From NCBI RefSeq assembly GCF_000429025.1, contig NZ_AUBB01000031.1:62001-126000 (forward strand): 64,000 bases of DNA, given 5' to 3'. Below, piece after piece: positions 1 through 64,000 of the stretch; positions within the stretch are counted from its first letter, which is position 1, and the number at the start of each line of letters is the position of its first letter. This DNA comes from Actinospineispora spinosispora DSM 44797. Its GTDB lineage: Bacteria; Actinomycetota; Actinomycetes; Mycobacteriales; Pseudonocardiaceae. The position numbers and the translations under genes are program-made. The notes beneath the pieces are model-generated. The model was not told where the DNA came from. It searched no databases and was given only the letters and a program-made list of their open reading frames with translations.

Positions 1-726
1 GGGCTGGCCATAGCTGCAGCGCTGCGCGAAGCGGGATACCAGGTGGTTGCCGGCGCTCGGACGATCAGCGCCGAGCTGACGGAGGTCACCTCGCTCGCCG
101 TCCCGGTGGATCTCGGAACCGCCGAGGGAGTCGACCGCCTGATCGAGGCAGCGCTGACCGAGCTCGGCGGGATCGACCTGCTGGTCAACAACGTCGCGGG
201 GATGAGCGGGCCGCACGTGGGCGGGTTCCTGTCCGTCACCGACGACCAGTGGCGGCACACCCTTGAGCTGACCCTGATGAGCGCGATCCGAGCCAGCAGA
301 GCCGCGCTGCCCAGCATCCTCGAACGCCGAGGTCACATCATCAACATCGGCTCGGTCAACGCCCGAATTCCGGCGTCCCCGCTGGTCGACTACTCAGCTG
401 CCAAAGCGGCGCTGGCCAACCTCGGCAAAGCCCTCGCCGAGGAGTTCGGCCCGCGAGGCATCCGGGTCAACACGATCTCACCCGGACCGGTACGCACTGC
501 GGTGTGGACCGAAGCGGGTAGCACCGGCGATGCGCTCGCGACCATGGCAGGCGTCTCCCGCCAGGAATTCCTCGAAGCGCTGCCCGCCGCGTTCACCATG
601 TCCACCGGCCGCATCACCGAACCGGCCGAGATCGCGGCGCTCGTCGTGTTCCTCGCCTCCGGGGCGGCATCCAACATCAACGGCTCCGACCTCGTCATCG
701 ACGGTGGCACCCGCAACGAGGTCTGA
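1..726 (+). CDS. SDR family oxidoreductase, 5' end outside window
   Basis: This is a short-chain dehydrogenase/reductase that would reduce or oxidise an alcohol/carbonyl with NAD(P)H in the cytoplasm. The frame is open from base 1 (it reads GLAIAAALREAGYQ), so the window begins inside the N-terminal glycine-rich TGxxxGxG cofactor loop and the start codon is missing. Family marks seen downstream are the NNVAG motif, the catalytic serine in INIGSVN, the YSAAK active-site Tyr/Lys pair and the PGPVRT segment. The C-terminus ends in the usual GS-DLVIDGGT motif, so the 3' end is intact. The substrate cannot be told from sequence. Confidence 0.93.
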   Translation, partial: GLAIAAALREAGYQVVAGARTISAELTEVTSLAVPVDLGTAEGVDRLIEAALTELGGIDLLVNNVAGMSGPHVGGFLSVTDDQWRHTLELTLMSAIRASRAALPSILERRGHIINIGSVNARIPASPLVDYSAAKAALANLGKALAEEFGPRGIRVNTISPGPVRTAVWTEAGSTGDALATMAGVSRQEFLEALPAAFTMSTGRITEPAEIAALVVFLASGAASNINGSDLVIDGGTRNEV

Positions 727-860
727 GTCCAGGCAAGAGCCAAAAAAACGCCGGGCTTAGCGCGTCGTTAATCCCACCGCTGATGGAGTGCGCGCACACC
801 GCCCGCGCCGTTCGTGATGTGGGCGGGTCAGCCGAGCGAACTCGAGGAGCGAACCACCCG

Positions 861-1310
861 ATGAGCCGTACCCGCAGGGCCGTTGTCGCGGCGTCCATGC
901 TGACCATGCTCACCGGCGCCGCTGCGCTGCTGGCCGGGCCCGCCGAGGCACATCCGTCAACCGGCGACGGGGGTGCATCCCACTCCTCTCCGGAGCACGG
1001 CCGGCACGGCGGTGGGTCCGGCTGCGGCGGGCCGGACTGCGGTCACGGCCAGCACGGTCCATCCGGACATCGGCAGCACGAGGGGGGTCAGCACGGGCCC
1101 GGCGGTAGGCAGGGACCCGGGTCTGACCAGCAGGGCGGCCCGGCGCAGGCACCGAACGCGCAGGCCGGCGGCCCGGCCCCGGCCATGGGCAATCAGGGCC
1201 ACATCCAGACGAACGCTCACCAGCAGGCTTCGGGTCCCCGCCCCATGGGTCCCCATCCCATGGGTCCCCACCCGATGGGTCCCCCGCGGCCAGGCGTCAA
1301 CCAGCACTGA
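861..1310 (+). CDS. Secreted His/Gly/Pro/Gln-rich low-complexity protein
   Basis: A 149-residue protein with a Sec-type signal peptide: MSRTRR, a hydrophobic stretch, then a cleavage site after GPAEA. The mature part is rich in Gly, His, Gln and Pro, with HGQHGPSGH-type runs and three tandem copies of a five-residue MGPHP/MGPPR unit near the C-terminus. The many histidines could bind metal, but that is only a possibility. I chose the ATG at 861 over an upstream in-frame start because GAGGAGCGAA lies just before it and the signal peptide begins there. The leader resembles that of the secreted protein at 29167 (both begin MSRT). Function unknown. Confidence 0.65.
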   Translation: MSRTRRAVVAASMLTMLTGAAALLAGPAEAHPSTGDGGASHSSPEHGRHGGGSGCGGPDCGHGQHGPSGHRQHEGGQHGPGGRQGPGSDQQGGPAQAPNAQAGGPAPAMGNQGHIQTNAHQQASGPRPMGPHPMGPHPMGPPRPGVNQH

Positions 1311-1335
1311 GCGCGGTGCTCGGCGCACCTGGCGT

Positions 1336-2079
1336 TCAGGCGGCCTGAGCGCCGGTGATGAGCGCGACGATCTCCTCCGCGCTGGTCCCGGCGACCCGCC
1401 TGCCCGCCACGCAGTGACCGGCCCGCATCACCCACACCTGGTCGGCCAACCGCATGACCTGGTCGAAGTTGTGACTGACCAGCAGCACCGCATGCCCCTC
1501 GTCGCGCAGCCTGCAGATCAGCTCCTCGACGCGGCGGGTCTCCCGCACCCCGAGCGCGGCCGTCGGCTCATCCATGATCACCAGCCTGGAGCTGAACCCG
1601 GCGGCTCGGCAGATGGCCACCGCCTGACGCTGGCCGCCGGACAATCGCCGCACCCGCGAGCTGACGGTCGGAAGGTTCACCGCGAGCCCGGCCACCATCG
1701 CCGCCGCCTTGCGTTTCATCACGCCACGGCGCAGCAACGAGAGCGGACCGCGACCACGCACGATCTCCCGGTTCAGGAACAGGTTCTGCCACACCGTCAG
1801 ATCCTCGACCAGGGCCAGATTCTGGTGAACGGTCTCGATACCCGCCTCGCGGGCATGTCGGGGCGTCTCGAAGGTGACCTCGCGGCCCTCGAAGACGAAC
1901 CCACCCCGGTCCGGGCGGTGGATGCCGCTGATGCAGCACACCAGGGTGGACTTCCCCGCTCCGTTGTCCCCTACCAGCGCGGTGATCTCCCCGTCACGCA
2001 GGCTCAGCGAGACCTGCCGCAACGCGCGAACGCCACCGAACGCCAACGAGACGTCCCTCGCCTCCAGCAAGATCGTCAC
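1336..2079 (-). CDS. Sugar-type ABC transporter ATP-binding protein
   Basis: ATPase subunit of a ribose/xylose-type (CUT2) importer. It carries Walker A GDNGAGKST (residues 37-45), signature LSGGQRQ (146-152), Walker B LVIMDEP (166-172) and the H-loop histidine near 203. At 247 residues it is a single ATPase domain, unlike the double-domain RbsA, and resembles single-domain FrcA-type partners. Its start overlaps the end of the permease gene by four bases, so the two are translationally coupled. The matching binding lipoprotein lies upstream at 4951-5991, separated by two unrelated genes. Substrate unknown. Confidence 0.92.
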   Translation of the reverse strand: MTILLEARDVSLAFGGVRALRQVSLSLRDGEITALVGDNGAGKSTLVCCISGIHRPDRGGFVFEGREVTFETPRHAREAGIETVHQNLALVEDLTVWQNLFLNREIVRGRGPLSLLRRGVMKRKAAAMVAGLAVNLPTVSSRVRRLSGGQRQAVAICRAAGFSSRLVIMDEPTAALGVRETRRVEELICRLRDEGHAVLLVSHNFDQVMRLADQVWVMRAGHCVAGRRVAGTSAEEIVALITGAQAA

Positions 2080-3047
2080 GTTCGGAACCTCGTCAGGATC
2101 GCCGCCAACACCACCACAACGCCCACCGCAACCGGCTGGTAGAAGGGTGACACACCGAGCATGGTCAGGCCGTTGGACAGTGCGGTCAGCAGCAGCGCAC
2201 CGAGCACCGGACCGACGATGTTACCCCGGCCACCGGCCAGACTGGCCCCGCCGAGCACCACGGCGGCGACCGAATTGAGCAGGAACGAGGTGTTCGCCGC
2301 GGGCTCCGCCGCCCCCACCCTGGCGACCAGCAGGATCGAGGCCGAACCCGCCAGGGTTCCGCACACGGTGTAGACGGCGATCTTGATCGCCGCCACGCTG
2401 ATCCCGGTGGCGACGGCGGCCTCCGGCGACCCACCCACCGCAAGCACGTGGGTACCCCACTGGGTGCGGAACAGCACCAGATGCGCCAGTATCGCGAGCG
2501 TCCCCGCCACCAGGACCGCCCCGCCGACGCCACCGAATCCGCCCGCGGCCAGCTTCAACAGCCCCGCATCGACGACGGTGACCGGCTTGCCGTCAGCGAC
2601 GATCAACGCCAGCCCGGAGGCCGCCGAGAGGCCACCCAGCGTGACGACGAAGTCGGTGACCCGGACCCGGCCGATGAGCAGCCCGTTGACGGCGCCGAAC
2701 AACGCCCCGCCCAGCACGGCGAGCAGCCCGCAGCCGACGATGCTCCAGCCGTTGCGCACCCCGAGGCCGAACAACACGGCGCTGAAGGTCATCACCGACG
2801 CCACCGACAGGTCGATGCCACCGGTGAGCACGACGAACGTCTGACCGAGCGAGAGCACCACCAGGATCGCCGAGGCGACCAGTATCGAGCTGATGTTGCC
2901 GCTGGACAGATAGGTCGGATCTGCGAACTGGAAGACCACCAGCATGACCGCGAGGCCGATCACGACCGCCCAGTCGGCCCAGAATCCACCGTCGCTCAGC
3001 ACTCTGCCGAACACGGTCGCCCGAACCGGTTCATCGGATCCCTTCAC
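2076..3047 (-). CDS. Sugar-type ABC transporter permease (RbsC family)
   Basis: A 323-residue polytopic membrane protein of the branched-chain/ribose permease family, with about eight to ten hydrophobic segments. The family-typical GGIDLSVASVM segment near residue 95 and the LGGASLAGGRGN segment in the C-terminal third are both present. It would form the homodimeric channel for the ATPase encoded next to it (four-base overlap). Upstream of it on the same strand is a 218-base gap, then a plus-strand gene, so it probably has its own promoter rather than being read from the binding-protein gene. Confidence 0.92.
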   Translation of the reverse strand: MKGSDEPVRATVFGRVLSDGGFWADWAVVIGLAVMLVVFQFADPTYLSSGNISSILVASAILVVLSLGQTFVVLTGGIDLSVASVMTFSAVLFGLGVRNGWSIVGCGLLAVLGGALFGAVNGLLIGRVRVTDFVVTLGGLSAASGLALIVADGKPVTVVDAGLLKLAAGGFGGVGGAVLVAGTLAILAHLVLFRTQWGTHVLAVGGSPEAAVATGISVAAIKIAVYTVCGTLAGSASILLVARVGAAEPAANTSFLLNSVAAVVLGGASLAGGRGNIVGPVLGALLLTALSNGLTMLGVSPFYQPVAVGVVVVLAAILTRFRT

Positions 3048-3265
3048 TGTCTGATCAACGCCGGGACCGGATGTTGGTCACTGACGCAAATCGGACGAGT
3101 GTGTCCGCGCGGGAGCCCCGAGCCTCCCGGAAGCCACCTCTGCGACCGGGGAGTCGTCGTGGGTCCGCTGTAGGGTGACACGGTTGTCGTGACAGGTCTG
3201 ACAGCCTGCCCACGCCCGGCATGATGTCGTCGAATCAGCAGTGACCGTACAGATCGGACCGCCCG

Positions 3266-3733
3266 ATGGCTGACCAGCCTCACCTCGAGAACTGCCCCGG
3301 TTGCGTCGCCGACGAACTCACCGAGCAAGACCGGGAGTACCTGCGGGGAACCGGTTGGGTCCATCCCCAGCACGTACTCGTCCCGCCGCCCGCCATGCCG
3401 CCCCTGTCGCCGGTGACCAGCCACCCGCTGACCATCGCGTTCATCCCCTTCATCGGGGTCGGGCTCCTCGGCTTCGACCCGGTGCGATGGTGGTGGGTCG
3501 GTGTGACGGTGATCTGGGTCGCCGCATTCACCGCGCAGTACCTGCGTCACCGTGCCCGCCACCGAACGCGCAGGCCACAGTCGTGCCTCTGGTGCCGCTA
3601 TACCGGCCGGCGCCACGCCGTACAGGCCTGGACGCACTACAACGCGCTGACCGCGCAGGAGCAAGCCCGCTGGCACGCCGCGAACTATGAGCGCCTGCAG
3701 GAACAGGAACGGCGACACCAACTGCCCGAGTGA
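3266..3733 (+). CDS. Small membrane protein with paired CxxC motifs
   Basis: A 155-residue protein I do not recognise. Residues 54-92 form two closely spaced hydrophobic segments. CPGC (10-13) near the N-terminus and CLWC (107-110) just after the second segment give a CxxC...CxxC pair that could bind zinc if both ends lie on the same side of the membrane, which two transmembrane segments would allow. The C-terminus is charged and probably helical. It interrupts the ABC importer genes, is on the opposite strand, and ends 36 bases from the convergent membrane-protein gene. Function unknown. Confidence 0.7.
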   Translation: MADQPHLENCPGCVADELTEQDREYLRGTGWVHPQHVLVPPPAMPPLSPVTSHPLTIAFIPFIGVGLLGFDPVRWWWVGVTVIWVAAFTAQYLRHRARHRTRRPQSCLWCRYTGRRHAVQAWTHYNALTAQEQARWHAANYERLQEQERRHQLPE

Positions 3734-3768
3734 GCACACTAGTGTCTCCGCTGAATCCAGCCCGCCGC

Positions 3769-4851
3769 TCAGCGCCGTGAGGTCGGCTGGCTGGCGGGCC
3801 GGTGGGTCGAATGTGCCGCAGCCGCCGCGATGACCGGGCCCACGATCAGGCCGACGAGGACCGCCAGCCACGCCACCGTCAGGTTGGTGCCCGCGCCGCT
3901 GATCGGCACGTTGCCCGCCAGGTTCGTGAGCAGGTCACGGGCGGGTAGCACGAAGGGCGCACCGAGCAACCGCACCATGGCCGAGACAGCCCCCCAGTAC
4001 ACGACGGTGGCGCCGACGATGCTGATCGCGGCACTGGACGACCAGCCGCGCGATCCCCGGGCCGCCTCGACATACCCGGTGATGACGGCGAACAGCAGCG
4101 CGACGACGATGTTGGTCGAGTACACCAACAGCTCGTAGTACCACGTCATCCCGTTGACCGGTGTGCCGTCGATGCGCCGCCACGCCTGGAACAACACCGC
4201 TGCCTCGACCACCGCCGACACGACCACCACGCCCATCGGACGTCGGGGAGCCGGGGAGGCGGTGACCGCACAGCCGATGGCGATGATCGTGCCGAGACCG
4301 CCGACGATCAGGCCGCAGGACATCGACCCGAGGGCCGTCTCCGGCGAGCTGACCAGACTGCCCACCGCCGCCAGTGTCGCGGAGACGGTCGCCGTCACGA
4401 TGAGCACTCCGGGGCCTGTGGGTGCGGCGGATATCGGACCGCGCCCGCGTCGCGGGCCACTCGGCCGGACGACCCGCTGCACGGTGAGCCGCCACAGAAT
4501 GATCAGCGCCGCGCACGCCACGACGGCGAGCAGCACGCACGAGGTGATTCCGGAGACGTTGAACCGGTCCAGCAGCACGTCGAGGCCGATCCAGCCGACG
4601 ATGCCGAGCACCGCACGCCACGCGATCCGGCGGTCTCCTCGGCCGGCCCAGATGAACGCCGCGGCGGCCAGCACGATCATCGAGATCCGCACGTCCCTGG
4701 CCCAGTAGGCGCCGCTGGGCGGCGGACCGAGGAGACCGCTGGAGTACTTGAGCTCGACGAAACCTTGGAACAGCGTCAGATCGATGCTCCACCACACCGC
4801 GAGGAGAATGACGACGATCAACGGGAGGATTCGCCCGATCCGGGAAAGCAT
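3769..4851 (-). CDS. Polytopic membrane protein, function unknown
   Basis: A 360-residue protein with about nine or ten hydrophobic segments spread along its length and a short positively charged tail. The N-terminus has a membrane anchor within the first 25 residues. No family motif was recognised. It lies 100 bases after the binding-protein gene on the same strand and could be co-transcribed with it, but it does not resemble an ABC permease of the ribose type. Confidence 0.75.
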   Translation of the reverse strand: MLSRIGRILPLIVVILLAVWWSIDLTLFQGFVELKYSSGLLGPPPSGAYWARDVRISMIVLAAAAFIWAGRGDRRIAWRAVLGIVGWIGLDVLLDRFNVSGITSCVLLAVVACAALIILWRLTVQRVVRPSGPRRGRGPISAAPTGPGVLIVTATVSATLAAVGSLVSSPETALGSMSCGLIVGGLGTIIAIGCAVTASPAPRRPMGVVVVSAVVEAAVLFQAWRRIDGTPVNGMTWYYELLVYSTNIVVALLFAVITGYVEAARGSRGWSSSAAISIVGATVVYWGAVSAMVRLLGAPFVLPARDLLTNLAGNVPISGAGTNLTVAWLAVLVGLIVGPVIAAAAAHSTHRPASQPTSRR

Positions 4852-4950
4852 CGCGGCAATCTAGCGGGCGGAATTCGAATCCCGATAGATTGCGCTGCCA
4901 CATTTAGGGGTCCGTTATCCGGAACATCACTAAGAGGCTCTCCTCGGCGT

Positions 4951-5991
4951 TCATTTCTTGATCAGCGCGGGGAACGGATTGGTGTATTCGGTGAATGGTT
5001 TCGGCGCGGCGGCGATGGCACGATCCACATCGTCTGTGGTGATCAGCGCGACCGGAGCGTCGACCTTCGTGGGCAGGCTCGCCCCGGATGCTGCGGCGCG
5101 GCAGGCGTCGACGCCCATCTCACCGATCGCGTACGGGTACTGGGCGACGGTCGCGGCCAGCTCGCCGCTCCGCACCGCCGCCAGCGCGTCCGGATTGCCG
5201 TCCACGCTGACCACCTGAACCTGACCGACTCGACCGGCATTGGCGACGGCGCGAGCAACCCCGAGCCCCATGTCGTCGTTGGCGGCAAAGAATCCGGCCA
5301 CTCTCGGGCTGGCCGCCAGGATGTCGGTCGCCTTGGTCAGTGCCTGCTGGCGATCCCAGTCGGCGGCCGCTGTCTGCACGACCCGGATACCGGGGCCGAG
5401 CGCCCCGACGAAACCCTGGATGCGGTTTCCGCTGGTCACATCACCTGCGATACCGCCGACCACGGCGACCTCACCGCCCGATGGCGGCAACAGCGCGGCG
5501 AGCCGTCGAGCCGCCATCGCCCCGGCCGCGACGTTGTCGGTACCGATGTAGGTGGCGATCCTCGCACCGACCGCCCGCGCGGCGATCGGATCGACCGGAC
5601 TGTCGATGTTGACAATCGCCCTGCCGCTCGCCGCGAGCTGGGCGATGCCCTGCACCAGGTTCGTACCGGAGATGGGGTTGACCAGGTAGCAGCCGTAGTC
5701 CTGGCCGGCGAGCCCGCTGAGCTTGTCGGCCTGACCGGTGGTGTCGGTGATCGCCGTGGCGGCCTGCACGGTGACCGAGGTCCCCGAGGCGGCGCCGCTG
5801 TCCTCGATACCGTCGCGCATAGCCTGGAAGAACTGGTTGTCCACCCCCTTGATCACCACCGCGATCCGGGGGTGACCGGTGGACACCGCGTTTCCAGCCG
5901 GTTCACCGCCCGCGCAGGCGGCGAGGCCCGCCACGGTCAGCGCGGCGAGCACCCCGGTCACTCCCGCTCGAACGCGGTTCGCCCCGTCCAT
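4951..5991 (-). CDS. Sugar-type ABC transporter substrate-binding lipoprotein
   Basis: A 346-residue periplasmic-binding protein of the RbsB type. The signal peptide ends in a lipobox LAAC (residues 23-26), so it would be a lipid-anchored receptor. IAVVIKGVDNQFFQAMRDGI is the typical first strand and helix of family 1 sugar-binding proteins, and GFFAANDDMGLG is the usual mid-domain motif. The start at 5991 has a strong GGGGGAGG ribosome-binding site. It begins 29 bases after the end of the monooxygenase gene and so is likely in its operon. The ATPase and permease at 1336-3047 are the probable partners. Confidence 0.9.
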   Translation of the reverse strand: MDGANRVRAGVTGVLAALTVAGLAACAGGEPAGNAVSTGHPRIAVVIKGVDNQFFQAMRDGIEDSGAASGTSVTVQAATAITDTTGQADKLSGLAGQDYGCYLVNPISGTNLVQGIAQLAASGRAIVNIDSPVDPIAARAVGARIATYIGTDNVAAGAMAARRLAALLPPSGGEVAVVGGIAGDVTSGNRIQGFVGALGPGIRVVQTAAADWDRQQALTKATDILAASPRVAGFFAANDDMGLGVARAVANAGRVGQVQVVSVDGNPDALAAVRSGELAATVAQYPYAIGEMGVDACRAAASGASLPTKVDAPVALITTDDVDRAIAAAPKPFTEYTNPFPALIKK

Positions 5992-6019
5992 GGTGACCTC
6001 CCCCCGGCATCGCCCGAGA

Positions 6020-7078
6020 TCAACGTACCGTGATCCGTCCGCGAACCTCGGGAAGCACTTCCTGCCCGAACCGTTTGATGTTGGCCAGCACGCTGTCGTG
6101 GTCACCGCTGACCTCGACCTGTCACAGGACGCGCCGGCAGCCCGAGATCCTGATCTGGTCGACGAGGCGATCGATGCAGTTCTGTACGGTGCCCAACGGG
6201 TGGGTGGCCAGTACGGACTCGGTCAGCCCTTCGACCAGATCCGCCTCCGGGCGCCGAGGGTCGATCCGCTGGGGCACGTCCAGCAACAGCTGGTACTCGT
6301 TGTTCGAGCGGACGTACTCCTGAGCCGTCCGACGCATCGCCAACCGCGCCTCGTCGGCGTGGTCACTGACGTGCGCGAACACCGCCATGCCGTGCGGATA
6401 GCCGGAGCCGGGATGCCCCGCGGACTCGGCGAGCCGGCCGTGCTCGGCGATCATCCCCGCTTTCGCCTCGGCGTCCTTGTCGAAGAACATCAGCATGGGC
6501 ACACCCCGGGTGGCGGCCAGCCGCACCGAGGCCGGTGAGGTCGCGGCGAGATAGACCGGGGTACGGCCCGCCTCGGTGGGACCGGGCGCCGGGGTCACCT
6601 CACGGAACCGGTACAGCCCCGAGTCGGCCGACACCGGCCCGGACAGGGCCGCCAGGGTCAGATCCAACGCCTCGGGCAGCCCCCGCTGCCAGTAGCCGAC
6701 TCCGCGGCCGATGACCTCGTAGTCCACCACCGGTTGCGAGCGACCCACCCCGAGATCGAATCGCCCGCCCGACAGATGATCGAGCAGCGCGGCCTGCTCG
6801 GCGACGTGAACCGGCGAATGCAGCGGCAGGATGGTCACCGCCGTTCCGACGCGCACCCTGTTGGTACGGCCGAGCAGGTAGCCCGCGAACGTCAACGCGG
6901 ACGGATTGACCCCGAACGGGACGAAGTGGTGCTCGGTCACCCAGACGTCGTCGAACCCGGCCGCTTCGGCGGCCTCCGCCGAGGCGACACCGCATGCCAG
7001 CACCTCCGCACCGGACTGGCCCTCGTATCGGCTGGTGAACACGAACGCCCCGAATCGAACTTCCTGGTCATCGCTCAT
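6020..7078 (-). pseudogene. Luciferase-like (LLM class) flavin-dependent monooxygenase, in-frame TGA near 3' end
   Basis: A bacterial-luciferase-fold oxidoreductase using FMN or F420, with the family's WVTEHHF, GVGRSQ and VGTAVTILPLHSP features. The start at 7078 follows GAGGGTGGCCGC. The frame hits TGA at 6124-6122 directly after RRVL, yet the same frame continues for 33 more codons (QVEVSGDHDSVLANIKRFGQ and onward) to TGA at 6022-6020. That continuation is the normal C-terminal helix of this family, so the internal TGA is an in-frame nonsense change, probably of a Cys or Trp codon. The shortened product might still fold; readthrough or sequencing error cannot be excluded. It heads the binding-lipoprotein operon. 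Confidence 0.85.
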
Positions 7079-7139
7079 GCGGCCACCCTCACGCATCCAC
7101 CGAACCCGGATCTTGAACAAAAGGGAGGCCACCATAGGA

Positions 7140-7252
7140 TATACAGGATCACGAAACTCTGCCACGAGGAATAGGCGGCTCAGCTATTCCATCCGCTGCC
7201 TCAACGCTTGGAGCATTAATCATTCCATAGCTTTTGATTAACCAGCGGCGAG
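7140..7252. repeat. Intergenic repeat block, modules 1 and 2
   Basis: The AT-richer spacer between the monooxygenase and glycosyltransferase genes holds two blocks that recur nearby. Module 1 (7140-7211) resembles 9068-9139 (shared core GATCACGAAAC then TGCCA and AATAG). Module 2 (7205-7252) resembles 10745-10792 (shared core CCATAGCTT then TTAACC). Alignments were by eye, about 70-75 percent identical. They may be promoter or operator regions with a common regulator. Confidence 0.5.
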
Positions 7253-7402
7253 CTACCGTCAGAGATCATCTGACTCTATGGATTGAGGTCCGGCGGCGCG
7301 CGCCGAACTCGTGGAGAAACCCCGGAATGGAACACCGTACTGGTGATCAGTCACGAATTCCGCCGCTTCTGACGTACGACCCGGCTTGCTGAATCCAGTG
7401 CG

Positions 7403-9025
7403 ATGAGCCGGTCCGGCGCCACGCTGGCTGTCGCGGTACCCACCGGCATGCTCGCGGCACACGGCTGGCTCTACGGCCGATGGATCGTGGACGACGCCGC
7501 CATCACGTTCGCCTATGCCCGCTCGATCGCGAGCGGGTTGGGACCGGTGCTGCAGCGCGGTGCCGATCCGGTCGAGGGCTACTCCAATCCGGCTTGGCTG
7601 GGCCTACTGGTAGCCGGGCGTTGGCTGGGATTGTTCGACCACGGTTCGTGGCTCGGTGTGCCCGACGTCGTCGCCTACCCGAAGCTACTGGGACTACTGA
7701 GCGCTGTGGGGGTCTTCGTCTGTTTTCATCTGACGGCTCGTGCACTGACCTCGCGGCCCGCGCTGGTGACGATCGGCGCGGGTACCGCGTTGGCCTGCAC
7801 ACCATCGTTTGCGATCTGGACGTTCAGCGGCCTGGAGAACGGGCTGTTGGCGTTCGCGGTGGCCGGGCTGGCCGCCGTCGTGGCGCACGCGGCGGCCGGG
7901 TGCCGACTGCACTGCCTCGGGCCGGCGGTGGCCTGCGGACTGTTCGCGGCTCTGGCTTCGCTCACCCGCCCGGACGGCGTGATCTATGCGGGCGTCTATC
8001 CGCTCGTCGTCCTGGTTCTGCTGCGTGCCGGACAGTTCTCCCGCGCCGCCGCCGCTGTGGCGGTCAGCACGGTGGCGTTCGCAGTGCCCACCGGGCTCTA
8101 CCTCGGGTGGCGGATCAGCACGTTCGGCGAGTTCTTACCGAACACGGCGCTCGCCAAATCGCAGGGCCTGCCGGACCTCGACTCCCTGCACCGTCCCGTC
8201 GAGCTCGTGAGCTACCTCGGGTGGCCCGCCGTGCTCATCGCCACCGGCATGGTCGCGCTCGCGCTCGCTCGCCCCTGGCCGGGCCGCGCCGGACTCGTCG
8301 CGCTGTCAGTACCCCTCGTCCTCGCGATCGCCGCGTTCGCGGTGCTCAATGCCGACTGGATGGGCGAGTACCGATTCGCCACCCCCGTCTGGACACTCGC
8401 CACTCTGACCTCGGCCGTCGCCTCCGCACGGGTGCTACCCACACTGGCGGTTCCCAGCCGGACGGTGGTCGCCGCGCTCGCGGTCGCCGCCGCCGCGGTG
8501 TCGTCTGGCACGCTGATCGACGCCGCGCGCGCTTTCCGGACCGCACCAACCGCGCCGCTGTGCCTGGTCGCGGCGAACACCGGAGACAACATCGCCGGAT
8601 ACGCCCGGATCGTCGGGGCCGCGCGGGCGACGGTGCTGGCACCGGATGTCGGCGGGGCTGCATTGGTGTCCCCGGTGCGGATCGTCGACCTGGCCGGTCT
8701 GACCGATGCGGCCATGGCGGGTTTCTGGCACAGGCAGGACTGGGGTGGGCTACGGAACCACGTATTCGACGAGGTGCGGCCGACCTTCATCAAAAGCCAC
8801 GGCGGGTGGTCGACGATCACCGGACTCGTGACAGACCCTCGGCTGACCAACCGATATGCGGAAATCGGGTCAACCGGGGGAAGCACGGACTGGGTGCGCC
8901 GCGACCTGGTCGGTGAGCTGCGGCTGGCGCAGCTGCGCAGCTACCACAGGGAGGTGGCCGAGCCGCGTGACCTGGCGATGCGGCAGATGCCGAGATGTTT
9001 CTGCGCGCTTCCCTCGCACGCTTGA
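7403..9025 (+). CDS. GT-C fold membrane glycosyltransferase
   Basis: A 540-residue integral membrane protein with about ten hydrophobic segments. Near the N-terminus it has the acidic motif WIVDDAAITFAYARSIASG followed by VEGYSNPAW. This DDA-x-I-x-F-x-YAR ... EGYSN pattern is seen in polyprenyl-phosphate-sugar-dependent GT-C enzymes such as mycobacterial AftB-like arabinofuranosyltransferases. By family it would move a sugar from a lipid carrier to an envelope polymer on the outer face of the membrane; acceptor and donor are not determinable. The last 130 residues form the soluble extracytoplasmic domain usual for these proteins. No close operon partner is seen; the next gene starts 155 bases downstream. 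Confidence 0.8.
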   Translation: MSRSGATLAVAVPTGMLAAHGWLYGRWIVDDAAITFAYARSIASGLGPVLQRGADPVEGYSNPAWLGLLVAGRWLGLFDHGSWLGVPDVVAYPKLLGLLSAVGVFVCFHLTARALTSRPALVTIGAGTALACTPSFAIWTFSGLENGLLAFAVAGLAAVVAHAAAGCRLHCLGPAVACGLFAALASLTRPDGVIYAGVYPLVVLVLLRAGQFSRAAAAVAVSTVAFAVPTGLYLGWRISTFGEFLPNTALAKSQGLPDLDSLHRPVELVSYLGWPAVLIATGMVALALARPWPGRAGLVALSVPLVLAIAAFAVLNADWMGEYRFATPVWTLATLTSAVASARVLPTLAVPSRTVVAALAVAAAAVSSGTLIDAARAFRTAPTAPLCLVAANTGDNIAGYARIVGAARATVLAPDVGGAALVSPVRIVDLAGLTDAAMAGFWHRQDWGGLRNHVFDEVRPTFIKSHGGWSTITGLVTDPRLTNRYAEIGSTGGSTDWVRRDLVGELRLAQLRSYHREVAEPRDLAMRQMPRCFCALPSHA

Positions 9026-9067
9026 CAGGCTCTCGCGAATTGACTCGCGGCAGGGAGGATGTTCGGT

Positions 9068-9139
9068 TATACGAGATCACGAAACCTTGCCATGATAAAT
9101 AGTCGATTTGCCCATTCCTCGCTGTTTCCTCAATACTGA
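9068..9139. repeat. Intergenic repeat block, second copy of module 1
   Basis: This 72-base spacer segment matches 7140-7211 over its length with small gaps, the best part being GATCACGAAAC followed by TTGCCA. It lies 40 bases upstream of the lipoprotein hydrolase start and could contain its promoter. Confidence 0.5.
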
Positions 9140-9180
9140 TCCCCTAATGCGGGGCGGATGCCCGGTTCAGTGAGGAATCA

Positions 9181-10662
9181 GTGATGGCTCCGACGTATCG
9201 CCACGGGATCGTCTCGTCACGGACGAAAGACGTAGTGCTGCGAATCGTGCTCGCCGCTGCGCTGGGCTGCGCCGGGTTGTCCGGGTGCGCCACGGCGACA
9301 GTCGAGTCGCCCGCGCTCGCCGATAGCGTGCCCTGCGATCCGGCCGAGCTCGGCGCCACCGCCAAGCCCGGCGAACCGGCTCCGGTCAATGATTTCGGCG
9401 GGGTGAGCTTCAGCTGTTCGACGCTGCGGGTGCCACTGGACCACCGAGGGCTGCGTTCCGGACCGGTGGAATCCGGGGACATCGCACTGCGGGTGGCGGT
9501 GGCGGACAACGCCAACGCGCCACGCGGTGTGCTGGTCCGGCTGATCGGTGGCCCCGGCGTGCCAGGGGTGGCGCTGGCATCCGACATCACCGCGCACGAG
9601 ATCGAACCGTCGGTCAAGCAGGCATACCGGGTGGTGTTCCTCAACCAACGCGGCACCGGCCCCAACGCGCTGCAGTGCCCGCAGCTGCAGCAGGCCCTCG
9701 GCGCATCCGACCTCGCGCTGCCGCCGCCCGGATCGGTGCAGGCCTGCGCACACGCCCTCGGCGAGGCCCGCCGCTTCTACACCACCGCCGACTCGGTGGC
9801 CGATCTCGAAGCGCTGCGGGTGGCGTTGGGCGTGGACAAGCTGACCCTCGACGGCAGCTCCTACGGCTCGCTGTTCGCCGAGCGCTACGCCCTCGCCCAC
9901 CCTGACCGGGTCGCCGCGCTGGTGCTCGACTCGGTCGTTCCGCACGACGGTCTCGACCTGACCGGGATCGCGGTGTTCCCTCGCGCCGCGCAGGTCCTCG
10001 CGATGGCCTGCCGGGAAACGCACTGCACCACCGACCCTGCACACGACCTTGCACAGGTCGTGCACGCCCGGCACAACGGCCCCCAGCTACTCGACCTCAT
10101 CACTGGCCTGACCAGCGGAAAGCCCCGACTGACCACCGTGGCGGCGGTGCTGCACGCGGCGGCGGGCGGCGACTACACCGCCCTCGACACGCTGATCGCC
10201 GGCGAACACAAAGACGCCGCGGTCGAAGCCGCACACTTGAGCCAAGGTCTGCACACCGCCAGCGTCTGCGAAGACCTGCTCGCGCCGTGGACCGCCACCA
10301 CCCCGATCGGCGAACGCGGCCCGCTCGCCGCCCGAGCCATCGCCGGACTGCCCGATACGGCGTTCTTCCCGTTCGACCGCGACACCGCCACCGGCAACGG
10401 CGCGGTGCGGACCTGCCTGCAATGGCCCGCCACCGAGGTGGCACCGTTCCAGGCCGGCCGCATGCTGCCACCGGTACCGACACTGCTGCTGGCAGGCGAC
10501 CACGACCTGAACACCCCGCTGGCCTGGACCCAACAGGAAGCCGCCCGCGCCCCCCACGGCACCCTCGTGGTCATCCCCGGCTCCGGCCACATCACCCAGA
10601 ACGCCGACAACGGCCCAGCCGGCCGACAAGCAGTCGCAAAGTTCCTGACCGCGACCCCGTAG
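9181..10662 (+). CDS. Lipoprotein alpha/beta hydrolase, S33/TAP-like
   Basis: A 493-residue exported alpha/beta hydrolase resembling tripeptidyl/prolyl aminopeptidases and actinobacterial CaeA/TAP-type hydrolases. The signal peptide ends in a lipobox (LSGC), so it is probably tethered outside the membrane. The nucleophile serine lies in GSSYG (S227), the acid in AGDHDLNTP (D440/D442) and the histidine in GSGHITQ (H470). The oxyanion/GGPG-like segment reads LIGGPGVPG. A TAP-like C-terminal domain follows. The start is GTG 9181 (or ATG 9184), with GAGGAA five bases before. A close paralogue lies at 33265-34743. Real substrate unknown. Confidence 0.9.
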   Translation: MMAPTYRHGIVSSRTKDVVLRIVLAAALGCAGLSGCATATVESPALADSVPCDPAELGATAKPGEPAPVNDFGGVSFSCSTLRVPLDHRGLRSGPVESGDIALRVAVADNANAPRGVLVRLIGGPGVPGVALASDITAHEIEPSVKQAYRVVFLNQRGTGPNALQCPQLQQALGASDLALPPPGSVQACAHALGEARRFYTTADSVADLEALRVALGVDKLTLDGSSYGSLFAERYALAHPDRVAALVLDSVVPHDGLDLTGIAVFPRAAQVLAMACRETHCTTDPAHDLAQVVHARHNGPQLLDLITGLTSGKPRLTTVAAVLHAAAGGDYTALDTLIAGEHKDAAVEAAHLSQGLHTASVCEDLLAPWTATTPIGERGPLAARAIAGLPDTAFFPFDRDTATGNGAVRTCLQWPATEVAPFQAGRMLPPVPTLLLAGDHDLNTPLAWTQQEAARAPHGTLVVIPGSGHITQNADNGPAGRQAVAKFLTATP

Positions 10663-10744
10663 CCACTCTGCTTTCAGCGGCCGTTGATGGCACCGGACGT
10701 GACTTCCCGAATACATCCATGCATTGAACTGAAATGAAGATGAC

Positions 10745-10792
10745 CGCTCGGATTTATTAAACGTCCCATAGCTTCTACTTAACCTGGGGCAG
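10745..10792. repeat. Intergenic repeat block, second copy of module 2
   Basis: This block in the 265-base spacer after the hydrolase gene matches 7205-7252 (CGCTYGGA, then ATTAA, then CCATAGCTTYT and TTAACC). It lies about 135 bases upstream of a small secreted-peptide frame. The rest of the spacer (10663-10927) holds no gene that I can support. Confidence 0.5.
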
Positions 10793-10927
10793 GTTAGAAT
10801 GAGTTACCAGCAGCCTCTTTTGGCTGTCTAGGGCGCCTTCGAGATAGCCCGACGGGGCGAGACCATTAGACCCCGAAAGTCGTCATACTCAAGTTCGACT
10901 TGCGGTGACAGAATGGAGAATCGCGCG

Positions 10928-11201
10928 ATGCGCGTTTCGGCAAGGATTGCTTCGACCGTGTTCGTCTGGCTGCGGCGGCTCCCCAGCATGCGCCCCTGTG
11001 GGCGTGGAGGGCCAACCGACTAACGAGTGGCAAGGTGGCGGCCCGGATCGTATGCCAGGAGCATACGGACCCTATGCAGACGGTACTCCAGGGCCGGACA
11101 AACCCCCAGCCGCGGCAGGAGATTCTTCTCCTAACCAGCACCCCGAGGATGCGCCGGCGGATACGCCCGGCGGCCCCCCGCACGTGTTCGGAAGGGCGTA
11201 A
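10928..11201 (+). pseudogene. Small secreted Pro/Gly-rich peptide, apparently frameshifted
   Basis: ATG 10928 follows GGAGA at eight bases and reads MRVSARIASTVFVW, the start of an export signal, but this frame stops after about 31 codons. A second frame over the same stretch reads on with a typical Pro/Gly-rich tail (WQGGGPDRMPGAYGPYADGT and then a run rich in P, D and A) to TAA at 11201. The two together look like one 90-residue secreted peptide with an indel near 10970-10990. The second frame could instead start upstream at GTG 10905, without a signal peptide. It sits upstream of the DUF5819-HTTM pair. Uncertain call. Confidence 0.35.
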
Positions 11202-11320
11202 CAAGATGACTCGCCACGAGCTGACACGATAATCTCGTAACGCTCATCGTCGGCCCGGATTCCCGAGGTTCCGGGCCGACAATCCAACTCTTCCGTAGAT
11301 CATTTCGAGGAGTTGACGGG

Positions 11321-11842
11321 ATGCAAGAGCGTGTGGAGAGCACCACGTTCGGTAAAGTGTTGACCAGCTTTTTTTTAATCCCAACTCTGACTGCGGTCAT
11401 TCTGACGAACCTCCCCGAATCAGGGATCAAGGGCCGGCTGAGCGGCATCGCCGCTCCGTACCTCTACGCCACCGGCCTCGATCAGCGCTGGGACGTCTTC
11501 GCACCAAATCCGGCGGACACGGCGGTGCACGTCGAAAGCCGCGTCGACTACGCGGATGGAATGTCGTCTTTCTGGAATTTCCCCTGTCGATCCGGATTTG
11601 CGGCCTACCAGGATTATCACGGATGCACCTTCGCCGTGTACCTCTCGGTGGGCGGTAAGAACAGTCTGTGGCGACCCTTCACCGAACACCTGGCGAACCG
11701 GGCGCGGGCCGAGGGGCGACAGCCGATCCGCGTGACAATCCTGCGTTACACGTCACGGTCCTTTCCTCCCGGACCCGGACCTGAACGGGGACCATGGCTC
11801 AATTCTGACCTGTTCACCCAGGTTCTGGGCAGCCCGGCATGA
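11321..11842 (+). CDS. DUF5819-like membrane-anchored protein, HTTM partner
   Basis: A 173-residue protein with one hydrophobic N-terminal segment (residues 10-28) and an extracytoplasmic domain containing DQRWDVFAPNP, which matches the W-x-x-FAPNP signature I associate with DUF5819 proteins. The start has a good site, GAGGAG, nine bases before ATG. The gene overlaps the HTTM gene by four bases (ATGA), so the two are co-translated. DUF5819 proteins are commonly found next to HTTM proteins; a joint role is inferred, and no reaction is known for this protein. Confidence 0.75.
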   Translation: MQERVESTTFGKVLTSFFLIPTLTAVILTNLPESGIKGRLSGIAAPYLYATGLDQRWDVFAPNPADTAVHVESRVDYADGMSSFWNFPCRSGFAAYQDYHGCTFAVYLSVGGKNSLWRPFTEHLANRARAEGRQPIRVTILRYTSRSFPPGPGPERGPWLNSDLFTQVLGSPA

Positions 11843-12789
11843 ACCACCTCATATCCCGGATTCTCACGGGATGGAACCGCTTCTGGTTCGAACCTCAATC
11901 GACGGCGCCTCTTGCCGTGTTCCGCATCGCATTCGGTTTGGTCGCAACGCTATGGACCGCATCGTTGTGGCGCGATCTCTTCATCTTGTTCGGTCCTGAC
12001 GGAATCATGCCCAAGCCGACCCCGATGCATCCCGGCACATGGGGGCTGTTGTTCCTATACCCGGGCAGACCGGCGATCACCATACTCTTCGTCATGACGT
12101 TCGTGGGGGCGATCGCGCTCACCGTCGGGTTCCGCACCAGGCTCGCGGCTGTCGTCGTATTTCTCGGGATTCTCTCTTTCAACCGCGACAACCCTCTGGT
12201 ACTGAACTCAGGCGACGACCTGCTCCGCATCCTCGCACTGTACTGCGCGCTCTCCCCGGCTGGTGCGGCATTGTCATTGGATCGACTACGCACCAATCCT
12301 GATCGCTTTTGGGAATCTCCTAGACGGGCTCCGTGGGCGCTACGCCTGATCCAAATCCAGCTGAGCATCATCTATCTGTCGGCGTTTGCACACAAAATCA
12401 GCGGTGAGCAGTGGCGAAACGGAACGGCGGTGTCCTACGCTCTCCGGATCGAAGATATGCACCGCTTTCCTACCCCCTCCTTCATCACTCACTCGGTGAC
12501 CATCACCGAGATTCTGACATACGGAACGTTGATAGTCGAACTGGCTCTTGGATTACTGATATGGAATCGATCAACTAGACCGTGGGTACTCGGCCTGGGC
12601 GTCCTACTGCACCTGTCAATCGAGTACTCCATCGAGGTAGGTTTCTTCAGCTGGACAATCCTCACTGCATATCTGGCGTTCATCCCTGCCCACACGGTCA
12701 ACCGATACGCGCTGGCCCTGCGCGGCCGCCTACGCGGCCGCACAGTGTCGGCTGGCGGCCACAGCCTCGGGCAATTACCAGCCAGGTAA
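11839..12789 (+). CDS. HTTM domain membrane protein (vitamin K gamma-carboxylase-like)
   Basis: A 316-residue polytopic protein with the HTTM (horizontally transferred transmembrane) domain, related to the membrane part of vitamin K-dependent gamma-glutamyl carboxylase. Visible family features are PLAVFRIAFGL near the start, NSGDDLLRILALYCALSP in the middle and the IYLSAFAHKISGEQWRNGTA segment. The soluble carboxylase domain of animal enzymes is absent, as in most bacterial HTTM proteins. The gene is coupled to DUF5819 by four bases and bracketed by small secreted peptides, which could be substrates; that is inference only. Confidence 0.88.
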   Translation: MNHLISRILTGWNRFWFEPQSTAPLAVFRIAFGLVATLWTASLWRDLFILFGPDGIMPKPTPMHPGTWGLLFLYPGRPAITILFVMTFVGAIALTVGFRTRLAAVVVFLGILSFNRDNPLVLNSGDDLLRILALYCALSPAGAALSLDRLRTNPDRFWESPRRAPWALRLIQIQLSIIYLSAFAHKISGEQWRNGTAVSYALRIEDMHRFPTPSFITHSVTITEILTYGTLIVELALGLLIWNRSTRPWVLGLGVLLHLSIEYSIEVGFFSWTILTAYLAFIPAHTVNRYALALRGRLRGRTVSAGGHSLGQLPAR

Positions 12790-13018
12790 CTGCACGTCTT
12801 CCGCACCGAGAGCAGCCTGGTTCGGCGCAGGCATCCGCAGGGTGGCGCTCACGATCTCGGTTCGTTTCGTGGAACATCACTGCTCACCCGGCCACACTCC
12901 GTGATCATCAGGTCCAATGATTACCTTCTATTATCGCGCGATTAATCGCGCTGGCGATCCCATAGCGGGGATCACGCAGTTGATGTGGTCCGAAATCCGA
13001 GAAACTGTGAGGTTGCCA

Positions 13019-13243
13019 GTGAGCCCACGATCGAAACTCGTTCTTGTCGCGACTGTCATGGGTATCACCGCAGTGTTTGGGGTGGGCACTGCCCAGGCCC
13101 ACGAACTTCATCGTGCCGGCAGCAGCAGTTGCCCTTCTGATGGGTCTACATGTGGTGGTGGAGGAGAAGCTCCTTCGCCGTCGACAGGCTGGAATCCGGA
13201 ACATCCGGAGTGGGGTGTGCCTGGTCCTTCCTACATGGAGTGA
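13019..13243 (+). CDS. Small secreted peptide, 74 residues
   Basis: GTG 13019 is preceded by GAGG at six bases. The product has a clear signal peptide (MSPRSKLVLVATVMG, cleavage near AQA-HE) and a short mature part of about 48 residues with two cysteines (SCPSDGSTCGGGG) and a Trp/Pro-rich end (GWNPEHPEWGVPGPSYME). The cysteines could form a disulfide. It lies about 230 bases after the HTTM gene on the same strand. No family recognised. Confidence 0.6.
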   Translation: MSPRSKLVLVATVMGITAVFGVGTAQAHELHRAGSSSCPSDGSTCGGGGEAPSPSTGWNPEHPEWGVPGPSYME

Positions 13244-13375
13244 CAGCGACAGGGGACGCCTCCCCTCGTCGTCCCGAGGTAGCTCGTGGTCTATCAGTGC
13301 ATAGGCGACGATTCGCATGCTTGATCGGCGCCGACACGGCGCGAGCCTGCCGCACTATCGAGCGAACGAGCGAGC

Positions 13376-13987
13376 ATGACCACGCCACGCCCAGGTGATC
13401 AGCTGAGGCGTCGAATCAGTCAGCTGAGCCGGGCCGAGGTGACGGCCACGGTGCTCCTCGTCGGCGTCCTGGGTGTCCTACTGGCCGATCTTGTGTCCGG
13501 GATGATCCACGGGCACTTGACCGGGTGGCTCAGCACCGGGTGGCGGTGGGGACTCGAACTGGCGTTCGTCGTCCTGCTGTCGGTAGCCGGGGCTCGGGCA
13601 ACCCTCATCGACCCGCTCACCGGCCAACATCCGTCCGGATTCGCCCGTGAGTGCCTAGTCGGGGTCGCGAACGGCACGGTGGGGTTGAGCTCCGTGATCG
13701 GCATCGGGATGTCGGTACTCGGCGCGTTCTCGCTCGGCTTGGGCGACGCCGCGTTCAAGGCTGTGTTCGGTGCCCCTGCCGGGTGGATGCTCGGCCTCGG
13801 TATCCCGATGGTCGGCACCGGGACGGTGGTCCTTCCGATCTTCTGGGGCGCGGCCGCCAACAATCCGCGCTTCGGTAGGCCTTTCGGCCGCACAGCCCCA
13901 CGACAGGTGTTCATCGTGGCCGTCGCGATCCTGCTCGCGTTCCTCGGCCTCGGCCTGCTGTTGCGCCTAGTACTGCAACGGCGCTGA
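13376..13987 (+). CDS. Membrane protein, function unknown
   Basis: A 203-residue protein with four to five hydrophobic segments: residues about 23-45, 58-78, 98-125, 133-160 and 180-200. It has a charged cytoplasmic N-terminus with an RRRISQLSRAE stretch. No motif links it to a known family. Its end abuts the remnant of an HxlR regulator on the opposite strand. Confidence 0.6.
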   Translation: MTTPRPGDQLRRRISQLSRAEVTATVLLVGVLGVLLADLVSGMIHGHLTGWLSTGWRWGLELAFVVLLSVAGARATLIDPLTGQHPSGFARECLVGVANGTVGLSSVIGIGMSVLGAFSLGLGDAAFKAVFGAPAGWMLGLGIPMVGTGTVVLPIFWGAAANNPRFGRPFGRTAPRQVFIVAVAILLAFLGLGLLLRLVLQRR

Positions 13988-14235
13988 TTGTCAGGGTGGC
14001 GGTCGTTGACCCCGACTCGCGGTAGGGCTCTCGAGAGGATGCCCTCGTCGACGAGCGTCGCCAGTCGCCTGGCGAGCCGGTTTCTGGCGCAGCCCAGCAC
14101 ACGGTGGAACTCAGCGAAGCCGCGATCCCGTAGACGCCTCGCGCAGGATCAGCAGGTTCCATTTTCGCCGACGATGTCGAGGGTGCGGCGGATGGAGCAG
14201 TTCTCGGCGCTGTAGCGCAACCGGTCCGGGTGCAT
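13988..14235 (-). pseudogene. HxlR-type winged-helix regulator remnant
   Basis: Reading the minus strand from ATG 14235 gives MHPDRLRYSAENCSIRRTLD, the Cys-containing N-terminus of HxlR regulators. The other frames then supply WNLLILREA and LGCARNRLARRLATLVDEGI, the expected recognition helix and linker of this family. At least two frame changes (near 14163 and 14125) are needed to join them, and the C-terminal wing is lost where the convergent membrane-protein gene ends. It lies divergent from the tautomerase gene, a common place for its regulator. A decayed gene is the best reading. Confidence 0.7.
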
Positions 14236-14344
14236 ACCTCAGCGTGACTGGGTTGACATTCGAAACTCATCGTGGCAATGTCAGTTCACTTGAACAACTC
14301 AGCACGTCGCGGAACATATCCCGCGAGAACCGGAGGTCTGTGTC

Positions 14345-14836
14345 ATGCCGATGCTCGATGCGTTCATCCCACAGGGCGCACTGCCCGTCGAAGCCGAGGA
14401 GAAGCTGCTGGCCACCCTCACCGACATCCTGATCCACCACGAAGGCGCCGATCCGTCCAACCCCGCAGTGCGCTCCATCGCCTGGATCTTCGTGCACCGG
14501 CCGGCGGCAGTATTCGTGGCCGGGGCTCCCGCGACTGAGCCGCGGTATCGGTTCATCCCGTCGGTGCCCGAGGGCCAGTTCACTGACGAGCGGCGCCGAA
14601 CCATGGTCGAGGCCATCACCGAGGCGGTGCTGGACGCCGAAGCCGGCGCCCACTCGCGTGACCCAATGCGGGTGTGGGTCTTCCCGAACGAGGTCCCCGA
14701 TGGCACGTGGGGCGGCGGCGGGCGCATTCACACTCTGGCCGATATCGCCGGGTTCGCCTTCGGTGACCGCGAAAAAGGTCGCGCCTACGCCGAGCAGGTG
14801 CTCGCCGGACGGCGCGGCACCCCGGTGGCAGTCTGA
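14345..14836 (+). CDS. Tautomerase family protein (4-oxalocrotonate tautomerase-like)
   Basis: A 163-residue tautomerase-superfamily protein. After the initiator methionine comes a proline (MPMLDAFIPQGAL), the catalytic N-terminal Pro of this superfamily. The chain is two fused beta-alpha-beta units, about twice a single 4-OT domain, with VRVW/MRVWVFPNEVP in the second half. GGAGG precedes the ATG by eight bases. Two NTF2-like proteins follow on the same strand, suggesting a small catabolic or detoxification group. Substrate unknown. Confidence 0.85.
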   Translation: MPMLDAFIPQGALPVEAEEKLLATLTDILIHHEGADPSNPAVRSIAWIFVHRPAAVFVAGAPATEPRYRFIPSVPEGQFTDERRRTMVEAITEAVLDAEAGAHSRDPMRVWVFPNEVPDGTWGGGGRIHTLADIAGFAFGDREKGRAYAEQVLAGRRGTPVAV

Positions 14837-14904
14837 CCGCGCGGGGCGCCGCAGCGCTGCCCCGCCCACCAATCCGGACTCGATTTACCAGCCAGGGAGC
14901 CTAA

Positions 14905-15315
14905 GTGACGTTTCACCCGTTTCAGCGAGCCATCCTGCGGCGGTCCACCAATGAGTACGCCTGTCTTCTGGCCCCCAACGCCCAGTTGCACAGCCCGGTG
15001 CTGCACCTACCCTTCGCCGGGGCTGCCACGGTCGCCGCAATGCTACCGGTGCTGCGCGCCAACTTCACCGAGCTGGTCTACACAGACACCTTCGAGGCGC
15101 CCGCGACGCGCGCGGCCATCTTCCGGGGACAAATCGCCGCCCGGGACGCCGAAGGACTGCTCCTGCTGCGCCTCGACGGTGACGACCTCGTCGAGCACGT
15201 CACGGTCATGCTGCGCCCCATGAGTGTCGGCCAAGCCCTCGCCCAGGCCATGGCCACGAAGATCGAACGGCTGCCCGACAACACCTATCGACTACGGTCG
15301 GCATCCAACGCCTGA
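14905..15315 (+). CDS. NTF2/SnoaL-like protein
   Basis: A 136-residue protein with the SnoaL-like cone fold pattern: NEYACLLAPNAQLHSPVL, an FAG loop, then DGDDLVEHVTVMLRPMS at the end of the fold. GTG 14905 is preceded by AGGGAG. The second SnoaL-like protein at 15601 shares the domain's closing LRPMS/MRPIS segment. Members of this fold are small-molecule isomerases, hydrolases or binding proteins, so function cannot be assigned. It lies 69 bases after the tautomerase gene. Confidence 0.8.
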   Translation: MTFHPFQRAILRRSTNEYACLLAPNAQLHSPVLHLPFAGAATVAAMLPVLRANFTELVYTDTFEAPATRAAIFRGQIAARDAEGLLLLRLDGDDLVEHVTVMLRPMSVGQALAQAMATKIERLPDNTYRLRSASNA

Positions 15316-15600
15316 CCAAGGGAGCGCGCCAGCCCGATCACTTCCGTCGGCTTCGCAACACCGCGCGACGCGGCCGGTTAATCCCGGCTGGCGTTGAGAC
15401 ACCGCCAAGCGCTCCACGATCTTTACCGTTTGTTGACCCCGAGCAAGGTTGGTACTTGGCGCGCCTGCGCCAGGCTATGTCTGTTCATGAGACTCAACTA
15501 GATGACCCAGACAGCCAACACGGAGGAGAGAACCGCGCCACGCCGACGCACGACGCATTCATCTCCTCCGGCGCTCAGTAGGTCGAAGGAGGATTCACCC

Positions 15601-16050
15601 ATGCAAAACCTCGGACCCCTTGATGGGCGGCCAGCTTGCGCCGACGCGGCACCGAAGAGCATTCACGCGTTTCGTACCGCGGTCGAAGCTCATGACCTCT
15701 ATGCTCTTGGCCGGAGCCTCGCGCCGGACGTGGTATTTTATCCGCCAATCGTCGACAATCCCTTTCGGGGTCGAGAGCGGACGGTCGCAGCTTTGACATT
15801 CGCCGCAACCGCGTTCGGGTTCACAGACGAGTTTCGGTATACCTCCGAGTTGCGAGGAGGCAAAGCCGTTGCGCTCTTCTTTGAGACACGGATCGATGGA
15901 AGCTTCCTTGAGGGGGTCGATCACCTGTTGCTCGATGACGACGAGCTGGTTCGAGAACTGAGGATCACAATGAGACCAATCTCCAGCATGCAGAAATATG
16001 TTGGTTTTGTTCGAGAGGCGATCGCTTCGGGACAACTGACCAATCCGTAA
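15601..16050 (+). CDS. NTF2/SnoaL-like protein
   Basis: A 149-residue SnoaL-like protein: FRTAVEAHDLYALGRSLAPD, then VVFYPPIVDNPFRGRE, then DHLLLDDDELVRELRITMRP. Its start at 15601 has a near-perfect AGGAGG site eight bases upstream, so an in-frame upstream extension is unlikely to be used. Codon use is less GC-biased than in the preceding gene, which hints at a separate origin. An IS5 transposase remnant follows within 40 bases. Confidence 0.82.
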   Translation: MQNLGPLDGRPACADAAPKSIHAFRTAVEAHDLYALGRSLAPDVVFYPPIVDNPFRGRERTVAALTFAATAFGFTDEFRYTSELRGGKAVALFFETRIDGSFLEGVDHLLLDDDELVRELRITMRPISSMQKYVGFVREAIASGQLTNP

Positions 16051-16088
16051 GAGACCCGTCGCCCCACGCTGTTCTGCTGCGGCGGAAT

Positions 16089-16253
16089 GGTGTCGGGGAT
16101 CGGGGCCTGGTCGCCTCGGACACCAGCGACGAGCAGTGGGCTCTGATCCCGCCGATCCTGCCGGAGGTCAAGACCGGAGGCCAGCCGGAGAAGCATCCCC
16201 GCCGCGCGTTGGTGGACATGATCCTTTATGTGGTGCACATCGGATGTGTGTGA
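16089..16253 (+). mobile_element. IS5-family transposase N-terminal remnant
   Basis: The frame reads SDEQWALIPPILPEV and then HPRRALVDMILYVVHIGC before a TGA at 16251. This matches the conserved N-terminus of IS5-type (DUF4096) transposases. Beyond the stop, the sequence still resembles the next expected motif (QLLPR) in another frame to about 16310, then decays. No terminal repeats or DDE domain were found. The rest of 16254-16730 holds no gene I can support. Confidence 0.75.
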
Positions 16254-16730
16254 CGGCCACTGTCGGCCGACTCGGCCAACTCTTGCCGCGCGTGGCTTCC
16301 TCGCAAGTACGTCAAAGACGGAACAACAGACTTTGGACAGGTCTAGAATCGGCGGATAGCCATCGCCGCCGCAACAAATATCGGTAGCGTGCATGAGATC
16401 GCCCAGCTCGATTATGTCTTCTTTATTGAAACCGGTAGTGTGATACACGCGGTGGGCCGTTATCCGGAAGGCTGGCGTCGACAACGCCACCCTTTCGGAA
16501 TTCGACTGATCGCCAATGTAACACTACGGAGAAATCTTATACACGCGATTCTCGCTGCTCCCCAGTGCCACGCTCGGCTGGTTGATGCCGTAGGTCCGGC
16601 AGACTCCGACAAGCTCCTTGGGCAGGTCGGTTTCCTGACACTCCCTCATGCGGTGGATCCAAGCTTAGTGCCGTTGCAGTACTAGCTCGCTAGGAGCAAC
16701 AGGTCACTCGGAGCTACCAATACGAGCGGC

Positions 16731-17787
16731 CTACCCGTTGATCGCGGCGACGATCGGGTAAAACACGTCCCGTTCTTCAATCCGCGCGATATCGTCGCGG
16801 CTGAACCCAACTCCGGTGAATCGCTCCATGGCGAGGAATGCGCGAGCGTAGCAGTGTCGGATGTCGGCGAAATCCAGTCCCTCGAGTGCGGTCAGCGACT
16901 CCGGATCGGTGATATCGGCGAAGTCGTAGATGTTCCAGTCCGAGACACCGGCCACGCCGGCGCCGTCGCGGCTAAATCCCAGGGCGGTCAGTGCGTTGAC
17001 GTCCCAGAAGAAGCTGGCTGCCCGGCCTCCCTGGGACAGCGCCGCTGACGCGAAGAACCCCGTTGCGCCCCCGGGCTCGATGGCGAGAACAGCGTCGCCG
17101 ATCGTGGCGACGCCGACGGTGTCAAAGAAGTCGTGGTTGGCCAAGCTGTCGGGCGCGGTCAGCCCGAGCGCCGAGAGTGGCGAGCACCTCGGCCTTCGTG
17201 CGCCCGGTGACCACAGTGATACAGGCGCCAGAATCTTGCTGCCAATCGTGTCGTATCCAGTCGCATGCGGCCTCCGGGCGTTCAACGATCGATGGCTCGG
17301 GTTCGCCGCGTAACCGGTGGCCGAGCTTGTCGGTTCGTTTGTGTATGGCTGGAGGGCTGGGTGGCGCCGGCCAGAGGACCAGCTCATAAGCCTCCCAATC
17401 CGCCGGGTCGTCGCGGCCGGTTGCGTGCACCCGGAGGCGGTAGTCGCGTGGCGGTGATGGCGTCCAGGTCAGGTCAGTCGTCATCGGTCCGGCGGGGCCG
17501 TGCAGTGTGATCGAATCGCCGCTCGCGGTCCAGCTGAGCTCGACGACCTCATCCCAGCTGCTGATGTTGATCTGATCGGGTGCGCGCGGTTGGACCGTGA
17601 TCGAGACGTAGACTTTCCCGTTCGCCCGCCCGGTGCAGATCAGTACACCGTGCTGGTCCGCTTGGACCAGTCCATTGCCGGCGAAGGTGACTGTCTCGGT
17701 CGGGAACGGGCCGTCCGTAAGGGTGAATTGATGCCCACTGAGGTCTACGTATCCGCCGTAGTACAGCGACGGAACGGATGATTGCAT
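16731..17787 (-). pseudogene. DUF6461-like protein split by a frameshift
   Basis: The first frame starts at ATG 17787 (MQSSVPSLYYGGYVDL) and runs through a beta-rich domain to CITVVTGRTKAEVLATLG, then ends out of phase at 17122. The second frame picks up at the same point (ALGLTAPDSLANHDFF, VGVATIGDAVLAIEPGG, GRAASFFWDVNALT) and runs to 16731. These are consecutive parts of the DUF6461 domain, so one indel near 17170-17180 splits a single gene of about 350 codons. Role unknown; members are common actinobacterial proteins of uncharacterised function. Sequence error is an alternative to true decay. Confidence 0.75.
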
Positions 17788-17890
17788 CGGCAGCGACTCC
17801 TATGATCATTGGGTTGCTGACGTTAGCGCCCGAGGGTTGTTGCAGCCAGGAAACCAGCTCAACTTTCGGAAAGCGCCTGGATGAACCGGC

Positions 17891-19225
17891 ATGTCGGAGG
17901 AGATGGAAGGTCATCTGCGCATCAAGATCCACGATAGACACCGCAGATTCTCAGCTCCCATTGACTTGAATACGGAGATGGCCGCCCAGCTTCCTCCGGA
18001 CGACCCGGGTACTCGCGAGGGAGCTGGTCCCGGGCCGTGGCGGTACAGCGGGTTCCGCTGGCTGTTCGTCGGCCAGTCGGTCTCGCTCGCCGGCGGATCC
18101 ATGACGCCCGTCGCGCTGTCCTTCGCGGTGCTCGACGCCTCCGGACGCAGCGCGGACCTGGCCCTCGTGCTCGCCACGCAAAGCCTCACGCTGCTGACGT
18201 TTCTCCTGCTCGGTGGCGCGGTGGCCGACCGGGTACCGCGCGACGCGGTCCTGATGTCGTCCAATCTCGGCGCCTTCGCGACCCAGGCGACCGTTGCGGG
18301 TGTGCTGCTGAGCGGGCACTACCACCTGGGACTGATCGCCGCGCTGGAAGCGGCGAACGGGGCCTGTGCCGCCTTCACCACTCCCGCGCTGCGTGGAGTG
18401 CTACCGCAGCTGGTCGAGCCGGCCGCACTGCCCAAGGCGAACTCGATCATGTCGAGCGTGCGCAGCGCCACCAAGGTGTTGGGGCCGACCGTGGCCGGTC
18501 TCGTCGTCGCCGTCTTCGGCGGCGGCTGGGCCATCGCCGTCGACGCGGCAAGCTTCGCCGTGGCTGCCTTCTGCATGACTCGATTGGCTCTCGGCCCGAC
18601 CGACCCGGCAGCCCGGACAAGTCTTGCCGATGACCTGCGCGAGGGTTTCGACCAGTTCCGCTCCCGATCATGGGTCGTCGTCATCGTCGCTACTTTCGCG
18701 GGCTGCAACTTCATTCTGGCCGGTGTCTGGCTGGTCCTCGGCCCCTCGATCGCGCAACGCGGCATCGGCAGCGGCGGGTGGGGGGTCGTACTCAGTGCCC
18801 AAGCGGTCGGCATGCTCATCATGGGGTTGCTCATGTACCGGATCACCCCTACCCATCCGCTGCGCTGGGGACAGGCGGGCGCCGCCCTGTTCGCCCTGCC
18901 CCTGCTCGCGCTCGGCCTGAGCCTGCCCACGCCATGGCTCGCTACCGCGGCGCTGCTGGCCGGAGCGGGCGCGGCGGTCACCGGCATCACCTGGGACACC
19001 GCACTGCAACAGCACGTGCCCCAGCGCGCCCTCTCCCGGGTGGCCTCCTACGACAACCTCGGATCGTTCGCGACGGTGCCGCTGGGTCAGCTGGCCGTCG
19101 TACCCATCGCCGCCGCACTAGGTGCAACCCACGTCGCCCTCGGCGGTGCGATCGTCTGGGCGGCGCTGACTCTCGGGGCACTCGCCGCGCCCTCAGTCCG
19201 CGACCTTCACCGAGTCGTGCGCTGA
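17891..19225 (+). CDS. MFS transporter (efflux-type)
   Basis: A major facilitator of about 415-444 residues with twelve predicted membrane segments. The loop between segments 2 and 3 reads LLGGAVADRVPRD, matching the family G-x-x-x-D-R motif A, and LGPTVAGLVVAVFGGGWA is typical of the drug/macrolide efflux (MefA-like) group. The start is uncertain: ATG 17891, 17903 or 17978 are all in frame, and the hydrophobic region begins only after residue 45. The closest neighbours are a divergent broken DUF6461 gene and, after a gap, a sugar ABC operon. Substrate unknown. Confidence 0.85.
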   Translation: MSEEMEGHLRIKIHDRHRRFSAPIDLNTEMAAQLPPDDPGTREGAGPGPWRYSGFRWLFVGQSVSLAGGSMTPVALSFAVLDASGRSADLALVLATQSLTLLTFLLLGGAVADRVPRDAVLMSSNLGAFATQATVAGVLLSGHYHLGLIAALEAANGACAAFTTPALRGVLPQLVEPAALPKANSIMSSVRSATKVLGPTVAGLVVAVFGGGWAIAVDAASFAVAAFCMTRLALGPTDPAARTSLADDLREGFDQFRSRSWVVVIVATFAGCNFILAGVWLVLGPSIAQRGIGSGGWGVVLSAQAVGMLIMGLLMYRITPTHPLRWGQAGAALFALPLLALGLSLPTPWLATAALLAGAGAAVTGITWDTALQQHVPQRALSRVASYDNLGSFATVPLGQLAVVPIAAALGATHVALGGAIVWAALTLGALAAPSVRDLHRVVR

Positions 19226-19567
19226 GAAACCAGGAGATCACATCTCGATCGTTGACGCACTTTCGGCCTCACAATTTTCTCGAGCTATGGGCAACACTCG
19301 CTGCGTAACCCAGCAGTATGGGATCGCCAGGACGTTTAATCGCACGATAAGCGGGAGTAATAATTTGACGTAACCTGGCCTGTCTGTTGAAGATCTAGCA
19401 CTTCAGCCGTACTGCCTGGCCTGGTGACACGCCTCTCCTGTCCGAATCCGATAGGCATAACATATACAGCAAATTCGCTAATTCACTCTTTAACGTGCGG
19501 AGAGGTTCATTTATCTCGGGCGTCGCTAGGCTGAAGAATCGGATCAACTTCGCGAACGGAATCAACA
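19226..19567. other. 342-base spacer upstream of the sugar ABC operon
   Basis: No gene is supported here. The middle (19330-19470) is clearly more AT-rich than the flanks and so probably carries the promoter of the six-gene ABC operon. A GTTTAATCGCACGATAAGCG stretch and a GTAACCTGG segment slightly resemble module 2 of the repeats near 7.2 and 10.7 kb, but too weakly to call. Confidence 0.4.
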
Positions 19568-20899
19568 GTGGTTCGCTGGCATGTCACCGTCACCGCCGTG
19601 GCGATCGTGCTGCTCTCGGCGCTCGCCGGGTGCAGCGCTCGGCTCCCCACCGCGACCGCGGTCGTGCCACTGCGCCCCGGCGAGGTGCATCCACCGACCA
19701 CGTTGACGATGTGGTCGTTCCACAGCGGCCCGGAAGCCGAGTCGGTCGAACGGGTGTTGGCGCGGCTGCACCGGGACCACCCGTGGCTGACCGTGCGGCT
19801 GGCCCAGGGCAAGTCCGACTTCCAGGTCCTGCAGGGCATCTACTCCGGCGACCGGCCGGACATCGCTGTGCTGGCCAGCCCGGACAACGTGGCCAAGTTC
19901 TGCTCGACCGGGGCGATGCCCGACCTGGGCCGCCTCGCGGCCGAGGACGGCATCACCCTGTCCAAGGTCGTTCCGCCGCAGGTACTGAATACCGCGAGCT
20001 ATCAAGGCAAGACGTGCGTACTTCCATGGCTGACCGATGCCGAAGGCCTGTTCTACAACAAGACGATGTTCCGCCGCGCCGGCATCACCCGCCCGCCCCG
20101 GACACTGGCCGAGCTCGAGGCGGACGCCGAGAAGCTCACGACCTACCGGCCGGACAGGTCGATCGAGACCGCCGGATTCGTACCGTTGAGCACCTTCTAC
20201 CACACCAACCACATGACCTGGGGTCCGACGTTCGGCGCATCCTGGTATCGACCGGACGGACGCTCCGCGCTGGCGGACGACCCGCGCTGGGCGCGGGGCC
20301 TGGCGTGGCAGAAGCACTACATCGACTCGGTCGGCTTCGAGAAGCTGCGCCGGTTCACCGCGGAGGTCGGCGCGAATTCGGAGTACACCCCCGGCAACGC
20401 GTTCGAGACCGGCAAGGTCGCGATGATCATGGACGGCGAGTGGCGGGTCATGTACCTGGACAAGGAGTCCCGGGTGGACTACGGCACCGCGCCGTTCCCG
20501 ACGCTGGACGAGTCCGATTACGGCTCCGGCCAGATCGGCGGCACCATGATCAGTTTCCCGTCGAACGCGCGGGACCCGGCCGCCTCCTGGCTCGCAGTCA
20601 AATACCTTGCGCTGGACACCGGAGCGATGAACGAGATCGCCGACCGGCTGCAGAACATTCCGACGACCTACGAGTCGCTGAAGACCGCCGCCTACGCCCG
20701 CACACCGGCCAACCAGGCATTCGTCGGCATCCTGCGCCATCCCCGCTCCGCGTGGAAGCAGGTGACCCCGGCGGGCAAGGTCGATCTGCACCTGCTCGGC
20801 TCCTTCGTCGAACGATACGAGTCGGGGCAGGTCCCGGAGCTCGGCCTCGGATTGCGGCAGCTGGCCAGTGACATCGACACCCAGGTGACGCTGCGATGA
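19568..20899 (+). CDS. Carbohydrate ABC transporter substrate-binding lipoprotein
   Basis: A 443-residue family 1 extracellular solute-binding protein of the CUT1 (maltose/glycerol-phosphate) class. It has a lipobox SALAGC (Cys 22), LTMWSFHSGPEAESVERV as the first strand-helix, and AFETGKVAMIMDGEWRV, the usual second-domain motif. GTG 19568 is preceded by a weak ACGGAA site. Its end overlaps the first permease gene by four bases. The ligand, probably a di- or oligosaccharide, is not determined by sequence. Confidence 0.93.
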   Translation: MVRWHVTVTAVAIVLLSALAGCSARLPTATAVVPLRPGEVHPPTTLTMWSFHSGPEAESVERVLARLHRDHPWLTVRLAQGKSDFQVLQGIYSGDRPDIAVLASPDNVAKFCSTGAMPDLGRLAAEDGITLSKVVPPQVLNTASYQGKTCVLPWLTDAEGLFYNKTMFRRAGITRPPRTLAELEADAEKLTTYRPDRSIETAGFVPLSTFYHTNHMTWGPTFGASWYRPDGRSALADDPRWARGLAWQKHYIDSVGFEKLRRFTAEVGANSEYTPGNAFETGKVAMIMDGEWRVMYLDKESRVDYGTAPFPTLDESDYGSGQIGGTMISFPSNARDPAASWLAVKYLALDTGAMNEIADRLQNIPTTYESLKTAAYARTPANQAFVGILRHPRSAWKQVTPAGKVDLHLLGSFVERYESGQVPELGLGLRQLASDIDTQVTLR

Positions 20900-21798
20900 G
20901 GCGCGCGGTGCGCAGGCGGCTGACCGTGCTGGCGTTCCTGTCGCCGTGGCTACTCGGGTTCGCCGCGTTCATCGGGTACCCGATGCTGGCCAGCCTGTAC
21001 TTCTCGTTCACCTCCTACACCCTGGGCAGCGCGCCGCACTGGGTCGGGCTGGCGAACTACCGGCTGATCTTCGCGGGCGACCCGGTGTTCTGGCAGTCGA
21101 TGCGCAACACCGCGTGGATCATCGGCATCGCGGTGCCCGCGAAGATCCTGTTCGCGCTGGGCATCAGCGTGCTGCTGGTCCGGGTCCGGCACGGCCTCGG
21201 GGTGTACCGGGCGTTGCTCTACCTGCCCGCGATCGTCCCGCTGGTCGCGGCCGGGCTGTCGTTCACCTACCTGCTCAACGCCGACGGGCCGCTCAACCGG
21301 CTGCTCGGTGCACTGGGTCTGGGGCAGCCGCTGTGGTTCTCCGACCCCAACTGGGCTAAACCGGGGCTCGGGCTGCTGCTGCTCTGGGCATCCGGCAACA
21401 CGATGATCATCTTGTTCGCGGCGCTGCTCGACGTGCCACGCGACATCTACGAGGCGGCCACGATCGACGGCGCCCGGGGTTGGCGGACGTTCCGGTCGGT
21501 GACGCTGCCGTCGATCTCACCGGTGCTCTACTTCGCGCTGCTGCAGGGCGTCATCGACGGCTTCCAGTACTTCACCCAGGCCTACGTGGTCGCTACATCG
21601 GTGTCCGCCGATGCGGTACTCGGCTCACCCAACGACTCGACCATGTTCTACGGCACCTGGCTCTACCAGCAGGCCTACACCTACTTCCACCTCGGCTACG
21701 CCTCGGCGCTGGCCTGGATCCTGTTCGTCGTGCTGTCTGCGGTCACGCTCGTACTCATCCGGGTGTCGCGGCGCTGGGTCTACTACGCGGGCGGATGA
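20896..21798 (+). CDS. Carbohydrate ABC transporter permease (MalF/UgpA-like)
   Basis: A 300-residue inner-membrane permease with six hydrophobic segments. The EAA cytoplasmic loop that docks the ATPase reads EAATIDGARGWRTFRSVTLP, near residues 195-215. It is joined by ATGA overlaps to the binding-protein gene before it and to the second permease after it. Confidence 0.94.
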   Translation: MRRAVRRRLTVLAFLSPWLLGFAAFIGYPMLASLYFSFTSYTLGSAPHWVGLANYRLIFAGDPVFWQSMRNTAWIIGIAVPAKILFALGISVLLVRVRHGLGVYRALLYLPAIVPLVAAGLSFTYLLNADGPLNRLLGALGLGQPLWFSDPNWAKPGLGLLLLWASGNTMIILFAALLDVPRDIYEAATIDGARGWRTFRSVTLPSISPVLYFALLQGVIDGFQYFTQAYVVATSVSADAVLGSPNDSTMFYGTWLYQQAYTYFHLGYASALAWILFVVLSAVTLVLIRVSRRWVYYAGG

Positions 21799-22646
21799 GG
21801 ATCATGACCACACACCCTCGGCACACTCGAGCCCTGCTGTACGTGGCACGGCACTGCGTCCTGATCGGGGTCTGCCTGGCGCTGCTGCTGCCGTTGCTGC
21901 TGATCATCGGGATGGCATTGATGCCGGACGACGAGGCGCTCGGCAACAACCTGCTGCCCCACCACATCGACTGGAGCAATTTCGGCCGGGTGATTGGGCT
22001 GTTTGCCTTCTGGCGCTACCTGGCCAACTCGCTGCTCTACTCCGGACTGTCCACGATCGGGGTACTGATCTCGTCGCTGCCGGTCGCCTACGCACTGGCC
22101 CGGCTGAACTGGCGGGGCCGGGAGAACGTCATGCTGATCATCCTGGCCACCACCATGCTGCCCACCGCGGTCACCAGCGTCTCGCTGTACTCGGTCTACG
22201 TGAATCTGGGCTGGATCGGCACGCTCAAGCCGCTCATCGTGCCCACGTTCTTCGGTGACGCCTTCTCGATCTTCCTGCTGCGCCAGTTCCTGCGCACCAT
22301 CCCCCAGGAGCTGATCGACGCCGCGCGGGTCGACGGCGCGAGCGAACTCGGCATCCTGCTGCGCATCATCGTGCCGCTGGCCAAACCCGCACTGGTCGCG
22401 GTCGCGTTGTTCAACCTGGTCGGCACCTGGAACGACTTCTTCGCGCCGCTGGTCTACTCCGGCGCCAACGAGGAGGCGTGGACCCTGAGCGTCGCACTGT
22501 CCCAGTTCACCCAGCTGCAGCGAGGTGCGCTGTATAACCTGCAGATGGCGGGCACCCTGCTGCTCGCCGCTCCGATCCTGGCGGTGTTCCTGTTCGCGCA
22601 ACGCACCTTCGTCGACGGCATCACACTCACGGCGGCGAAGCGGTGA
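21795..22646 (+). CDS. Carbohydrate ABC transporter permease (MalG/UgpE-like)
   Basis: A 283-residue partner permease with six hydrophobic segments. The EAA loop appears as DAARVDGASELGILLRIIVP. I placed the start at ATG 21795, which overlaps the previous stop as ATGA; ATG 21804 is possible. An upstream open extension in this frame lies inside the first permease gene and is not coding. It overlaps the acyltransferase gene by four bases. Confidence 0.93.
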   Translation: MRIMTTHPRHTRALLYVARHCVLIGVCLALLLPLLLIIGMALMPDDEALGNNLLPHHIDWSNFGRVIGLFAFWRYLANSLLYSGLSTIGVLISSLPVAYALARLNWRGRENVMLIILATTMLPTAVTSVSLYSVYVNLGWIGTLKPLIVPTFFGDAFSIFLLRQFLRTIPQELIDAARVDGASELGILLRIIVPLAKPALVAVALFNLVGTWNDFFAPLVYSGANEEAWTLSVALSQFTQLQRGALYNLQMAGTLLLAAPILAVFLFAQRTFVDGITLTAAKR

Positions 22647-23569
22647 CCGCTGATGACGCGCTGCTACGAGACGGTCCGGAGCTGGCCGAGGCCCTGGATC
22701 AGCTCGGTGTATTCGGCGAGGACCGGCACGACCTCATCGCGACACTGCCCCGTGCACCGTTGCTCCACGCGCTGGTGACACAGACCGCCCACTCCGTGCT
22801 GGAGACCCTCGGGAGCCGGGAGACCAGTCCCCGGCTGCGTCGCGCGCCGTCCGGGACCGGGCTGGCCGGCCGGTACTTCTATGTGCACGTCTGCCTGGTG
22901 CTGCTGCCGCACGTGCTGGCCTATCACCGGGAACGCGGCATCCCGGAGGGGGTCTCGTGGGCCACGTTCGACGCGCTGGCCACCAACCTCGCCCGGTGCC
23001 GACGCATCCGGGGCCAGGGCGGGTTGGACCGATCCGAGTCGGAATGGGTGGTCACGGTCTTCCGAGGGCTCGTGTACCGCATCGGTCGCCTCGTCTTCGA
23101 ACGCGACTTCGTCGGGCCCGAGGTGGCGGCGGCGCTACCGGAGCGGGCCGATGCCCAGGCCGACGCACTGGGCGTGCACATCCCGGCGTCCGGGCCGCTC
23201 CTGCCCGGCGACTGCGACCGGGCGTTCGCCGACGCGACCGGGTTCTTCGCCCACCACTTCCCGCTGGACTCCTACCGGATCGCGCACTGTCGCGCCTGGC
23301 TGCTGGACCCGCAGCTGGCCGAATACCTGCCGCGCGGCTCCAACATCCTCCGGTTCGCCGAGCGCTTCCGATTATTGCCCGGCGAAGCGGACGGCGACCA
23401 AGCGGTCCTGCACTGGGTACTCGAATCCGTCGATCCATGGGTGCTGGACCCGACGACATCCCTGCAGCGGGCGGCACTCGCGCACCTGCGCGCCGGCGGC
23501 CACTGGCACACCCGCCTCGGCTGGCTACCACTACCCGACCCACCTACCCGAGGGAAGTCCGATGGCTGA
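22643..23569 (+). CDS. Two-domain GNAT-like acyltransferase (NAT_N/NAT_C type)
   Basis: A 308-residue protein matching the paired N-acyltransferase N-terminal and GNAT-like C-terminal domains (formerly DUF5596). Marks are RYFYVHVCLVLLPHV in the N-terminal helical domain, LGVHIPASGPLLP at the junction, and AWLLDPQLAEYLPRGSNILRF followed by LQRAALAHLRAGGHWHTR in the C-terminal domain. It is embedded between permease and ATPase genes with 4- and 8-base overlaps, so it must serve the same pathway, perhaps acylating the imported sugar or an amino sugar derived from it. The acyl donor and acceptor are not known. Confidence 0.85.
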   Translation: MTADDALLRDGPELAEALDQLGVFGEDRHDLIATLPRAPLLHALVTQTAHSVLETLGSRETSPRLRRAPSGTGLAGRYFYVHVCLVLLPHVLAYHRERGIPEGVSWATFDALATNLARCRRIRGQGGLDRSESEWVVTVFRGLVYRIGRLVFERDFVGPEVAAALPERADAQADALGVHIPASGPLLPGDCDRAFADATGFFAHHFPLDSYRIAHCRAWLLDPQLAEYLPRGSNILRFAERFRLLPGEADGDQAVLHWVLESVDPWVLDPTTSLQRAALAHLRAGGHWHTRLGWLPLPDPPTRGKSDG

Positions 23570-24641
23570 GGTCCACTACCGGGACGCCTCACGTGTCTTC
23601 CCCGGCAGTACACCCGTGCGGGCGGTCGACGCACTGAACCTGCAGGTCGCCGACGGCGAGTTCCTCGTACTGGTCGGACCGTCCGGATCGGGCAAGTCCA
23701 CCGCGCTGCGCATGCTCGCCGGTCTGGAAGACGTGGATGAGGGCACGATCAGCGTCGGCGGTCGCGACGTCACCGACATCCCGGCACGAGACCGCGACAT
23801 CGCCATGGTGTTCCAGTCCTACGCGCTGTACCCACACATGAACGTCGCGGACAACATGGGGTTCGCGCTCAAGCTCAGGCGGCGTCCCCGGACCGAGATC
23901 ACCGAGCGGGTCGCCGAGGCCGCTCGGCTGCTCGACCTGACCCCGTACCTGGACCGGCGACCCGCCGCGCTGTCCGGCGGACAACGCCAGCGCGTCGCGA
24001 TGGGCCGCGCGATCGTGCGGGAACCCGCCGTCTTCCTGATGGACGAGCCACTGTCCAACCTCGATGCCCAGCTACGCGTCGAGACCAGGGCGAACATCAC
24101 CGCGCTGCAGACCAAGCTGAGCACCACCACCCTCTACGTCACCCACGACCAGGTCGAAGCCATGACGATGGGCCACCGGGTCGCCGTGCTGCGCGAGGGC
24201 AGGCTCCAACAGTGCGATACACCACGCGCTCTCTACGACCGGCCGGCCAACACATTCGTGGCCGGCTTCATCGGCTCACCGGCGATGAACCTCCTCACCG
24301 TTCCGATCAGCCCGTACGGCGCCGAACTCGGCGGCCTCACCGTCCCGCTGACCCGCGCGAGCCACCGGTCCCGGCTCATCCTCGGCGTGCGCCCGGAGGC
24401 GCTGCGGCTGGTCGACATCACCGATCCCGGGATGCTGATGACAGTTGAGCTCGTCGAGGAGCTGGGCGCGGACGCCTACGTCTACGGTCGGGCACGACTG
24501 GGCGCCACCACCGAGCGCATCGTCGTGCGAACGCCCGGATCACGGACCCCCTCCTACGGACAGCAGGTCCGCGTCGGGCTGAACCAGCCGCACACCGTGC
24601 ACCTGTTCGACCCCGACACCGGAGAGCGGGTGAACCCGTGA
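23562..24641 (+). CDS. Carbohydrate ABC transporter ATP-binding protein (MsiK/UgpC-like)
   Basis: A 359-residue CUT1 ATPase. Walker A is GPSGSGKST (residues 39-47), signature LSGGQRQR, Walker B VFLMDEP, and the H-loop is in TLYVTHDQVEAMTM. The C-terminal OB-type regulatory domain is present, with LGVRPEALRL. The start at ATG 23562 overlaps the acyltransferase end; the open frame before it belongs to another reading of the upstream gene. It powers the two permeases at 20896-22646. Confidence 0.95.
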   Translation: MAEVHYRDASRVFPGSTPVRAVDALNLQVADGEFLVLVGPSGSGKSTALRMLAGLEDVDEGTISVGGRDVTDIPARDRDIAMVFQSYALYPHMNVADNMGFALKLRRRPRTEITERVAEAARLLDLTPYLDRRPAALSGGQRQRVAMGRAIVREPAVFLMDEPLSNLDAQLRVETRANITALQTKLSTTTLYVTHDQVEAMTMGHRVAVLREGRLQQCDTPRALYDRPANTFVAGFIGSPAMNLLTVPISPYGAELGGLTVPLTRASHRSRLILGVRPEALRLVDITDPGMLMTVELVEELGADAYVYGRARLGATTERIVVRTPGSRTPSYGQQVRVGLNQPHTVHLFDPDTGERVNP

Positions 24642-25330
24642 CCGGTGGCGCTCACCGTTCGGCCGACGCAGTCGGCTGGGAGAGCACGACAGTGCGTCAC
24701 GCGTTATGGATCGGCGGAGGCCAATGGGCAGGCAAATCCACTGTCGCTCGGCTACTCGCCCACCGATACGGCGTCACCGCCTACCACTACGACCGGCACG
24801 ACGCCCGCGCTCATCAGGACCGTCGAATCGCCCGCCGGGTGAGACTGGACGAGCCGATCGCCGATCCCGACCCGGACGCCGTCTGGGTCGACACCACGCC
24901 AGAACGGATGGCCGCCGACACTCTGGCCGGGTTCCCGATCCGGTTCGAATGGGTGCTGGACGACCTGCGCGCACTGGCGTCCGGGCGCCCGATCATCGCG
25001 GAAGGATGGGGGCTTCGACCCGAGCTGATCGCTCCCTTCATCAACTCACCGCGCCGGATGGTGATCCTGGTCCCCACCCCGGAGTTCCGCCTGCATCAGC
25101 TCCGCACGCTGCCCCGCGCGACGACGCTCGGGCACCCGGTCAGCGACCCCGACCGCGCACAGCGCAACCGGCTGGAGCGAGACCGTCTGGTGGCCGACGA
25201 CGCCGTCCGGACAGCGAACGAACTCGGCATCCAGATGATCGAGGTCGACGGCTCCCGGGACGTGGCCTGCATCGCAGCCGACGTCGCCGACCATTTCCGG
25301 CCCTACCTCCCACCACCAGAAGCCGGATAA
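24638..25330 (+). CDS. P-loop kinase-like protein
   Basis: A 230-residue soluble protein with a Walker A motif GGQWAGKS (residues 27-34) in the context LWIGGGQWAGKSTVARLLAH, followed by YHYDRHDARAH. The arrangement resembles small nucleoside/sugar kinase-type P-loop proteins (AAA_18/AAA_33 group). GTG 24638 overlaps the ATPase stop (GTGA), so it is the sixth gene of the ABC operon and may phosphorylate the imported compound. That role is inferred from position; no substrate motif is visible. Confidence 0.75.
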   Translation: MTGGAHRSADAVGWESTTVRHALWIGGGQWAGKSTVARLLAHRYGVTAYHYDRHDARAHQDRRIARRVRLDEPIADPDPDAVWVDTTPERMAADTLAGFPIRFEWVLDDLRALASGRPIIAEGWGLRPELIAPFINSPRRMVILVPTPEFRLHQLRTLPRATTLGHPVSDPDRAQRNRLERDRLVADDAVRTANELGIQMIEVDGSRDVACIAADVADHFRPYLPPPEAG

Positions 25331-25402
25331 CCTTTTCTCGGCGACGCCCGGACCACCGAGGTGCACCGCAACCTGGGAGACCTGGCCGTGCTCTTCGTGC
25401 TC

Positions 25403-25474
25403 GACACCGCGCACCGTAGGTCGACACCGCGCAGTGTGCACACCACGCGGTGTGAACCTACGGTGCGCGGTGTC
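25403..25474. repeat. 72-base palindromic element, full copy 1
   Basis: Outer arms are 19-base perfect inverted repeats (GACACCGCGCACCGTAGGT at 25403-25421 and its complement at 25456-25474). Inside are inner ACACCGCG/CGCGGTGT arms and a TGTGCACA centre, so the whole folds on itself. A second full copy is at 33151-33222 with the same length, and half-copies lie at 50435-50474 and 58658-58696. The match with copy 2 extends about ten bases to the left (CTTCGTGYTC). It ends 20 bases before the phosphotransferase start. Confidence 0.85.
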
Positions 25475-25493
25475 GCCGGGTAGGGATGCGACG

Positions 25494-26390
25494 GTGTACG
25501 TGCCTCTCTCGTTCTCAGCACTGTCGTGGGTCGCGGCTCAATGCGGTCGTGACGCAAGCGTCGTGACGACCGAGCGACTCATCGGCGGGATCACAGCGTG
25601 TGTCGATCGGATAACGGTGCGAGCCGGCACCGGTCCACTGCGCCACGTCGTGCTGCGGCGGTGGACAGACCCCGAAATGTGGACGGACGGGCTGATCGAA
25701 CGCGAGGCCGCGGCACTCCACGCCGTGCGGGATCAAGGCATCGCCGCGCCGCGGCTGCTCGGGTCTGATGCGACAGGTCAGCAGGCCGGGGTCCGGGCGC
25801 TGCTGATGACCGAGTTGCCGGGGAGGGTCCTGCTCGCGCCACCCGACCTGGACCACTGGCTCGCTCGCCTGGCTCGCTCGCACGCGGACATCCATGCGAT
25901 GGAATGCACTCTGTCCGCGCGTAGCGACGGCTGGTTCGACCCACAGGTCGACCTCGGATGGATCCACGATCGCGGGCTACGACGTGACGCGCTCGTCACG
26001 GCGAGCACGCAGCTGAGCACCGAACACGCTGTACTCGTGCACGGCGACTACCAGCACTTCAACATCCTGTAGACCGGCACCGAAATCAGCGGAGTCGTGG
26101 ACTGGACCATGGCAGGTCGCGGCTCACGCGGCACCGACGTCGGCCACTGTCGCCTCAACCTCGCCGTTCTGTTCTCCGCCGACGCCGCTGACGCCTACCT
26201 GCACCACTACGAGCAAGCATCGGGTGTCAGGGTCGAAGCCAGGGCGGACCTCCGAGCGTTGCTGTGCTGGAACACGAGCTGGCTGGACTTCATCCCGAAC
26301 CAAATCGCCGGGCGAGCACCACTGAACACAGACGGTATGCCTGGCCGAGTCATCGAAACAATTCGCCGTTCCCTCGCTCGACTCGAGTGA
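25494..26390 (+). pseudogene. Aminoglycoside phosphotransferase-family protein with in-frame TAG
   Basis: A protein-kinase-like phosphotransferase (APH fold). The frame shows HVVLRRW, EREAAALHAV and ALLMTELPG in the N-lobe, then the catalytic loop HGDYQHFNIL. It stops at TAG 26070-26072 and continues in the same frame with TGTEISGVVDWTMAGRGSRG, the metal-binding/GVVDW segment that always follows, to a normal end at 26390. In homologues a Trp usually follows HFNIL, so TGG to TAG is the simplest change. Without readthrough the product lacks its metal-binding Asp. The start GTG 25494 is the best of several in frame. Confidence 0.85.
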
Positions 26391-26493
26391 ATCGGCTTCC
26401 ACCACCGTGGATCATGTTGAGACACGTTCCATGCCCAGACGGCGCCACCATCCGCACCCTGCTCACTGCGGCACCACGGCAGAAGAGAGACAG

Positions 26494-27240
26494 TCAGCTG
26501 GCGACCTCGGCGGAGACGATCAGGAAGTTCGGCAGGTGGACGTAGCCATCGATCCCGGCGATGCCGGGCTGTGCCGCCGCGGCTACCGCAGGGTCGAGTC
26601 CGGGCTCGGCGAACTCACGCAGCCTGCAGCCCAGCGACACCAGTTCATTGAGGTACGCCGAAATCGGCCGGTGGAAATCCGAGGCAGAAGGCCCGACGAT
26701 CTCGTACTCCGCCAGGTACCGCCGAGTCCGGTACTCACCGTGTTCCCGCCGGCTGCCCCACAACTGCTCGAAGGCAGGGTGGACCACGGCGAATACGAAC
26801 AGGCCACCTGGCCGCAGTGCCTGCACGCAGGGGCGCATAGCGGGCTTCCAGTCGGGGATCGCCATCAGGACCATGCTGCATACGGCTGCGTCGAACAGTC
26901 CGCCCAAGTCCGGCAACCGGGTCAGGTCCGCCTGAACGTAGGTGACGCCCTGCCTTGACTCGGTTTCCTTCTCCCGGGCGAACGCAGACATGACCTCCGT
27001 CGGTTCGACGCCCACGACCTGCGCACCGTACTCGGCAAGCATTCGACTGAAGTATCCGTTGCCGCATCCCGCGTCCAGAACCCGCAGGCCGCGCACGTCG
27101 CCCAACAGTCGCAGTAGGACAGGGTTCACTAGGTGCCGCTTGGCGAAGTCTCCGTCCTTCGCGCTCGCTTCCATCGCCTTGCGCGTGGTGGAGATATTCC
27201 ACTGTCTGATCGCATCGTTGTTTGTCCAACTGGATGCCAT
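26494..27240 (-). CDS. Class I SAM-dependent methyltransferase
   Basis: A 248-residue methyltransferase. Motif I reads VLDAGCGNGYFSRML, followed by the acidic residue in VVGVEPTEVM and motif IV FDAAVCSMVLMAIPDW. The N-terminus (NNDAIRQWNIST and DGDFAKRHLVNP) resembles the ubiquinone/demethylmenaquinone methyltransferase-like group. It is alone on this strand between the APH remnant and the truncated permease. Substrate unknown. Confidence 0.92.
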   Translation of the reverse strand: MASSWTNNDAIRQWNISTTRKAMEASAKDGDFAKRHLVNPVLLRLLGDVRGLRVLDAGCGNGYFSRMLAEYGAQVVGVEPTEVMSAFAREKETESRQGVTYVQADLTRLPDLGGLFDAAVCSMVLMAIPDWKPAMRPCVQALRPGGLFVFAVVHPAFEQLWGSRREHGEYRTRRYLAEYEIVGPSASDFHRPISAYLNELVSLGCRLREFAEPGLDPAVAAAAQPGIAGIDGYVHLPNFLIVSAEVAS

Positions 27241-27390
27241 CGCGTGACCTTAGCGGAACCCGCCGACACTTTTACCTGATCTTATGGTCTATATAGCGCG
27301 GCCCTGAGCATTCCGTCGTTGACTTCAGCCGCAGAGGAAATTCGCAGGTTCTGCCGTTCGAATATCCGTTCCCGAGTCATGGAGTCGACG

Positions 27391-28365
27391 ATGAAATCCG
27401 AATCCCCGGCCAAGTTCGGTCACGCGATCATCGCGGCGCTCAGTCGGTCGAGCGGTCTGTGGCGACGGCCTCGGTCGTTGTGGGCCGCGCTCGGGATCGT
27501 TGGGATCGCGGCCGCGATCATCGCGCTGGGCGTCATCGGCGACGGGCAGACCCGACAGTATCGGGACGGCGCCGCCAAGGTGGCCGATCAGATCAACATC
27601 ACCTCTGATCGGACCAGGATCCCGGGCCTCGGTGGGAGCGCGCCGCTGAGCCTCACCGACTCGGACGTCAGCGCGCTGCGCGACAGGCACCGCGCGCCAC
27701 ACCTTGCCGAGGTCTCCCCCATGATCACGGGCAGCATCACGGTCGCCGAGGGCAAGGCAGCGGAGAAGGCCAACGTGGTCGGTGTCGAGGAGGACTATCC
27801 CCAGCTCGTTGCGCGCAACATCCTCGCCGGGCGCTGGTTCAGCGCGAGCCAGATCACCGACGGCGATCGAGCCGTGGTCATCGGCCCGACGACCGTCAGC
27901 TTGCTCTTCGGTCACAACACCGATCCACACACCGTCATCGGGCGCTCGATCCAACTGGCGAACAGCGCCTTCACCGTCGTCGGTGTCTTCGAGTCCAACG
28001 ACCAGGCCGACAACCTGGCCGTGGTTCCGTTGGCCGCCGCCCGTGCCTACCTCACCGGAGACCGGGACGGCCGGGTCGACAGCATCATCGCCAAGTCGAC
28101 CGACAGCGCTACCGTGGGTGACGCCGTGCGGGAGATCACGACGGTGCTGGATGCTCAGCATCATGTCGCCACACCCGCCGACCGCGGCTACAACGTCAGC
28201 ACGTTCACCGAGTCCATCAGGAAAAGCGGAGACTATCTCTACTCCCTGAGCATCTTCGTCATCACCGTGGCGGTGATCTCCTTGTTGATCGGCGCCGTCT
28301 GTATGGCGAGAATCAAGTCCCGGCGGGACCGACGAGCACGTTCCCTCACCGTCACTACCGCGTAG
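27391..28365 (+). CDS. Truncated MacB-like ABC permease: first TM and extracytoplasmic domain
   Basis: A 324-residue homologue of the C-terminal part of the permease at 56371-58332. It has one N-terminal membrane segment (LWAALGIVGIAAAIIALGVI), the MacB periplasmic core domain (DQINITSDRTRIPG, then LVARNILAGRWFSASQITDG), and a second membrane segment after ESIRKSGDYLY. It ends with RRDRRARS just where the full-length protein starts its FtsX tail, so the last two or three membrane helices are missing. The start at 27391 has GGAG six bases upstream. It may be a decayed paralogue or a separate two-TM sensor-like protein. Confidence 0.75.
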   Translation: MKSESPAKFGHAIIAALSRSSGLWRRPRSLWAALGIVGIAAAIIALGVIGDGQTRQYRDGAAKVADQINITSDRTRIPGLGGSAPLSLTDSDVSALRDRHRAPHLAEVSPMITGSITVAEGKAAEKANVVGVEEDYPQLVARNILAGRWFSASQITDGDRAVVIGPTTVSLLFGHNTDPHTVIGRSIQLANSAFTVVGVFESNDQADNLAVVPLAAARAYLTGDRDGRVDSIIAKSTDSATVGDAVREITTVLDAQHHVATPADRGYNVSTFTESIRKSGDYLYSLSIFVITVAVISLLIGAVCMARIKSRRDRRARSLTVTTA

Positions 28366-28747
28366 ACCCGGGTCGGTGCGGGTCACTGCCCGTCGCCGCG
28401 ATCCGATCGGACCGCTGGTCAGCGAGCAGATCCAGTGGCACGTACCGGATTCGTGGAGCAGTGTCGAGTCGACGTGGATTGAAGGATCGCCGACCCTTCA
28501 GTAGATTCGAATGTAAAGCATCGAGATGTCTCGCTTTACCGGAATAGTCCGGGGCGCGGAGGCTGGTTCCGATGCCCACTCATGGCGTCTCGCACCCGAG
28601 TTCGGTCTGTGCGCCTGGCCAGTATCGGAATGGCCGCTCCGCCGACATCGACGTGACGCGATCCCGCGACGGCATCGGATCTCAGATTCCCCATCGGAAT
28701 GGGGCCGAGGACCACCTCGGGTCCACCACAGAAAAGGATTGCGACAC
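28366..28747. other. 382-base spacer with no supported gene
   Basis: An open frame continuous with the downstream peptide runs from 28526, but its composition (Arg/His/Trp-rich, no ribosome-binding site) argues against translation. The segment probably holds the promoter and leader of the small amphipathic peptide gene. I see no other structure. Confidence 0.4.
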
Positions 28748-28903
28748 ATGCTGCTGCACGGACTCGCCACATACGCAAGTAGCAATACCCACGTTCTCGC
28801 CGAGGGAGCATCGGCGGCGGGCGGGGTCGGCGACCTGCTCTCCGGCGTCCTCGGCACCGTGACCGGCCTGCTCGGCAAGGTGCTCGGCCTGGTCGGTCTG
28901 TAA
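28748..28903 (+). CDS. Small amphipathic peptide, 51 residues
   Basis: ATG 28748 follows AAAGGA at a workable distance. The peptide has a mixed N-terminal half (MLLHGLATYASSNTHVLAEG) and a C-terminal half of repeated small and branched residues (GDLLSGVLGTVTGLLGKVLG then LVGL) that would form an amphipathic helix with one Lys and one Asp. Such a helix is typical of membrane-active peptides (bacteriocin-, phenol-soluble-modulin- or holin-like), though no family is recognised. A strong terminator follows. It lies 382 bases after a truncated MacB-like permease, whose relatives export peptides. Confidence 0.55.
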   Translation: MLLHGLATYASSNTHVLAEGASAAGGVGDLLSGVLGTVTGLLGKVLGLVGL

Positions 28904-28926
28904 GTAACCGCCCTCCAGAACAGGCG

Positions 28927-28966
28927 TGGCCGCTGATCCGCCCTCCCCTCGACGGGTCAGCGGCCA
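28927..28966. terminator. Stem-loop terminator after the small peptide
   Basis: A perfect 10-base inverted repeat (TGGCCGCTGA and TCAGCGGCCA) with a 20-base loop lies 23 bases after the peptide stop. There is no clear T-run, as is usual in high-GC actinobacteria. Confidence 0.6.
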
Positions 28967-29166
28967 TGCCGTCTTCCACCGAACCGCTTCCGCCCGACTG
29001 CCTTTATTACCGACTTGCCGATCGTTTATCCCGCCATTAAGCCCGCTGGTGATTCTGTACCGTACAGACGGACCGCGGCCAGGAACTGCGCACGGGCGCA
29101 CTCGTATCGGACCGTCCGCACACCAGCCGATTCGTGACGCGATCGCAAGGAGCGGGATCACCCCCG

Positions 29167-29901
29167 ATGAGCCGTACACACCGAACCATTGTCGTATCGG
29201 CCGCGATCGCCGCCCTCACCGGAGCGGCTGTACTGATGGCGGCCCCCGCGCTGGCCAGCACATCCGACTCCGATTCGACCCAATCGCAGCTCTCCGGTGT
29301 AGCCGACAGCCACCCCAGGACCGAGCGGGCCGAGAGCCGATCCGACGACGAGGACGAGGACGACGACGACACCGCTGGTCAGGCAGAGCCGGGCAAGGCA
29401 GGCAAAGCAGGCAAGGCGGACGAGCACGACACCGCCGGTCAGGCGAAGCCGGGCAAAGCAGGCGAGGCGGACGGGCACAGCACGACAGGCGGGGCGAAGG
29501 CAGGCACCGGAGGCAAGGCGGGCAACGCGTCCGTCTCGGACACTGATGACAGCACGGAGGGTGCGGGTCACTCCCAGGACGGGCAGTCGGGCGAGGTCAA
29601 GGAACACCAGGCGAAGGTGACCGCGGCGAAACCCGACCGGGTCCGAATCGACAGCCCCGCCACCGGTCAGATGAAGAAGCTACCCGGCGATACCTCGGCG
29701 CATCCCGCGCGAAGTTCCCTGGCGTCCACACCGACCTCCACGCCGACACCTAAGCCCGTGCACGCGCCCAAGGCCGCTACCAAGGCGACTCCGGCGACAA
29801 CCGCCCATTCGACGTCACCCCACGATCACGCACAGCATCGGGATCCGCACCCCGCCCTGCCAGGCCTGGGTCGGCAACCCGAGCCGCCCAAGATGGGTTG
29901 A
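29167..29901 (+). CDS. Secreted low-complexity protein with AGQA/GKAG repeats
   Basis: A 244-residue protein with a signal peptide (MSRTHRTIVVSAAIAALTGA, cleavage after APALA). The mature part starts with an acidic run (DDEDEDDDD), then collagen-like imperfect repeats of DTAGQAxPGKAGxAD type, then a Pro/Thr/His-rich end. Repeats of this kind are typical of flexible wall-associated proteins. The start was chosen because AAGGAGCGGG precedes ATG 29167 and the signal begins there. The leader resembles that of the gene at 861. Function unknown. Confidence 0.65.
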   Translation: MSRTHRTIVVSAAIAALTGAAVLMAAPALASTSDSDSTQSQLSGVADSHPRTERAESRSDDEDEDDDDTAGQAEPGKAGKAGKADEHDTAGQAKPGKAGEADGHSTTGGAKAGTGGKAGNASVSDTDDSTEGAGHSQDGQSGEVKEHQAKVTAAKPDRVRIDSPATGQMKKLPGDTSAHPARSSLASTPTSTPTPKPVHAPKAATKATPATTAHSTSPHDHAQHRDPHPALPGLGRQPEPPKMG

Positions 29902-29999
29902 GTGACGGGTAGCCCGAGCGTGCCGAAGAGCCCGCTTCGTACGCAAGGCCCGCCGCTCCCCAGCAGCCCGGCGGTCTCGGACCCGTTCCCCGGTTCGCG

Positions 30000-31370
30000 G
30001 TGTCCGAGACCACCGGGCCACGCACGGTCACAGTCGGCGCCGGGATCGCGCCTGGCCTTACGGAGGCTCCAGTGGGTGGAATCCACAGCAAGATCGATGT
30101 AGGGAGGTCCCGTCGGCGACGGATCGACAAGCCGGCCAGCAGGGCATCGGCGGGCAGGATGTCGGCCGGTACGACGGTGCTGGACCGCGACCCGGAGCCC
30201 AGACCGGAACCCGACGAGCGTCCGACGCCGCGCGGCGATACCCGCCCACCGGTCCGGCAGACGGCCGAGCCCGACGCCGCACACCCGACCACGACGCCGA
30301 AGAAACCGAAACCGGCGAAACGCCCCGGTCGGACCAGGGCTCTGCTGCTCGAGATCGCCCTGTTCACCTTGGCGCTGGCCGGCGCGGGCATGATCGGAAT
30401 GCACCGCACCCGCCTGATCGGACTCGCACTGGTCGTGGCGTCACTCACTGCCGTCTACCTGCTGCGCAGACGTCGATCCGGTAGCCGCTGGGGAACCGCC
30501 ACCGCGTTCGCCGCGCTGACCTTCGCCGTGATCGGCGGCCTGGTGGTCACCATGGCCCCGGACGGCCCATTGCGTTCGGTGAAGCCCAGGGACGTGGGCT
30601 CCTGGGTCCGCTCCGCCGTGATCCAGGGCATCACGATGAAACCCCCACCAGGTCGCACGACGATGCCGGTGCGGGCGCCGATGACGCCGGACCCGGAACG
30701 GGAGCCCGCGGTTCCGGCGTTTTCCGCGCCCACACCGGCATCACCGACCCTTCCCCCGCCGCCGATCCCGGCGATTCCTCCGGTTCCCTCGACCCCACCG
30801 TTGCCGTCACCCCAACCCCCGCCGGTCCCACCGCCCGCACCGATACCGGCGGATCCGCCGTCGCCGCTGCCGTTCAACGAACCGCCGCCGGAGTCGCGCG
30901 AGAAGCCATCACCCGGGCCATCGCCCGAGAAGCCATCACCTGGGCCATCGCCGAAACCAGACCATATCGATGACGCCCCGGCGGACGATGCCCCGTCATC
31001 GGACCACTCAGACGACCGGTCAGACGACTCGAAGCCGAAATCCGACCACCACGTCAAGGATTCCGACCGGAATTCAAAGGACGAGGACGATCATCGGTCG
31101 AAGAAGTCCGACGACGACGATTCCGATTTCGGCGACCTGGCGCGCAGCATGCGCAGTGGCTCAGGGGATGAAATGGGCGGCGGATTCGGCGACCGGCCCG
31201 GTGTCAATTCAGGGAACACCGGCGGCGGCATGCACAGCAGCGGCAGTGGATTCGGCGGCCCCGGCGGCAGCGCCAACGGGTCTTCAGGAGCGGATTCCGG
31301 TGGCCCCTCCGGCGGGGGCAACGGCGGGAACGGCGGCCAGGGTGGAAACGGTGGAAACGGTTTCGGCTGA
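30000..31370 (+). CDS. Three-TM protein with Pro-rich, acidic and Gly-rich tail
   Basis: A 456-residue protein. Residues 1-115 are basic and Pro-rich (cytoplasmic), about 116-185 hold three hydrophobic segments, and the rest is a long extracytoplasmic tail. In order the tail is a poly-Pro stretch, a repeated PSPGPSPEK unit, an Asp/Ser/Lys-rich part (DDSKPKSDHH) and a Gly/Ser-rich end (GGNGGNGGQGGNGGNGFG). The start GTG 30000 is uncertain. Such an arrangement suits a wall-spanning anchor. It follows the secreted repeat protein on the same strand by 98 bases. Confidence 0.65.
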   Translation: MSETTGPRTVTVGAGIAPGLTEAPVGGIHSKIDVGRSRRRRIDKPASRASAGRMSAGTTVLDRDPEPRPEPDERPTPRGDTRPPVRQTAEPDAAHPTTTPKKPKPAKRPGRTRALLLEIALFTLALAGAGMIGMHRTRLIGLALVVASLTAVYLLRRRRSGSRWGTATAFAALTFAVIGGLVVTMAPDGPLRSVKPRDVGSWVRSAVIQGITMKPPPGRTTMPVRAPMTPDPEREPAVPAFSAPTPASPTLPPPPIPAIPPVPSTPPLPSPQPPPVPPPAPIPADPPSPLPFNEPPPESREKPSPGPSPEKPSPGPSPKPDHIDDAPADDAPSSDHSDDRSDDSKPKSDHHVKDSDRNSKDEDDHRSKKSDDDDSDFGDLARSMRSGSGDEMGGGFGDRPGVNSGNTGGGMHSSGSGFGGPGGSANGSSGADSGGPSGGGNGGNGGQGGNGGNGFG

Positions 31371-31376
31371 GTCCGC

Positions 31377-31691
31377 TCAGGCGGCGGGGCTGGTGTCGTC
31401 GATCCAGGCGGTCAATCGCTGGCCGGAGTGCAGCACCACGTTGCCCGCACGCAGCAGGCGCGTGATGTGACCGACGTTGGCCAGGCTGCCCAGCTCATCG
31501 GCATCAGTCGGGCTCACGCCTGAGGCCACCGGTGTCCCGTCGTGGTCGGTGACGACGAACCGGACGTGCATCCGCCGGCTCTCGCGGCGCGGCGCACCCG
31601 AGGCAGAACGGTCCAGCGGGACCGTCTCGTCTGCCGGTCGGAGGCACGGACCCGATGTGCCGACACATCGGTCATCTGCCAGAATAGTCAT
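31377..31691 (-). CDS. Small hypothetical protein, 104 residues
   Basis: ATG 31691 has GGGAG seven bases upstream and begins MTILADDRCVG. The C-terminal half (MHVRFVVTDHDGTPVASG and then LLRAGNVVLHSGQRLTAWID) reads as a compact beta-rich fold. No family recognised. It ends seven bases from the convergent Gly-rich protein gene and starts divergent from a membrane-protein gene. Confidence 0.6.
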   Translation of the reverse strand: MTILADDRCVGTSGPCLRPADETVPLDRSASGAPRRESRRMHVRFVVTDHDGTPVASGVSPTDADELGSLANVGHITRLLRAGNVVLHSGQRLTAWIDDTSPAA

Positions 31692-31826
31692 CGGACCACT
31701 CCCCGTTCTCGATTTTCCGCGAGTCGTGCGATTAGTGTGCGGGACCGGAGAATAGTCGAAGACTAAGCGATGCCTAAGGTTCAGTAACCACCGTTCGGTG
31801 ATTCGAATACTCGATATCGTCGAGAA

Positions 31827-32654
31827 ATGCCATCCCCAGCATCGCCGGATAGCGGATCGAAGCCGCCCTCGGACCCGCTGGTATCGGTCGACTTCGGCCA
31901 ATGGTGCCGACGGGTACTCAATTCCAGCCGTCGCGGTCTCGCCCGGCTGCTGCTGGTCCAGCTGATCGCGCAGGCGCTCGCCAGCGGGTGCACGGCTGTA
32001 GTCAAGCCGCTGCGCGCCGCGTCTCTCGACCCGTCGTGGACCGGTCCGTCGACCAGAGTGCTCGACGCCGCAAGTTCGGTGCTGTACATGGCGATCACGT
32101 CGTGCGCGGTGGTGGCCTCAGTCGTCCTGATGATCCGAGTCGCCGCGGGCCAGCCTTCGGGTGTGCGGCTGCTGGTTCGGATCATGATCCGAAGGACGCT
32201 CCCCTTGACCTTCTGGCTGGGCGTCGCGGGCTCGGGATATCTCCTGCTGGTGTGGCTCACCGCCATCGGCGGCTCCGATCCGCTGTACCTGGCGGTAGGT
32301 GTGTTCCTGTATCTATACGTCGTCTTCGGCGCCTCGCTGGTCGGTGTGATCGTGGTGGAGCGCAGGTTCTGGCCGCTCGGTCGATGCTTCGCCCTGATCC
32401 GCCATCGCTTCTGGGCGACCACCGGGCGGCTACTGCTCGCGCATCTGGCGTTCATGCTCTACTGGGCGGTCACCAGCTACCTGCCGGTCGACCGGCTCGG
32501 CCCGCTGTTGGGTGGACTGACTCTCATTCCGATCAACATCGTGGGCACCGCGGTGGTCCTGGTCAGCTACGCCGAGCTGCGCGCCCGGTCGGACCCGACG
32601 ACCACCACCCGCACCCTGGACGCGGAGCTGACCTCCGGGACTCAGCCGTCCTGA
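31827..32654 (+). CDS. Polytopic membrane protein, function unknown
   Basis: A 275-residue protein with about six hydrophobic segments between residues 40 and 255. The basic stretch VERRFWPLGRCFALIRHRFW before the last third is like that of actinobacterial DUF-type membrane proteins similar to glycerophosphodiester phosphodiesterase membrane domains, but I cannot assign a family. Its last 13 bases overlap the convergent PLDc_N-domain gene. Confidence 0.7.
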   Translation: MPSPASPDSGSKPPSDPLVSVDFGQWCRRVLNSSRRGLARLLLVQLIAQALASGCTAVVKPLRAASLDPSWTGPSTRVLDAASSVLYMAITSCAVVASVVLMIRVAAGQPSGVRLLVRIMIRRTLPLTFWLGVAGSGYLLLVWLTAIGGSDPLYLAVGVFLYLYVVFGASLVGVIVVERRFWPLGRCFALIRHRFWATTGRLLLAHLAFMLYWAVTSYLPVDRLGPLLGGLTLIPINIVGTAVVLVSYAELRARSDPTTTTRTLDAELTSGTQPS

Positions 32655-33061
32655 CCTCGTCCCTGGCGTCGCTGCTGTTCGGCGCGCTCCCGACACCGCC
32701 GCAGGAATTCAGCGTCCGCCTCCGGGTCCTCCGACGAGAACCGGCCAGGGCGGTCGTACTCGGGGAACTCAGGGCTGCGGCGCGCATAAGGCAAGGCTTT
32801 GGTGGGCGGGGCGACGCCGGTGGGGCGTCCCGCCACCAGCCAGACGATCGACCCGGCCAAGGGCGCTAGCACCACGAAGATCAACCAGACGAGCCGCGGC
32901 AGATTCCTGCACGCGTCGTCGTCGGTGGTCAGCACATCGAGGAGGCAGTACAGCCAGAGACAGAAAACCGCCAGGCCGACGAAGCCGTCCAGATAAAGCA
33001 CCGATACTCCTTCGAATAGTACGGCCGAGTTCAGGACAACATAGTCCCGCAGCGGGACCAT
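32642..33061 (-). CDS. PLDc_N-domain membrane protein
   Basis: A 139-residue protein with two membrane helices and the phospholipase D-nuclease N-terminal (PLDc_N) pattern: WLYCLLDVLTTDDDACRNLP, then LVWLIFVVLAPLAGSIVWLVAGRP. The tail is charged (RRCRERAEQQRRQG). In actinobacteria such proteins are common small membrane proteins of unknown role. The N-terminal 24 residues before the first helix may not be real, since GTG 33004 is an in-frame alternative. Confidence 0.8.
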   Translation of the reverse strand: MVPLRDYVVLNSAVLFEGVSVLYLDGFVGLAVFCLWLYCLLDVLTTDDDACRNLPRLVWLIFVVLAPLAGSIVWLVAGRPTGVAPPTKALPYARRSPEFPEYDRPGRFSSEDPEADAEFLRRCRERAEQQRRQGRGQDG

Positions 33062-33150
33062 GCCGAACCACTATTCACGCCATATCAACGGCAAGTTTTA
33101 TGACTCGCTTAGCGCAGACATAATCCATTGCGCAGTACGGCTTCGTGTTC

Positions 33151-33222
33151 GACACCGCGCACCGTAGGTTCACACCGCGCGGTGTGCACACTGCGCGGTG
33201 TCGACGTTAGGTGCGCGGTGTC
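33151..33222. repeat. 72-base palindromic element, full copy 2
   Basis: Same length as the copy at 25403 and about 85 percent identical. The outer left arm GACACCGCGCACCGTAGGT is identical; the right arm has diverged (GTTAGGTGCGCGGTGTC), so selection is not keeping the palindrome perfect. It lies between the PLDc_N gene and the 3' end of the hydrolase gene. Confidence 0.85.
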
Positions 33223-33264
33223 GCAGGGTCGCCGAGCGCGAAATCAGCCCATTCCATGGTCGCA

Positions 33265-34743
33265 TCACCCTCCGGGTTCGGTGAGGAACCGCGCGACCTC
33301 GGCGCGGGCCAGTGGGCCGTTCGCGGCCCGTTGGGTGACGTGGCCTGCCCCCGGGATGACCACCAGACGTCCAGCCGGTGCGCGGGACGCCTCCCGCTGT
33401 GCCCACTCCATCGGGGTCAGCAGGTCGTGGTCCCCGGCCAGCAGCAGCACCGGAACGGCGGGCAGGTTGTGGGTACCGGCGGGGAGCACGATGCCCGCCG
33501 GGTAGGACAGGACGGGAGTGTTCGGCCAGAGCCGGCAGGTCACCATCCGCCCGTTGTCGGCGGCCGCAGCCCGGTCATACGGCAGGAAAGCGTCATCGGG
33601 CAGTGCGTCCACCGCGGTGTGAATCGCCTCGGCCCGGCCCGCGACCGGGGTCGAGGCGTCCCCCCACGGGCCGTGCATGTCCTGGCACAGCGTGCTCGCG
33701 TGCAGCCCCAGGCTGAGCTGCTCCGGCCGGACCGCCTGGTTTCGCCGTACCGTGTCGATGATCGCGTCGAGCGCCGCGTAGTCGCCTGCCGCCGCGCGGT
33801 GCAGTGCGGCAGGCACCGCGTTCAGATCCGGCTTTCCGCTGGTCAGCACGGTGATGGTGGCGAGGAGTTCCGGGCCGTCATGTCGTGTGCGCACTACCTT
33901 GGCCAGATCCGCCACCGGGTCGGTGCCACATGCGGTCCGTTCACACACCAGGTTCAGGACTCGCGCGGTGCCGCCGAGTACCACCGTCTCCAGCGCCTCC
34001 GGGCCGTCGTGCGGCACGACCGAATCCAGTACCAGGCGGGCCACCCGGTCGGGATGGGTGATCGCGTATCGGGCGGCGACGAAGGTCCCGTAGGAGACGC
34101 CGTCGACGCTCAGCTTGGGCACCCGCAGCGCCTGGCGCAGCGCCTCGAGGTCGGCGACGGTGTCGGCGGTGCTGTAGAAACGCCGGACTCCGCCCAGCCG
34201 CTGTCCGCACGCCTGCACCGCACCTTCCTTCGGCGGGTCCAGATCGTTCGCGCCAGACGTGAGCTGCAGTTCCGGACAGCGCAGCGCGCCGACGCCGGTG
34301 CCGCGCTGGTCGATGAACACCAGCCGGTAGTCGCGGGTCACCTCGGGGGCGAGCTCGGTGGCGGTGATGTCGGCGGCCTGTGCCAAACCCGGTTGGCCGG
34401 GACCGCCGGTCAGCCGGATCAGAACCCCGCGCGGTGCGCCCACGTTGTCGCTCACCGCGACCGGCAGCGCCAGCTCACCGGAGTGTCGCGGCTGCGCGCG
34501 CAGCCCCGGATGATCCAGCGGCACGGTCAGCCGCGCACAGCTGAACGTCACGCCACCGGGCTTCGCCACCGGCCCCGGGTCGCTCGACCCCAGCTCGCCC
34601 GGAGTACACGGGTGGCTGCCGGTGAGTATTGGTTCGGGTGCCGGCAGCGGCCGATCCGGGTCGTCCGCACAGCCTGCAGCGCTGAGGCCGACCGCCACCA
34701 GCAGCGCCAGAACCAGCCCGACCACACCCTGGCTCCGGTTCAC
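33265..34743 (-). CDS. Lipoprotein alpha/beta hydrolase, S33/TAP-like (paralogue)
   Basis: A 492-residue paralogue of the protein at 9181. It has a signal peptide with lipobox-like AAGC, LTGGPGQPG in place of the oxyanion loop, the nucleophile serine in DGVSYGTF, the acid in AGDHDLLTP and the histidine in GAGHVTQRA. Colinear similarity runs the whole length, so one arose by duplication or both were acquired. The GTG start at 34743 overlaps the beta-helix lipoprotein gene by four bases; it is the last gene of a three-gene operon with that protein and a ZIP-like transporter. Confidence 0.9.
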   Translation of the reverse strand: MNRSQGVVGLVLALLVAVGLSAAGCADDPDRPLPAPEPILTGSHPCTPGELGSSDPGPVAKPGGVTFSCARLTVPLDHPGLRAQPRHSGELALPVAVSDNVGAPRGVLIRLTGGPGQPGLAQAADITATELAPEVTRDYRLVFIDQRGTGVGALRCPELQLTSGANDLDPPKEGAVQACGQRLGGVRRFYSTADTVADLEALRQALRVPKLSVDGVSYGTFVAARYAITHPDRVARLVLDSVVPHDGPEALETVVLGGTARVLNLVCERTACGTDPVADLAKVVRTRHDGPELLATITVLTSGKPDLNAVPAALHRAAAGDYAALDAIIDTVRRNQAVRPEQLSLGLHASTLCQDMHGPWGDASTPVAGRAEAIHTAVDALPDDAFLPYDRAAAADNGRMVTCRLWPNTPVLSYPAGIVLPAGTHNLPAVPVLLLAGDHDLLTPMEWAQREASRAPAGRLVVIPGAGHVTQRAANGPLARAEVARFLTEPGG

Positions 34744-35684
34744 GGCTTGCCCCCGATGATCGGGACGTCGTAGTCGTACTGGGAGGAGCCGTCCATCCCC
34801 ACCTCGTGATCGATCTCCGGAGCGACGACGTTGTCCGCGACGACCGCGCCGGTGGAGTGGTTCTGGAAGGAGAACGCCTTGGGTTTGCGGCCTCGGACCT
34901 CGTTGCCGACGATGGTGACGTGTTGGACGTCGTCGACCTCGGTGTCCTGGTAGGCGTGTGTCTCGCAGTAATTATCGGCGAATCGGATGTCCGCTGACAC
35001 ACCTATCCCTGAGCCGTCGCCGGCCGAGCTGTGCGGTCCTTCCGCGATCAGGCACTGGTTGGCGATCCGCTCACACCGGTTGTGCTCGATCACCACATGC
35101 CGGCTGGCCGGGTGGGCCGGGTCGGTGGCGAAGGTTTGCATGCAGTCGGCGTGCGCGAAGTGCAGATTGCGCACGTCCCGGATGGTGTTGTGCCGGATGG
35201 TGATGTCATCCCCGAAGAACCGGATGCCGTCGCCGTCCTCACCACGCGGGCTGATCGAGGTGCTGTTCTCCAGTGTGATGTCGTTGCCGGTCAACGAGAT
35301 GCCGGGCGCCCATGGGCGGATCGCGTTGATCCCGGAGACCGTGATGTGACTGGCCAGCACGGTGATTCCCTTGACCGAGGTGTGCCCGTCGCCGAGCACC
35401 GAGATCGGAGCCGCCGCCGTTCCGGATCTGCGCAGCACCAGGCGCCGACCGATACCGCCGAGCACACAGATCCGATCCCCCGGCGCGGCCTTGGCCAGTG
35501 CGGCGGTCATGGCGTCGGCGTCGGTCGCGATGCTGGTGCAGGCCTGCGGCGTGGGCAGCGGCCGAATCGCCCCGCGTCCGTCGGCGGCCGTCACCGATAC
35601 CGGGTCGGGATACCTCGCCGCGCCGCAACCAGCTAGTAGGACCACCCCCACCAGCGCGAGGACCGCCATTGCCGGGCGGTTCAC
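34740..35684 (-). CDS. Right-handed beta-helix lipoprotein
   Basis: A 314-residue protein with a lipobox LAGC about 20 residues from the start. Repeated short strands with alternating hydrophobic and polar residues, such as ITLENSTSIS, ITIRHNTIRDV, VVIEHNRCERI and VTIVGNEVRG, are the coils of a parallel beta-helix as in pectate-lyase-like and mannuronan-epimerase-like proteins. This suggests binding or cleavage of a polysaccharide outside the cell. GTG 35684 overlaps the upstream gene, and its stop overlaps the hydrolase start, so all three are co-translated. A longer open frame upstream lies over the ZIP-like gene and is not coding. Confidence 0.85.
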   Translation of the reverse strand: MNRPAMAVLALVGVVLLAGCGAARYPDPVSVTAADGRGAIRPLPTPQACTSIATDADAMTAALAKAAPGDRICVLGGIGRRLVLRRSGTAAAPISVLGDGHTSVKGITVLASHITVSGINAIRPWAPGISLTGNDITLENSTSISPRGEDGDGIRFFGDDITIRHNTIRDVRNLHFAHADCMQTFATDPAHPASRHVVIEHNRCERIANQCLIAEGPHSSAGDGSGIGVSADIRFADNYCETHAYQDTEVDDVQHVTIVGNEVRGRKPKAFSFQNHSTGAVVADNVVAPEIDHEVGMDGSSQYDYDVPIIGGKP

Positions 35685-36616
35685 GCGGTGCCCACCGCGA
35701 CCATCAGCGCCAGATCCCCCACGAGCGCGACGACGAAACCGGCGCCGATGCCGGTGTAGACCAACCCGGGTCTGCCGCGCGCGATGAGCACACCGACCCT
35801 GCGGATCAGCAGATGCAGCATGATCCCGACGGCGAGCGCCAGCACCGCCACGCCGATGCTCTGCGCGAGCACATCGTCGGTGTCGTTGGTGAACCGTCGT
35901 CCGAGGAAGGTGCCGAGCACGGCCGGTGCCCCGCCGATCACCCCCATCGAACCCAGCAGCCCCCAGCGACGGCGACCGGACGCGGTCAACGGTGCCGTCA
36001 CGGCGAACGCCTCGGTACCGGTGTGCAGTACGAACGCGGCGGTCAGCAGGATCGCCAGCCCGGTCTCGCCGCTCACCGCGACACTGCCGATGGCCAGACC
36101 GGCGCCCAGTCCGCACAGCCCAGTCCCGGTGGCCAGTACCAGCATCGATCGCCGGGGTGACCACAGTGCGTGTCTGGCACCACCGGACCGGTCCGTCCCC
36201 ACCGACCAGTGCGCGGCTTCACCTCTGGTGAGCTCCTCCTTACGGGAGGCCCCGGCGCCCCGCGACCAGGTCTCATAGCCTGCCGTGACCGCGAGCCCGA
36301 CCAGGAATCCACCGGCCAGTCCGCAGGCGAGCCACCCCGAGGGGCGATACCCGGCCAGGCCATCGATGGCGTGCTCGAGCGCCGCGTGTACCGGGATGAA
36401 CGCCTCGGTGAGAGCGCACCAGAACACCGCGGCCAACACACCCACGACCACCGCGCTCGGCAGCACGTCGGCGGCCCGGCGGCGCCACCCCAGCACCAGT
36501 CCCAGAATTCCGCTGACCGCGACAGCGGATCCGGACAGCATGGTCCACAACTCGTCCATCGACAACGCCTCACGACCGCGAGATTCCTCGATATCGGCGA
36601 GAGCCGTTCGATTCAT
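35681..36616 (-). CDS. ZIP-like membrane transporter
   Basis: A 311-residue protein with about eight hydrophobic segments, arranged as in ZIP metal transporters with a soluble loop in the middle (residues 105-150). The segment LLTAAFVLHTGTEAFAVTAP is in the place of the ZIP metal-site helix (usual pattern HN-x-x-EG) and keeps a His and a Glu but not the Asn, so metal transport is plausible and not certain. The start may instead be ATG 36559, which has a GAGG site. First gene of the operon with the beta-helix protein and hydrolase. Confidence 0.7.
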   Translation of the reverse strand: MNRTALADIEESRGREALSMDELWTMLSGSAVAVSGILGLVLGWRRRAADVLPSAVVVGVLAAVFWCALTEAFIPVHAALEHAIDGLAGYRPSGWLACGLAGGFLVGLAVTAGYETWSRGAGASRKEELTRGEAAHWSVGTDRSGGARHALWSPRRSMLVLATGTGLCGLGAGLAIGSVAVSGETGLAILLTAAFVLHTGTEAFAVTAPLTASGRRRWGLLGSMGVIGGAPAVLGTFLGRRFTNDTDDVLAQSIGVAVLALAVGIMLHLLIRRVGVLIARGRPGLVYTGIGAGFVVALVGDLALMVAVGTA

Positions 36617-36749
36617 CTCGATATGACGGATAATCAGCGCCGGGAGGCTAACCCTCCACCCATTAAGAATGACCTAAATAAGACATAACCGCGACAGTTC
36701 TTTCCACGGTTCTCGATACCAGTTCACCCGGCGAAGCGAGCCACCCGGC

Positions 36750-37394
36750 TCAGCGTTTGACGAGGTGGAGGCGGTATCCCTCGGCCATCAACTCCGCCGT
36801 CACCCTGGCGACCCGTTCCGGTTGGGGACCTCCCTGGCACGGCCGGTACCCGACCTCGACCAGTGCCGCAATGTGCGGGACAAGCGGCGCATCGTCCACC
36901 GGAACTGTGTCGGCCGACCAGATCGGGGTGTAGCGGAAGGTGGCGCATTCCGACAGTTCGGGCAGCACTTCCAGCGCATACCGGTAACGGTGCAGCCGCC
37001 AGCTACCCGGCCGGGCACGCACGATGTTGAGTTGCCCGATCCGCCGATCCGGATAGCGCCCGAGGCCATCGTCGGATGCCGGATAGCCGAGGGTCTGTTC
37101 GTCGGCGCTGGTCCAGGACGGGCCCTCCCAGGTCACGACCAGTTCATCGGCGCCGACCACCGAGGCGAAACGGACGAGCGCCGTGCTCGGTGCGAAGACA
37201 TCGCTGCTCGCGCGCGCCGGACGGCCCGGTGAGATGTGTCCGAGCAGGACGCCTTCGGCGAATGCGAACAGTCGGATCGGGATCGGTCGCCCAGTCGACA
37301 ACAGTCGGGTGTGTGCGTTTCGAATCGCCTCGACCAGGTTGTTCCAACTGGTCTCGGCGAGCACCTCTCCGGTCTCCTGCGTCATCGTCGTCAT
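36750..37394 (-). CDS. Hypothetical soluble protein, 214 residues
   Basis: A cytoplasmic protein without signal or membrane segment, starting MTTMTQETGEVLAETSW. It contains ADELVVTWEGPSWTSADEQT and YRYALEVLPELSECATFRY. No family recognised. It starts 27 bases after the zinc-ribbon membrane-protein gene on the same strand and is therefore probably its operon partner. Open frame upstream of 37394 overlaps that gene and is not coding. Confidence 0.65.
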   Translation of the reverse strand: MTTMTQETGEVLAETSWNNLVEAIRNAHTRLLSTGRPIPIRLFAFAEGVLLGHISPGRPARASSDVFAPSTALVRFASVVGADELVVTWEGPSWTSADEQTLGYPASDDGLGRYPDRRIGQLNIVRARPGSWRLHRYRYALEVLPELSECATFRYTPIWSADTVPVDDAPLVPHIAALVEVGYRPCQGGPQPERVARVTAELMAEGYRLHLVKR

Positions 37395-37420
37395 CCGCCC
37401 GTCACCGCCCCGCTCGGTCG

Positions 37421-38713
37421 TCAGAGGAAGTCCGCGAACGCGGCGGCGCCACGGAGCTGGTCGAGGTCGGCCCGGTGCCGCCGGGAGGAATGTCCTCGGG
37501 ACACGTCGAGGGCACGCTCGATCGAGGCGACCTCCCGCTTGGCCCACTCCGCGATCCTCGTCGGATCCCCGGCCAGGTCATCGAGCGCTTCGGTGTGTCG
37601 ATGACGCCGAGTCGCGCCGTGCGACGATCCGCCGAGGCCGAGCCCGTCGGTCACCCGTCCGAGCGGGCGGGTGACATTCGCCAGCGAGGAGGTGACGCCC
37701 TCCGAGCGGCGGGCGCCGGAACGCACCGCCTTCTTCCGGGCGGCCTTGCCCACCGGGGTGTGCCGGACGAGGTTCAGCACCGGATCGGTCACCGTCGTGG
37801 TCCGGTCACCGGCATCCGGGAGTGGAACGGGTGCGCCGCCCCCTGCGGCCGCCTGGCTGCTCAATGCCGAGACGACGGCCGAACGCTGCTGCTCCAGCTC
37901 TGATTTGCGCCGTAGCATCTCCCGCACCTCGGACGGCGGGTCACCCTGGCGCCGCGACGCGGGCAACTGCTCCCAGGCCCGCTGCGCGTTGGCGATCCGT
38001 GCTAGCTGACCATCCAACGAGCTCAACGTGACCTTCGCCCGGTTCACCCAGTCGCCGTCGGTCACGATGCCGGGGCGCGTCGAGTTGTGTGGAGCTGCCT
38101 GGTAGGTCTCCGTGCCGCGCTCGGTCAGCCATCCGCCGACACTGGCACCGGCCACGATGCCCGCGGCGCTGAGCGCGGCCAGCATCCGCCGTCGTCGCTG
38201 ATCGGTGCGCCGAGTGTGACGCGCGGTCCGGCCACGCTGGCTCTCGACGATCCGCTGCAGGTCCGGGCACGTCGGATCCAGATCTTGGACCAGACGTTTC
38301 GCCCACACCGATTCGCTGGGAGACGGCAGTACCGCCACCCCGTAGCGACCCTCGTAGCTCGGATCCGCTTCGGGGCGGTGGTGCAGGTCGAGCCCGGCTG
38401 CGGGGGCGAACTGCTGCTCCACCAGCATGCGTTCCCAGGATCTCGGTTTCACCAGTACCGCGACACCACCCGCTGCCGACGACCACGTACCGGCCTCGGC
38501 ATACCGCGCTTCGGGATACGACACCTCCGCATGCGGCACCTGAGCGAACGGCACTGTGAGGGCGTCGGACGCCACCCGGACAGCCAGGCGGGCCTTCCTG
38601 GCCTCCGTCCGATGGGCCGGCCGACAGTACTTCCGTGGGGGCTCGCCGGTCAGCTGCTCGACGGGCGTCTCGCAACCGGGCAGTCCGCACGGACTAGTTG
38701 AACCTTGACTCAT
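37421..38713 (-). CDS. Membrane protein with N-terminal zinc-ribbon-like motif
   Basis: A 430-residue protein. The N-terminus has C9, C14, C30 and H34 in a pattern CxLPGC-(15)-C-x3-H, a likely small zinc site. The same pattern starts the MacB-like permease at 56371. A single hydrophobic segment (MLAALSAAGIVAGASVGGWL) lies near residue 180, preceded by RRTDQRRRR, so the zinc motif should be cytoplasmic. The outer part has a coiled-coil-like stretch (LRRKSELEQQRSAVVSALSS) and a basic C-terminus. ATG 38713 has a GGAGAGG site. Function unknown. Confidence 0.7.
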   Translation of the reverse strand: MSQGSTSPCGLPGCETPVEQLTGEPPRKYCRPAHRTEARKARLAVRVASDALTVPFAQVPHAEVSYPEARYAEAGTWSSAAGGVAVLVKPRSWERMLVEQQFAPAAGLDLHHRPEADPSYEGRYGVAVLPSPSESVWAKRLVQDLDPTCPDLQRIVESQRGRTARHTRRTDQRRRRMLAALSAAGIVAGASVGGWLTERGTETYQAAPHNSTRPGIVTDGDWVNRAKVTLSSLDGQLARIANAQRAWEQLPASRRQGDPPSEVREMLRRKSELEQQRSAVVSALSSQAAAGGGAPVPLPDAGDRTTTVTDPVLNLVRHTPVGKAARKKAVRSGARRSEGVTSSLANVTRPLGRVTDGLGLGGSSHGATRRHRHTEALDDLAGDPTRIAEWAKREVASIERALDVSRGHSSRRHRADLDQLRGAAAFADFL

Positions 38714-38774
38714 GTACCTCTCCGCTGGCACGAACAGTTCATCATCGGTGACACTTGGCGAGCCGATCGTCGGC

Positions 38775-39608
38775 TCAGTTCGAACTGCGGAATCCACCCG
38801 AGCCGAGGGAGCCGAGGAAGTTCTCGGCCATCTCTCGCTCGCGGTCGTAATCTCGCGAATCCTGACGCCCCCGGCTGGGTGTCGTGTCGCTACGCTGGGT
38901 ACGGCGTTCCACAGTCCTCGGCTTCACTTCCGGTTCCGGTTCCGTCTCCGCTTCGGGTTTCGCTTCCAGCGCGGGACGGTCTTGCCGAACTGTGGTGTCA
39001 GGCGCGACGGCATCAGCCTTCGGCGCCACCACCGAGGGTGACGGAGCGGGCGACGACAGGGCAGGCAGTGGCGCGGCGGGGGGCAGGCTCGGTGAGCCTG
39101 TCACCTGGATCGGTGCCTGCGCCGGCTGCGAAGCGCTGCCCAGCAGTCCGACGAATAGCCCGACCAGGCCCAGTAGCGCACCGATGGCCACGAGAACCCA
39201 TACTCGCCGACTCCAGAAGTCGGCTCTGGACATCGCGGCTACGCTTCGGCCTGCCGTGGCGCGCAGCTGTTCGAACCGGTCGGCTAGGAGTCGACTGGGA
39301 ACCGCCGTCGGTGTCGGACCGGACGGCTCGGTCCGAGCAGACTCCGGTCCTCGGTGTCGACCGTAGTGTGAGCCGTCGTCGGCGCGCTCGAGCGGTTCGT
39401 CGGCCGGGACCGTGATCCGGCTGGGCTCCGGTGTGATCCTGGGAATCGTGCGCCATTGCCGCTCGGCTGGCCGGGGAGCGCGAGTGGGCGCGGCGTCAGC
39501 GGTCACTGCACTGTCCGGACTGTCGGTCAGCAGCCAGACAGGGGTTTCCCAGGCTTCTGGCCGATCCGCGCGGTGGCGGCGGTCCAGGTCGGAGCTGGAC
39601 AAGCTCAT
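38775..39608 (-). CDS. Single-TM protein with Pro-rich outer part
   Basis: A 277-residue protein with a long cytoplasmic N-terminal part, one membrane segment (WVLVAIGALLGLVGLFVGLL near residue 140) and an extracytoplasmic tail that is first Pro/Ser/Ala-rich and then Glu/Arg-rich. ATG 39608 is preceded by AGAGAGGG. It is first in a three-gene run with the zinc-ribbon protein and the 214-residue protein. The protein at 39979, divergent, has the same layout. Function unknown. Confidence 0.65.
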   Translation of the reverse strand: MSLSSSDLDRRHRADRPEAWETPVWLLTDSPDSAVTADAAPTRAPRPAERQWRTIPRITPEPSRITVPADEPLERADDGSHYGRHRGPESARTEPSGPTPTAVPSRLLADRFEQLRATAGRSVAAMSRADFWSRRVWVLVAIGALLGLVGLFVGLLGSASQPAQAPIQVTGSPSLPPAAPLPALSSPAPSPSVVAPKADAVAPDTTVRQDRPALEAKPEAETEPEPEVKPRTVERRTQRSDTTPSRGRQDSRDYDREREMAENFLGSLGSGGFRSSN

Positions 39609-39942
39609 CGTCGTGTACGCCCTCTCTGTCCGGAACCATCCCCGCAGTGACAAAAGACCAGGTCAGGAGCCGGCGAGTCAGGTCACCCGTGCCGGCACCA
39701 GAACTCCACCATCAGTCCGACTAACGGCGGGCTAACAAGCTCCTAATCCCCCGTGCTTCGGGTTCATCGCCCACGATCGGTCGACAGGTCGGATTCGGGT
39801 CCGTGCCAGTAGCGAGCGGGGGATCGAAGGTCTGAAACTTCGCAACGAAACCGTACTCAACGGTAACTCATCGACATTTATAATTGTCAATTATTTTCAC
39901 TTCAGGCGAATCCCATTACCCGGGGTTTCCACGACACCGGCC

Positions 39943-39970
39943 TGGACACTGAATCCGCACCCTCTATAGT
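39943..39970 (+). promoter_or_regulatory. Promoter with near leaderless start
   Basis: TGGACA (39943-39948), a 16-base spacer and TATAGT (39965-39970) make a SigA-type promoter. The ATG of the downstream gene begins only eight bases after the -10 box, so the transcript is probably leaderless. The whole spacer 39609-39978 is otherwise empty of genes; its AT-rich part (39870-39900) is a candidate Lsr2 binding region. Confidence 0.65.
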
Positions 39971-39978
39971 GTTTCAGT

Positions 39979-40602
39979 ATGCCGACAGAGCAAAGGGCGC
40001 CGGTTTCGCCTGAAGCACGTCGTGGGCGACGCGCGTCCTGCGCCATCCCGATACAGCAGCTGCTGAAGGAAGAAGCCGAAGACGCCCTCGCCGCCGCCTC
40101 CAGGCGGCCTCGCGACAAGTCAAATGCTCACCCATTTCATCTCGCGACGTTCGTCCACGAGAAGTTGACCTCGGCGCGCTCAACGGTGGCGACCGTGAAG
40201 CAGAGACTGCGGTCCACCGTTATCCCATCTCGGCATGCAGCGGCATCCGAGTCGGCCCTGGACCGAAATAAGCCCGCGGCTCTCATCGGCTTGTCAGCGC
40301 TCTTCATAGTGGCACTCGTCCTGATTTTCCTGGTTAGCGGCGCGGACGACTCTCCGCCTCTGATCATCGATTCCACTGGGCCCATTCCGTCAGCGGTGGC
40401 GCCCACGCCACCACCGATTCCCACCACCCAGGCCGCAGCTGAACCGGCGCGGGTGGCGCACCCCGAGAAGAAGGATCATTCCGCCGGATCAGCACACTCA
40501 TCCAAAGGTGCGTCTGCGGGCGCCTCGGGTGCCCAGTCAGCCAACAAGGTTGCGAACGATCTGGCCCGCCAGTGGTTCGGAGTCTCGGCCGGAGGTCGGT
40601 GA
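39979..40602 (+). CDS. Single-TM protein with Pro/Ser-rich outer part
   Basis: A 207-residue protein with a basic cytoplasmic N-terminus (including IPIQQLLKEEAEDALAAAS), one membrane segment near residues 98-118 (AALIGLSALFIVALVLIFLV) and a Pro/Ala/Lys-rich outer tail ending VANDLARQWFGVSAGGR. The ATG is set by the promoter at 39965. Its layout parallels the protein at 38775, but sequence similarity is low. Function unknown. Confidence 0.65.
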   Translation: MPTEQRAPVSPEARRGRRASCAIPIQQLLKEEAEDALAAASRRPRDKSNAHPFHLATFVHEKLTSARSTVATVKQRLRSTVIPSRHAAASESALDRNKPAALIGLSALFIVALVLIFLVSGADDSPPLIIDSTGPIPSAVAPTPPPIPTTQAAAEPARVAHPEKKDHSAGSAHSSKGASAGASGAQSANKVANDLARQWFGVSAGGR

Positions 40603-40770
40603 TCCCAGCTGGACCAGATCAATCAGCTTCGCAGCGGACTCGCCAACAGCCGCCGCCCTGGGATCCGATATCTGGCCGCCGCCCGCACCAGGAGAATTCG
40701 GTGTCACCGAGGGTGCGGCATAATACCGACGAACATGCGGCAACGCGAGCGCCTCAACAAACTCCAGCGC

Positions 40771-41004
40771 TCATCGGTATTGGTTGACCTTCATCGGTGT
40801 CACTGAATCGAGGATTTCTCGCAGTGAGCTCTCCCGCACCCGATAGGAGCCGCGGACCAGTATCGCGCGCAACTCACCGCTGTGAATCATCCGATATACT
40901 GTCATCTTCGACAGGCGCAGCGCGGTGGCTATCTCAGCCACCGTGAGGAGCGAATCCCTAGAATCCTCGATCGCGACCCTATTCCCGATGTCATCGCGAA
41001 TCAT
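40771..41004 (-). CDS. Small helix-turn-helix DNA-binding protein (excisionase/BldC-like)
   Basis: A 77-residue protein with SLLTVAEIATALRLSKMTVYRMIHSGEL followed by VRGSYRVRESSL, given here in part: LTVAEIATALRLSKMTVYRM is the helix-turn-helix and wing of MerR-like excisionase (HTH_17) proteins. It could be a regulator of the BldC kind or an excisionase from a mobile element; no integrase is adjacent. Upstream, 41005-41146 is non-coding. Confidence 0.85.
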   Translation of the reverse strand: MIRDDIGNRVAIEDSRDSLLTVAEIATALRLSKMTVYRMIHSGELRAILVRGSYRVRESSLREILDSVTPMKVNQYR

Positions 41005-41146
41005 GTTGATTAGCCTTCCTGCGCTTGATCACGGATATTCCACTCGAGTCGAGCGGAAGTCCAGTGATACCACACGGTATCCGTGATCAAGAAGAGAGAC
41101 AAGTGAAATAGCACTAAAGGCGGCTAAGCCGATGGTTAAATCGATC

Positions 41147-42466
41147 CTAACGTGCCCGAGAGCGGGTTCCTGCGATTGTCGATGTTCCCCCCACACTGCC
41201 CCCGGTCGCGGCACCACCGAGGATCAGTTCGACCCTGGCGCCGCCGCCCGGCGGAACCCCGAGCCGCATCCGGCCACCCGAGTCGTCGGCCGTCTGCCGC
41301 ACGATGTCCAGGCCGAGACCGGTAGACGCCCCTTGAGATCGGCCTCGCTGGATCAGGCCCTCGTCCTTGAACCCCGGCCCCGCGTCATCCACGATCAGAA
41401 CGCCGTCCGGCCCTCGGGTACGGACCGTGAGCCGCACCGATACCCCAGGCGGGGTATGCGCGAAGATGTTGCCGAGCAACGCATCGAGCGCCGCCGCCAG
41501 AGCGGCCTGACCGGCTCGTACCCGCACCGGTCCCGGGCACAGGTCGCGGACGATGATCCGGCCGGTCTCCTCGGCGAGCGGGGTCCAGAACTCGGCACGC
41601 TCCGCAACCACCGCGACCAGGTCCGACTCGGGGCTCGTACCGTCGGCGGTCGTCCTGCGCGCCGCGCGGATCACTTCATTGAGCACCCTGCTCACCGCGT
41701 CATGGTCCTCGCCGAGCCGCTCCGCGATGTCCGGATCCGGCACGCTGTCGATGTCCAGCCGCAATGAGGTCAGTGGGGTGCGAACCCGATGAACCAGATC
41801 GGCGACGTGCTGGGCCTGCTTGTCGAGCATCTGCTCGACCCGCACGGCGAGCAGGTTGAGTCGCTCGGCGGCACGGCGCACCTCGGTGGATCCGTCCATC
41901 TTCGCCCTGGCGCTCAGATCGCCGGCCGCCATCGTCTCCGCCGACGAGGTGAGGTCCTTCAGCGAGTACAGCAGTCTGCGCGCCAGCCGCTCGGCGAGGA
42001 GCAGTCCCATGAGCAGGAACGCCATGGCCAGCGTCACCACCAGCAGGGTGATCTTCCCGGACTGGCCCGCCAACGCGCCCTCGTCGGCGAACACTCGGAC
42101 CACGGTCTGGCATCCGGTCTGGCCCGCGACCGGAAGCAGAACCTCGAATCCGTCGTCCATCGCGTCGAGCTGGAGCAGGCAGTGTCTGCTGGCCTCGGCC
42201 AACGCCGCCGGACGCGGGGCGGGGAACCCGAGAACCTGCCCGTCGGAGCGGAACACCGTCGTCGCGTAGCCGCTCACCGCTTCGGCGGGCAGTGATCGGG
42301 GGGTCAGGGACCAGGCCAGCGCCGCGACGGCGGCAGCCCGCTCGGTGGCGGTGGCCATGGCCTCACGCTCGGCGTCCCGGTGCACCAGGATGATCAGCGG
42401 GGTGACGAAGCTGACCAGGACCAGACACATCGCCGCCACGACGGCGAGCATCAAGTTCTTATACAT
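41147..42466 (-). CDS. Sensor histidine kinase
   Basis: A 439-residue membrane kinase: helix 1 (residues 6-28), an extracytoplasmic sensor of about 105 residues with two cysteines (C96 and C119), helix 2 (138-157) and a HAMP linker. The phospho-acceptor is H226 in DLVHRVRTPLTS, followed by an N box (LLGNIFAHT), DDAGPGF and GASTGLGLDIV for ATP binding. It begins seven bases after the response-regulator gene. The signal sensed is unknown. Confidence 0.93.
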   Translation of the reverse strand: MYKNLMLAVVAAMCLVLVSFVTPLIILVHRDAEREAMATATERAAAVAALAWSLTPRSLPAEAVSGYATTVFRSDGQVLGFPAPRPAALAEASRHCLLQLDAMDDGFEVLLPVAGQTGCQTVVRVFADEGALAGQSGKITLLVVTLAMAFLLMGLLLAERLARRLLYSLKDLTSSAETMAAGDLSARAKMDGSTEVRRAAERLNLLAVRVEQMLDKQAQHVADLVHRVRTPLTSLRLDIDSVPDPDIAERLGEDHDAVSRVLNEVIRAARRTTADGTSPESDLVAVVAERAEFWTPLAEETGRIIVRDLCPGPVRVRAGQAALAAALDALLGNIFAHTPPGVSVRLTVRTRGPDGVLIVDDAGPGFKDEGLIQRGRSQGASTGLGLDIVRQTADDSGGRMRLGVPPGGGARVELILGGAATGGSVGGTSTIAGTRSRAR

Positions 42467-42472
42467 GACGGT

Positions 42473-43177
42473 TCAGGCGCCGGGGTCGACCAGTCGCAGA
42501 CCGATCCCGCGAATCGTGTGCAGGTACCGAGGGGTTTGAGCGCTCTCCCCCAGCTTGCGGCGCAACCAGGAGATGTGGACGTCGACCGTCTTGTCAGCGT
42601 GGCTGTAGGGCAGCCGCCACACCTCGGTGAGCAGCTGGCGTTTGGTGACGACTTCTCCGACCCGCCGCGCGAGGTAGTAGAGCAGCTCGAACTCCTTGGG
42701 GGTCAGCGTGAGGACCTTGCCGTCGAGCTGCGCCGTGCGCCGCGAGAAGTCCAGCTCTAATCGATCGATGACAATCTTGGGCTCGCTTGCCTGTCTGCTG
42801 ATCTCATGGCCGCGGCGCAGTACAGCGTTTATTCGCGCCACGAGTTGCCCGGAACCGTAGGGTTTGACCAGATAGTCATCCGCACCCGCGTCGAGCAACG
42901 AGATGACGCTGCCCTCGTCGTCGGCTCCGGTCGCCACGATGATCGGTACATGGCTGATCGCGCGAATCATGCGCAACACCTCACGGCCGGTGACATCGGG
43001 TAGTCCCAGGTCCAGGACAACAAGATCGGGACGCGTCTCGACAGCGGCCTTCAGTCCGTCCATACCACTGGAAGCGGACGAGGTGGCGAAATCTGCGTCC
43101 GTCAGGAAACGGAGCACTCGTCGGCGAAGTTCGGGGTCGTCTTCGATCACCAGAATATGTGGCACATGGCACAGCAT
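42473..43177 (-). CDS. OmpR-family response regulator
   Basis: A 234-residue regulator with receiver domain (acidic pair EDD at 12-14, phospho-acceptor D56 in VVLDLGLPD, K105 in LVKPYGSG) and a C-terminal winged helix (LTPKEFELLYYLARR, HISWLRRKLGE, TIRGIGLRL). It partners the kinase encoded immediately downstream. No ribosome-binding site precedes ATG 43177; GTG 43165 is an alternative that removes four residues. The divergent neighbour side has no obvious target gene. Confidence 0.93.
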   Translation of the reverse strand: MLCHVPHILVIEDDPELRRRVLRFLTDADFATSSASSGMDGLKAAVETRPDLVVLDLGLPDVTGREVLRMIRAISHVPIIVATGADDEGSVISLLDAGADDYLVKPYGSGQLVARINAVLRRGHEISRQASEPKIVIDRLELDFSRRTAQLDGKVLTLTPKEFELLYYLARRVGEVVTKRQLLTEVWRLPYSHADKTVDVHISWLRRKLGESAQTPRYLHTIRGIGLRLVDPGA

Positions 43178-43212
43178 AACGTGAGGAATCTGTCCGCGAG
43201 TGCTGACCCGGA

Positions 43213-44985
43213 TTATTCATGGTCGAGCTTTGTGAGTAGATTCTCAGCAGGCGGGACAGGACACGTCGAACTCTCGTCCATCTTTATCGAGGACGACCGA
43301 GAGAGCACCCATGTGGGTAGATCCTCAATCTCCCACGGCTGTCGGTTGACCATGTCATCGACCGAAATGAAGCCGCGCTCGAATACCCCTTCCGCAGCAT
43401 CGACCAAACGATAGTCCTGGCGTGCGGAACCCATCGGATGTGATTCCAGCACCACCACCCGAACCTCGCCCGTGGTGAATCCACACCGTTCTTGTAATGC
43501 GGCGACCAACTGCTCACCCGCAAGATGCGCGTCGCCGAAGTTCCAGCCGAGCATCGTGCCTGCCATCAGTTCTCCGTCGATCACGATCGCATCCTCATGC
43601 GTCGGACCGACGGCTCTCGGCAGCAACCCGAAGGCTCCCCTGCCATGGTGATGCATCGCACGGAAGGTATACACCTTGTGCGAGAAGACTTCAGCTATTT
43701 GTTCACCGTATAGCCGGCGCAGCTGTTGATGTGGCATGGTGGTCGGTTTGGCCACGAACGTGTCGATCTTCTCGATGGCGGACGGTCGCAGCGCCCACAT
43801 CGAAACCGGCCAGTTGCCGGCGTAGTAGCGCATCGCGGCCAGGTAGGAGACCTGATCAGGGCGCACGTTTCCCCAGCCGAAGAGGACGACCAGCGGAATG
43901 GTCAGCAGCGCGATCAGCAGCGGCTGTTCGGCGCTGCCCAGGTCGAGCCGAGGATGTCCCCAGAACAGGTGTAGCACCGAGAACACGATGACCAGATTCC
44001 ATTCCAGCGGCGCCCCGAACGGCATCAGCGCCATCGCGGTCAGATGATAGCCGACCAGCACGACGACCCCGGCCAGGAGAGCCGTGTGGTTGCCGGACAC
44101 CAGCGACAGCGGCGCGCCGAACTCGATCATCCTGGCGATCCAGGCGACGAGACCGGCCCACCGCGACGGGCGCATGTCCTCGGGGAATGAGCGGAACAGC
44201 CGTCGGCTCAGCGCGCGCGGAACGACGGGAGCATTGCTGAGCAAGGTCGAGACGGTGAACGGGAACGCCCGGCTCAGTTTCGAGGTCGCGGCGGCCCACC
44301 ACATCACCACCAGTAGCAACTGTGCCGCGATCATCATGTCGGTCGGCGGGAGCAGAAAGGTCAGCAGGGTGAGCCCGTAGTGCTCGGGGCGGGCGGCCAG
44401 GAAGGCGGTCTTGTCCCGCAGTCCGAGCAGCGGTAGGAGCACCGCCAGCGGACCGACCCGCGCCGGGTCCAGAGCGCCCGTCTCGGTGGCCGACGAGCAC
44501 AACAGCCATCCCGCGGCGAGCAGGACCGCCAGGTAGAGCAGTACGTCGACCAGCGTCCGGGTGCTCCCTCTGGTGAACGGCACCCGGCCCGGCCATGGCG
44601 GAAGCCTGATCGTGCCCGGCCGCAGCCAATACAGCGGCCCACCCAGCGGCGGCAGGAAGGGCAGCGACGTGGGGCCGAATCCACTACCGAGCCCGAGGAT
44701 CTCGAACAGCAGCGCCCAGACGATCACCTTCTGGAAGACCGAGGGCTGGGTCCACCAGTCGCCGATCGAGGCCAGGGCAGCGGTGTCGAAGCTCAACCGG
44801 ACGAACACCAGACCGCCCGCGACGAACCCGACGATCTTGAGTGCGTACAGCACAAGGAAGGCGATGGGCATGCCGGGACCGTGCTCGGCCCAGTGCTTGC
44901 AGAGTGGCTCGAGCCGCTCGGAGCGCCGCCGCCAGTGCCAGAAATGAAGGTCACAGGGTGGAAGCGGCGTGGAGAAGAACCCCAT
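43213..44985 (-). CDS. DUF3556 family membrane protein
   Basis: A 590-residue polytopic protein matching the actinobacterial DUF3556 family: it starts MGFFSTPLPPCD, has IRLPPWPGRVPFTRGSTRT and PEHYGLTLL, and ends in a large soluble domain with YAGNWPVSMWALRP, the HHHGRGAFGLLP segment and EDAIVIDGELMAGTMLGWNFG. The start is placed at ATG 44985 by the family N-terminus and the AGGGGG before it. The related HTTM-like layout (membrane bundle then soluble part) is notable, but the function is unknown. It is a common mycobacterial/nocardial protein. Confidence 0.85.
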   Translation of the reverse strand: MGFFSTPLPPCDLHFWHWRRRSERLEPLCKHWAEHGPGMPIAFLVLYALKIVGFVAGGLVFVRLSFDTAALASIGDWWTQPSVFQKVIVWALLFEILGLGSGFGPTSLPFLPPLGGPLYWLRPGTIRLPPWPGRVPFTRGSTRTLVDVLLYLAVLLAAGWLLCSSATETGALDPARVGPLAVLLPLLGLRDKTAFLAARPEHYGLTLLTFLLPPTDMMIAAQLLLVVMWWAAATSKLSRAFPFTVSTLLSNAPVVPRALSRRLFRSFPEDMRPSRWAGLVAWIARMIEFGAPLSLVSGNHTALLAGVVVLVGYHLTAMALMPFGAPLEWNLVIVFSVLHLFWGHPRLDLGSAEQPLLIALLTIPLVVLFGWGNVRPDQVSYLAAMRYYAGNWPVSMWALRPSAIEKIDTFVAKPTTMPHQQLRRLYGEQIAEVFSHKVYTFRAMHHHGRGAFGLLPRAVGPTHEDAIVIDGELMAGTMLGWNFGDAHLAGEQLVAALQERCGFTTGEVRVVVLESHPMGSARQDYRLVDAAEGVFERGFISVDDMVNRQPWEIEDLPTWVLSRSSSIKMDESSTCPVPPAENLLTKLDHE

Positions 44986-45200
44986 CGATCGGCCCCCTGA
45001 CTTTTCCGTTGGCAGCGGCAACTGTCACGGCGCAGGAATACTAGGCCTCCACCCAGCTCCTCGACGAGGACACGCGGAACTGAATTGGGTGGTTCATTTG
45101 TACCAACAGGACAGATGAGGAGGAAACTGCACGGAGTTATTTTGTTCAGGCACCTGTCGGGGTATTGACTCCTGGGCGAAGAAGGGGCGAGCGCTGTTGG

Positions 45201-45533
45201 TCAGCGGTCTCGGTGGTAGGCCATGCTCACACCGGACGGAATACGTCCACGTGCGGAGATATTCATGCCTCGTCTGCGGGCCCAGTCTCGGATCGCTCGG
45301 TTCTGCTCACGCTCCACGGCAGTGATCGTGGTCGAGCCTCGGTCGGCGCCGTGCCCGCTGTAGGGCCGCCTGGCGACCGCCAGATACCTGGCCAGCGCTT
45401 CACCTAGTTTGGCGGCGTTCTCGTCGGATAGGTCGATCTCATAGCTCTTGCCGTCCAGCGCGAACTGGACTGTGCGATCGGCACGTCCGCCGTCCAGGTC
45501 ATCAACGAGGGAAACCATGACTCGTTGCGCCAT
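45201..45533 (-). CDS. lsr2: Lsr2 family nucleoid-associated protein
   Basis: A 110-residue Lsr2. The N-terminal oligomerisation domain reads [20 protein letters not shown], followed by [20 protein letters not shown]. The C-terminal domain ends [20 protein letters not shown], with the RGR AT-hook-like residues that enter the minor groove of AT-rich DNA. GGAGG lies ten bases before ATG 45533. Lsr2 silences AT-rich and foreign DNA. Many actinobacteria have a chromosomal copy elsewhere and extra copies on plasmids, so this may be an accessory paralogue; its position beside the Rep/Par module supports that. Confidence 0.93.
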
Positions 45534-45820
45534 TGTGTAACACACCTCCACCACCAGAAACCTGAGAAACACCGATTGGCACGAGCACCCAGATCAGTCG
45601 AGCGATCGATTCCGGCTGCAGACTATACGATCCACGGTCGATTAGCGAAACCAATGACCCGCGTTTCCGGCCGGGCTGTGCGCCTCGTTGTTCACTCTGC
45701 TGATTCAGTTCGAGTCGTATATTCAGTCGAGTAGTAGTCTGGCCTGTGCCTGGTCGAACCGACCGCCGGATATTGAGACACATGTCGTACCGGGGAGTCA
45801 ACTGTGAAAGGTGATGCACC

Positions 45821-46225
45821 ATGCGGTCTCTTGTCACGGGCATGACGGCGGTGGTGACGATTACGCTGATGCTCGGAATCGGCGCCTGTTCGGCCGATGT
45901 CTCGGTGCAGAGCAGACCTCAAGACGTACGAACCGGCCGTGCGCTCGCGCAGCTGGTGGCGGACCAGGCCGATTGCGCAGGCTTCGAGGACTACGACGCC
46001 GGCAAGGACTATTGGGATTTCACCTGTCAGAGAGGTCCGCTGGGCGAGCGGACGTTCACCATCCGGACGGTGGCCGGCGTCGCGGGCAGAGAGGAGTGGA
46101 CCAAGGAGCTGACCGCGCGGGGCGTCCCTCATCGGACCGGGCCGTTCTTCGTGGTGTCCTGCTGCTGGGACGGCGGGGAGCCCGGCACGGCCGAGGAACT
46201 GTGGAGGTTCCCCGGCGTCGGGTGA
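45821..46225 (+). CDS. Small putative lipoprotein
   Basis: A 134-residue exported protein with a lipobox-like GIGAC at residues 19-23. The mature part has four further cysteines (one in ADCAGF, one in DFTCQR and two adjacent in VVSCCWDGG) and a WTKELTARGVPHRTGPFFV stretch. It is probably held at the membrane surface. AAGG precedes the ATG. No family recognised. It points towards the convergent Rep-like gene. Confidence 0.65.
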   Translation: MRSLVTGMTAVVTITLMLGIGACSADVSVQSRPQDVRTGRALAQLVADQADCAGFEDYDAGKDYWDFTCQRGPLGERTFTIRTVAGVAGREEWTKELTARGVPHRTGPFFVVSCCWDGGEPGTAEELWRFPGVG

Positions 46226-46297
46226 CGAGGTATCCAGCCGCGGGGGCCCGGACCTCTCGCTAGGCTGCTGCTCGGCTCCACTCAGGATCATCCGCCA

Positions 46298-47641
46298 TCA
46301 GCCGGGGCTCGTATTCCGGGTCTCGGCGAACCGGGCACGCAGCGTCGCCCGGAGCGAAGGACTGCTCGACTGTGTCCACGAGGCGCGCGGCTCAACGGCC
46401 GATCGCGAGTCTGCGTGACCTCGGGCGATCAGGTAGTCGCCGGGTACGCCCCGTACGGGGGCGGGCAGCTCCGCGAGGCGCCCCGCCCACGGTTCGAGCC
46501 GGTGGGCCAGCACGCGCAGCGGGTTGCGGGCGCCCCGAAACGCGTCGCCGCGGTGCCGATCCGGCTGGTCCGGATGGTGATCGACGGCGTGCAGCAGTCC
46601 CGCCGGACAGGCGCCGGCATTCCACCAGCCCGCGAGCATGGCCTTGGCCCGCCAGAGGACCACCCCGCTCGATCCGACGAGGCCGAGCCGTTCGAGTAGA
46701 CGGAGTGTCGCTCGGCCACGATCAGCCGCACACCGGGGCACGCCGAACAGCGGCCAAGGTGTGGACGCCACCCGCGCCGGGCGGCACCTGGTCAAGGGCT
46801 TGACCAGGCGCTGCCCAGTAGGGAGGTCGCCAAGTTCTTCGGCAGAGGTGGCCGGATCATGGCAGGGAGCCGGTTGCGCGGGGTGGGCCAGCCCGGCAAC
46901 CGGCGGAAGTTCCAGCTCGGTCGGTAGGTAGAAGGCATAGGTGGGGGTACGGCCTGTGCTGGAACCGAGGAACGTCGCCGAGGCGCCCTTCTCCGCGACG
47001 ACGATCAGACCGACCTCCACCGCCCAAGCGATGACCCTCGACACCGTGCGCGGTGAGCGACTGCCCGCGTCGCCGAGTCGCCGCGCGGTGACTGCGGTCA
47101 CCAGTCCGGTTCCGCGTGCCCAGTCCATGCAGTGCACCAGGTGTCGCAGGATCGTCGACCACGCCGCGCGGCGGTCTGATCGCCAGCATTGAGCCTTGAC
47201 CAGCAACTCGACGACTCTCAACGCCGTCGCCTGGTCACGGAGCCGGCCGATGACGGGCAGGGAGTGCTCCAGTCGCGGGCTCGGCCGGTAGTGGCCTGCC
47301 TCGATGCGCGCGGCGGCGCGCCGCCTGCCCCTGCGTCGGGCGGCCTCCCGGCGCCGAGTTCCCGTGGCGGCATCGGCTCGGCCGCGCGGACCTGGTCCGG
47401 CCCCGCCGCGGTCCAGGTCCGCCTGAGGTCCTGGGCTCTCGGCGGCGTGGATGCGGCAGACCGTGCCGGATGGCTGCACCGCCGCCAGGACGAATTGGCC
47501 TGCCGCATAGCAGCGGAGGCACCAACCGGCGAGGTTCGTCAAGTCGGGATCGCCGGGGGAATGGTGATTTGCGGAAAACGGGACGGACGGAGTGAAAGTC
47601 GCTGCTCGCGTCAAGGCGCCCGTTGGCGGTACCATGGGCAT
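46298..47641 (-). CDS. Putative plasmid-type replication initiator
   Basis: A 447-residue protein. The N-terminus has a likely zinc knuckle (CLRC, then CRIHAAE). The middle has a winged helix: LVTAVTARRLGDAGSRSPRT, then VSRVIAWAVEVGLIVVAEKG and TPTYAFYLPTE. The C-terminal part is Arg-rich. This architecture resembles replication initiators of actinobacterial theta and linear plasmids, and it lies beside an RHH protein, ParA and a partition partner, which is why I favour Rep. A helix-turn-helix protein of an integrative element is the alternative. No polymerase or relaxase motif is visible. Confidence 0.5.
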   Translation of the reverse strand: MPMVPPTGALTRAATFTPSVPFSANHHSPGDPDLTNLAGWCLRCYAAGQFVLAAVQPSGTVCRIHAAESPGPQADLDRGGAGPGPRGRADAATGTRRREAARRRGRRRAAARIEAGHYRPSPRLEHSLPVIGRLRDQATALRVVELLVKAQCWRSDRRAAWSTILRHLVHCMDWARGTGLVTAVTARRLGDAGSRSPRTVSRVIAWAVEVGLIVVAEKGASATFLGSSTGRTPTYAFYLPTELELPPVAGLAHPAQPAPCHDPATSAEELGDLPTGQRLVKPLTRCRPARVASTPWPLFGVPRCAADRGRATLRLLERLGLVGSSGVVLWRAKAMLAGWWNAGACPAGLLHAVDHHPDQPDRHRGDAFRGARNPLRVLAHRLEPWAGRLAELPAPVRGVPGDYLIARGHADSRSAVEPRASWTQSSSPSLRATLRARFAETRNTSPG

Positions 47642-47762
47642 GCGTTACTCGCCACCTTCCGGTGGCGCGCCTCCTTCCGGGTAGTGGAAGAGGTATCGGC
47701 CCGGCTGGTAACCGGTGCCATCAGCACCGCGCTCGGGCGGCAACCCGAGTCGGTGCGAATCA

Positions 47763-47792
47763 GACGAGGCGGCCCCGTGGGGCCGTCTCGTC
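47763..47792. terminator. Strong stem-loop between RHH and Rep-like genes
   Basis: GACGAGGCGGCCCC and GGGGCCGTCTCGTC pair with only one mismatch around a two-base GT loop, five bases after the RHH gene stop. It should terminate or attenuate transcription into the Rep-like gene on the minus strand. Confidence 0.75.
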
Positions 47793-47797
47793 GTGCG

Positions 47798-48046
47798 CTA
47801 CGAGGCCTTCGCCAACGGCAGTTCTCGCTGGCCGCTATTCGGCTTGGGCAAGCAGTACGACGGCACCGGCATGCCGAACGCCGCACAGAGCACTCGTTCG
47901 ATGATGTTCGTCATCGAAACGCCGTCTCTCTTGGCGAGCGCATAGGCATGCTCCTTGACAGCGGCCGGGAGCGTCACCGTGGTCGCCACTCGGGTCGGGT
48001 CGAGCGGCTTCGGACCACGCTTCCCACGTGAGCAGGCAGGGTTCAT
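47798..48046 (-). CDS. Ribbon-helix-helix (CopG/Arc-like) protein
   Basis: An 82-residue protein with a basic N-terminus (RGKRGPKPLDP) and an RHH fold: RVATTVTLPAAVKEHAYALA as strand and helix A, then GVSMTNIIERVLCAAFG as helix B. Proteins like this bind operators or iterons and control copy number, partition or toxin-antitoxin operons. Its place just upstream of the Rep-like gene with a terminator between suggests copy-number control. No toxin gene is adjacent. Confidence 0.75.
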   Translation of the reverse strand: MNPACSRGKRGPKPLDPTRVATTVTLPAAVKEHAYALAKRDGVSMTNIIERVLCAAFGMPVPSYCLPKPNSGQRELPLAKAS

Positions 48047-48843
48047 GAGTCACTTTCTACTGCACTGGAACGCGAGGCAGGGCACCAACCAGAGAAACAT
48101 CCATGGGGCAATAGGAATTTTTTGAAGAAGGCATGTTCGACCATTAGCACTGTTGGTTAAAGTAACCATAAAGTTGGTTGAAAGATGTAGGATTCTGGCT
48201 CTGTCCACGCCGACGACAACCTGGTCAGCCGCCCGCCCGAGACCGGTGACGGCCGTCGGCGGCGGTCACCGGCTTCACCTTCATTTATCCGCGCGTGGCC
48301 ATCTGACGTGAACCCGGCGCCGGCTGCGGACCAGAAGAAGCTACCGCTGAGTAGATCGCGGACAGGTGCAGTCCGGCGCCACGCTCCGGCCGGTGGTGCC
48401 CTTCTGAGTGCCCGAAGCCGGCGTTGAAAGCGAGGCTCACCGCCTCTGGGAGACCACTCCACGATGCAGATCGAGGCCGTGTTCCGCCGATTTGGAAACA
48501 CAGTTATTGCAGGTCAGATACGATAATCACCGATAGACCGATCGATAGACCGATCGATGGCACGGGTACGTGTTCATGTTTGTCATCCTCAGTGAGCGAC
48601 AGCGCGCCGTTTCGAGGGCGAATAGGTCAGCGCACACCAGTTGCGGTATCTGCCAGAGGAGCCGTTCATGGTGACGAACAATCGGAGTACCGCGAGTGAT
48701 GGTGGCACCCTGCCATGAGGATTGCCAATATCCGGTCAATGAGGGACGCTGCCCCGGTCGGCTCTGCCGTAGTCGTATATGTCGAGTGCGAATAACGCTG
48801 CTCGCGCGCGGACCGACCCGTCTCGATGATTGAGGAGTTGCGG
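48047..48843. other. 797-base spacer, candidate replication origin/partition site
   Basis: No gene is supported between the divergent RHH and ParA genes. The left side (48100-48190) is AT-rich, with a short GGTTAAAGTAACC inverted repeat and a GTTGGTT duplicated 25 bases apart. The middle has tandem 12-base repeats at 48531. AT-rich sequence with iteron-like repeats between a Rep-side operon and parA is what an origin or parS region looks like. No DnaA box was confirmed. Confidence 0.4.
48531..48558. repeat. Tandem 12-base repeats (iteron- or parS-like)
   Basis: CGATAGACCGAT is repeated exactly twice head to tail (48531-48542 and 48543-48554), followed by a partial third CGAT. A one-turn-of-helix period suits binding by an RHH or ParB-like protein. 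The array lies about 290 bases upstream of parA. Confidence 0.65.
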
Positions 48844-49824
48844 ATGGGCAGGCATGCCAGCGCACTCGACCGGGAAACCGCGCTCGGGCGCGTCATTGCG
48901 GTGACCAATGACAAAGGCGGCGTCGGCAAGACGTCGATCGTGGCGAACCTCGGTGGCCAGCTCGCGGCGGCCAACTACCGGGTGCTGCTGGTCGACCTGA
49001 ATCGCCAGGCGAACCTAGCGGATGATCTCGGCATCCGGGAGAGCCCGGTCGACGACCAGGGCGACGGGCTGATCTCCGCGATCGTGCTGGACGGCAAACA
49101 TCAACTTCCGGTGGCAAGCGGGGTCCGCCCGAACCTCGACGTCGTCTGCGGCGGCACCCGGCTCGAAGCGCTCACCCCGCTGATGGTCTCCAAAACCATG
49201 GGTGCGGGCGTCGGCTCGAACGAACCAAGCCCGTTCCTGGCGCTCGCCGACGTGCTGGTGCCGGTCGCCCAGCACTACGACGTCGTGCTGATCGACTGCC
49301 CGCCGGAGAACTTCATCCTCACCGACCTCGCGCTGGCCGCCGCCCGATGGGTCATCATGCCGACCAAGACCGACCTCGGCGGCCTGGTCGGGATGCGCCT
49401 GGTCGCGGAACGGTTCGCCAAGGCGAAAGAGATCAATCCGCTGCTGGGGCTGCTCGGAGCGGTGCTGTTCGGTACCGGGACGAAGTCCACCGCCATCCAC
49501 ACCGAGGCCCGCGATTCGATCACCAAGGCGTTCGGCGGGAACAGCCCGCTGTTCACCACGATGGTCCGGCACGCCGAACGCACCGCGCAGGACGCGCGTC
49601 GGCTCGGCAAGCTCGCCCACGAGCTGGAAGTGGAGGCGATGTCGCAGCCTGCCTGGTGGGAGCTCCTGCGCCGGGGCGCCAGGGCGAAGGCGGGCGTCTC
49701 GATGACCGCGGCGAGCGTGGCTTCGGACTACCGGGAGCTGGCGTTCGAGGTCCTCACCGTGTTGCGCAGCATGGAGGAATCGGCGGCCGAACCGGCCGGT
49801 ACCCAGCGCAGGAATGCCTCGTGA
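48844..49824 (+). CDS. ParA family partition ATPase
   Basis: A 326-residue ParA/MinD-type ATPase. The deviant Walker A is KGGVGKTS (residues 24-31), A' is VLLVDLNRQANLADDLG, with Asn in place of the common Asp-Pro, and Walker B is VVLIDCPPE. ATG 48844 is chosen over ATG 48826 because GAGGAG lies seven bases before it. It overlaps the next gene by four bases. With its small partner it would segregate a low-copy replicon. Confidence 0.9.
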   Translation: MGRHASALDRETALGRVIAVTNDKGGVGKTSIVANLGGQLAAANYRVLLVDLNRQANLADDLGIRESPVDDQGDGLISAIVLDGKHQLPVASGVRPNLDVVCGGTRLEALTPLMVSKTMGAGVGSNEPSPFLALADVLVPVAQHYDVVLIDCPPENFILTDLALAAARWVIMPTKTDLGGLVGMRLVAERFAKAKEINPLLGLLGAVLFGTGTKSTAIHTEARDSITKAFGGNSPLFTTMVRHAERTAQDARRLGKLAHELEVEAMSQPAWWELLRRGARAKAGVSMTAASVASDYRELAFEVLTVLRSMEESAAEPAGTQRRNAS

Positions 49825-50432
49825 CCGGCGATCTGTCGAGCGCTTTCGGAGCCTCCGCCGCGTCCCGCGCCGGCCTGGACGGGCTGCTGCCGCCCCGCCC
49901 CCGGCCGGAGACGCCGACGGCACGCTCCGGCGAGCGCCCCGCGGCGACCATCCAGGTCGAACCTGCCGAGAAGGCGCCGACCCGACCGAAGACGCCGCCA
50001 CCGTCCCGAGGCGCGGGCGCCGGTCGGCGGCTGCGGCCCGCACCCGCCGCGATCGCGCAGAGCCAGAGCTACCAGGTGACGGTCTACGTCCTGCCGGAAG
50101 CGAAGCTGGCGGCGCGGCAGCGCCGGGACCGCGACGGTGTCACCAACGCCGAGGTGGCGTTCGACGCGATCGACGCGACCTTCACCGACCTGCAGGAACT
50201 GCTGCGAGCCCAGCGCACCACAGAGCGCGCGGAGAACAGCCTGTTCCCGCCGAGACGCACCCCACGACGCAAGGCGAAGGTGCAGTCCCGCCGGGTCCTG
50301 TGGTCGATCCAGGCCACCGCCGACGAACTCGCGGTGCTGGACGAACTGATGGCCGAGATGGGCGCCGAATCGCGCAGCGAACTCATCGCGGCCGCGATCG
50401 AGGCACACCTGCTCACCAAAAACCGCAGGTAG
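49821..50432 (+). CDS. ParA-partner DNA-binding protein
   Basis: A 203-residue protein encoded in a GTGA overlap with parA. The first 80 residues are Pro/Arg-rich and disordered. The C-terminal part has two helical repeats that each look like a ribbon-helix-helix unit: YQVTVYVLPEAKLAARQRRD...NAEVAFDAID is abbreviated here to VYVLPEAKLAARQRRD, and the second is VLWSIQATADELAVLDELMA followed by SRSELIAAAIEAHL. Such proteins replace ParB in small partition systems. Function follows from position and fold; the binding site is not shown. Confidence 0.75.
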   Translation: MTGDLSSAFGASAASRAGLDGLLPPRPRPETPTARSGERPAATIQVEPAEKAPTRPKTPPPSRGAGAGRRLRPAPAAIAQSQSYQVTVYVLPEAKLAARQRRDRDGVTNAEVAFDAIDATFTDLQELLRAQRTTERAENSLFPPRRTPRRKAKVQSRRVLWSIQATADELAVLDELMAEMGAESRSELIAAAIEAHLLTKNRR

Positions 50433-50434
50433 GG

Positions 50435-50474
50435 GAACACCCCGCACCTTGTGGTCACACCGCGCTATGTGTAC
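50435..50474. repeat. Half-copy of the palindromic element, left end of MacA/MacB unit
   Basis: Matches the left half of the 72-base element (ACACC, CGCACC, then TCACACCGCGC and a GTGTAC centre). Compared with the reverse complement of the half-copy at 58658-58696 it is identical at 31 of 39 positions plus one extra base, and both share CGCGCTA, which the full copies lack. It ends two bases before the MacA stop codon. Confidence 0.75.
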
Positions 50475-50475
50475 G

Positions 50476-52449
50476 TCAGGAGGGCGGCGGCAGGATGATC
50501 TGGCCGAAGGGTAGGCCGGAGAGCACCTGGGTGGTGGAATCGCCGACCATGCCGGGTTGGAACTGCCTGAGTTGGGTCTTCCCGTCCGGGGTCGGGACGG
50601 TGACGTACCAGTTCCCGTCCTGCTTGGTCACCATGTCGTTGGGTACGACCAGCACGTTCTCGATGGCGTTGGCCAGCACCGCCGTCTGCGCGGTCATGCC
50701 CTCCTTCATCCGGGGGTCGGACTGGGCCAGCTGGATCGTGGCCTGGTAGTTCGTCACGCCGGACACGTTGACGCCCCTGGGGGCCACGGCGAGTACCGTC
50801 CCGGTCCCGACGAGCCCGGGGATCGCGTCGAACGTCACCCGAACCTGCTGACCCGCCTGAACCTTCGCCGCATCCGATTCCTCGAAGGGCACCACGGCCT
50901 GGAAGGAGTTGATGTCGGTGAGCACCATGAACGCCCCAGCACCCGGCCTGGTCGCGGACAGCGAACCCGCTGAGGAGTTACCCGACTGGTCGCTGGTGGC
51001 CGCCGCGCCCACTCCAGGAATCTGCGCGTTGGTACCCGGAGCCAATGCGGTCTGCGCGCCGGATCCGGAGCTGACGAACTCACCCACCGCCCCGTTGATC
51101 ACCGAGATCGTCCCGGCGACCGGGGCGGTCAGCGTCGTCTCGTCCACCTTCCGCTGTGCTTCGGCGACCAGAGCCTGCTGCGAGCCCACCGCCGCCGCCT
51201 GGCCCGCGATCCGGGACGGCCGGTCCGCATGCGACTGGCGTTCCAGGTTCTCCGCCTGCACGACCGCCTGGTGAGCGTTGTCGACCGCCAGCTTGCCCTG
51301 GACCAGGTTGACGTCGCGCTGCTTCTTCGACTGCTCGTAGGCGGTCTTCGCGTTGGTCGCATCGCCCTTCGCGCGTTCGGCGGCCATCTTCGCGTTGTTG
51401 GTGTCGTTGTCGGCCTGCTGCCGCGCAGCGGTGCACGGGCCGCTGGTCAGGAAGCTGACCGGGCGCACGGTGGCGGTCGATTCGCCCTGGTAGGAGCTGT
51501 GCGAGTCGTGCCAGCCGCCACCGCCACCCCGGTTGCCGCCACCCCATCCCCGACCGCCGGAGTCGCCGCCGCCCCAGGAGCCACGCCCACCGGGGCTGCC
51601 ACCCGGGCTACCGCCACCGGGGGCGCCGCCTGCTTGGCCCGGGCTGCCGGCCGAACCCGACGCTCCGGGGGCGCCGTAGGAACCGGCGGTGCCTGGCGTG
51701 CCGTATCCGCCGCCCGAGGACCCGCCGCCGGGGTTGCCTGCCGGAGCACGACCGGCGTTGCCGTAGGAACCTCCTCGGGGGTTGCTCATGGATCCGCCGC
51801 CGGACCCGCCGCCGAGGTTGCCGAAGGAGCCGCCTGAGCCACCGCCCTGCTCGTACGACGATGGGCACGGCACGGAGTAGTCCTCGACGTCTCCCGCGTG
51901 GTCCCGGGTGAGCTGCACCTGGCGCTGGGCGAACTCCAGCGCCACCTGGTTGCGCTGCACCGTGGTCCGGTCCAGCTCCTGCTGCCTGGCCACACTGCTG
52001 CGTGTGGTCTGCTCGATCTGCCTCGCCTGATCGAGGGACCGCTGATTATTGGGCACGTCGAGGTTGTTCACCAGCAGATCCAGCTGGGCCTTCTCCTGGG
52101 TCAACAATGCCTGCTGCCGGACGAGTTCCTGCTGGGGATTGAAAGCATCCTGTTTCGCCAGAACCTGACCCGGGGTGACCTTGTCACCGACCCGGACATT
52201 CAGCTCGGTCAACCGGCCGGTCTCGAGGAAACCCAGGTTGCGGCTGGCGACCGCCGTCAGCGCGCCGGAGGACAGCACCCGGGTGGAGACCGAGCCCCAC
52301 TCCGCTCTGGTCGGCTGGGCCGGCGGGGGCGGCGGACCGCCGCACGCGGCCGCGGCTGAAGCCAATACCAGTACCAGCGACATCGTCCGCGCGACGCGGA
52401 TGGCTCGACGGTCTCGGACCAGGGTGGGGCGAGCAGGATGGTCCGTCAA
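50476..52449 (-). CDS. MacA/HlyD-like efflux adaptor with Gly-rich insertion
   Basis: A 657-residue membrane-fusion protein with a lipobox AAAAC (C36). In order: a first lipoyl half (RVGDKVTPGQVLAKQDAF, about 86-103), a first coiled-coil helix (110-185), an insertion of about 110 residues made almost only of Gly, Ser, Pro and Ala (201-313), a second coiled-coil helix (about 340-430), the second lipoyl half (LTAPVAGTISVINGAVGEFV), a beta-barrel domain and a C-terminal domain. C195 and C339 flank the insertion and could form a disulfide at the hairpin tip. The start is TTG 52449; ATG 52383 is a weaker choice. Family adaptors are about 400 residues. Likely partner is the permease at 56371. Confidence 0.85.
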   Translation of the reverse strand: MTDHPARPTLVRDRRAIRVARTMSLVLVLASAAAACGGPPPPPAQPTRAEWGSVSTRVLSSGALTAVASRNLGFLETGRLTELNVRVGDKVTPGQVLAKQDAFNPQQELVRQQALLTQEKAQLDLLVNNLDVPNNQRSLDQARQIEQTTRSSVARQQELDRTTVQRNQVALEFAQRQVQLTRDHAGDVEDYSVPCPSSYEQGGGSGGSFGNLGGGSGGGSMSNPRGGSYGNAGRAPAGNPGGGSSGGGYGTPGTAGSYGAPGASGSAGSPGQAGGAPGGGSPGGSPGGRGSWGGGDSGGRGWGGGNRGGGGGWHDSHSSYQGESTATVRPVSFLTSGPCTAARQQADNDTNNAKMAAERAKGDATNAKTAYEQSKKQRDVNLVQGKLAVDNAHQAVVQAENLERQSHADRPSRIAGQAAAVGSQQALVAEAQRKVDETTLTAPVAGTISVINGAVGEFVSSGSGAQTALAPGTNAQIPGVGAAATSDQSGNSSAGSLSATRPGAGAFMVLTDINSFQAVVPFEESDAAKVQAGQQVRVTFDAIPGLVGTGTVLAVAPRGVNVSGVTNYQATIQLAQSDPRMKEGMTAQTAVLANAIENVLVVPNDMVTKQDGNWYVTVPTPDGKTQLRQFQPGMVGDSTTQVLSGLPFGQIILPPPS

Positions 52450-52931
52450 CTCCGCCTGCCTTTCCCGCCCGTGAAGCGCACTCGGTCAGGTGATCGCATC
52501 AGCCCAGGCTCCGTGAACCGAATTCAGGGCACACCTTTCCCGGCCAGAAAAATCTCATTATCGCCCCAGAAGTGCGAAGTGACGCTAACAGGGTCATTGC
52601 GATATCGACAAGCCGAGCCGACTAAAGCATTCTCAACATCGGTTTAACAAACACATAAGGCGTTTTCTCCGCCGATCCTGTCTCCATCCATTGTGTGTGG
52701 AAAACTTTGAAATCGGCCGCCGGTCATCCATGTGGGTGGTCCGCTGGGAGGTGCGGATCGGTAGCATCGCGACCTAGCGGTGGGTTGCGCCGTGTGACGA
52801 GTATCCACAGTCAACCCGCCTCGACCCGCTCCGGTCACAGCTCGGTGAGTTCCACCCCAGCGCCGGACACCGCTTCCGCGTACTCGGTTCTCGACAGACG
52901 GCCCGCGAGCTCGGGCGATCGGTGGCTTCCC
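52450..52931. other. 482-base divergent spacer between MacA and secreted-protein gene
   Basis: No gene is supported. The centre (52540-52690) is AT-richer than its surroundings and must hold divergent promoters for the adaptor and the secreted-protein genes. An AACACATAAGGCGTTTTCTC stretch near 52650 is the most AT-rich part. No clear operator was seen. Confidence 0.4.
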
Positions 52932-53225
52932 ATGACAAGCAGGACACACGTTTCCGGACTGGTCGGCGCGGCGGCGCTGCTGTGCCTCGCCGCGACATCC
53001 CTCCCGCACACCGCACCCGCCGCCACGGGCACATCCGCCCACGTGGCCACGATCGCGATGCTGACCGCCGAGCCGGGTGCTGGTGATGATGACGGCTCCG
53101 GCCAGGCGGCGCCGCCGCCGCCAGCGCCGACCCCGCCGCCGACGCCGGCGGGGCCTGGCAGTGGTTATCTCCCAGAGCAAGACAAGTACGGGACGGACCC
53201 CACCCAGCAGTCCACAGGCGGCTGA
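52932..53225 (+). CDS. Small secreted protein, VATxA-leader family, member 1
   Basis: A 97-residue protein with signal MTSRTHVSGLVGAAALLCLA and cleavage near APAA. The leader region GLVGAAALLCLAAT ... HVATIAML matches that of 53282 and 54386, which share GAAA, LAGA and an HxVAT-like segment, so the three form a small family with divergent ends. The mature end is acidic (AGDDDGSG), then Pro-rich (APPPPAPTPPPTP), then GYLPEQDKYGTDPTQQS. Function unknown. Confidence 0.6.
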   Translation: MTSRTHVSGLVGAAALLCLAATSLPHTAPAATGTSAHVATIAMLTAEPGAGDDDGSGQAAPPPPAPTPPPTPAGPGSGYLPEQDKYGTDPTQQSTGG

Positions 53226-53281
53226 GGACTTCTCCGGCGCTCAGCCCGTGTTCGGGCAGCCCGATGATTGGCGGATTCTCG

Positions 53282-54301
53282 ATGACGAGTTCAGCACCCA
53301 TGAACGGCCGGCGGCCCGGTCATCACCCGCCCCCGGCGGGCGCGCCGGTAGTGCGAGTCCTCGGCGCCGCGGCGATGCTGTGGCTGGCCGGTGCCTCGCT
53401 CACCCAGCCCTCCACCGACCAAGCCGGTCCTGCCGTGCAGGTGACACTGGCCGCAACCATGACAGCGGCGCCCGACGACGGAACCACCGACGACGACACC
53501 AGCACCGGGGTATCCGCCCCGGTGACGAACACGAACCCCGGCAGCGGCTCCAGTACGCCGTCCACCCCCAAGAAGCTGCCGGATGGGATCATCGACAAGG
53601 GGGACCACTACGTCTTCCGAGGTACCGGCGCGACCACACGCGGCGGTAGCACCAACAAGGAGCTGGGGCTCCAAGACGATTCCATGCGAGCCGCAGCATC
53701 AGGCCTTCCAGTCGGCCGAGGTGGCGGCCTGCAAAAGGGCGTGAGCCATGAAACGCACGAGTTCACCCCCAATCCCTCGACCTTCAGTGTGCCGAACCCC
53801 GGCCTCGTCCAGGGCCAGGAGATCGTGGACGACAACGGCAAGACGACCGGCGTCGTTGACGCTAACGGCAAGGTGGTACCCCCGAGCACCAACCCCGCGG
53901 TCAGTAGTCCCGCGCCGAATCCCGGCCTCACCGAGGGCCAAGAGATCGTGGACGACAACGGCAAGACGACGGGCGTCGTCGACGCCGGCGGCAAGGTGGT
54001 CCCGGTGGCCAACACTCCCACAAAGCCGGCCGCACTCGAGACCCCCCTCGAGCCGGCGGCGACCGACACCTCCGCACCAGAGACGACACGGCCTGCCGAC
54101 CCGGTGGCGACCGATATCACCCCATCGACCGGCACCACCCCCGCACCGCCAGAACAACCCACCGGCGGAGCGGCTTCCGATACTGCCATGACAGCCGCCC
54201 CCGCCGAGGGCTCTACCGCACTCGCGGCCCCCACACCTGCGGCGGCTCCCGCGGTCGAGGCTCCACCTCCGGCTGCAGCCGCGCCTCCGCCTGCCGGGTG
54301 A
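53282..54301 (+). CDS. Secreted repeat protein, VATxA-leader family, member 2
   Basis: A 339-residue protein with an N-terminal signal/anchor (VVRVLGAAAMLWLAGASL, residues about 23-41). The middle holds two near-identical 28-residue repeats beginning NPGLVQGQEIVDDNGKTTGV and NPGLTEGQEIVDDNGKTTGV, each closing with a GKVV turn and separated by a Pro/Ser linker. DDNGKTTGVVDANGK resembles a beta-hairpin unit. The C-terminus is Ala/Pro-rich. An in-frame ATG at 53264 would add six residues. It lies 56 bases after the previous gene and ends at a strong terminator. Confidence 0.65.
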   Translation: MTSSAPMNGRRPGHHPPPAGAPVVRVLGAAAMLWLAGASLTQPSTDQAGPAVQVTLAATMTAAPDDGTTDDDTSTGVSAPVTNTNPGSGSSTPSTPKKLPDGIIDKGDHYVFRGTGATTRGGSTNKELGLQDDSMRAAASGLPVGRGGGLQKGVSHETHEFTPNPSTFSVPNPGLVQGQEIVDDNGKTTGVVDANGKVVPPSTNPAVSSPAPNPGLTEGQEIVDDNGKTTGVVDAGGKVVPVANTPTKPAALETPLEPAATDTSAPETTRPADPVATDITPSTGTTPAPPEQPTGGAASDTAMTAAPAEGSTALAAPTPAAAPAVEAPPPAAAAPPPAG

Positions 54302-54316
54302 TAAGCGGTCGGCAGA

Positions 54317-54371
54317 ATCACCAGGGCCCGAGACCGGTTCCCGCCGGGGAACGGTCTCGGGCCCTGGTGAT
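54317..54371. terminator. Bidirectional terminator between convergent secreted-protein genes
   Basis: ATCACCAGGGCCCGAGACCG pairs with CGGTCTCGGGCCCTGGTGAT, a perfect 20-base stem with further pairing (TTCCC/GGGAA) around a small GC-rich loop. It serves the plus gene ending at 54301 and the minus gene ending at 54386. Confidence 0.9.
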
Positions 54372-54385
54372 CGCTGGGAGAGGCC

Positions 54386-54799
54386 TCAGCGGTTCGCGTC
54401 AAGCGCCATCAACGTATTGGGCGAAACGGGAGCGTAGGTCACCGGCATCTGGTGGGACGAATAACCGTCGTTGATCTGAGGAATCTGATTGTTGAGCTGC
54501 GCCAGGTCCTGGGCCGTCGGCTGCGGAGACATGGCGGACGTGGTGTTTTCGAATGGGGAAGCCAACGGGCCGGCCGCTTCAGTGCCCGGGGCGGCGTTCG
54601 GGTCCGGCAGATCGGTCGGCGACACAAGCGCGACCGTCGCCACCGGGTGGTGGGCGCCGGTGTCGGACGGTGTGGCCCCGACCGCCGTCGCTCCGGCCAG
54701 CCAGGCCAGCGCCGCCGCGCCCACCAGTCCCGCCATCGGCAGGCGGGCACGCGTCGAACCCGTGGAATCGTGCGTGTCATGCCGGAAGGGGAAAGCCAT
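54386..54799 (-). CDS. Small secreted protein, VATxA-leader family, member 3
   Basis: A 137-residue protein starting at ATG 54799, set by the GAGGTGA site before it. The leader LPMAGLVGAAALAWLAGATA, then HHPVATVALVSPTD, is the clearest match to the two plus-strand neighbours. The mature part has SPQPTAQDLAQLNNQIPQIN and NTLMALDANR. It is downstream of a small membrane-protein gene whose stop lies inside its ribosome-binding region. Function unknown. Confidence 0.6.
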   Translation of the reverse strand: MAFPFRHDTHDSTGSTRARLPMAGLVGAAALAWLAGATAVGATPSDTGAHHPVATVALVSPTDLPDPNAAPGTEAAGPLASPFENTTSAMSPQPTAQDLAQLNNQIPQINDGYSSHQMPVTYAPVSPNTLMALDANR

Positions 54800-54804
54800 T
54801 ACGG

Positions 54805-55038
54805 TCACCTCGTCTGCTCGTTCGTTGATTGGTCGGTCGGCTGCGCGGGTCGTGCTGTGCTGTCCGGGGGCGGTAGGACGGTCAGGATCAGCGCGGTGAT
54901 CACTAGCACCGCGATCAGACCGATCGCGATCTTGTACCGCAGCGCACCGAACGGGAAGTAGTTTCGGCGGCCTCGGCGCTTCGAGCGCCTCGGCGAGCGC
55001 CGCCGCCGGGTTCGTCGGTCCGTTCGCGTTCGGCTCAC
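54805..55038 (-). CDS. Small basic single-TM protein
   Basis: A 77-residue protein: a strongly basic N-terminus (RRTRRRRSPRRSKRRGRR), one membrane helix (YKIAIGLIAVLVITALILTV) and a short Pro/Thr/Gln-rich tail. It should be anchored with the basic end inside. It lies eight bases after the next upstream gene and five bases before the following one, so the three minus-strand genes 55856-54386 form an operon. Confidence 0.65.
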   Translation of the reverse strand: MSRTRTDRRTRRRRSPRRSKRRGRRNYFPFGALRYKIAIGLIAVLVITALILTVLPPPDSTARPAQPTDQSTNEQTR

Positions 55039-55046
55039 CGCACTGG

Positions 55047-55856
55047 TCAGCTGTCGTCGGACTTGTGCTTCAGCGCGTCGCGGATCGTGTCGGCGGCATC
55101 AGCGATCGTGGCGGCCGCCTCAGTGAACTTCTCGCCGAGATCGTGCATGGCGGAAGTCGCACCGGCCGCCGCATCGCCGCTGGTCTGGGCGGACGCACCG
55201 GCAGCGTCGGTGGGGCTCGGCGGACCGGGTGGGCTAGGTGCCTCGGGAGTGGCGGGCGCTTCAGGGGCGGCCGGTTCCTGTTCCGGCGCCGCACCCCCGG
55301 CCCCACCCGAACTCTGGCTCACGTTCTGCGCCGCGGCGCCCGCTTTCGCGGTGGCGTCGGCGGCGCCCGCCAAGGCCTCGGCGGCCTTCGCACCGCCGCT
55401 GGGGTCCCCTTCGTCGGTCGGGGCTCCACCGCTGGTCATGTGGTCGGCCTTGAACATGTCGGCGACACCGAACAGCTTGGCCAGCCCGGCGAGGAACCCA
55501 CCGCCCTCGCCGTCCGACCCGTGCGCGCTGGTCACGACGTCTCCACTCGCGCCATTGCCCGTGGCGTTGTTCGCGTGCGCAGTGCAGAACGCGAGACAGT
55601 TGGCGTCGGCCTGGGCGCCACTGTCGCCGTCCGCACCGCTGTCGCCGCTGTCGCCCTCGCTGGAGAGCAGCGGATGACTGAACGCCATCGGCGCCACCGC
55701 CGAGGTGGGCTGCGCAGACGCCTGGAAAGCCGGGCTCAGCACCGCCCCGCCCAACAGCGCCAGCGTGGCGCCCGCGGTGACCCAGGCCCGTGGCCTGCCT
55801 GGTTCGGTTCGGCCTCGGGTGGCGGCCGTGGTGCGATCTGTCCGGGTGAGCATCAT
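55047..55856 (-). CDS. Secreted Gly/Ala/Pro-rich protein
   Basis: A 269-residue protein with a signal peptide (WVTAGATLALLGGAVLSPAF, cleavage near ASA). The mature part has an Asp/Gly/Ser-rich repeat (GDSGDSGADGDSGAQAD), one CLAFC cysteine pair, a segment FLAGLAKLFGVADMFKADHM that could be an amphipathic helix, a Pro/Glu-rich middle and a C-terminal helix TEAAATIADAADTIRDALKH. ATG 55856 or 55853 is preceded by GAAGG. It is first in its operon and divergent from the MacB-like gene. Function unknown. Confidence 0.65.
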   Translation of the reverse strand: MMLTRTDRTTAATRGRTEPGRPRAWVTAGATLALLGGAVLSPAFQASAQPTSAVAPMAFSHPLLSSEGDSGDSGADGDSGAQADANCLAFCTAHANNATGNGASGDVVTSAHGSDGEGGGFLAGLAKLFGVADMFKADHMTSGGAPTDEGDPSGGAKAAEALAGAADATAKAGAAAQNVSQSSGGAGGAAPEQEPAAPEAPATPEAPSPPGPPSPTDAAGASAQTSGDAAAGATSAMHDLGEKFTEAAATIADAADTIRDALKHKSDDS

Positions 55857-56168
55857 GGTCAGCAACCTTCGACACAGTGAACCGACGAGAACGGGGAACC
55901 GCGTCACGTGCCCGTGCATCCGGGCACGTGACGCAGCGGCGGAGGGGGTGTCTCCTGGGGCGTCGTGGCACCCGGGAACACACCTCGGCCGAGAAGTCCA
56001 GGCTCACCGCGCGTGGCCAGCGATAAACCTCTGCATTTCCTGAACCGATTGTTTCAGTTTTTCACCGAAACATCCGGATGGAACCAGTCTAACTATCGGC
56101 CAGAATAACGATCCTTCGCCTCGCGCGCTACTCCCACTCGCCTGATGAAGCATCACCCACTCGTGCAA

Positions 56169-56219
56169 TAGTCTAGAGTGAACTCGGACTCCGTGTTTTA
56201 TGGTCTAGAGTCCGGAGTC
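56169..56219. promoter_or_regulatory. Direct and inverted repeats upstream of the MacB-like gene
   Basis: In the 514-base divergent spacer 55857-56370, TAGTCTAGAGT (56169-56179) and TGGTCTAGAGT (56201-56211) are direct repeats 32 bases apart, three helical turns. Interleaved, GACTCCG (56187-56193) and CGGAGTC (56213-56219) form an inverted repeat. This looks like an operator about 150 bases upstream of the permease start. The rest of the spacer is AT-rich in places and shows nothing else. Confidence 0.5.
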
Positions 56220-56370
56220 AGTCAAGAATGATCGGAAATGATCAAGGCGGGGCGCGATCGAGCACTTCGACTGTTTACCGTCGTCATGAAGATGGCTCCC
56301 CGTCGGTAGACGCCAGACCAAATTCTTCTCAAACGAAGCATCTGGTCACTCAGGTCACAGGAATTCGTCG

Positions 56371-58332
56371 ATGACAACTATGGATGTGGACGACACCGAA
56401 TCGACCGCGACCGACGACGGTGTACGGCTGTGCGCGCTGCCCGGCTGTGACACCCCCCTGCCGCCTTCAGCCGATGAGACGAAGCGGTACTGCTGTCCGG
56501 CGCATCGCAAGTCCGCCCGCAGGCATCGACGCGGCACGTCAGCCCCGGCCCACACCCGGGTGGCGAACGAGACCGACCATGGCGCTCCCCCCGAACCGCT
56601 CCATGACCATCAGCGCACCCATGGCTGGGACGGCGAATCGGATGATCAACCGACCCTGCCGGGGATCCCGGTGGTCCCGCCGCCGAGGCCCGAGGTCGAT
56701 CCCACCGCGACCTGGATCACTCAGCCGATGGCCGCGGTCGGGGACCTCTCGACGAACGGCGCCGCGGCGAAGGAGTCCCCGTCGTGGTGGCCCGCGTTTG
56801 CGCCGCGCCGGGGACTGCGCACCCTGTGGTCGCGCACCACTGATCCATACGCCAGTGCCTGGACCAAGCGCCGGGCGCGGCGGGAGGCTGAGCGGCTCGC
56901 CGAGGCGGCGAGTGCGGCGGCGAGTGCCGCCGAGGCGGCGGCGATCGAGGCGGATGCGGCCGCGATGCTGGCCAGGCGGCCGCTGGTCGGTGAAGAGCCG
57001 CCGCCGGGCAGGACCCGCCGCCGGAGCGCGGGTGCGCGGGTGCGCTCGGTGGGGATCGCACCGAACCTGGTGTCCTCGACGGCATGGGCGGGCCAGACCG
57101 GCGAAGCGCTGGTGGCCGCGGTGCACAGCCTGAAGAACAACCGGCTGCGGTCGTTCCTGACCACGGTCGGGATCATCGCCGGTGTGGCGAGCGTTATCCT
57201 GCTGGTCGCGATGGGCGACGGCATGACACTCCAGTACCAGAACCAGGCCGACAAGCTCGCCAACCAGATCAACATCAGTCCGGCGCGCAGTACCGTCCCC
57301 AGCGGTGGGTCACCGAGGAACCTGACCGATGCCGACGTCGACGCGCTGCACAACAAGTCCCGCGCCCCGCACGTCACCGACGTCTCCCCGGTCATCGCCA
57401 GCAATATCGCGGTCACCGCCGGCCAGGCGAAGAACCGGGCCAACCTGGTCGGCGTTCAGCAGAACTATCTGCGCCTGATGGATCGGCACATCGTCGCCGG
57501 ACGCTGGTTCACCGAGTCGCAGATCACCGGCAGCGACCGGGGCGCGGTACTCGGACCACAGGCGGTCGCCCTGCTCTACGGCCCGAAAGCCGATCCGCAC
57601 AAACTCATCGGAAAACCGATCCGGCTGTCCCACAGTACGTTCACCATCATCGGTGTCATCGACTCGAACGGGCAGGCCGACAATCTGGTCGCGGTCCCGT
57701 TCGGCGCCGCCCGGTCCTATCTCACCGGAAACGACGGCGGCCGGGTCGACTCCATCGTGGTCAAGTCGACCAGCCTCGCCACACTGCCCAGGGCGATGAC
57801 CGAGATCGCGACCGTCCTGGACGAACAGCACTTCATCCATTCCGTCGCGGACCGCGACTTCAACATCAACAACTACACCGAGTCCATCCGAAAGAGCCAG
57901 AACTTCGTCCACTACCTGAGCATCTTCATCGTCGCCATCGCGGCGATCTCGTTGTTCGTCGGTGGCGTCGGCGTCGCGAACATCATGCTCGTCTCGGTCA
58001 CCGAGCGGACCAGGGAGATCGGCATCCGCAAGGCCGTCGGAGCCAAGACGAGCGCGATCCTGCGCCAGTTCCTCTCCGAGTCGGTCATGCTCACCGCGCT
58101 GGGCGGGCTGGTCGGTGTCGCTCTCGGCATCGGTTCCACGAAGCTGGCCGAGGTCGTGCTGCCGCACTACGGAGCGGGCGTCCCGAACAGTGACGTCCCG
58201 CTGCCGATCCTGACTGCCCAGCCGGTCCTCGTCGCGTTCGGGCTGAGCCTGCTCATCGGGCTCGCCGCCGGTGGCTATCCGGCGCACCGGGCCGCCCGGA
58301 TGCCCCCGATCGAGGCCCTGCGCTTCGAATGA
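56371..58332 (+). CDS. MacB-like ABC permease with N-terminal zinc-ribbon motif
   Basis: A 653-residue protein. Residues 21-45 hold CALPGC and, 14 residues later, a C-x3-H (C21, C26, C41/C42, H45), a likely zinc ribbon. About 150 disordered and Ala-rich residues follow. The MacB permease proper starts with AVHSLKNNRLRSFLTTVGII (first TM), continues with the extracytoplasmic core domain (INISPARSTVPSG; ILAGRW-type VAGRWFTESQITGSD) and ends with the FtsX domain (VGGVGVANIMLVSVTERTRE, GIRKAVGAKTSAILRQF). No ATPase domain or adjacent ATPase gene is present, so it needs one from elsewhere. The adaptor at 50476 is the likely partner. Confidence 0.87.
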   Translation: MTTMDVDDTESTATDDGVRLCALPGCDTPLPPSADETKRYCCPAHRKSARRHRRGTSAPAHTRVANETDHGAPPEPLHDHQRTHGWDGESDDQPTLPGIPVVPPPRPEVDPTATWITQPMAAVGDLSTNGAAAKESPSWWPAFAPRRGLRTLWSRTTDPYASAWTKRRARREAERLAEAASAAASAAEAAAIEADAAAMLARRPLVGEEPPPGRTRRRSAGARVRSVGIAPNLVSSTAWAGQTGEALVAAVHSLKNNRLRSFLTTVGIIAGVASVILLVAMGDGMTLQYQNQADKLANQINISPARSTVPSGGSPRNLTDADVDALHNKSRAPHVTDVSPVIASNIAVTAGQAKNRANLVGVQQNYLRLMDRHIVAGRWFTESQITGSDRGAVLGPQAVALLYGPKADPHKLIGKPIRLSHSTFTIIGVIDSNGQADNLVAVPFGAARSYLTGNDGGRVDSIVVKSTSLATLPRAMTEIATVLDEQHFIHSVADRDFNINNYTESIRKSQNFVHYLSIFIVAIAAISLFVGGVGVANIMLVSVTERTREIGIRKAVGAKTSAILRQFLSESVMLTALGGLVGVALGIGSTKLAEVVLPHYGAGVPNSDVPLPILTAQPVLVAFGLSLLIGLAAGGYPAHRAARMPPIEALRFE

Positions 58333-58395
58333 TGCCGTTTGTTGTCGCCGGCCGGCGGTCGGGTACGCGGGCTGCGCCCGACAGCCCTCAAGCCA

Positions 58396-58456
58396 TGATC
58401 ACCACGATCTTGTAGCTGTTTTCAGGCGAAAAACAGCTACCAGACCGTGGTGATCA
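58396..58456. terminator. Large two-part hairpin after the MacB-like gene
   Basis: TGATCACCACG pairs with CGTGGTGATCA at the outside, and GTAGCTGTTTT with AAAACAGCTAC inside, separated by a small bulge on each side. It lies 64 bases after the stop. It may be a terminator or the trace of a palindromic mobile sequence. The remainder of 58333-58720 holds no gene that I can support. Confidence 0.7.
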
Positions 58457-58657
58457 AGAAAACCGGTATGCGTGCTTCACTTGTGACTGGTGGGGCTGGC
58501 TTGAGAAGTCTCCGGGCGCAGCCCGCGCGCCCGACCGCCAGCCGACGAACGCACCCGCGCCAAACCCCACTCTCCCCGGTCCAGACCGCAGTGGACAGAA
58601 CCACCACCAAAACCGCAGGTCAACAACATGATCGAACTAAGGTAAGTCGCATTGACG

Positions 58658-58696
58658 TGCACGTAGCGCGGTGTGGACGTGAGGTGCGCGGTGTCA
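58658..58696. repeat. Half-copy of the palindromic element, right end of MacA/MacB unit
   Basis: Matches the right half of the 72-base element (GTGCAC centre, GCGCGGTGT, then GAGGTGCGCGGTGTC). It is inverted relative to the half-copy at 50435-50474. The two centres are GTGTACGT and GTGCACGT. Confidence 0.75.
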
Positions 58697-58720
58697 CCCA
58701 CCAGCGTCCTGGCCACCAAC

Positions 58721-59728
58721 TCAGCTGCGGCTGGTGACGAAGCCTTCGCGGATCAGCCAGTTGCGCGCCACCCGCGACCAGTCGGTGCCGTGGACGTCGG
58801 ATTCGGCGTTCAGGTCGACCATCACCTCGTTGGTGAGCCGGTCCATCACCGGTTTGAGTACGTCAGCGATCTGTGGGTAGCGTGCCAGTACGTCGGAGCG
58901 GATGGACACCGCCGCTTTGTACTGCGGGAAGAAGTGCTGATCGTCGGCGAGCAGGGTCAGGTGCAGCGCCTCGATCCGGCCGTCGGTTGCGAACACGACA
59001 CCGAACTGGCACGGGTTACCGGATGCGGTGGACTGGTAGATCGTCCCGGTGCCCATCACGTGCAGGTTCGCCGGCGGGAAGCGCATCCCGTAGCGGGCGG
59101 CCATCCCGGGCAGTCCGTCGCTGCGGCTGCTGAACTCGGTCTCCGAGCACACGGTGGCCTGCTGGGGATTCGCCTTGGTGAAGGCGGCCAGGTCAGACAG
59201 CGCGCGCAGGCCGTAGCGGGCGGCCGCCGAGGGGCCCATCGCGATGGCATAGGTGTTGCTCGCCCGCGCCATGTCCACCCAAGCGATGCCGTGCGCGACG
59301 TCCGCGCCTGCCACCGCCCGGAACATCTCGCCGGAGTCCGACAGTGGCTCGGTGTGGCGGTTGTAGTTGATCCACGAGGTGCCGGTGTACTCGGGATACA
59401 GGTCGATCTGGCCGGTCTGCAGCGCCGTGCGGGCGCTGTTGGAACCCTGGATGTTGGTCAGGTCGTGCACCTTCATCCCTGCGGCCTGGAGTGCGTAGAT
59501 GAACAGGTATCCGACGTTGATGCTGTCGCTGAAGTCCTTGGAGCCGACGGTGATCGGCACGTCGGTCAGCTCGGGGACCGGCCGGATCGAACCGGGCCCC
59601 ACCTCGGTGGGGACCGAGTTCCCCGAGCTCAGCCCGCAGCCCGCGATCAGCGGGCCGAGCAGCGCCGCGACCGCCAGCACCGCTGCCACCCCGCCCCGGA
59701 GCCCACGCATATTAACCACCGCGTTCAC
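58721..59728 (-). CDS. Osmoprotectant ABC transporter substrate-binding lipoprotein (OpuCC/ProX-like)
   Basis: A 335-residue quaternary-ammonium-type binding protein with lipobox IAGC. It has ITVGSKDFSDSINVGYLFIY, matching the family's VGSKxFTE start, LQTGQIDLYPEYTGTSW as the middle motif, and CQFGVVFATDGRIEAL near the end. Known family ligands are glycine betaine, choline and carnitine. GTG 59728 overlaps the permease gene stop as GTGA. The long open frame upstream of this start lies over the permease gene and is not coding. Confidence 0.92.
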   Translation of the reverse strand: MNAVVNMRGLRGGVAAVLAVAALLGPLIAGCGLSSGNSVPTEVGPGSIRPVPELTDVPITVGSKDFSDSINVGYLFIYALQAAGMKVHDLTNIQGSNSARTALQTGQIDLYPEYTGTSWINYNRHTEPLSDSGEMFRAVAGADVAHGIAWVDMARASNTYAIAMGPSAAARYGLRALSDLAAFTKANPQQATVCSETEFSSRSDGLPGMAARYGMRFPPANLHVMGTGTIYQSTASGNPCQFGVVFATDGRIEALHLTLLADDQHFFPQYKAAVSIRSDVLARYPQIADVLKPVMDRLTNEVMVDLNAESDVHGTDWSRVARNWLIREGFVTSRS

Positions 59729-60555
59729 CGCAGGCCCCTCGGGCCGATCCAGCGCTCGGCCACTCCGCCGAGCCAGTCGATGAGCAGTGCCAGTGCCATG
59801 GCCATCAGCGCGCCGATCACCAGCACCGGGGTACGACTGAGCTTGTAGCCCGCGTCGATCATCTCGCCGAGTCCCCCGCCGCCGACGAAGGTCGCCAGGG
59901 TGGCGGTGCCCACCGCAAGCACCAGCGAGGTGCGCAGGCCGGCGAGGATGAACGGGAGCGCGAGCGGGAGCTCCACGGTGCCCAGCACCAGCGCACCGGA
60001 CATCCCGATACCCCGCCCGGCCTCGCGCAGCGCGGGGTCGACGCTCTGGATACCCAGGATGGTGTTGCTCAGTACCGGCAGCAGCGCATACAGCGTGATG
60101 GGCAACACCGCGATCCAGAAATTGGCCCAACCGGACTGGTAAACCGCCAGGTAGAACAGCACGAGGACGCCGATCGAGGGCGCCGCCTGGCCGATGTTGG
60201 CGACGGCGAGGAACAGCGGCGCGACCGGCCGTCCCCAGCGCCGGGTCAGTGCGGTACCGAGCGGCACCGCGATGACGACGACCAGCACGGTGATCACCAG
60301 GGACAGCTGGACATGCTGCAGCACGAGTCGGCCGATGGCCGGGAAGTTCACCGTCCGCTGCTCGATCTCGTCGAACCGACCGACCGCGACCCAGCCGGCG
60401 ACACCCACTATCAGCAGGGCCACGACCAGCGGCTGAAACCACAGCCGGATGGACTCAGCCCGACGACTGCCCGCGTCGGCGGCCGGCCACGGCCCGGGCC
60501 CCTGAGCCGGCTCGGCCTCCGAGCCAGGCGGTTCCGCCGAAATCGCTGAGGTCAC
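59725..60555 (-). CDS. Osmoprotectant ABC transporter permease (OpuCB/OpuCD-like)
   Basis: A 276-residue permease with a 35-residue polar N-terminus and about six hydrophobic segments. It shows VANIGQAAPSIGVLVLF, LPVLSNTILGIQSVDPALRE and the ATPase-docking EAGRGIGMSGALVLGTVELP. The second permease of the system is at 61715. It overlaps neighbouring genes by four bases on both sides. Confidence 0.93.
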   Translation of the reverse strand: MTSAISAEPPGSEAEPAQGPGPWPAADAGSRRAESIRLWFQPLVVALLIVGVAGWVAVGRFDEIEQRTVNFPAIGRLVLQHVQLSLVITVLVVVIAVPLGTALTRRWGRPVAPLFLAVANIGQAAPSIGVLVLFYLAVYQSGWANFWIAVLPITLYALLPVLSNTILGIQSVDPALREAGRGIGMSGALVLGTVELPLALPFILAGLRTSLVLAVGTATLATFVGGGGLGEMIDAGYKLSRTPVLVIGALMAMALALLIDWLGGVAERWIGPRGLR

Positions 60556-61731
60556 CGCTGCTCACCGGCCTCTTCGGCGGTGGCGCGCAGCTGATTGATG
60601 GTAGTCATGACGGTGCCGATCTCGATCGTTCCGGCGTACCGGCCACGCTCCTTGGTCACGACCGCGGAGCCGCCCTCCGCGAGAATCGCCTCCAACGCAT
60701 CCCGCAGGGTCGACTGCGTGGTGACGAAGTCGGTGATCGGTCTGCCGACCTCGGCGAGTGTGCCTGCGCCGGCCAGTTCCCCCGCTCGTACCCAGCGCAG
60801 CGGCCGATCCCGCTCGTCGAGCACCAGTGCGAAACGCCGGTTGCGCTGCTCGAGCTGCTCGCGGATCTGCGCCGGAGTCTCGTCCGACCGTGCGGTGATC
60901 GCCTCGTCGGCGAGCGGCACGTCCCGCACCCGGATCAGGGAGAGCTGCTTGAGCGAGGCACCCGCCCCGACGAACCCGGCCACCGTCTCGTCCGCCGGTT
61001 TGGCGAGGATGGCCTCCGGTGTGTCGTACTGCAGGATGGTGGATCGGGGCCCCAGCACCGCGATCCGGTCCCCCAGCTTGACCGCTTCGTCGAATTCATG
61101 GGTGACGAACACGACCGTTTTGCGCAGCTCCAGCTGCAGCCTCATCAACTCGTCCTGTAGGTTTCCCCTGGTGATCGGGTCGACCGCGCCGAAAGGCTCG
61201 TCCATCAGCAGTACCGGCGGGTCCGCGGCCAGTGCCCTGGCCACCCCGACCCGCTGCTGCTGCCCGCCGGAGAGCCGGCGCGGGTAGCGGTCGTGGTACT
61301 CGGCGGGATCCAGGCCGACCAGGTCGAGCATCTCCTCGACCCGGGCGGCGATCCGTTCCTTCGGCCAGCGCAGCAGTCTGGGCACCATGCCCACGTTCTG
61401 CGCCACCGTCAGGTGCGGGAACAGCCCCGCCTGCTGGATGGCGTATCCGATGGTGCGGCGCAGTTGAACCGCGTCCAGTGACCGGTTGTCCCGGCCGCCG
61501 ATGGTGATGGTTCCCGAGGTCGGCTCGATCAACCGGTTGATCATCTTCATGGTGGTGGTCTTGCCGCAGCCGGATGGGCCGACGAAGACCACGACCTCGC
61601 CTGCCGGGATGTGCATGCTGCAGTCGTCCACCGCGGCCGGGGTAGCGCTTGCCGACCTTGTCCAGCTCGATGTCGACGCCGGACACGGCCGAAGGCGGCT
61701 CACCGATCGTCTGTTCAGCGGTCTGTGTCAC
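60552..61731 (-). pseudogene. Osmoprotectant ABC transporter ATPase (OpuCA-like), frameshifted near 5' end
   Basis: From GTG 61731 the frame reads MTQTAEQTIGEPPSAVSG and IELDKVGKRYPG, then runs out of phase. The second frame continues from the same spot with PAAVDDCSMHIPAGEVVVFV, Walker A GPSGCGKTT, LSGGQQQRVGVARALA, VLLMDEPFGAVDP and two C-terminal CBS-like segments. The natural join (KRYPG-AAVDDC) needs one or two bases restored in the run CCCGGCCGCGG near 61643. A restart at GTG 61703 in the second frame would give a protein lacking the first beta strand. Error or real mutation cannot be told here. Confidence 0.85.
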
Positions 61732-62371
61732 GGATTCCCCTCGGGACGGTCAGGCGGGCGATGAGCAGGTAGACCCCGTCGAGCAGGAGCGCGAGGATGA
61801 CGATGCCCAGCGTGCCCGCCGCGACGTTGTTGATCGCGTTGGCGCTGCCGATCTGGGCCAGCCCGGAGAAGATGTGCAGGCCCAGACCAGGGCCTTTGGC
61901 GTATGCGGCGATCGCGGCGATACCCATCAGCAATTGGGTGGCGACCCGCAGTCCGGCCAGAATGGACGGCCACGCCAGTCGCAGCTCCACCATGGTGAGT
62001 ACCTGGATCCGGCTCATCCCGATGCCCTCGGCCGCGCCGACGGCGGCCGGGTCGACGCTGTCCAGACCGACGATGGTGTTACGGATGATCGGCAGCAGCG
62101 CGTAGAGCACCAGGGTGATGACCGTCGGTGTCACACCGAGCCCGAACACCGGGATCAGCACGCCGATCAGCGCGAACGACGGAATGGTGAGGATCGCGCT
62201 CGCCGCCGCTGCGGTGATGGCCGAACGGAGCGCACCCCGGTACACCGCGATCCCGATCAGCACCCCGATGACGGCGGCCACCGCCACCGACTGGGCCACC
62301 GCGCTGGCGTGCTGGTATGCGTCCAGCAGCAGGCCGGGTAGGTGGTCGAGCACATATCCGCCGAAACTCAT
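61715..62371 (-). CDS. Osmoprotectant ABC transporter permease
   Basis: A 218-residue permease with five to six hydrophobic segments. It carries LTIPSFALIGVLIPVFGLG, LLPIIRNTIVGLDSVDPAAV, and the docking loop GAAEGIGMSRIQVLTMVELR, the same motif order as in the permease at 59725. Its 3' end overlaps the ATPase start by 17 bases, and it begins three bases after the hydrolase gene. Confidence 0.93.
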   Translation of the reverse strand: MSFGGYVLDHLPGLLLDAYQHASAVAQSVAVAAVIGVLIGIAVYRGALRSAITAAAASAILTIPSFALIGVLIPVFGLGVTPTVITLVLYALLPIIRNTIVGLDSVDPAAVGAAEGIGMSRIQVLTMVELRLAWPSILAGLRVATQLLMGIAAIAAYAKGPGLGLHIFSGLAQIGSANAINNVAAGTLGIVILALLLDGVYLLIARLTVPRGIRDTDR

Positions 62372-62374
62372 CGC

Positions 62375-63274
62375 TCACCCGCCGAGCGCGGCGTGCAGGA
62401 ACTCGTCGAGCAGCGCCACGACCCGCTTGAACGTCGGGTCGTCGTCGAACATCCACTCGGTGTGGCCGCGGTCGGGCAGCAGCTCGAGCCGTTTCGGTTC
62501 GCCTGCCTGGGCATACAGCGACCGTGCCTCCACCGGCTTGTACAGCTCGTTGCGCCCGCCGTGCACGATCAGCAGCGGGCGCGGCGCGATGCGATCCACC
62601 ACCCGCTCCGGGGAGAACCGCAGCAGCAGGTCGGCCGATTCCAGGGTGACCCCGGTGCCGAAACCCGGCGCCTGATACAGCTGTTCGCCGACGTACTCGG
62701 TGGTGCGGTCGTCCAGGTTCAGCCGAACGATGTCCCACGGATCGGCGATCTCCGAGCGGCCGCTCATCGCCCGGTGGCTCCGGTCTGCCTCGACGCGGCG
62801 AAGCAGGCTCTCCCAGGACTCGTCATCGTGCATGCCCCGGGTGGAGCGGGTGCCGTCGGCGACTCCGTTGAGGCAGGCCACCGCCTTGACCCGGGGGTCT
62901 TCGGCCGCCTCCGCGATCACCACGCCACCACCCAATCCCCAGCCGAGAAGCGCCAGCCGGGACGGATCCACCTCGGGCACGGTGCTCAGCCGGTCGATCC
63001 CGGCGCGGACGTCCTCCACCCATTCCTGCGGGACCAGCCTGCCCCGTTCGCCCTCGCTGAGTCCGAAGCCGCGGTAATCGAAGGCCAGCACGGCGTAGCC
63101 GAGCGGGTTCAGCGCGCGGGCGAACCGCTCCGGGTGGATCACCTTCTGGCCCTGGTACCCGGAGCAGACCACCACCACCGGGGATCGGGTATCCCGCTCG
63201 GCGCCGCTGGGTAGGTGCAGATCCGCGTCCAGGCGCAGTCCGCTGGAGAAGAACGGCAATGCCTGGACACTCAC
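62375..63274 (-). CDS. Alpha/beta hydrolase without the usual nucleophile serine
   Basis: A 299-residue protein with a clear alpha/beta hydrolase plan: VVVVCSGYQGQ (first strand and oxyanion loop), AVLAFDYRGFGLSEG, the acid-bearing strand PRPLLIVHGGRNELYKPVEA and the histidine in LPDRGHTEW. The nucleophile elbow reads LLGWGLGGG (about residues 113-121), where GxSxG would be expected, so the Ser position is Gly. It may be inactive or use other chemistry. It is coupled by GTGA to the IclR gene and sits three bases before the osmoprotectant permease, so all are one operon. Confidence 0.85.
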   Translation of the reverse strand: MSVQALPFFSSGLRLDADLHLPSGAERDTRSPVVVVCSGYQGQKVIHPERFARALNPLGYAVLAFDYRGFGLSEGERGRLVPQEWVEDVRAGIDRLSTVPEVDPSRLALLGWGLGGGVVIAEAAEDPRVKAVACLNGVADGTRSTRGMHDDESWESLLRRVEADRSHRAMSGRSEIADPWDIVRLNLDDRTTEYVGEQLYQAPGFGTGVTLESADLLLRFSPERVVDRIAPRPLLIVHGGRNELYKPVEARSLYAQAGEPKRLELLPDRGHTEWMFDDDPTFKRVVALLDEFLHAALGG

Positions 63275-64000
63275 GAACTACTCCTCATGTCGTCGGGCCG
63301 GTGCCCGTTCGGTGGTGGTGCCGTGGTCAGTGCACGGCTGAGCTGATCGGCGGCGGTGCGTACCTCGTTCCCGGCGCGCGCCATGGCGCGACCGAGCCGA
63401 AACGCGGGGCCGGAGATGTTGAGTGCGGCGACGATGTGGCCTCTGAAGTCCCGCACCGGCGCCGCCACACCGACCAGATCCGCCTCGAACTCCTCCTGCG
63501 TCGCCGCGTAGCCCAGCTCACGCGCCGCGCTCAGCCTGGCGAGCTGCTCGGTCAGGTCGGTGGTCGCGTTGGGCCCGTATTCGCCTGGCGGCGCATCGTC
63601 CAACAGCGCCTGAATCTCCGCGCCGGTGTGCTCGAACAGCAGCGCCCGGCCCGCCGACGTGCAGTGCATCGGCGTGCACCGGCCGATCCAGCCGACGGAC
63701 TGGATGGACCGAGCGGGACTGTGCGACAGCACGGTGAGTGCCCCGGCACCGTCCAGCACCGACAGGTGGGCACGTTCACCGAGGCGGGAGACCAGGCGTC
63801 GAAGCACCTGCGGCGCCAGTGCACGTAGGTGCTGGTCGGCGGCACCGGCGGCCAGCGTGAACACCCGCCACCCCAACCGGTAGCGCAACGTCTCCGGGTC
63901 GCGGGCCACGAGGCCCACCTCGGCGAGTGCCTTGAGCGAACGCGAGACCTGGCTCTTCTCCCGGTGCAGCAGCCGCGCGATCTGCACGACACCGAGTCCG
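63271..64000 (-). CDS. IclR family transcriptional regulator, 5' end outside window
   Basis: The frame is open to base 64000, reading GLGVVQIARLLHREKSQVSR as the end of the winged-helix domain, followed by the effector-binding domain: LGWRVFTLAAGA, HLSVLDGAGALTVL, the PMHCTSAGRALLFE segment and GVAAPVRDF-x5-AALNISGPAFRLG, all typical of IclR. It is first in the operon with the hydrolase and osmoprotectant importer and probably controls it. The start lies beyond the window. Its ligand is unknown. Confidence 0.93.
   Translation of the reverse strand, partial: GLGVVQIARLLHREKSQVSRSLKALAEVGLVARDPETLRYRLGWRVFTLAAGAADQHLRALAPQVLRRLVSRLGERAHLSVLDGAGALTVLSHSPARSIQSVGWIGRCTPMHCTSAGRALLFEHTGAEIQALLDDAPPGEYGPNATTDLTEQLARLSAARELGYAATQEEFEADLVGVAAPVRDFRGHIVAALNISGPAFRLGRAMARAGNEVRTAADQLSRALTTAPPPNGHRPDDMRSSS

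Follow-up and report, generated by a model that had tools for sequence, protein, structure and literature searches.

Within the window, a stretch of DNA of 64,000 nucleotides, a cluster of genes for a MacA-like adaptor, secreted proteins and a MacB-like permease is bordered by two similar sequences in inverted orientation. The question that this locus raises is whether these sequences are the ends of a mobile unit or what is left of the site in which something was inserted. We lean towards the second reading: the two sequences would be parts of one 70-bp palindrome that was cut by an insertion, and thus halves of a target rather than ends of a transposon. The features on which the argument is built are listed in Table 1.

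Table 1 Features of the MacA-MacB locus and of the two full palindromes in the window
Feature	Position	Strand	Remarks
Full 70-bp copy	25404..25473		Repeat and pattern search
Full 70-bp copy	33152..33221		Differs from the 25404 copy at 4/70 (best orientation)
Left half of 70-bp element	50437..50476	+	29-nt arm 50437-50465, 11 nt of centre 50466-50476
MacA/HlyD-like adaptor, apparent lipoprotein	50476..52449	-	Weak profile matches; lipobox by eye
Segment between the halves, putative insertion	50477..58654		8,178 bp; retained centre sequence borders both sides
Small secreted protein	52932..53225	+	Start codon by eye; within ORF 52695-53225
Secreted Pro/Ala-rich protein	53264..54301	+	Internal direct repeat; no Pfam or NCBIfam match
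Secreted protein	54386..54808	-	Signal peptide like its neighbours' (by eye); no Pfam match
Secreted protein	55047..55919	-	No Pfam or NCBIfam match
MacB-like permease without ATPase domain	56371..58332	+	MacB_PCD 261-481, FtsX 522-646
R2, 320-bp nested non-coding repeat	58333..58654	+	Core hairpin near 58393-58466; tail ends ..AAGTCGCATTG
Right half of 70-bp element	58655..58694	-	Centre 11 nt 58655-58665, 29-nt arm 58666-58694

The original prediction that the ends are oppositely oriented half-copies of a palindromic element was borne out by a repeat search of the window, in which an inverted pair of 47 nt was found (50432-50478 and 58653-58699; 79% complementary, 37 of 47 positions alike). 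The centre of the element is present at both ends, as had also been proposed, in the form of ATGTGTACGT (50467-50476) and ACGTGCACGT (58655-58664), with 8 of the 10 positions alike. In form, two putative target halves flank the segment with the centre duplicated; as a candidate target duplication, the repeated centre has 2 mismatches in 10 and is palindromic in any case. The arm of the right half matches the pattern without mismatches and that of the left half with two, and no partner arm for the left half was found near the canonical offset of 41 bp. A CGCGCTA variant thought to mark the two ends is indeed absent from both full copies in the window, but it is not special, as 31 of 76 full elements genome-wide carry it. 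The segment between the halves has only CA/TG in common at its own ends, and its GC content (0.684) does not contrast with that of the surroundings (0.668 and 0.692). The stop codon of macA (50476-50478) straddles the left junction, with one base in the element centre and two in the segment. A direct repeat, CACCAAAA(A)CCGCAGGT, was noticed by eye at about 50416-50432 and 58605-58621.

The halves belong to a dispersed family. Using the half pattern with up to three mismatches, 170 places were found in the 9.5-Mb genome and none with the reversed pattern as a control, while the palindrome is absent from all 61 other congeners searched. The unit of 70 bp contains four 9-nt motifs, with a spacing of 20 bp within each arm. 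In the window, the repeat matches around the two full copies (25402-25475 and 33150-33223) extend over 74 nt and are 95% complementary to each other. Because the arms do not covary (pairing within elements 27.87 of 35 versus 27.78 ± 0.17 after shuffling), selection for a hairpin was rejected; the result fits a conserved repeated sequence, which may be a protein site, better than a stem under selection. A known RNA family was likewise discarded: Rfam gave no match in the window at gathering scores, and the four matches in 58200-58800 (E ≤ 1; three microRNA families and one snoRNA) lie far under those scores and were judged to be chance hits on long hairpins. Mobilization of the element as a REP by a RAYT was rejected, since the genome has no match to the Y1 transposase (PF01797), for which the control was positive in 5 of 14 genomes. 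Short matches occur in five records of public plasmids, and there were no exact pattern matches in viral contigs. A full-text literature search for palindromic intergenic repeats of Nocardia yielded no papers, and broader ones had nothing relevant among the papers listed.

Single halves are rare in this genome. Ten half elements were flagged and four were judged to be truly lone, in a tally that covered all but 17 of the 170 pattern places. The two lone halves in the window are placed and oriented as the parts of a single cut element would be. If lone halves were strewn at random over the genome, two of them would lie within 8.3 kb of each other in the right orientation with P = 0.0026 for 4 lone halves, 0.020 for ten and 0.080 for twenty. 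When rejoined, the window element is an ordinary one: it has 7 differences with its nearest real copy, which is also the median among real copies. Chimeric joins between halves of different copies are nearly as ordinary, with a nearest-copy median of 8. Lone halves are not confined to the unit and were found at two unrelated loci, C19 and C1, which is part of what the original prediction had said would speak against it. At C1 (L261), the R2-type hairpin beside the lone half lies on the outer side of that half and not at its centre.

The right half in the window adjoins the R2 repeat. Blastn gave 88 matches to R2 across the genome, often with both strands of a single hairpin counted. R2 is itself a mosaic, and its tail is common to the window and four other places. 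Palindrome sequence follows the tail in all five tail-intact R2 copies found. In three of these the tail meets a clear half at its centre, namely of the 70-bp family in the window and at C19 and of a second family, D, at L266; in the other two (L267 and L269) it meets a centre-like stretch with one exact D motif. Family D is unrelated in sequence to the 70-bp element and has the same architecture: a motif (ACACCGCGC and CGCACAGAG in the two families) is present twice per arm at a spacing of 20 bp, in inverted orientation, and all five full D copies share an offset of 38 bp in a layout like that of the 70-bp element. The exact D motif gave 9 distinct matches in the searched sequences against 0 for the reversed control; a single motif with one mismatch, at 25 versus 16, was not clearly above the control. 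At L266, a single D element has R2 nested within it, with a half on either side. At L264, an R2 copy has a lone D half at its opposite edge, and at L271 R2 is located in a D arm rather than in the centre. Two observations restrict what R2 can explain. In the window it borders at its left edge on macB rather than on the left half, and R2 by itself therefore did not produce the layout seen there. The right junction between R2 and the half is the same at C19, where neither the 19.4 kb to the left, nor the 13.7 kb to the right, nor the contig matches listed contained a left half; a right half beside R2 therefore does not on its own imply a split.

In the split-element reading, the partition (RHH) gene and the OpuC operon, which converge here, would once have had one intact, lineage-specific palindrome filling the gap between them. 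This palindrome would then have been cut at its centre by an insertion, presumably made by a mobilizing enzyme, with centre sequence left on each side. The right end of the inserted segment would be R2, which elsewhere also lies inside palindromes, and its left end the 3' end of macA, for which reason the MacA-secreted-MacB cluster is read as cargo that may have arrived with R2 or have been brought in later. That an insertion split a single element and duplicated a short target is thus supported, though not proven, by the geometry, the rarity of lone halves, the R2 tails and the nesting at L266. The retained centre, the ordinary sequence of the rejoined element and the position of the macA stop codon also count in its favour; the mismatches in the candidate duplication, the CA/TG-only likeness of the segment ends, the case of L271 and the even GC content count against it. 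As the cluster seems to lie inside one copy of a dispersed palindrome, its matching ends are probably halves of a landing site. Homologues of ParA and OpuC are never neighbours in the other 61 congeners (coordinates compared by eye), so that none of these genomes provides the empty site for which the original prediction had asked. A wider reading, in which R2-type repeats are palindrome-targeting mobile elements that may carry cargo, with both palindrome families as landing pads and the present cluster as an example of such cargo, is rather doubtful.

It is possible, though we hold it to be less probable than a split, that the halves are independent mosaics, each a separately truncated REP/BIME-like repeat of a kind that gathers at the 3' ends of genes, around a resident MacAB cluster. 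The right half would then be one module of a mosaic of R2 plus half, as at C19, and erosion would have shortened the left half as far as the stop codon of macA. The distribution of the family fits this well: 75 of the 76 full copies examined are intergenic, many fit snugly between two stop codons, and convergent gaps are enriched (25 of 66 distinct element gaps versus 29 of 177 in the background, p = 0.0008; 21 of 61 versus 46 of 317 in a comparison inside all fetched regions, p = 0.0007). The partnerless junction at C19 and the mosaic nature of R2 point the same way. However, independent mosaics demand two rare lone halves in split geometry (at 4 to 10 lone halves, the lower two of the P values given above), both broken just past the centre, and they leave unexplained why R2 tails enter palindromes and why the halves of a D element surround R2 at L266.

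That two full elements once flanked the cluster, and that deletions reduced each of them to its outer half, is improbable. Palindromes are prone to deletion, and the neighbouring block of the window, at 25.4-33.2 kb, has a full copy on each flank; yet two separate events would have had to stop, left and right, at almost the same point of the centre, and the right junction is a specific R2 tail that is also found at C19. A MacAB unit that moved in trans, with the halves as its terminal inverted repeats, had been offered by the original prediction and is very improbable, for despite the similar inverted ends and the 7.7-kb MacB-bearing block between the full copies at 25404 and 33152, the element is complete at dozens of unrelated intergenic sites and, at up to 4 mismatches, missing from all 18 other MacB-search regions of the genome (a MacB gene being visible in 17), so that no other units with the same ends were found. 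The 20 regions of another genome, G011, are also without the element; because that genome has none, they show only that the genes manage without it.

The expected gene content was recovered in part, with a MacA-like adaptor (weak HlyD/MacA-type matches) and a permease that carries a MacB periplasmic core (PF12704, 1e-35) and an FtsX-like domain (PF02687, 6.1e-20). The permease scores 186 bits against the NCBIfam MacB equivalog, under the cut-off of 966, and has a Cys-rich ribbon at its N-terminus (by eye); the C-terminus of the adaptor is about level with those of three homologues. No ABC ATPase domain was found in the permease and no ABC match between the two halves, the ATPase nearest to macB being that of OpuC, 2.2 kb beyond macB on the opposite strand. 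Three secreted ORFs gave no Pfam match (E ≤ 0.001) and two of these no NCBIfam match (E ≤ 0.01); no transposase was present among the five cluster proteins scanned against Pfam. The cluster probably codes for an adaptor and a permease that work as a pair in the envelope and deal with the secreted proteins encoded beside them, and that would borrow an ATPase from elsewhere in the genome. In a peptide-pattern scan of named genomes, which can miss relatives, the best segments were at most 37% identical, apart from one C-terminal fragment at 47%. Among public plasmids, 778 records contain MacB relatives, every one below 60% identity.

If the split-element reading is right, the halves are an insertion scar, and what is taken for the ends of a mobile unit can then be part of its target. 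Similar inverted ends around a gene cluster should be counted throughout the genome before they are named terminal repeats. For the question of how palindrome centres are chosen by non-coding elements, this genome provides a ready-made test set: intact copies by the dozen, two families of palindromes that share a layout, and several cases of nesting.

The cluster resembles MacAB-type exporters in that a MacB_PCD and FtsX permease is grouped with a HlyD/MacA-like adaptor. It differs from them in the N-terminal ribbon of the permease, in the secreted proteins that sit between adaptor and permease, and in having neither an ATPase domain nor an ABC gene. Like MITEs or composite transposons, the 70-bp element, D and R2 are short non-coding palindromic repeats with several to tens of copies; unlike in those systems, no autonomous copy or transposase was identified (genome-wide, the search covered Y1_Tnp only) and other MacB regions do not end in such halves. 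With REP and BIME sequences the element shares that it is dispersed, intergenic, restricted to a lineage, enriched between convergent genes and near stop codons, and found in mosaics with other repeats. Its unit of 70 bp sets it apart from units that measure 20-40 bp and bear a tag, GTAG or CGTC, at one end (CGTC is present in 54 of 152 arms, GTAG in 4 of 152), and the genome lacks the Y1 transposase that goes with the GTAG class; REPs of the CGTC class are described as likewise without a dedicated one (PMC3733652). Several IS elements are described as inserting into REP sequences (IS1397, ISKpn1, IS621, ISPsy8 and ISPpu9/10), with ISPsy8 entering a palindromic repeat at one constant point (PMC1525189). 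Unlike in these cases, no transposase was found at the present locus, and its right half adjoins a non-coding, nested repeat of 320 bp with 8 kb of cargo genes beyond; what it would have in common with them is insertion within a palindromic repeat.

Inverted half elements were found at both ends of the MacA/MacB cluster, as the original prediction had held: the pair at 50432-50478 and 58653-58699 spans 47 nt, is 79% complementary and is alike at 37 of 47 positions. The left half lies at the left and the right half at the right, with their centres facing each other. The full copies of the 70-bp element in the window extend, in a repeat search, from 25402 to 25475 and from 33150 to 33223. The left half occupies the gap from the stop of the RHH partition gene (50432) to macA, the stop codon of which combines the final T of the retained centre with two bases from the segment between the halves. 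The macA product ends at about the same point as three homologues, so the gene is essentially complete. Full 70-bp elements elsewhere often fit equally snugly between stop codons, and the snug fit of the left half alone is therefore not discriminating.

Features of the cluster ends, the neighbouring block and palindrome family D
Feature	Coordinates	Location
Left half	arm 50437-50465, centre 50466-50476	window
Right half	centre 58655-58665, arm 58666-58694	window
Segment between halves	50477-58654	window
MacB_PCD ORF without FtsX part	27319-28365	window, block 25404-33221
ORF for 51-aa glycine-rich peptide	28748-28903	window, block 25404-33221
Full D copies (72 bp)	L139:191-262, L145:4021, L150:15767, L210:7369, L211:765	fetched stretches

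The 70-bp element is a genome-wide repeat. The copy at 33141-33229 gave 96 blastn matches in the genome of the window (both strands counted), and the half pattern occurs at 170 places with up to three mismatches, against none for the reversed control. At up to two mismatches, 110 places were found, in this genome only, among 62 genomes of the genus (itself included). Among 26 relatives searched at up to three mismatches, a single other genome matched (G014; 10 matches, each with two or three mismatches). The fetched stretches, which cover 153 of the 170 places, hold 76 full dyads. The arm offset was exactly 41 bp in all 69 dyads found first, for which 36-46 was allowed; the later search required 41 bp. 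The consensus contains four ACACCGCGC motifs, two per arm with 20-bp spacing, the arms being inverted around GTGCAC; the arms do not covary. Tandem 20-bp extensions occur in some copies, and the resulting arm arrays (L228:3253-3442, L235:2733-3222, L199:3228-3357) are fairly uniform within and different between arrays. With a simple codon-based gene caller, 75 of the 76 dyads lie between genes; the distinct gaps comprise 25 convergent, 31 tandem and 10 divergent ones, and one further copy lies inside a gene. The convergent share (25/66) exceeds that of gaps of at least 75 bp in MacB regions, a background that includes two regions from the window (29/177; p=0.0008), and across all fetched regions it was 21/61 for gaps with the element vs 46/317 without (p=0.0007). 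Full elements also occur as close pairs, 7.4 kb apart with three differences on contig C30 and 1.1 kb apart with none on C2.

R2, a non-coding nested repeat of about 320 bp, fills the space that separates the macB stop from the right half. It is built of repeat modules with 88 matches in the genome, many of them the two strands of one hairpin. Its core hairpin at 58393-58466 (..GATCACCACGGTCTGGTAGCTG..) is itself dispersed, with dozens of matches. The R2 tail ends in ..GGCATTG (GCATTG in the window copy), and five tail-complete copies were found (window, contig C19, L266, L267 and L269); a profile built from these five detected no sixth in the fetched sequence. In the window and on C19, the tail directly meets the centre and half of a 70-bp element. 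In L266 the sequence next to the tail is that of a second palindrome family, D, first its centre and then one complete half; in L267 and L269 the tail gives way to a stretch resembling a centre, together with a single exact D motif. D carries CGCACAGAG twice per arm with 20-bp spacing, a layout matching that of the 70-bp element with an unrelated motif. All five full copies share a single 38-bp offset and come from stretches selected without regard to D. The outer D motif has nine distinct exact matches vs none for the reversed control; at one mismatch the numbers are 25 vs 16, which makes single motifs of inexact match hardly informative. R2 is flanked by both halves of D in L266, a lone D half adjoins the other edge of an R2 copy in L264, and in L271 R2 sits in a D arm, away from the centre. 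The four lone D halves seen (one in L264, two in L266, one in L271) all lie in loci picked for R2, while stretches not picked for R2 hold full D copies only. From its tails and the D halves around its copies, R2 has the look of an element that lands in palindromes and frequently does so at their centre.

The original prediction offered two readings of the cluster ends. The first, a single 70-bp element split by an insertion, is supported though short of proof, and we lean towards it. It accounts for how the halves are arranged, for the centre kept at either end and for the R2 junction. A two-step history, with R2 entering the element and the cluster arriving later, would suffice, and a single insertion with cargo would do equally well. 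The rejoined element is ordinary: its nearest copy has seven differences (medians of seven for real copies and eight for chimeras), and its arm types, G/T, form the most frequent combination (34 of 76 elements vs 25 expected), all of which is weakly compatible with a split. ParA matches occur in 29 and OpuC matches in 49 of the 62 genomes (E<=1e-30), and are neighbours only in the genome of the window when coordinates are compared by eye. Two points are left unexplained by a split: R2 adjoins macB and not the left half, and no left half accompanies the C19 copy, either in the 19.4 kb on its left and the 13.7 kb on its right or among the matches listed for that contig. The C19 copy fits a rather doubtful alternative, in which two independently truncated repeat copies flank a resident cluster; this, however, needs a coincidence. 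Ten halves without partner or extension were flagged among the fetched places. On reading, L186, L191 and L195 are array edges and L197, L222 and L259 chance or degenerate, which leaves four true lone halves: the two of the window, one on C19 (L256:19391) and one on C1 (L261:3195). In a post-hoc calculation that ignores clustering of repeats, random placement gives a facing pair within 8.3 kb with P=0.0026, 0.020 or 0.080 for 4, 10 or 20 lone halves.

The second reading, halves as the ends of a mobile MacAB unit, is not supported, as none of the 18 other MacB-search regions of the genome carries the element. The permease has 29 matches in this genome and 27 in the relative G011, against 0 to 7 in each of the remaining 24 genomes searched; of the 29, on reading, 24 span the permease core, three match the ribbon alone and two fall within a single larger FtsX-type ORF. 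The element was present (up to four mismatches) in only the window's two of the 20 regions fetched, two of which are shorter than 20 kb (contig ends or range requested); 17 of the other 18 show a MacB gene. It was likewise absent from 20 MacB regions of G011; as G011 has no element genome-wide, this tells no more than that such genes can exist without one.

The window permease contains MacB_PCD and FtsX domains and no ATPase, and the adaptor is HlyD/MacA-like. MacB genes without an ATPase are common: no ABC gene occurs within 2.5 kb of 18 of the 23 in the fetched regions of this genome or of 17 of the 21 in G011, and MacA lies within 6 kb of four and three of these, respectively. These 18 do not include the window permease, since the ATPase of OpuC is encoded 2.2 kb past it, on the opposite strand. 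Wherever else a MacA match turned up in the fetched regions (L142, L145, L165, L171), the permease has an ABC gene next to it; adaptor and permease without an ABC gene in the cluster were seen in the window only. The pair would probably serve the secreted proteins beside it, using an ATPase encoded elsewhere. An N-terminal ribbon (CALPGCD..YCCPAHRK..) occurs at 56371-56583 and in L138, L139, L140 and L158-L161, in or near a subgroup of ATPase-less permeases, with a similar motif at 38588-38689. Three secreted proteins at 52932-54808 share, by eye, a similar signal-peptide stretch (LVGAAAL..LAGA..), which between two of them appears as an inverted DNA repeat. The 7.7-kb block at 25404-33221, between two full elements differing at 4 of 70 positions, also encodes secreted proteins, and an APH-family ORF at 25434-26072 reaches its stop after matching no more than positions 13-181 of the 239-position Pfam model.

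What makes the locus interesting is less MacAB than the palindrome families and R2. The 70-bp element is a REP/BIME-like family, although it differs from the described classes in lacking their tag and size and in having no RAYT in this genome, where a search for Y1 transposases was negative (positive control in 5 of 14 genomes). IS elements that insert in REPs (PMC1525189) resemble, in form, the apparent landing of R2 in palindromes.
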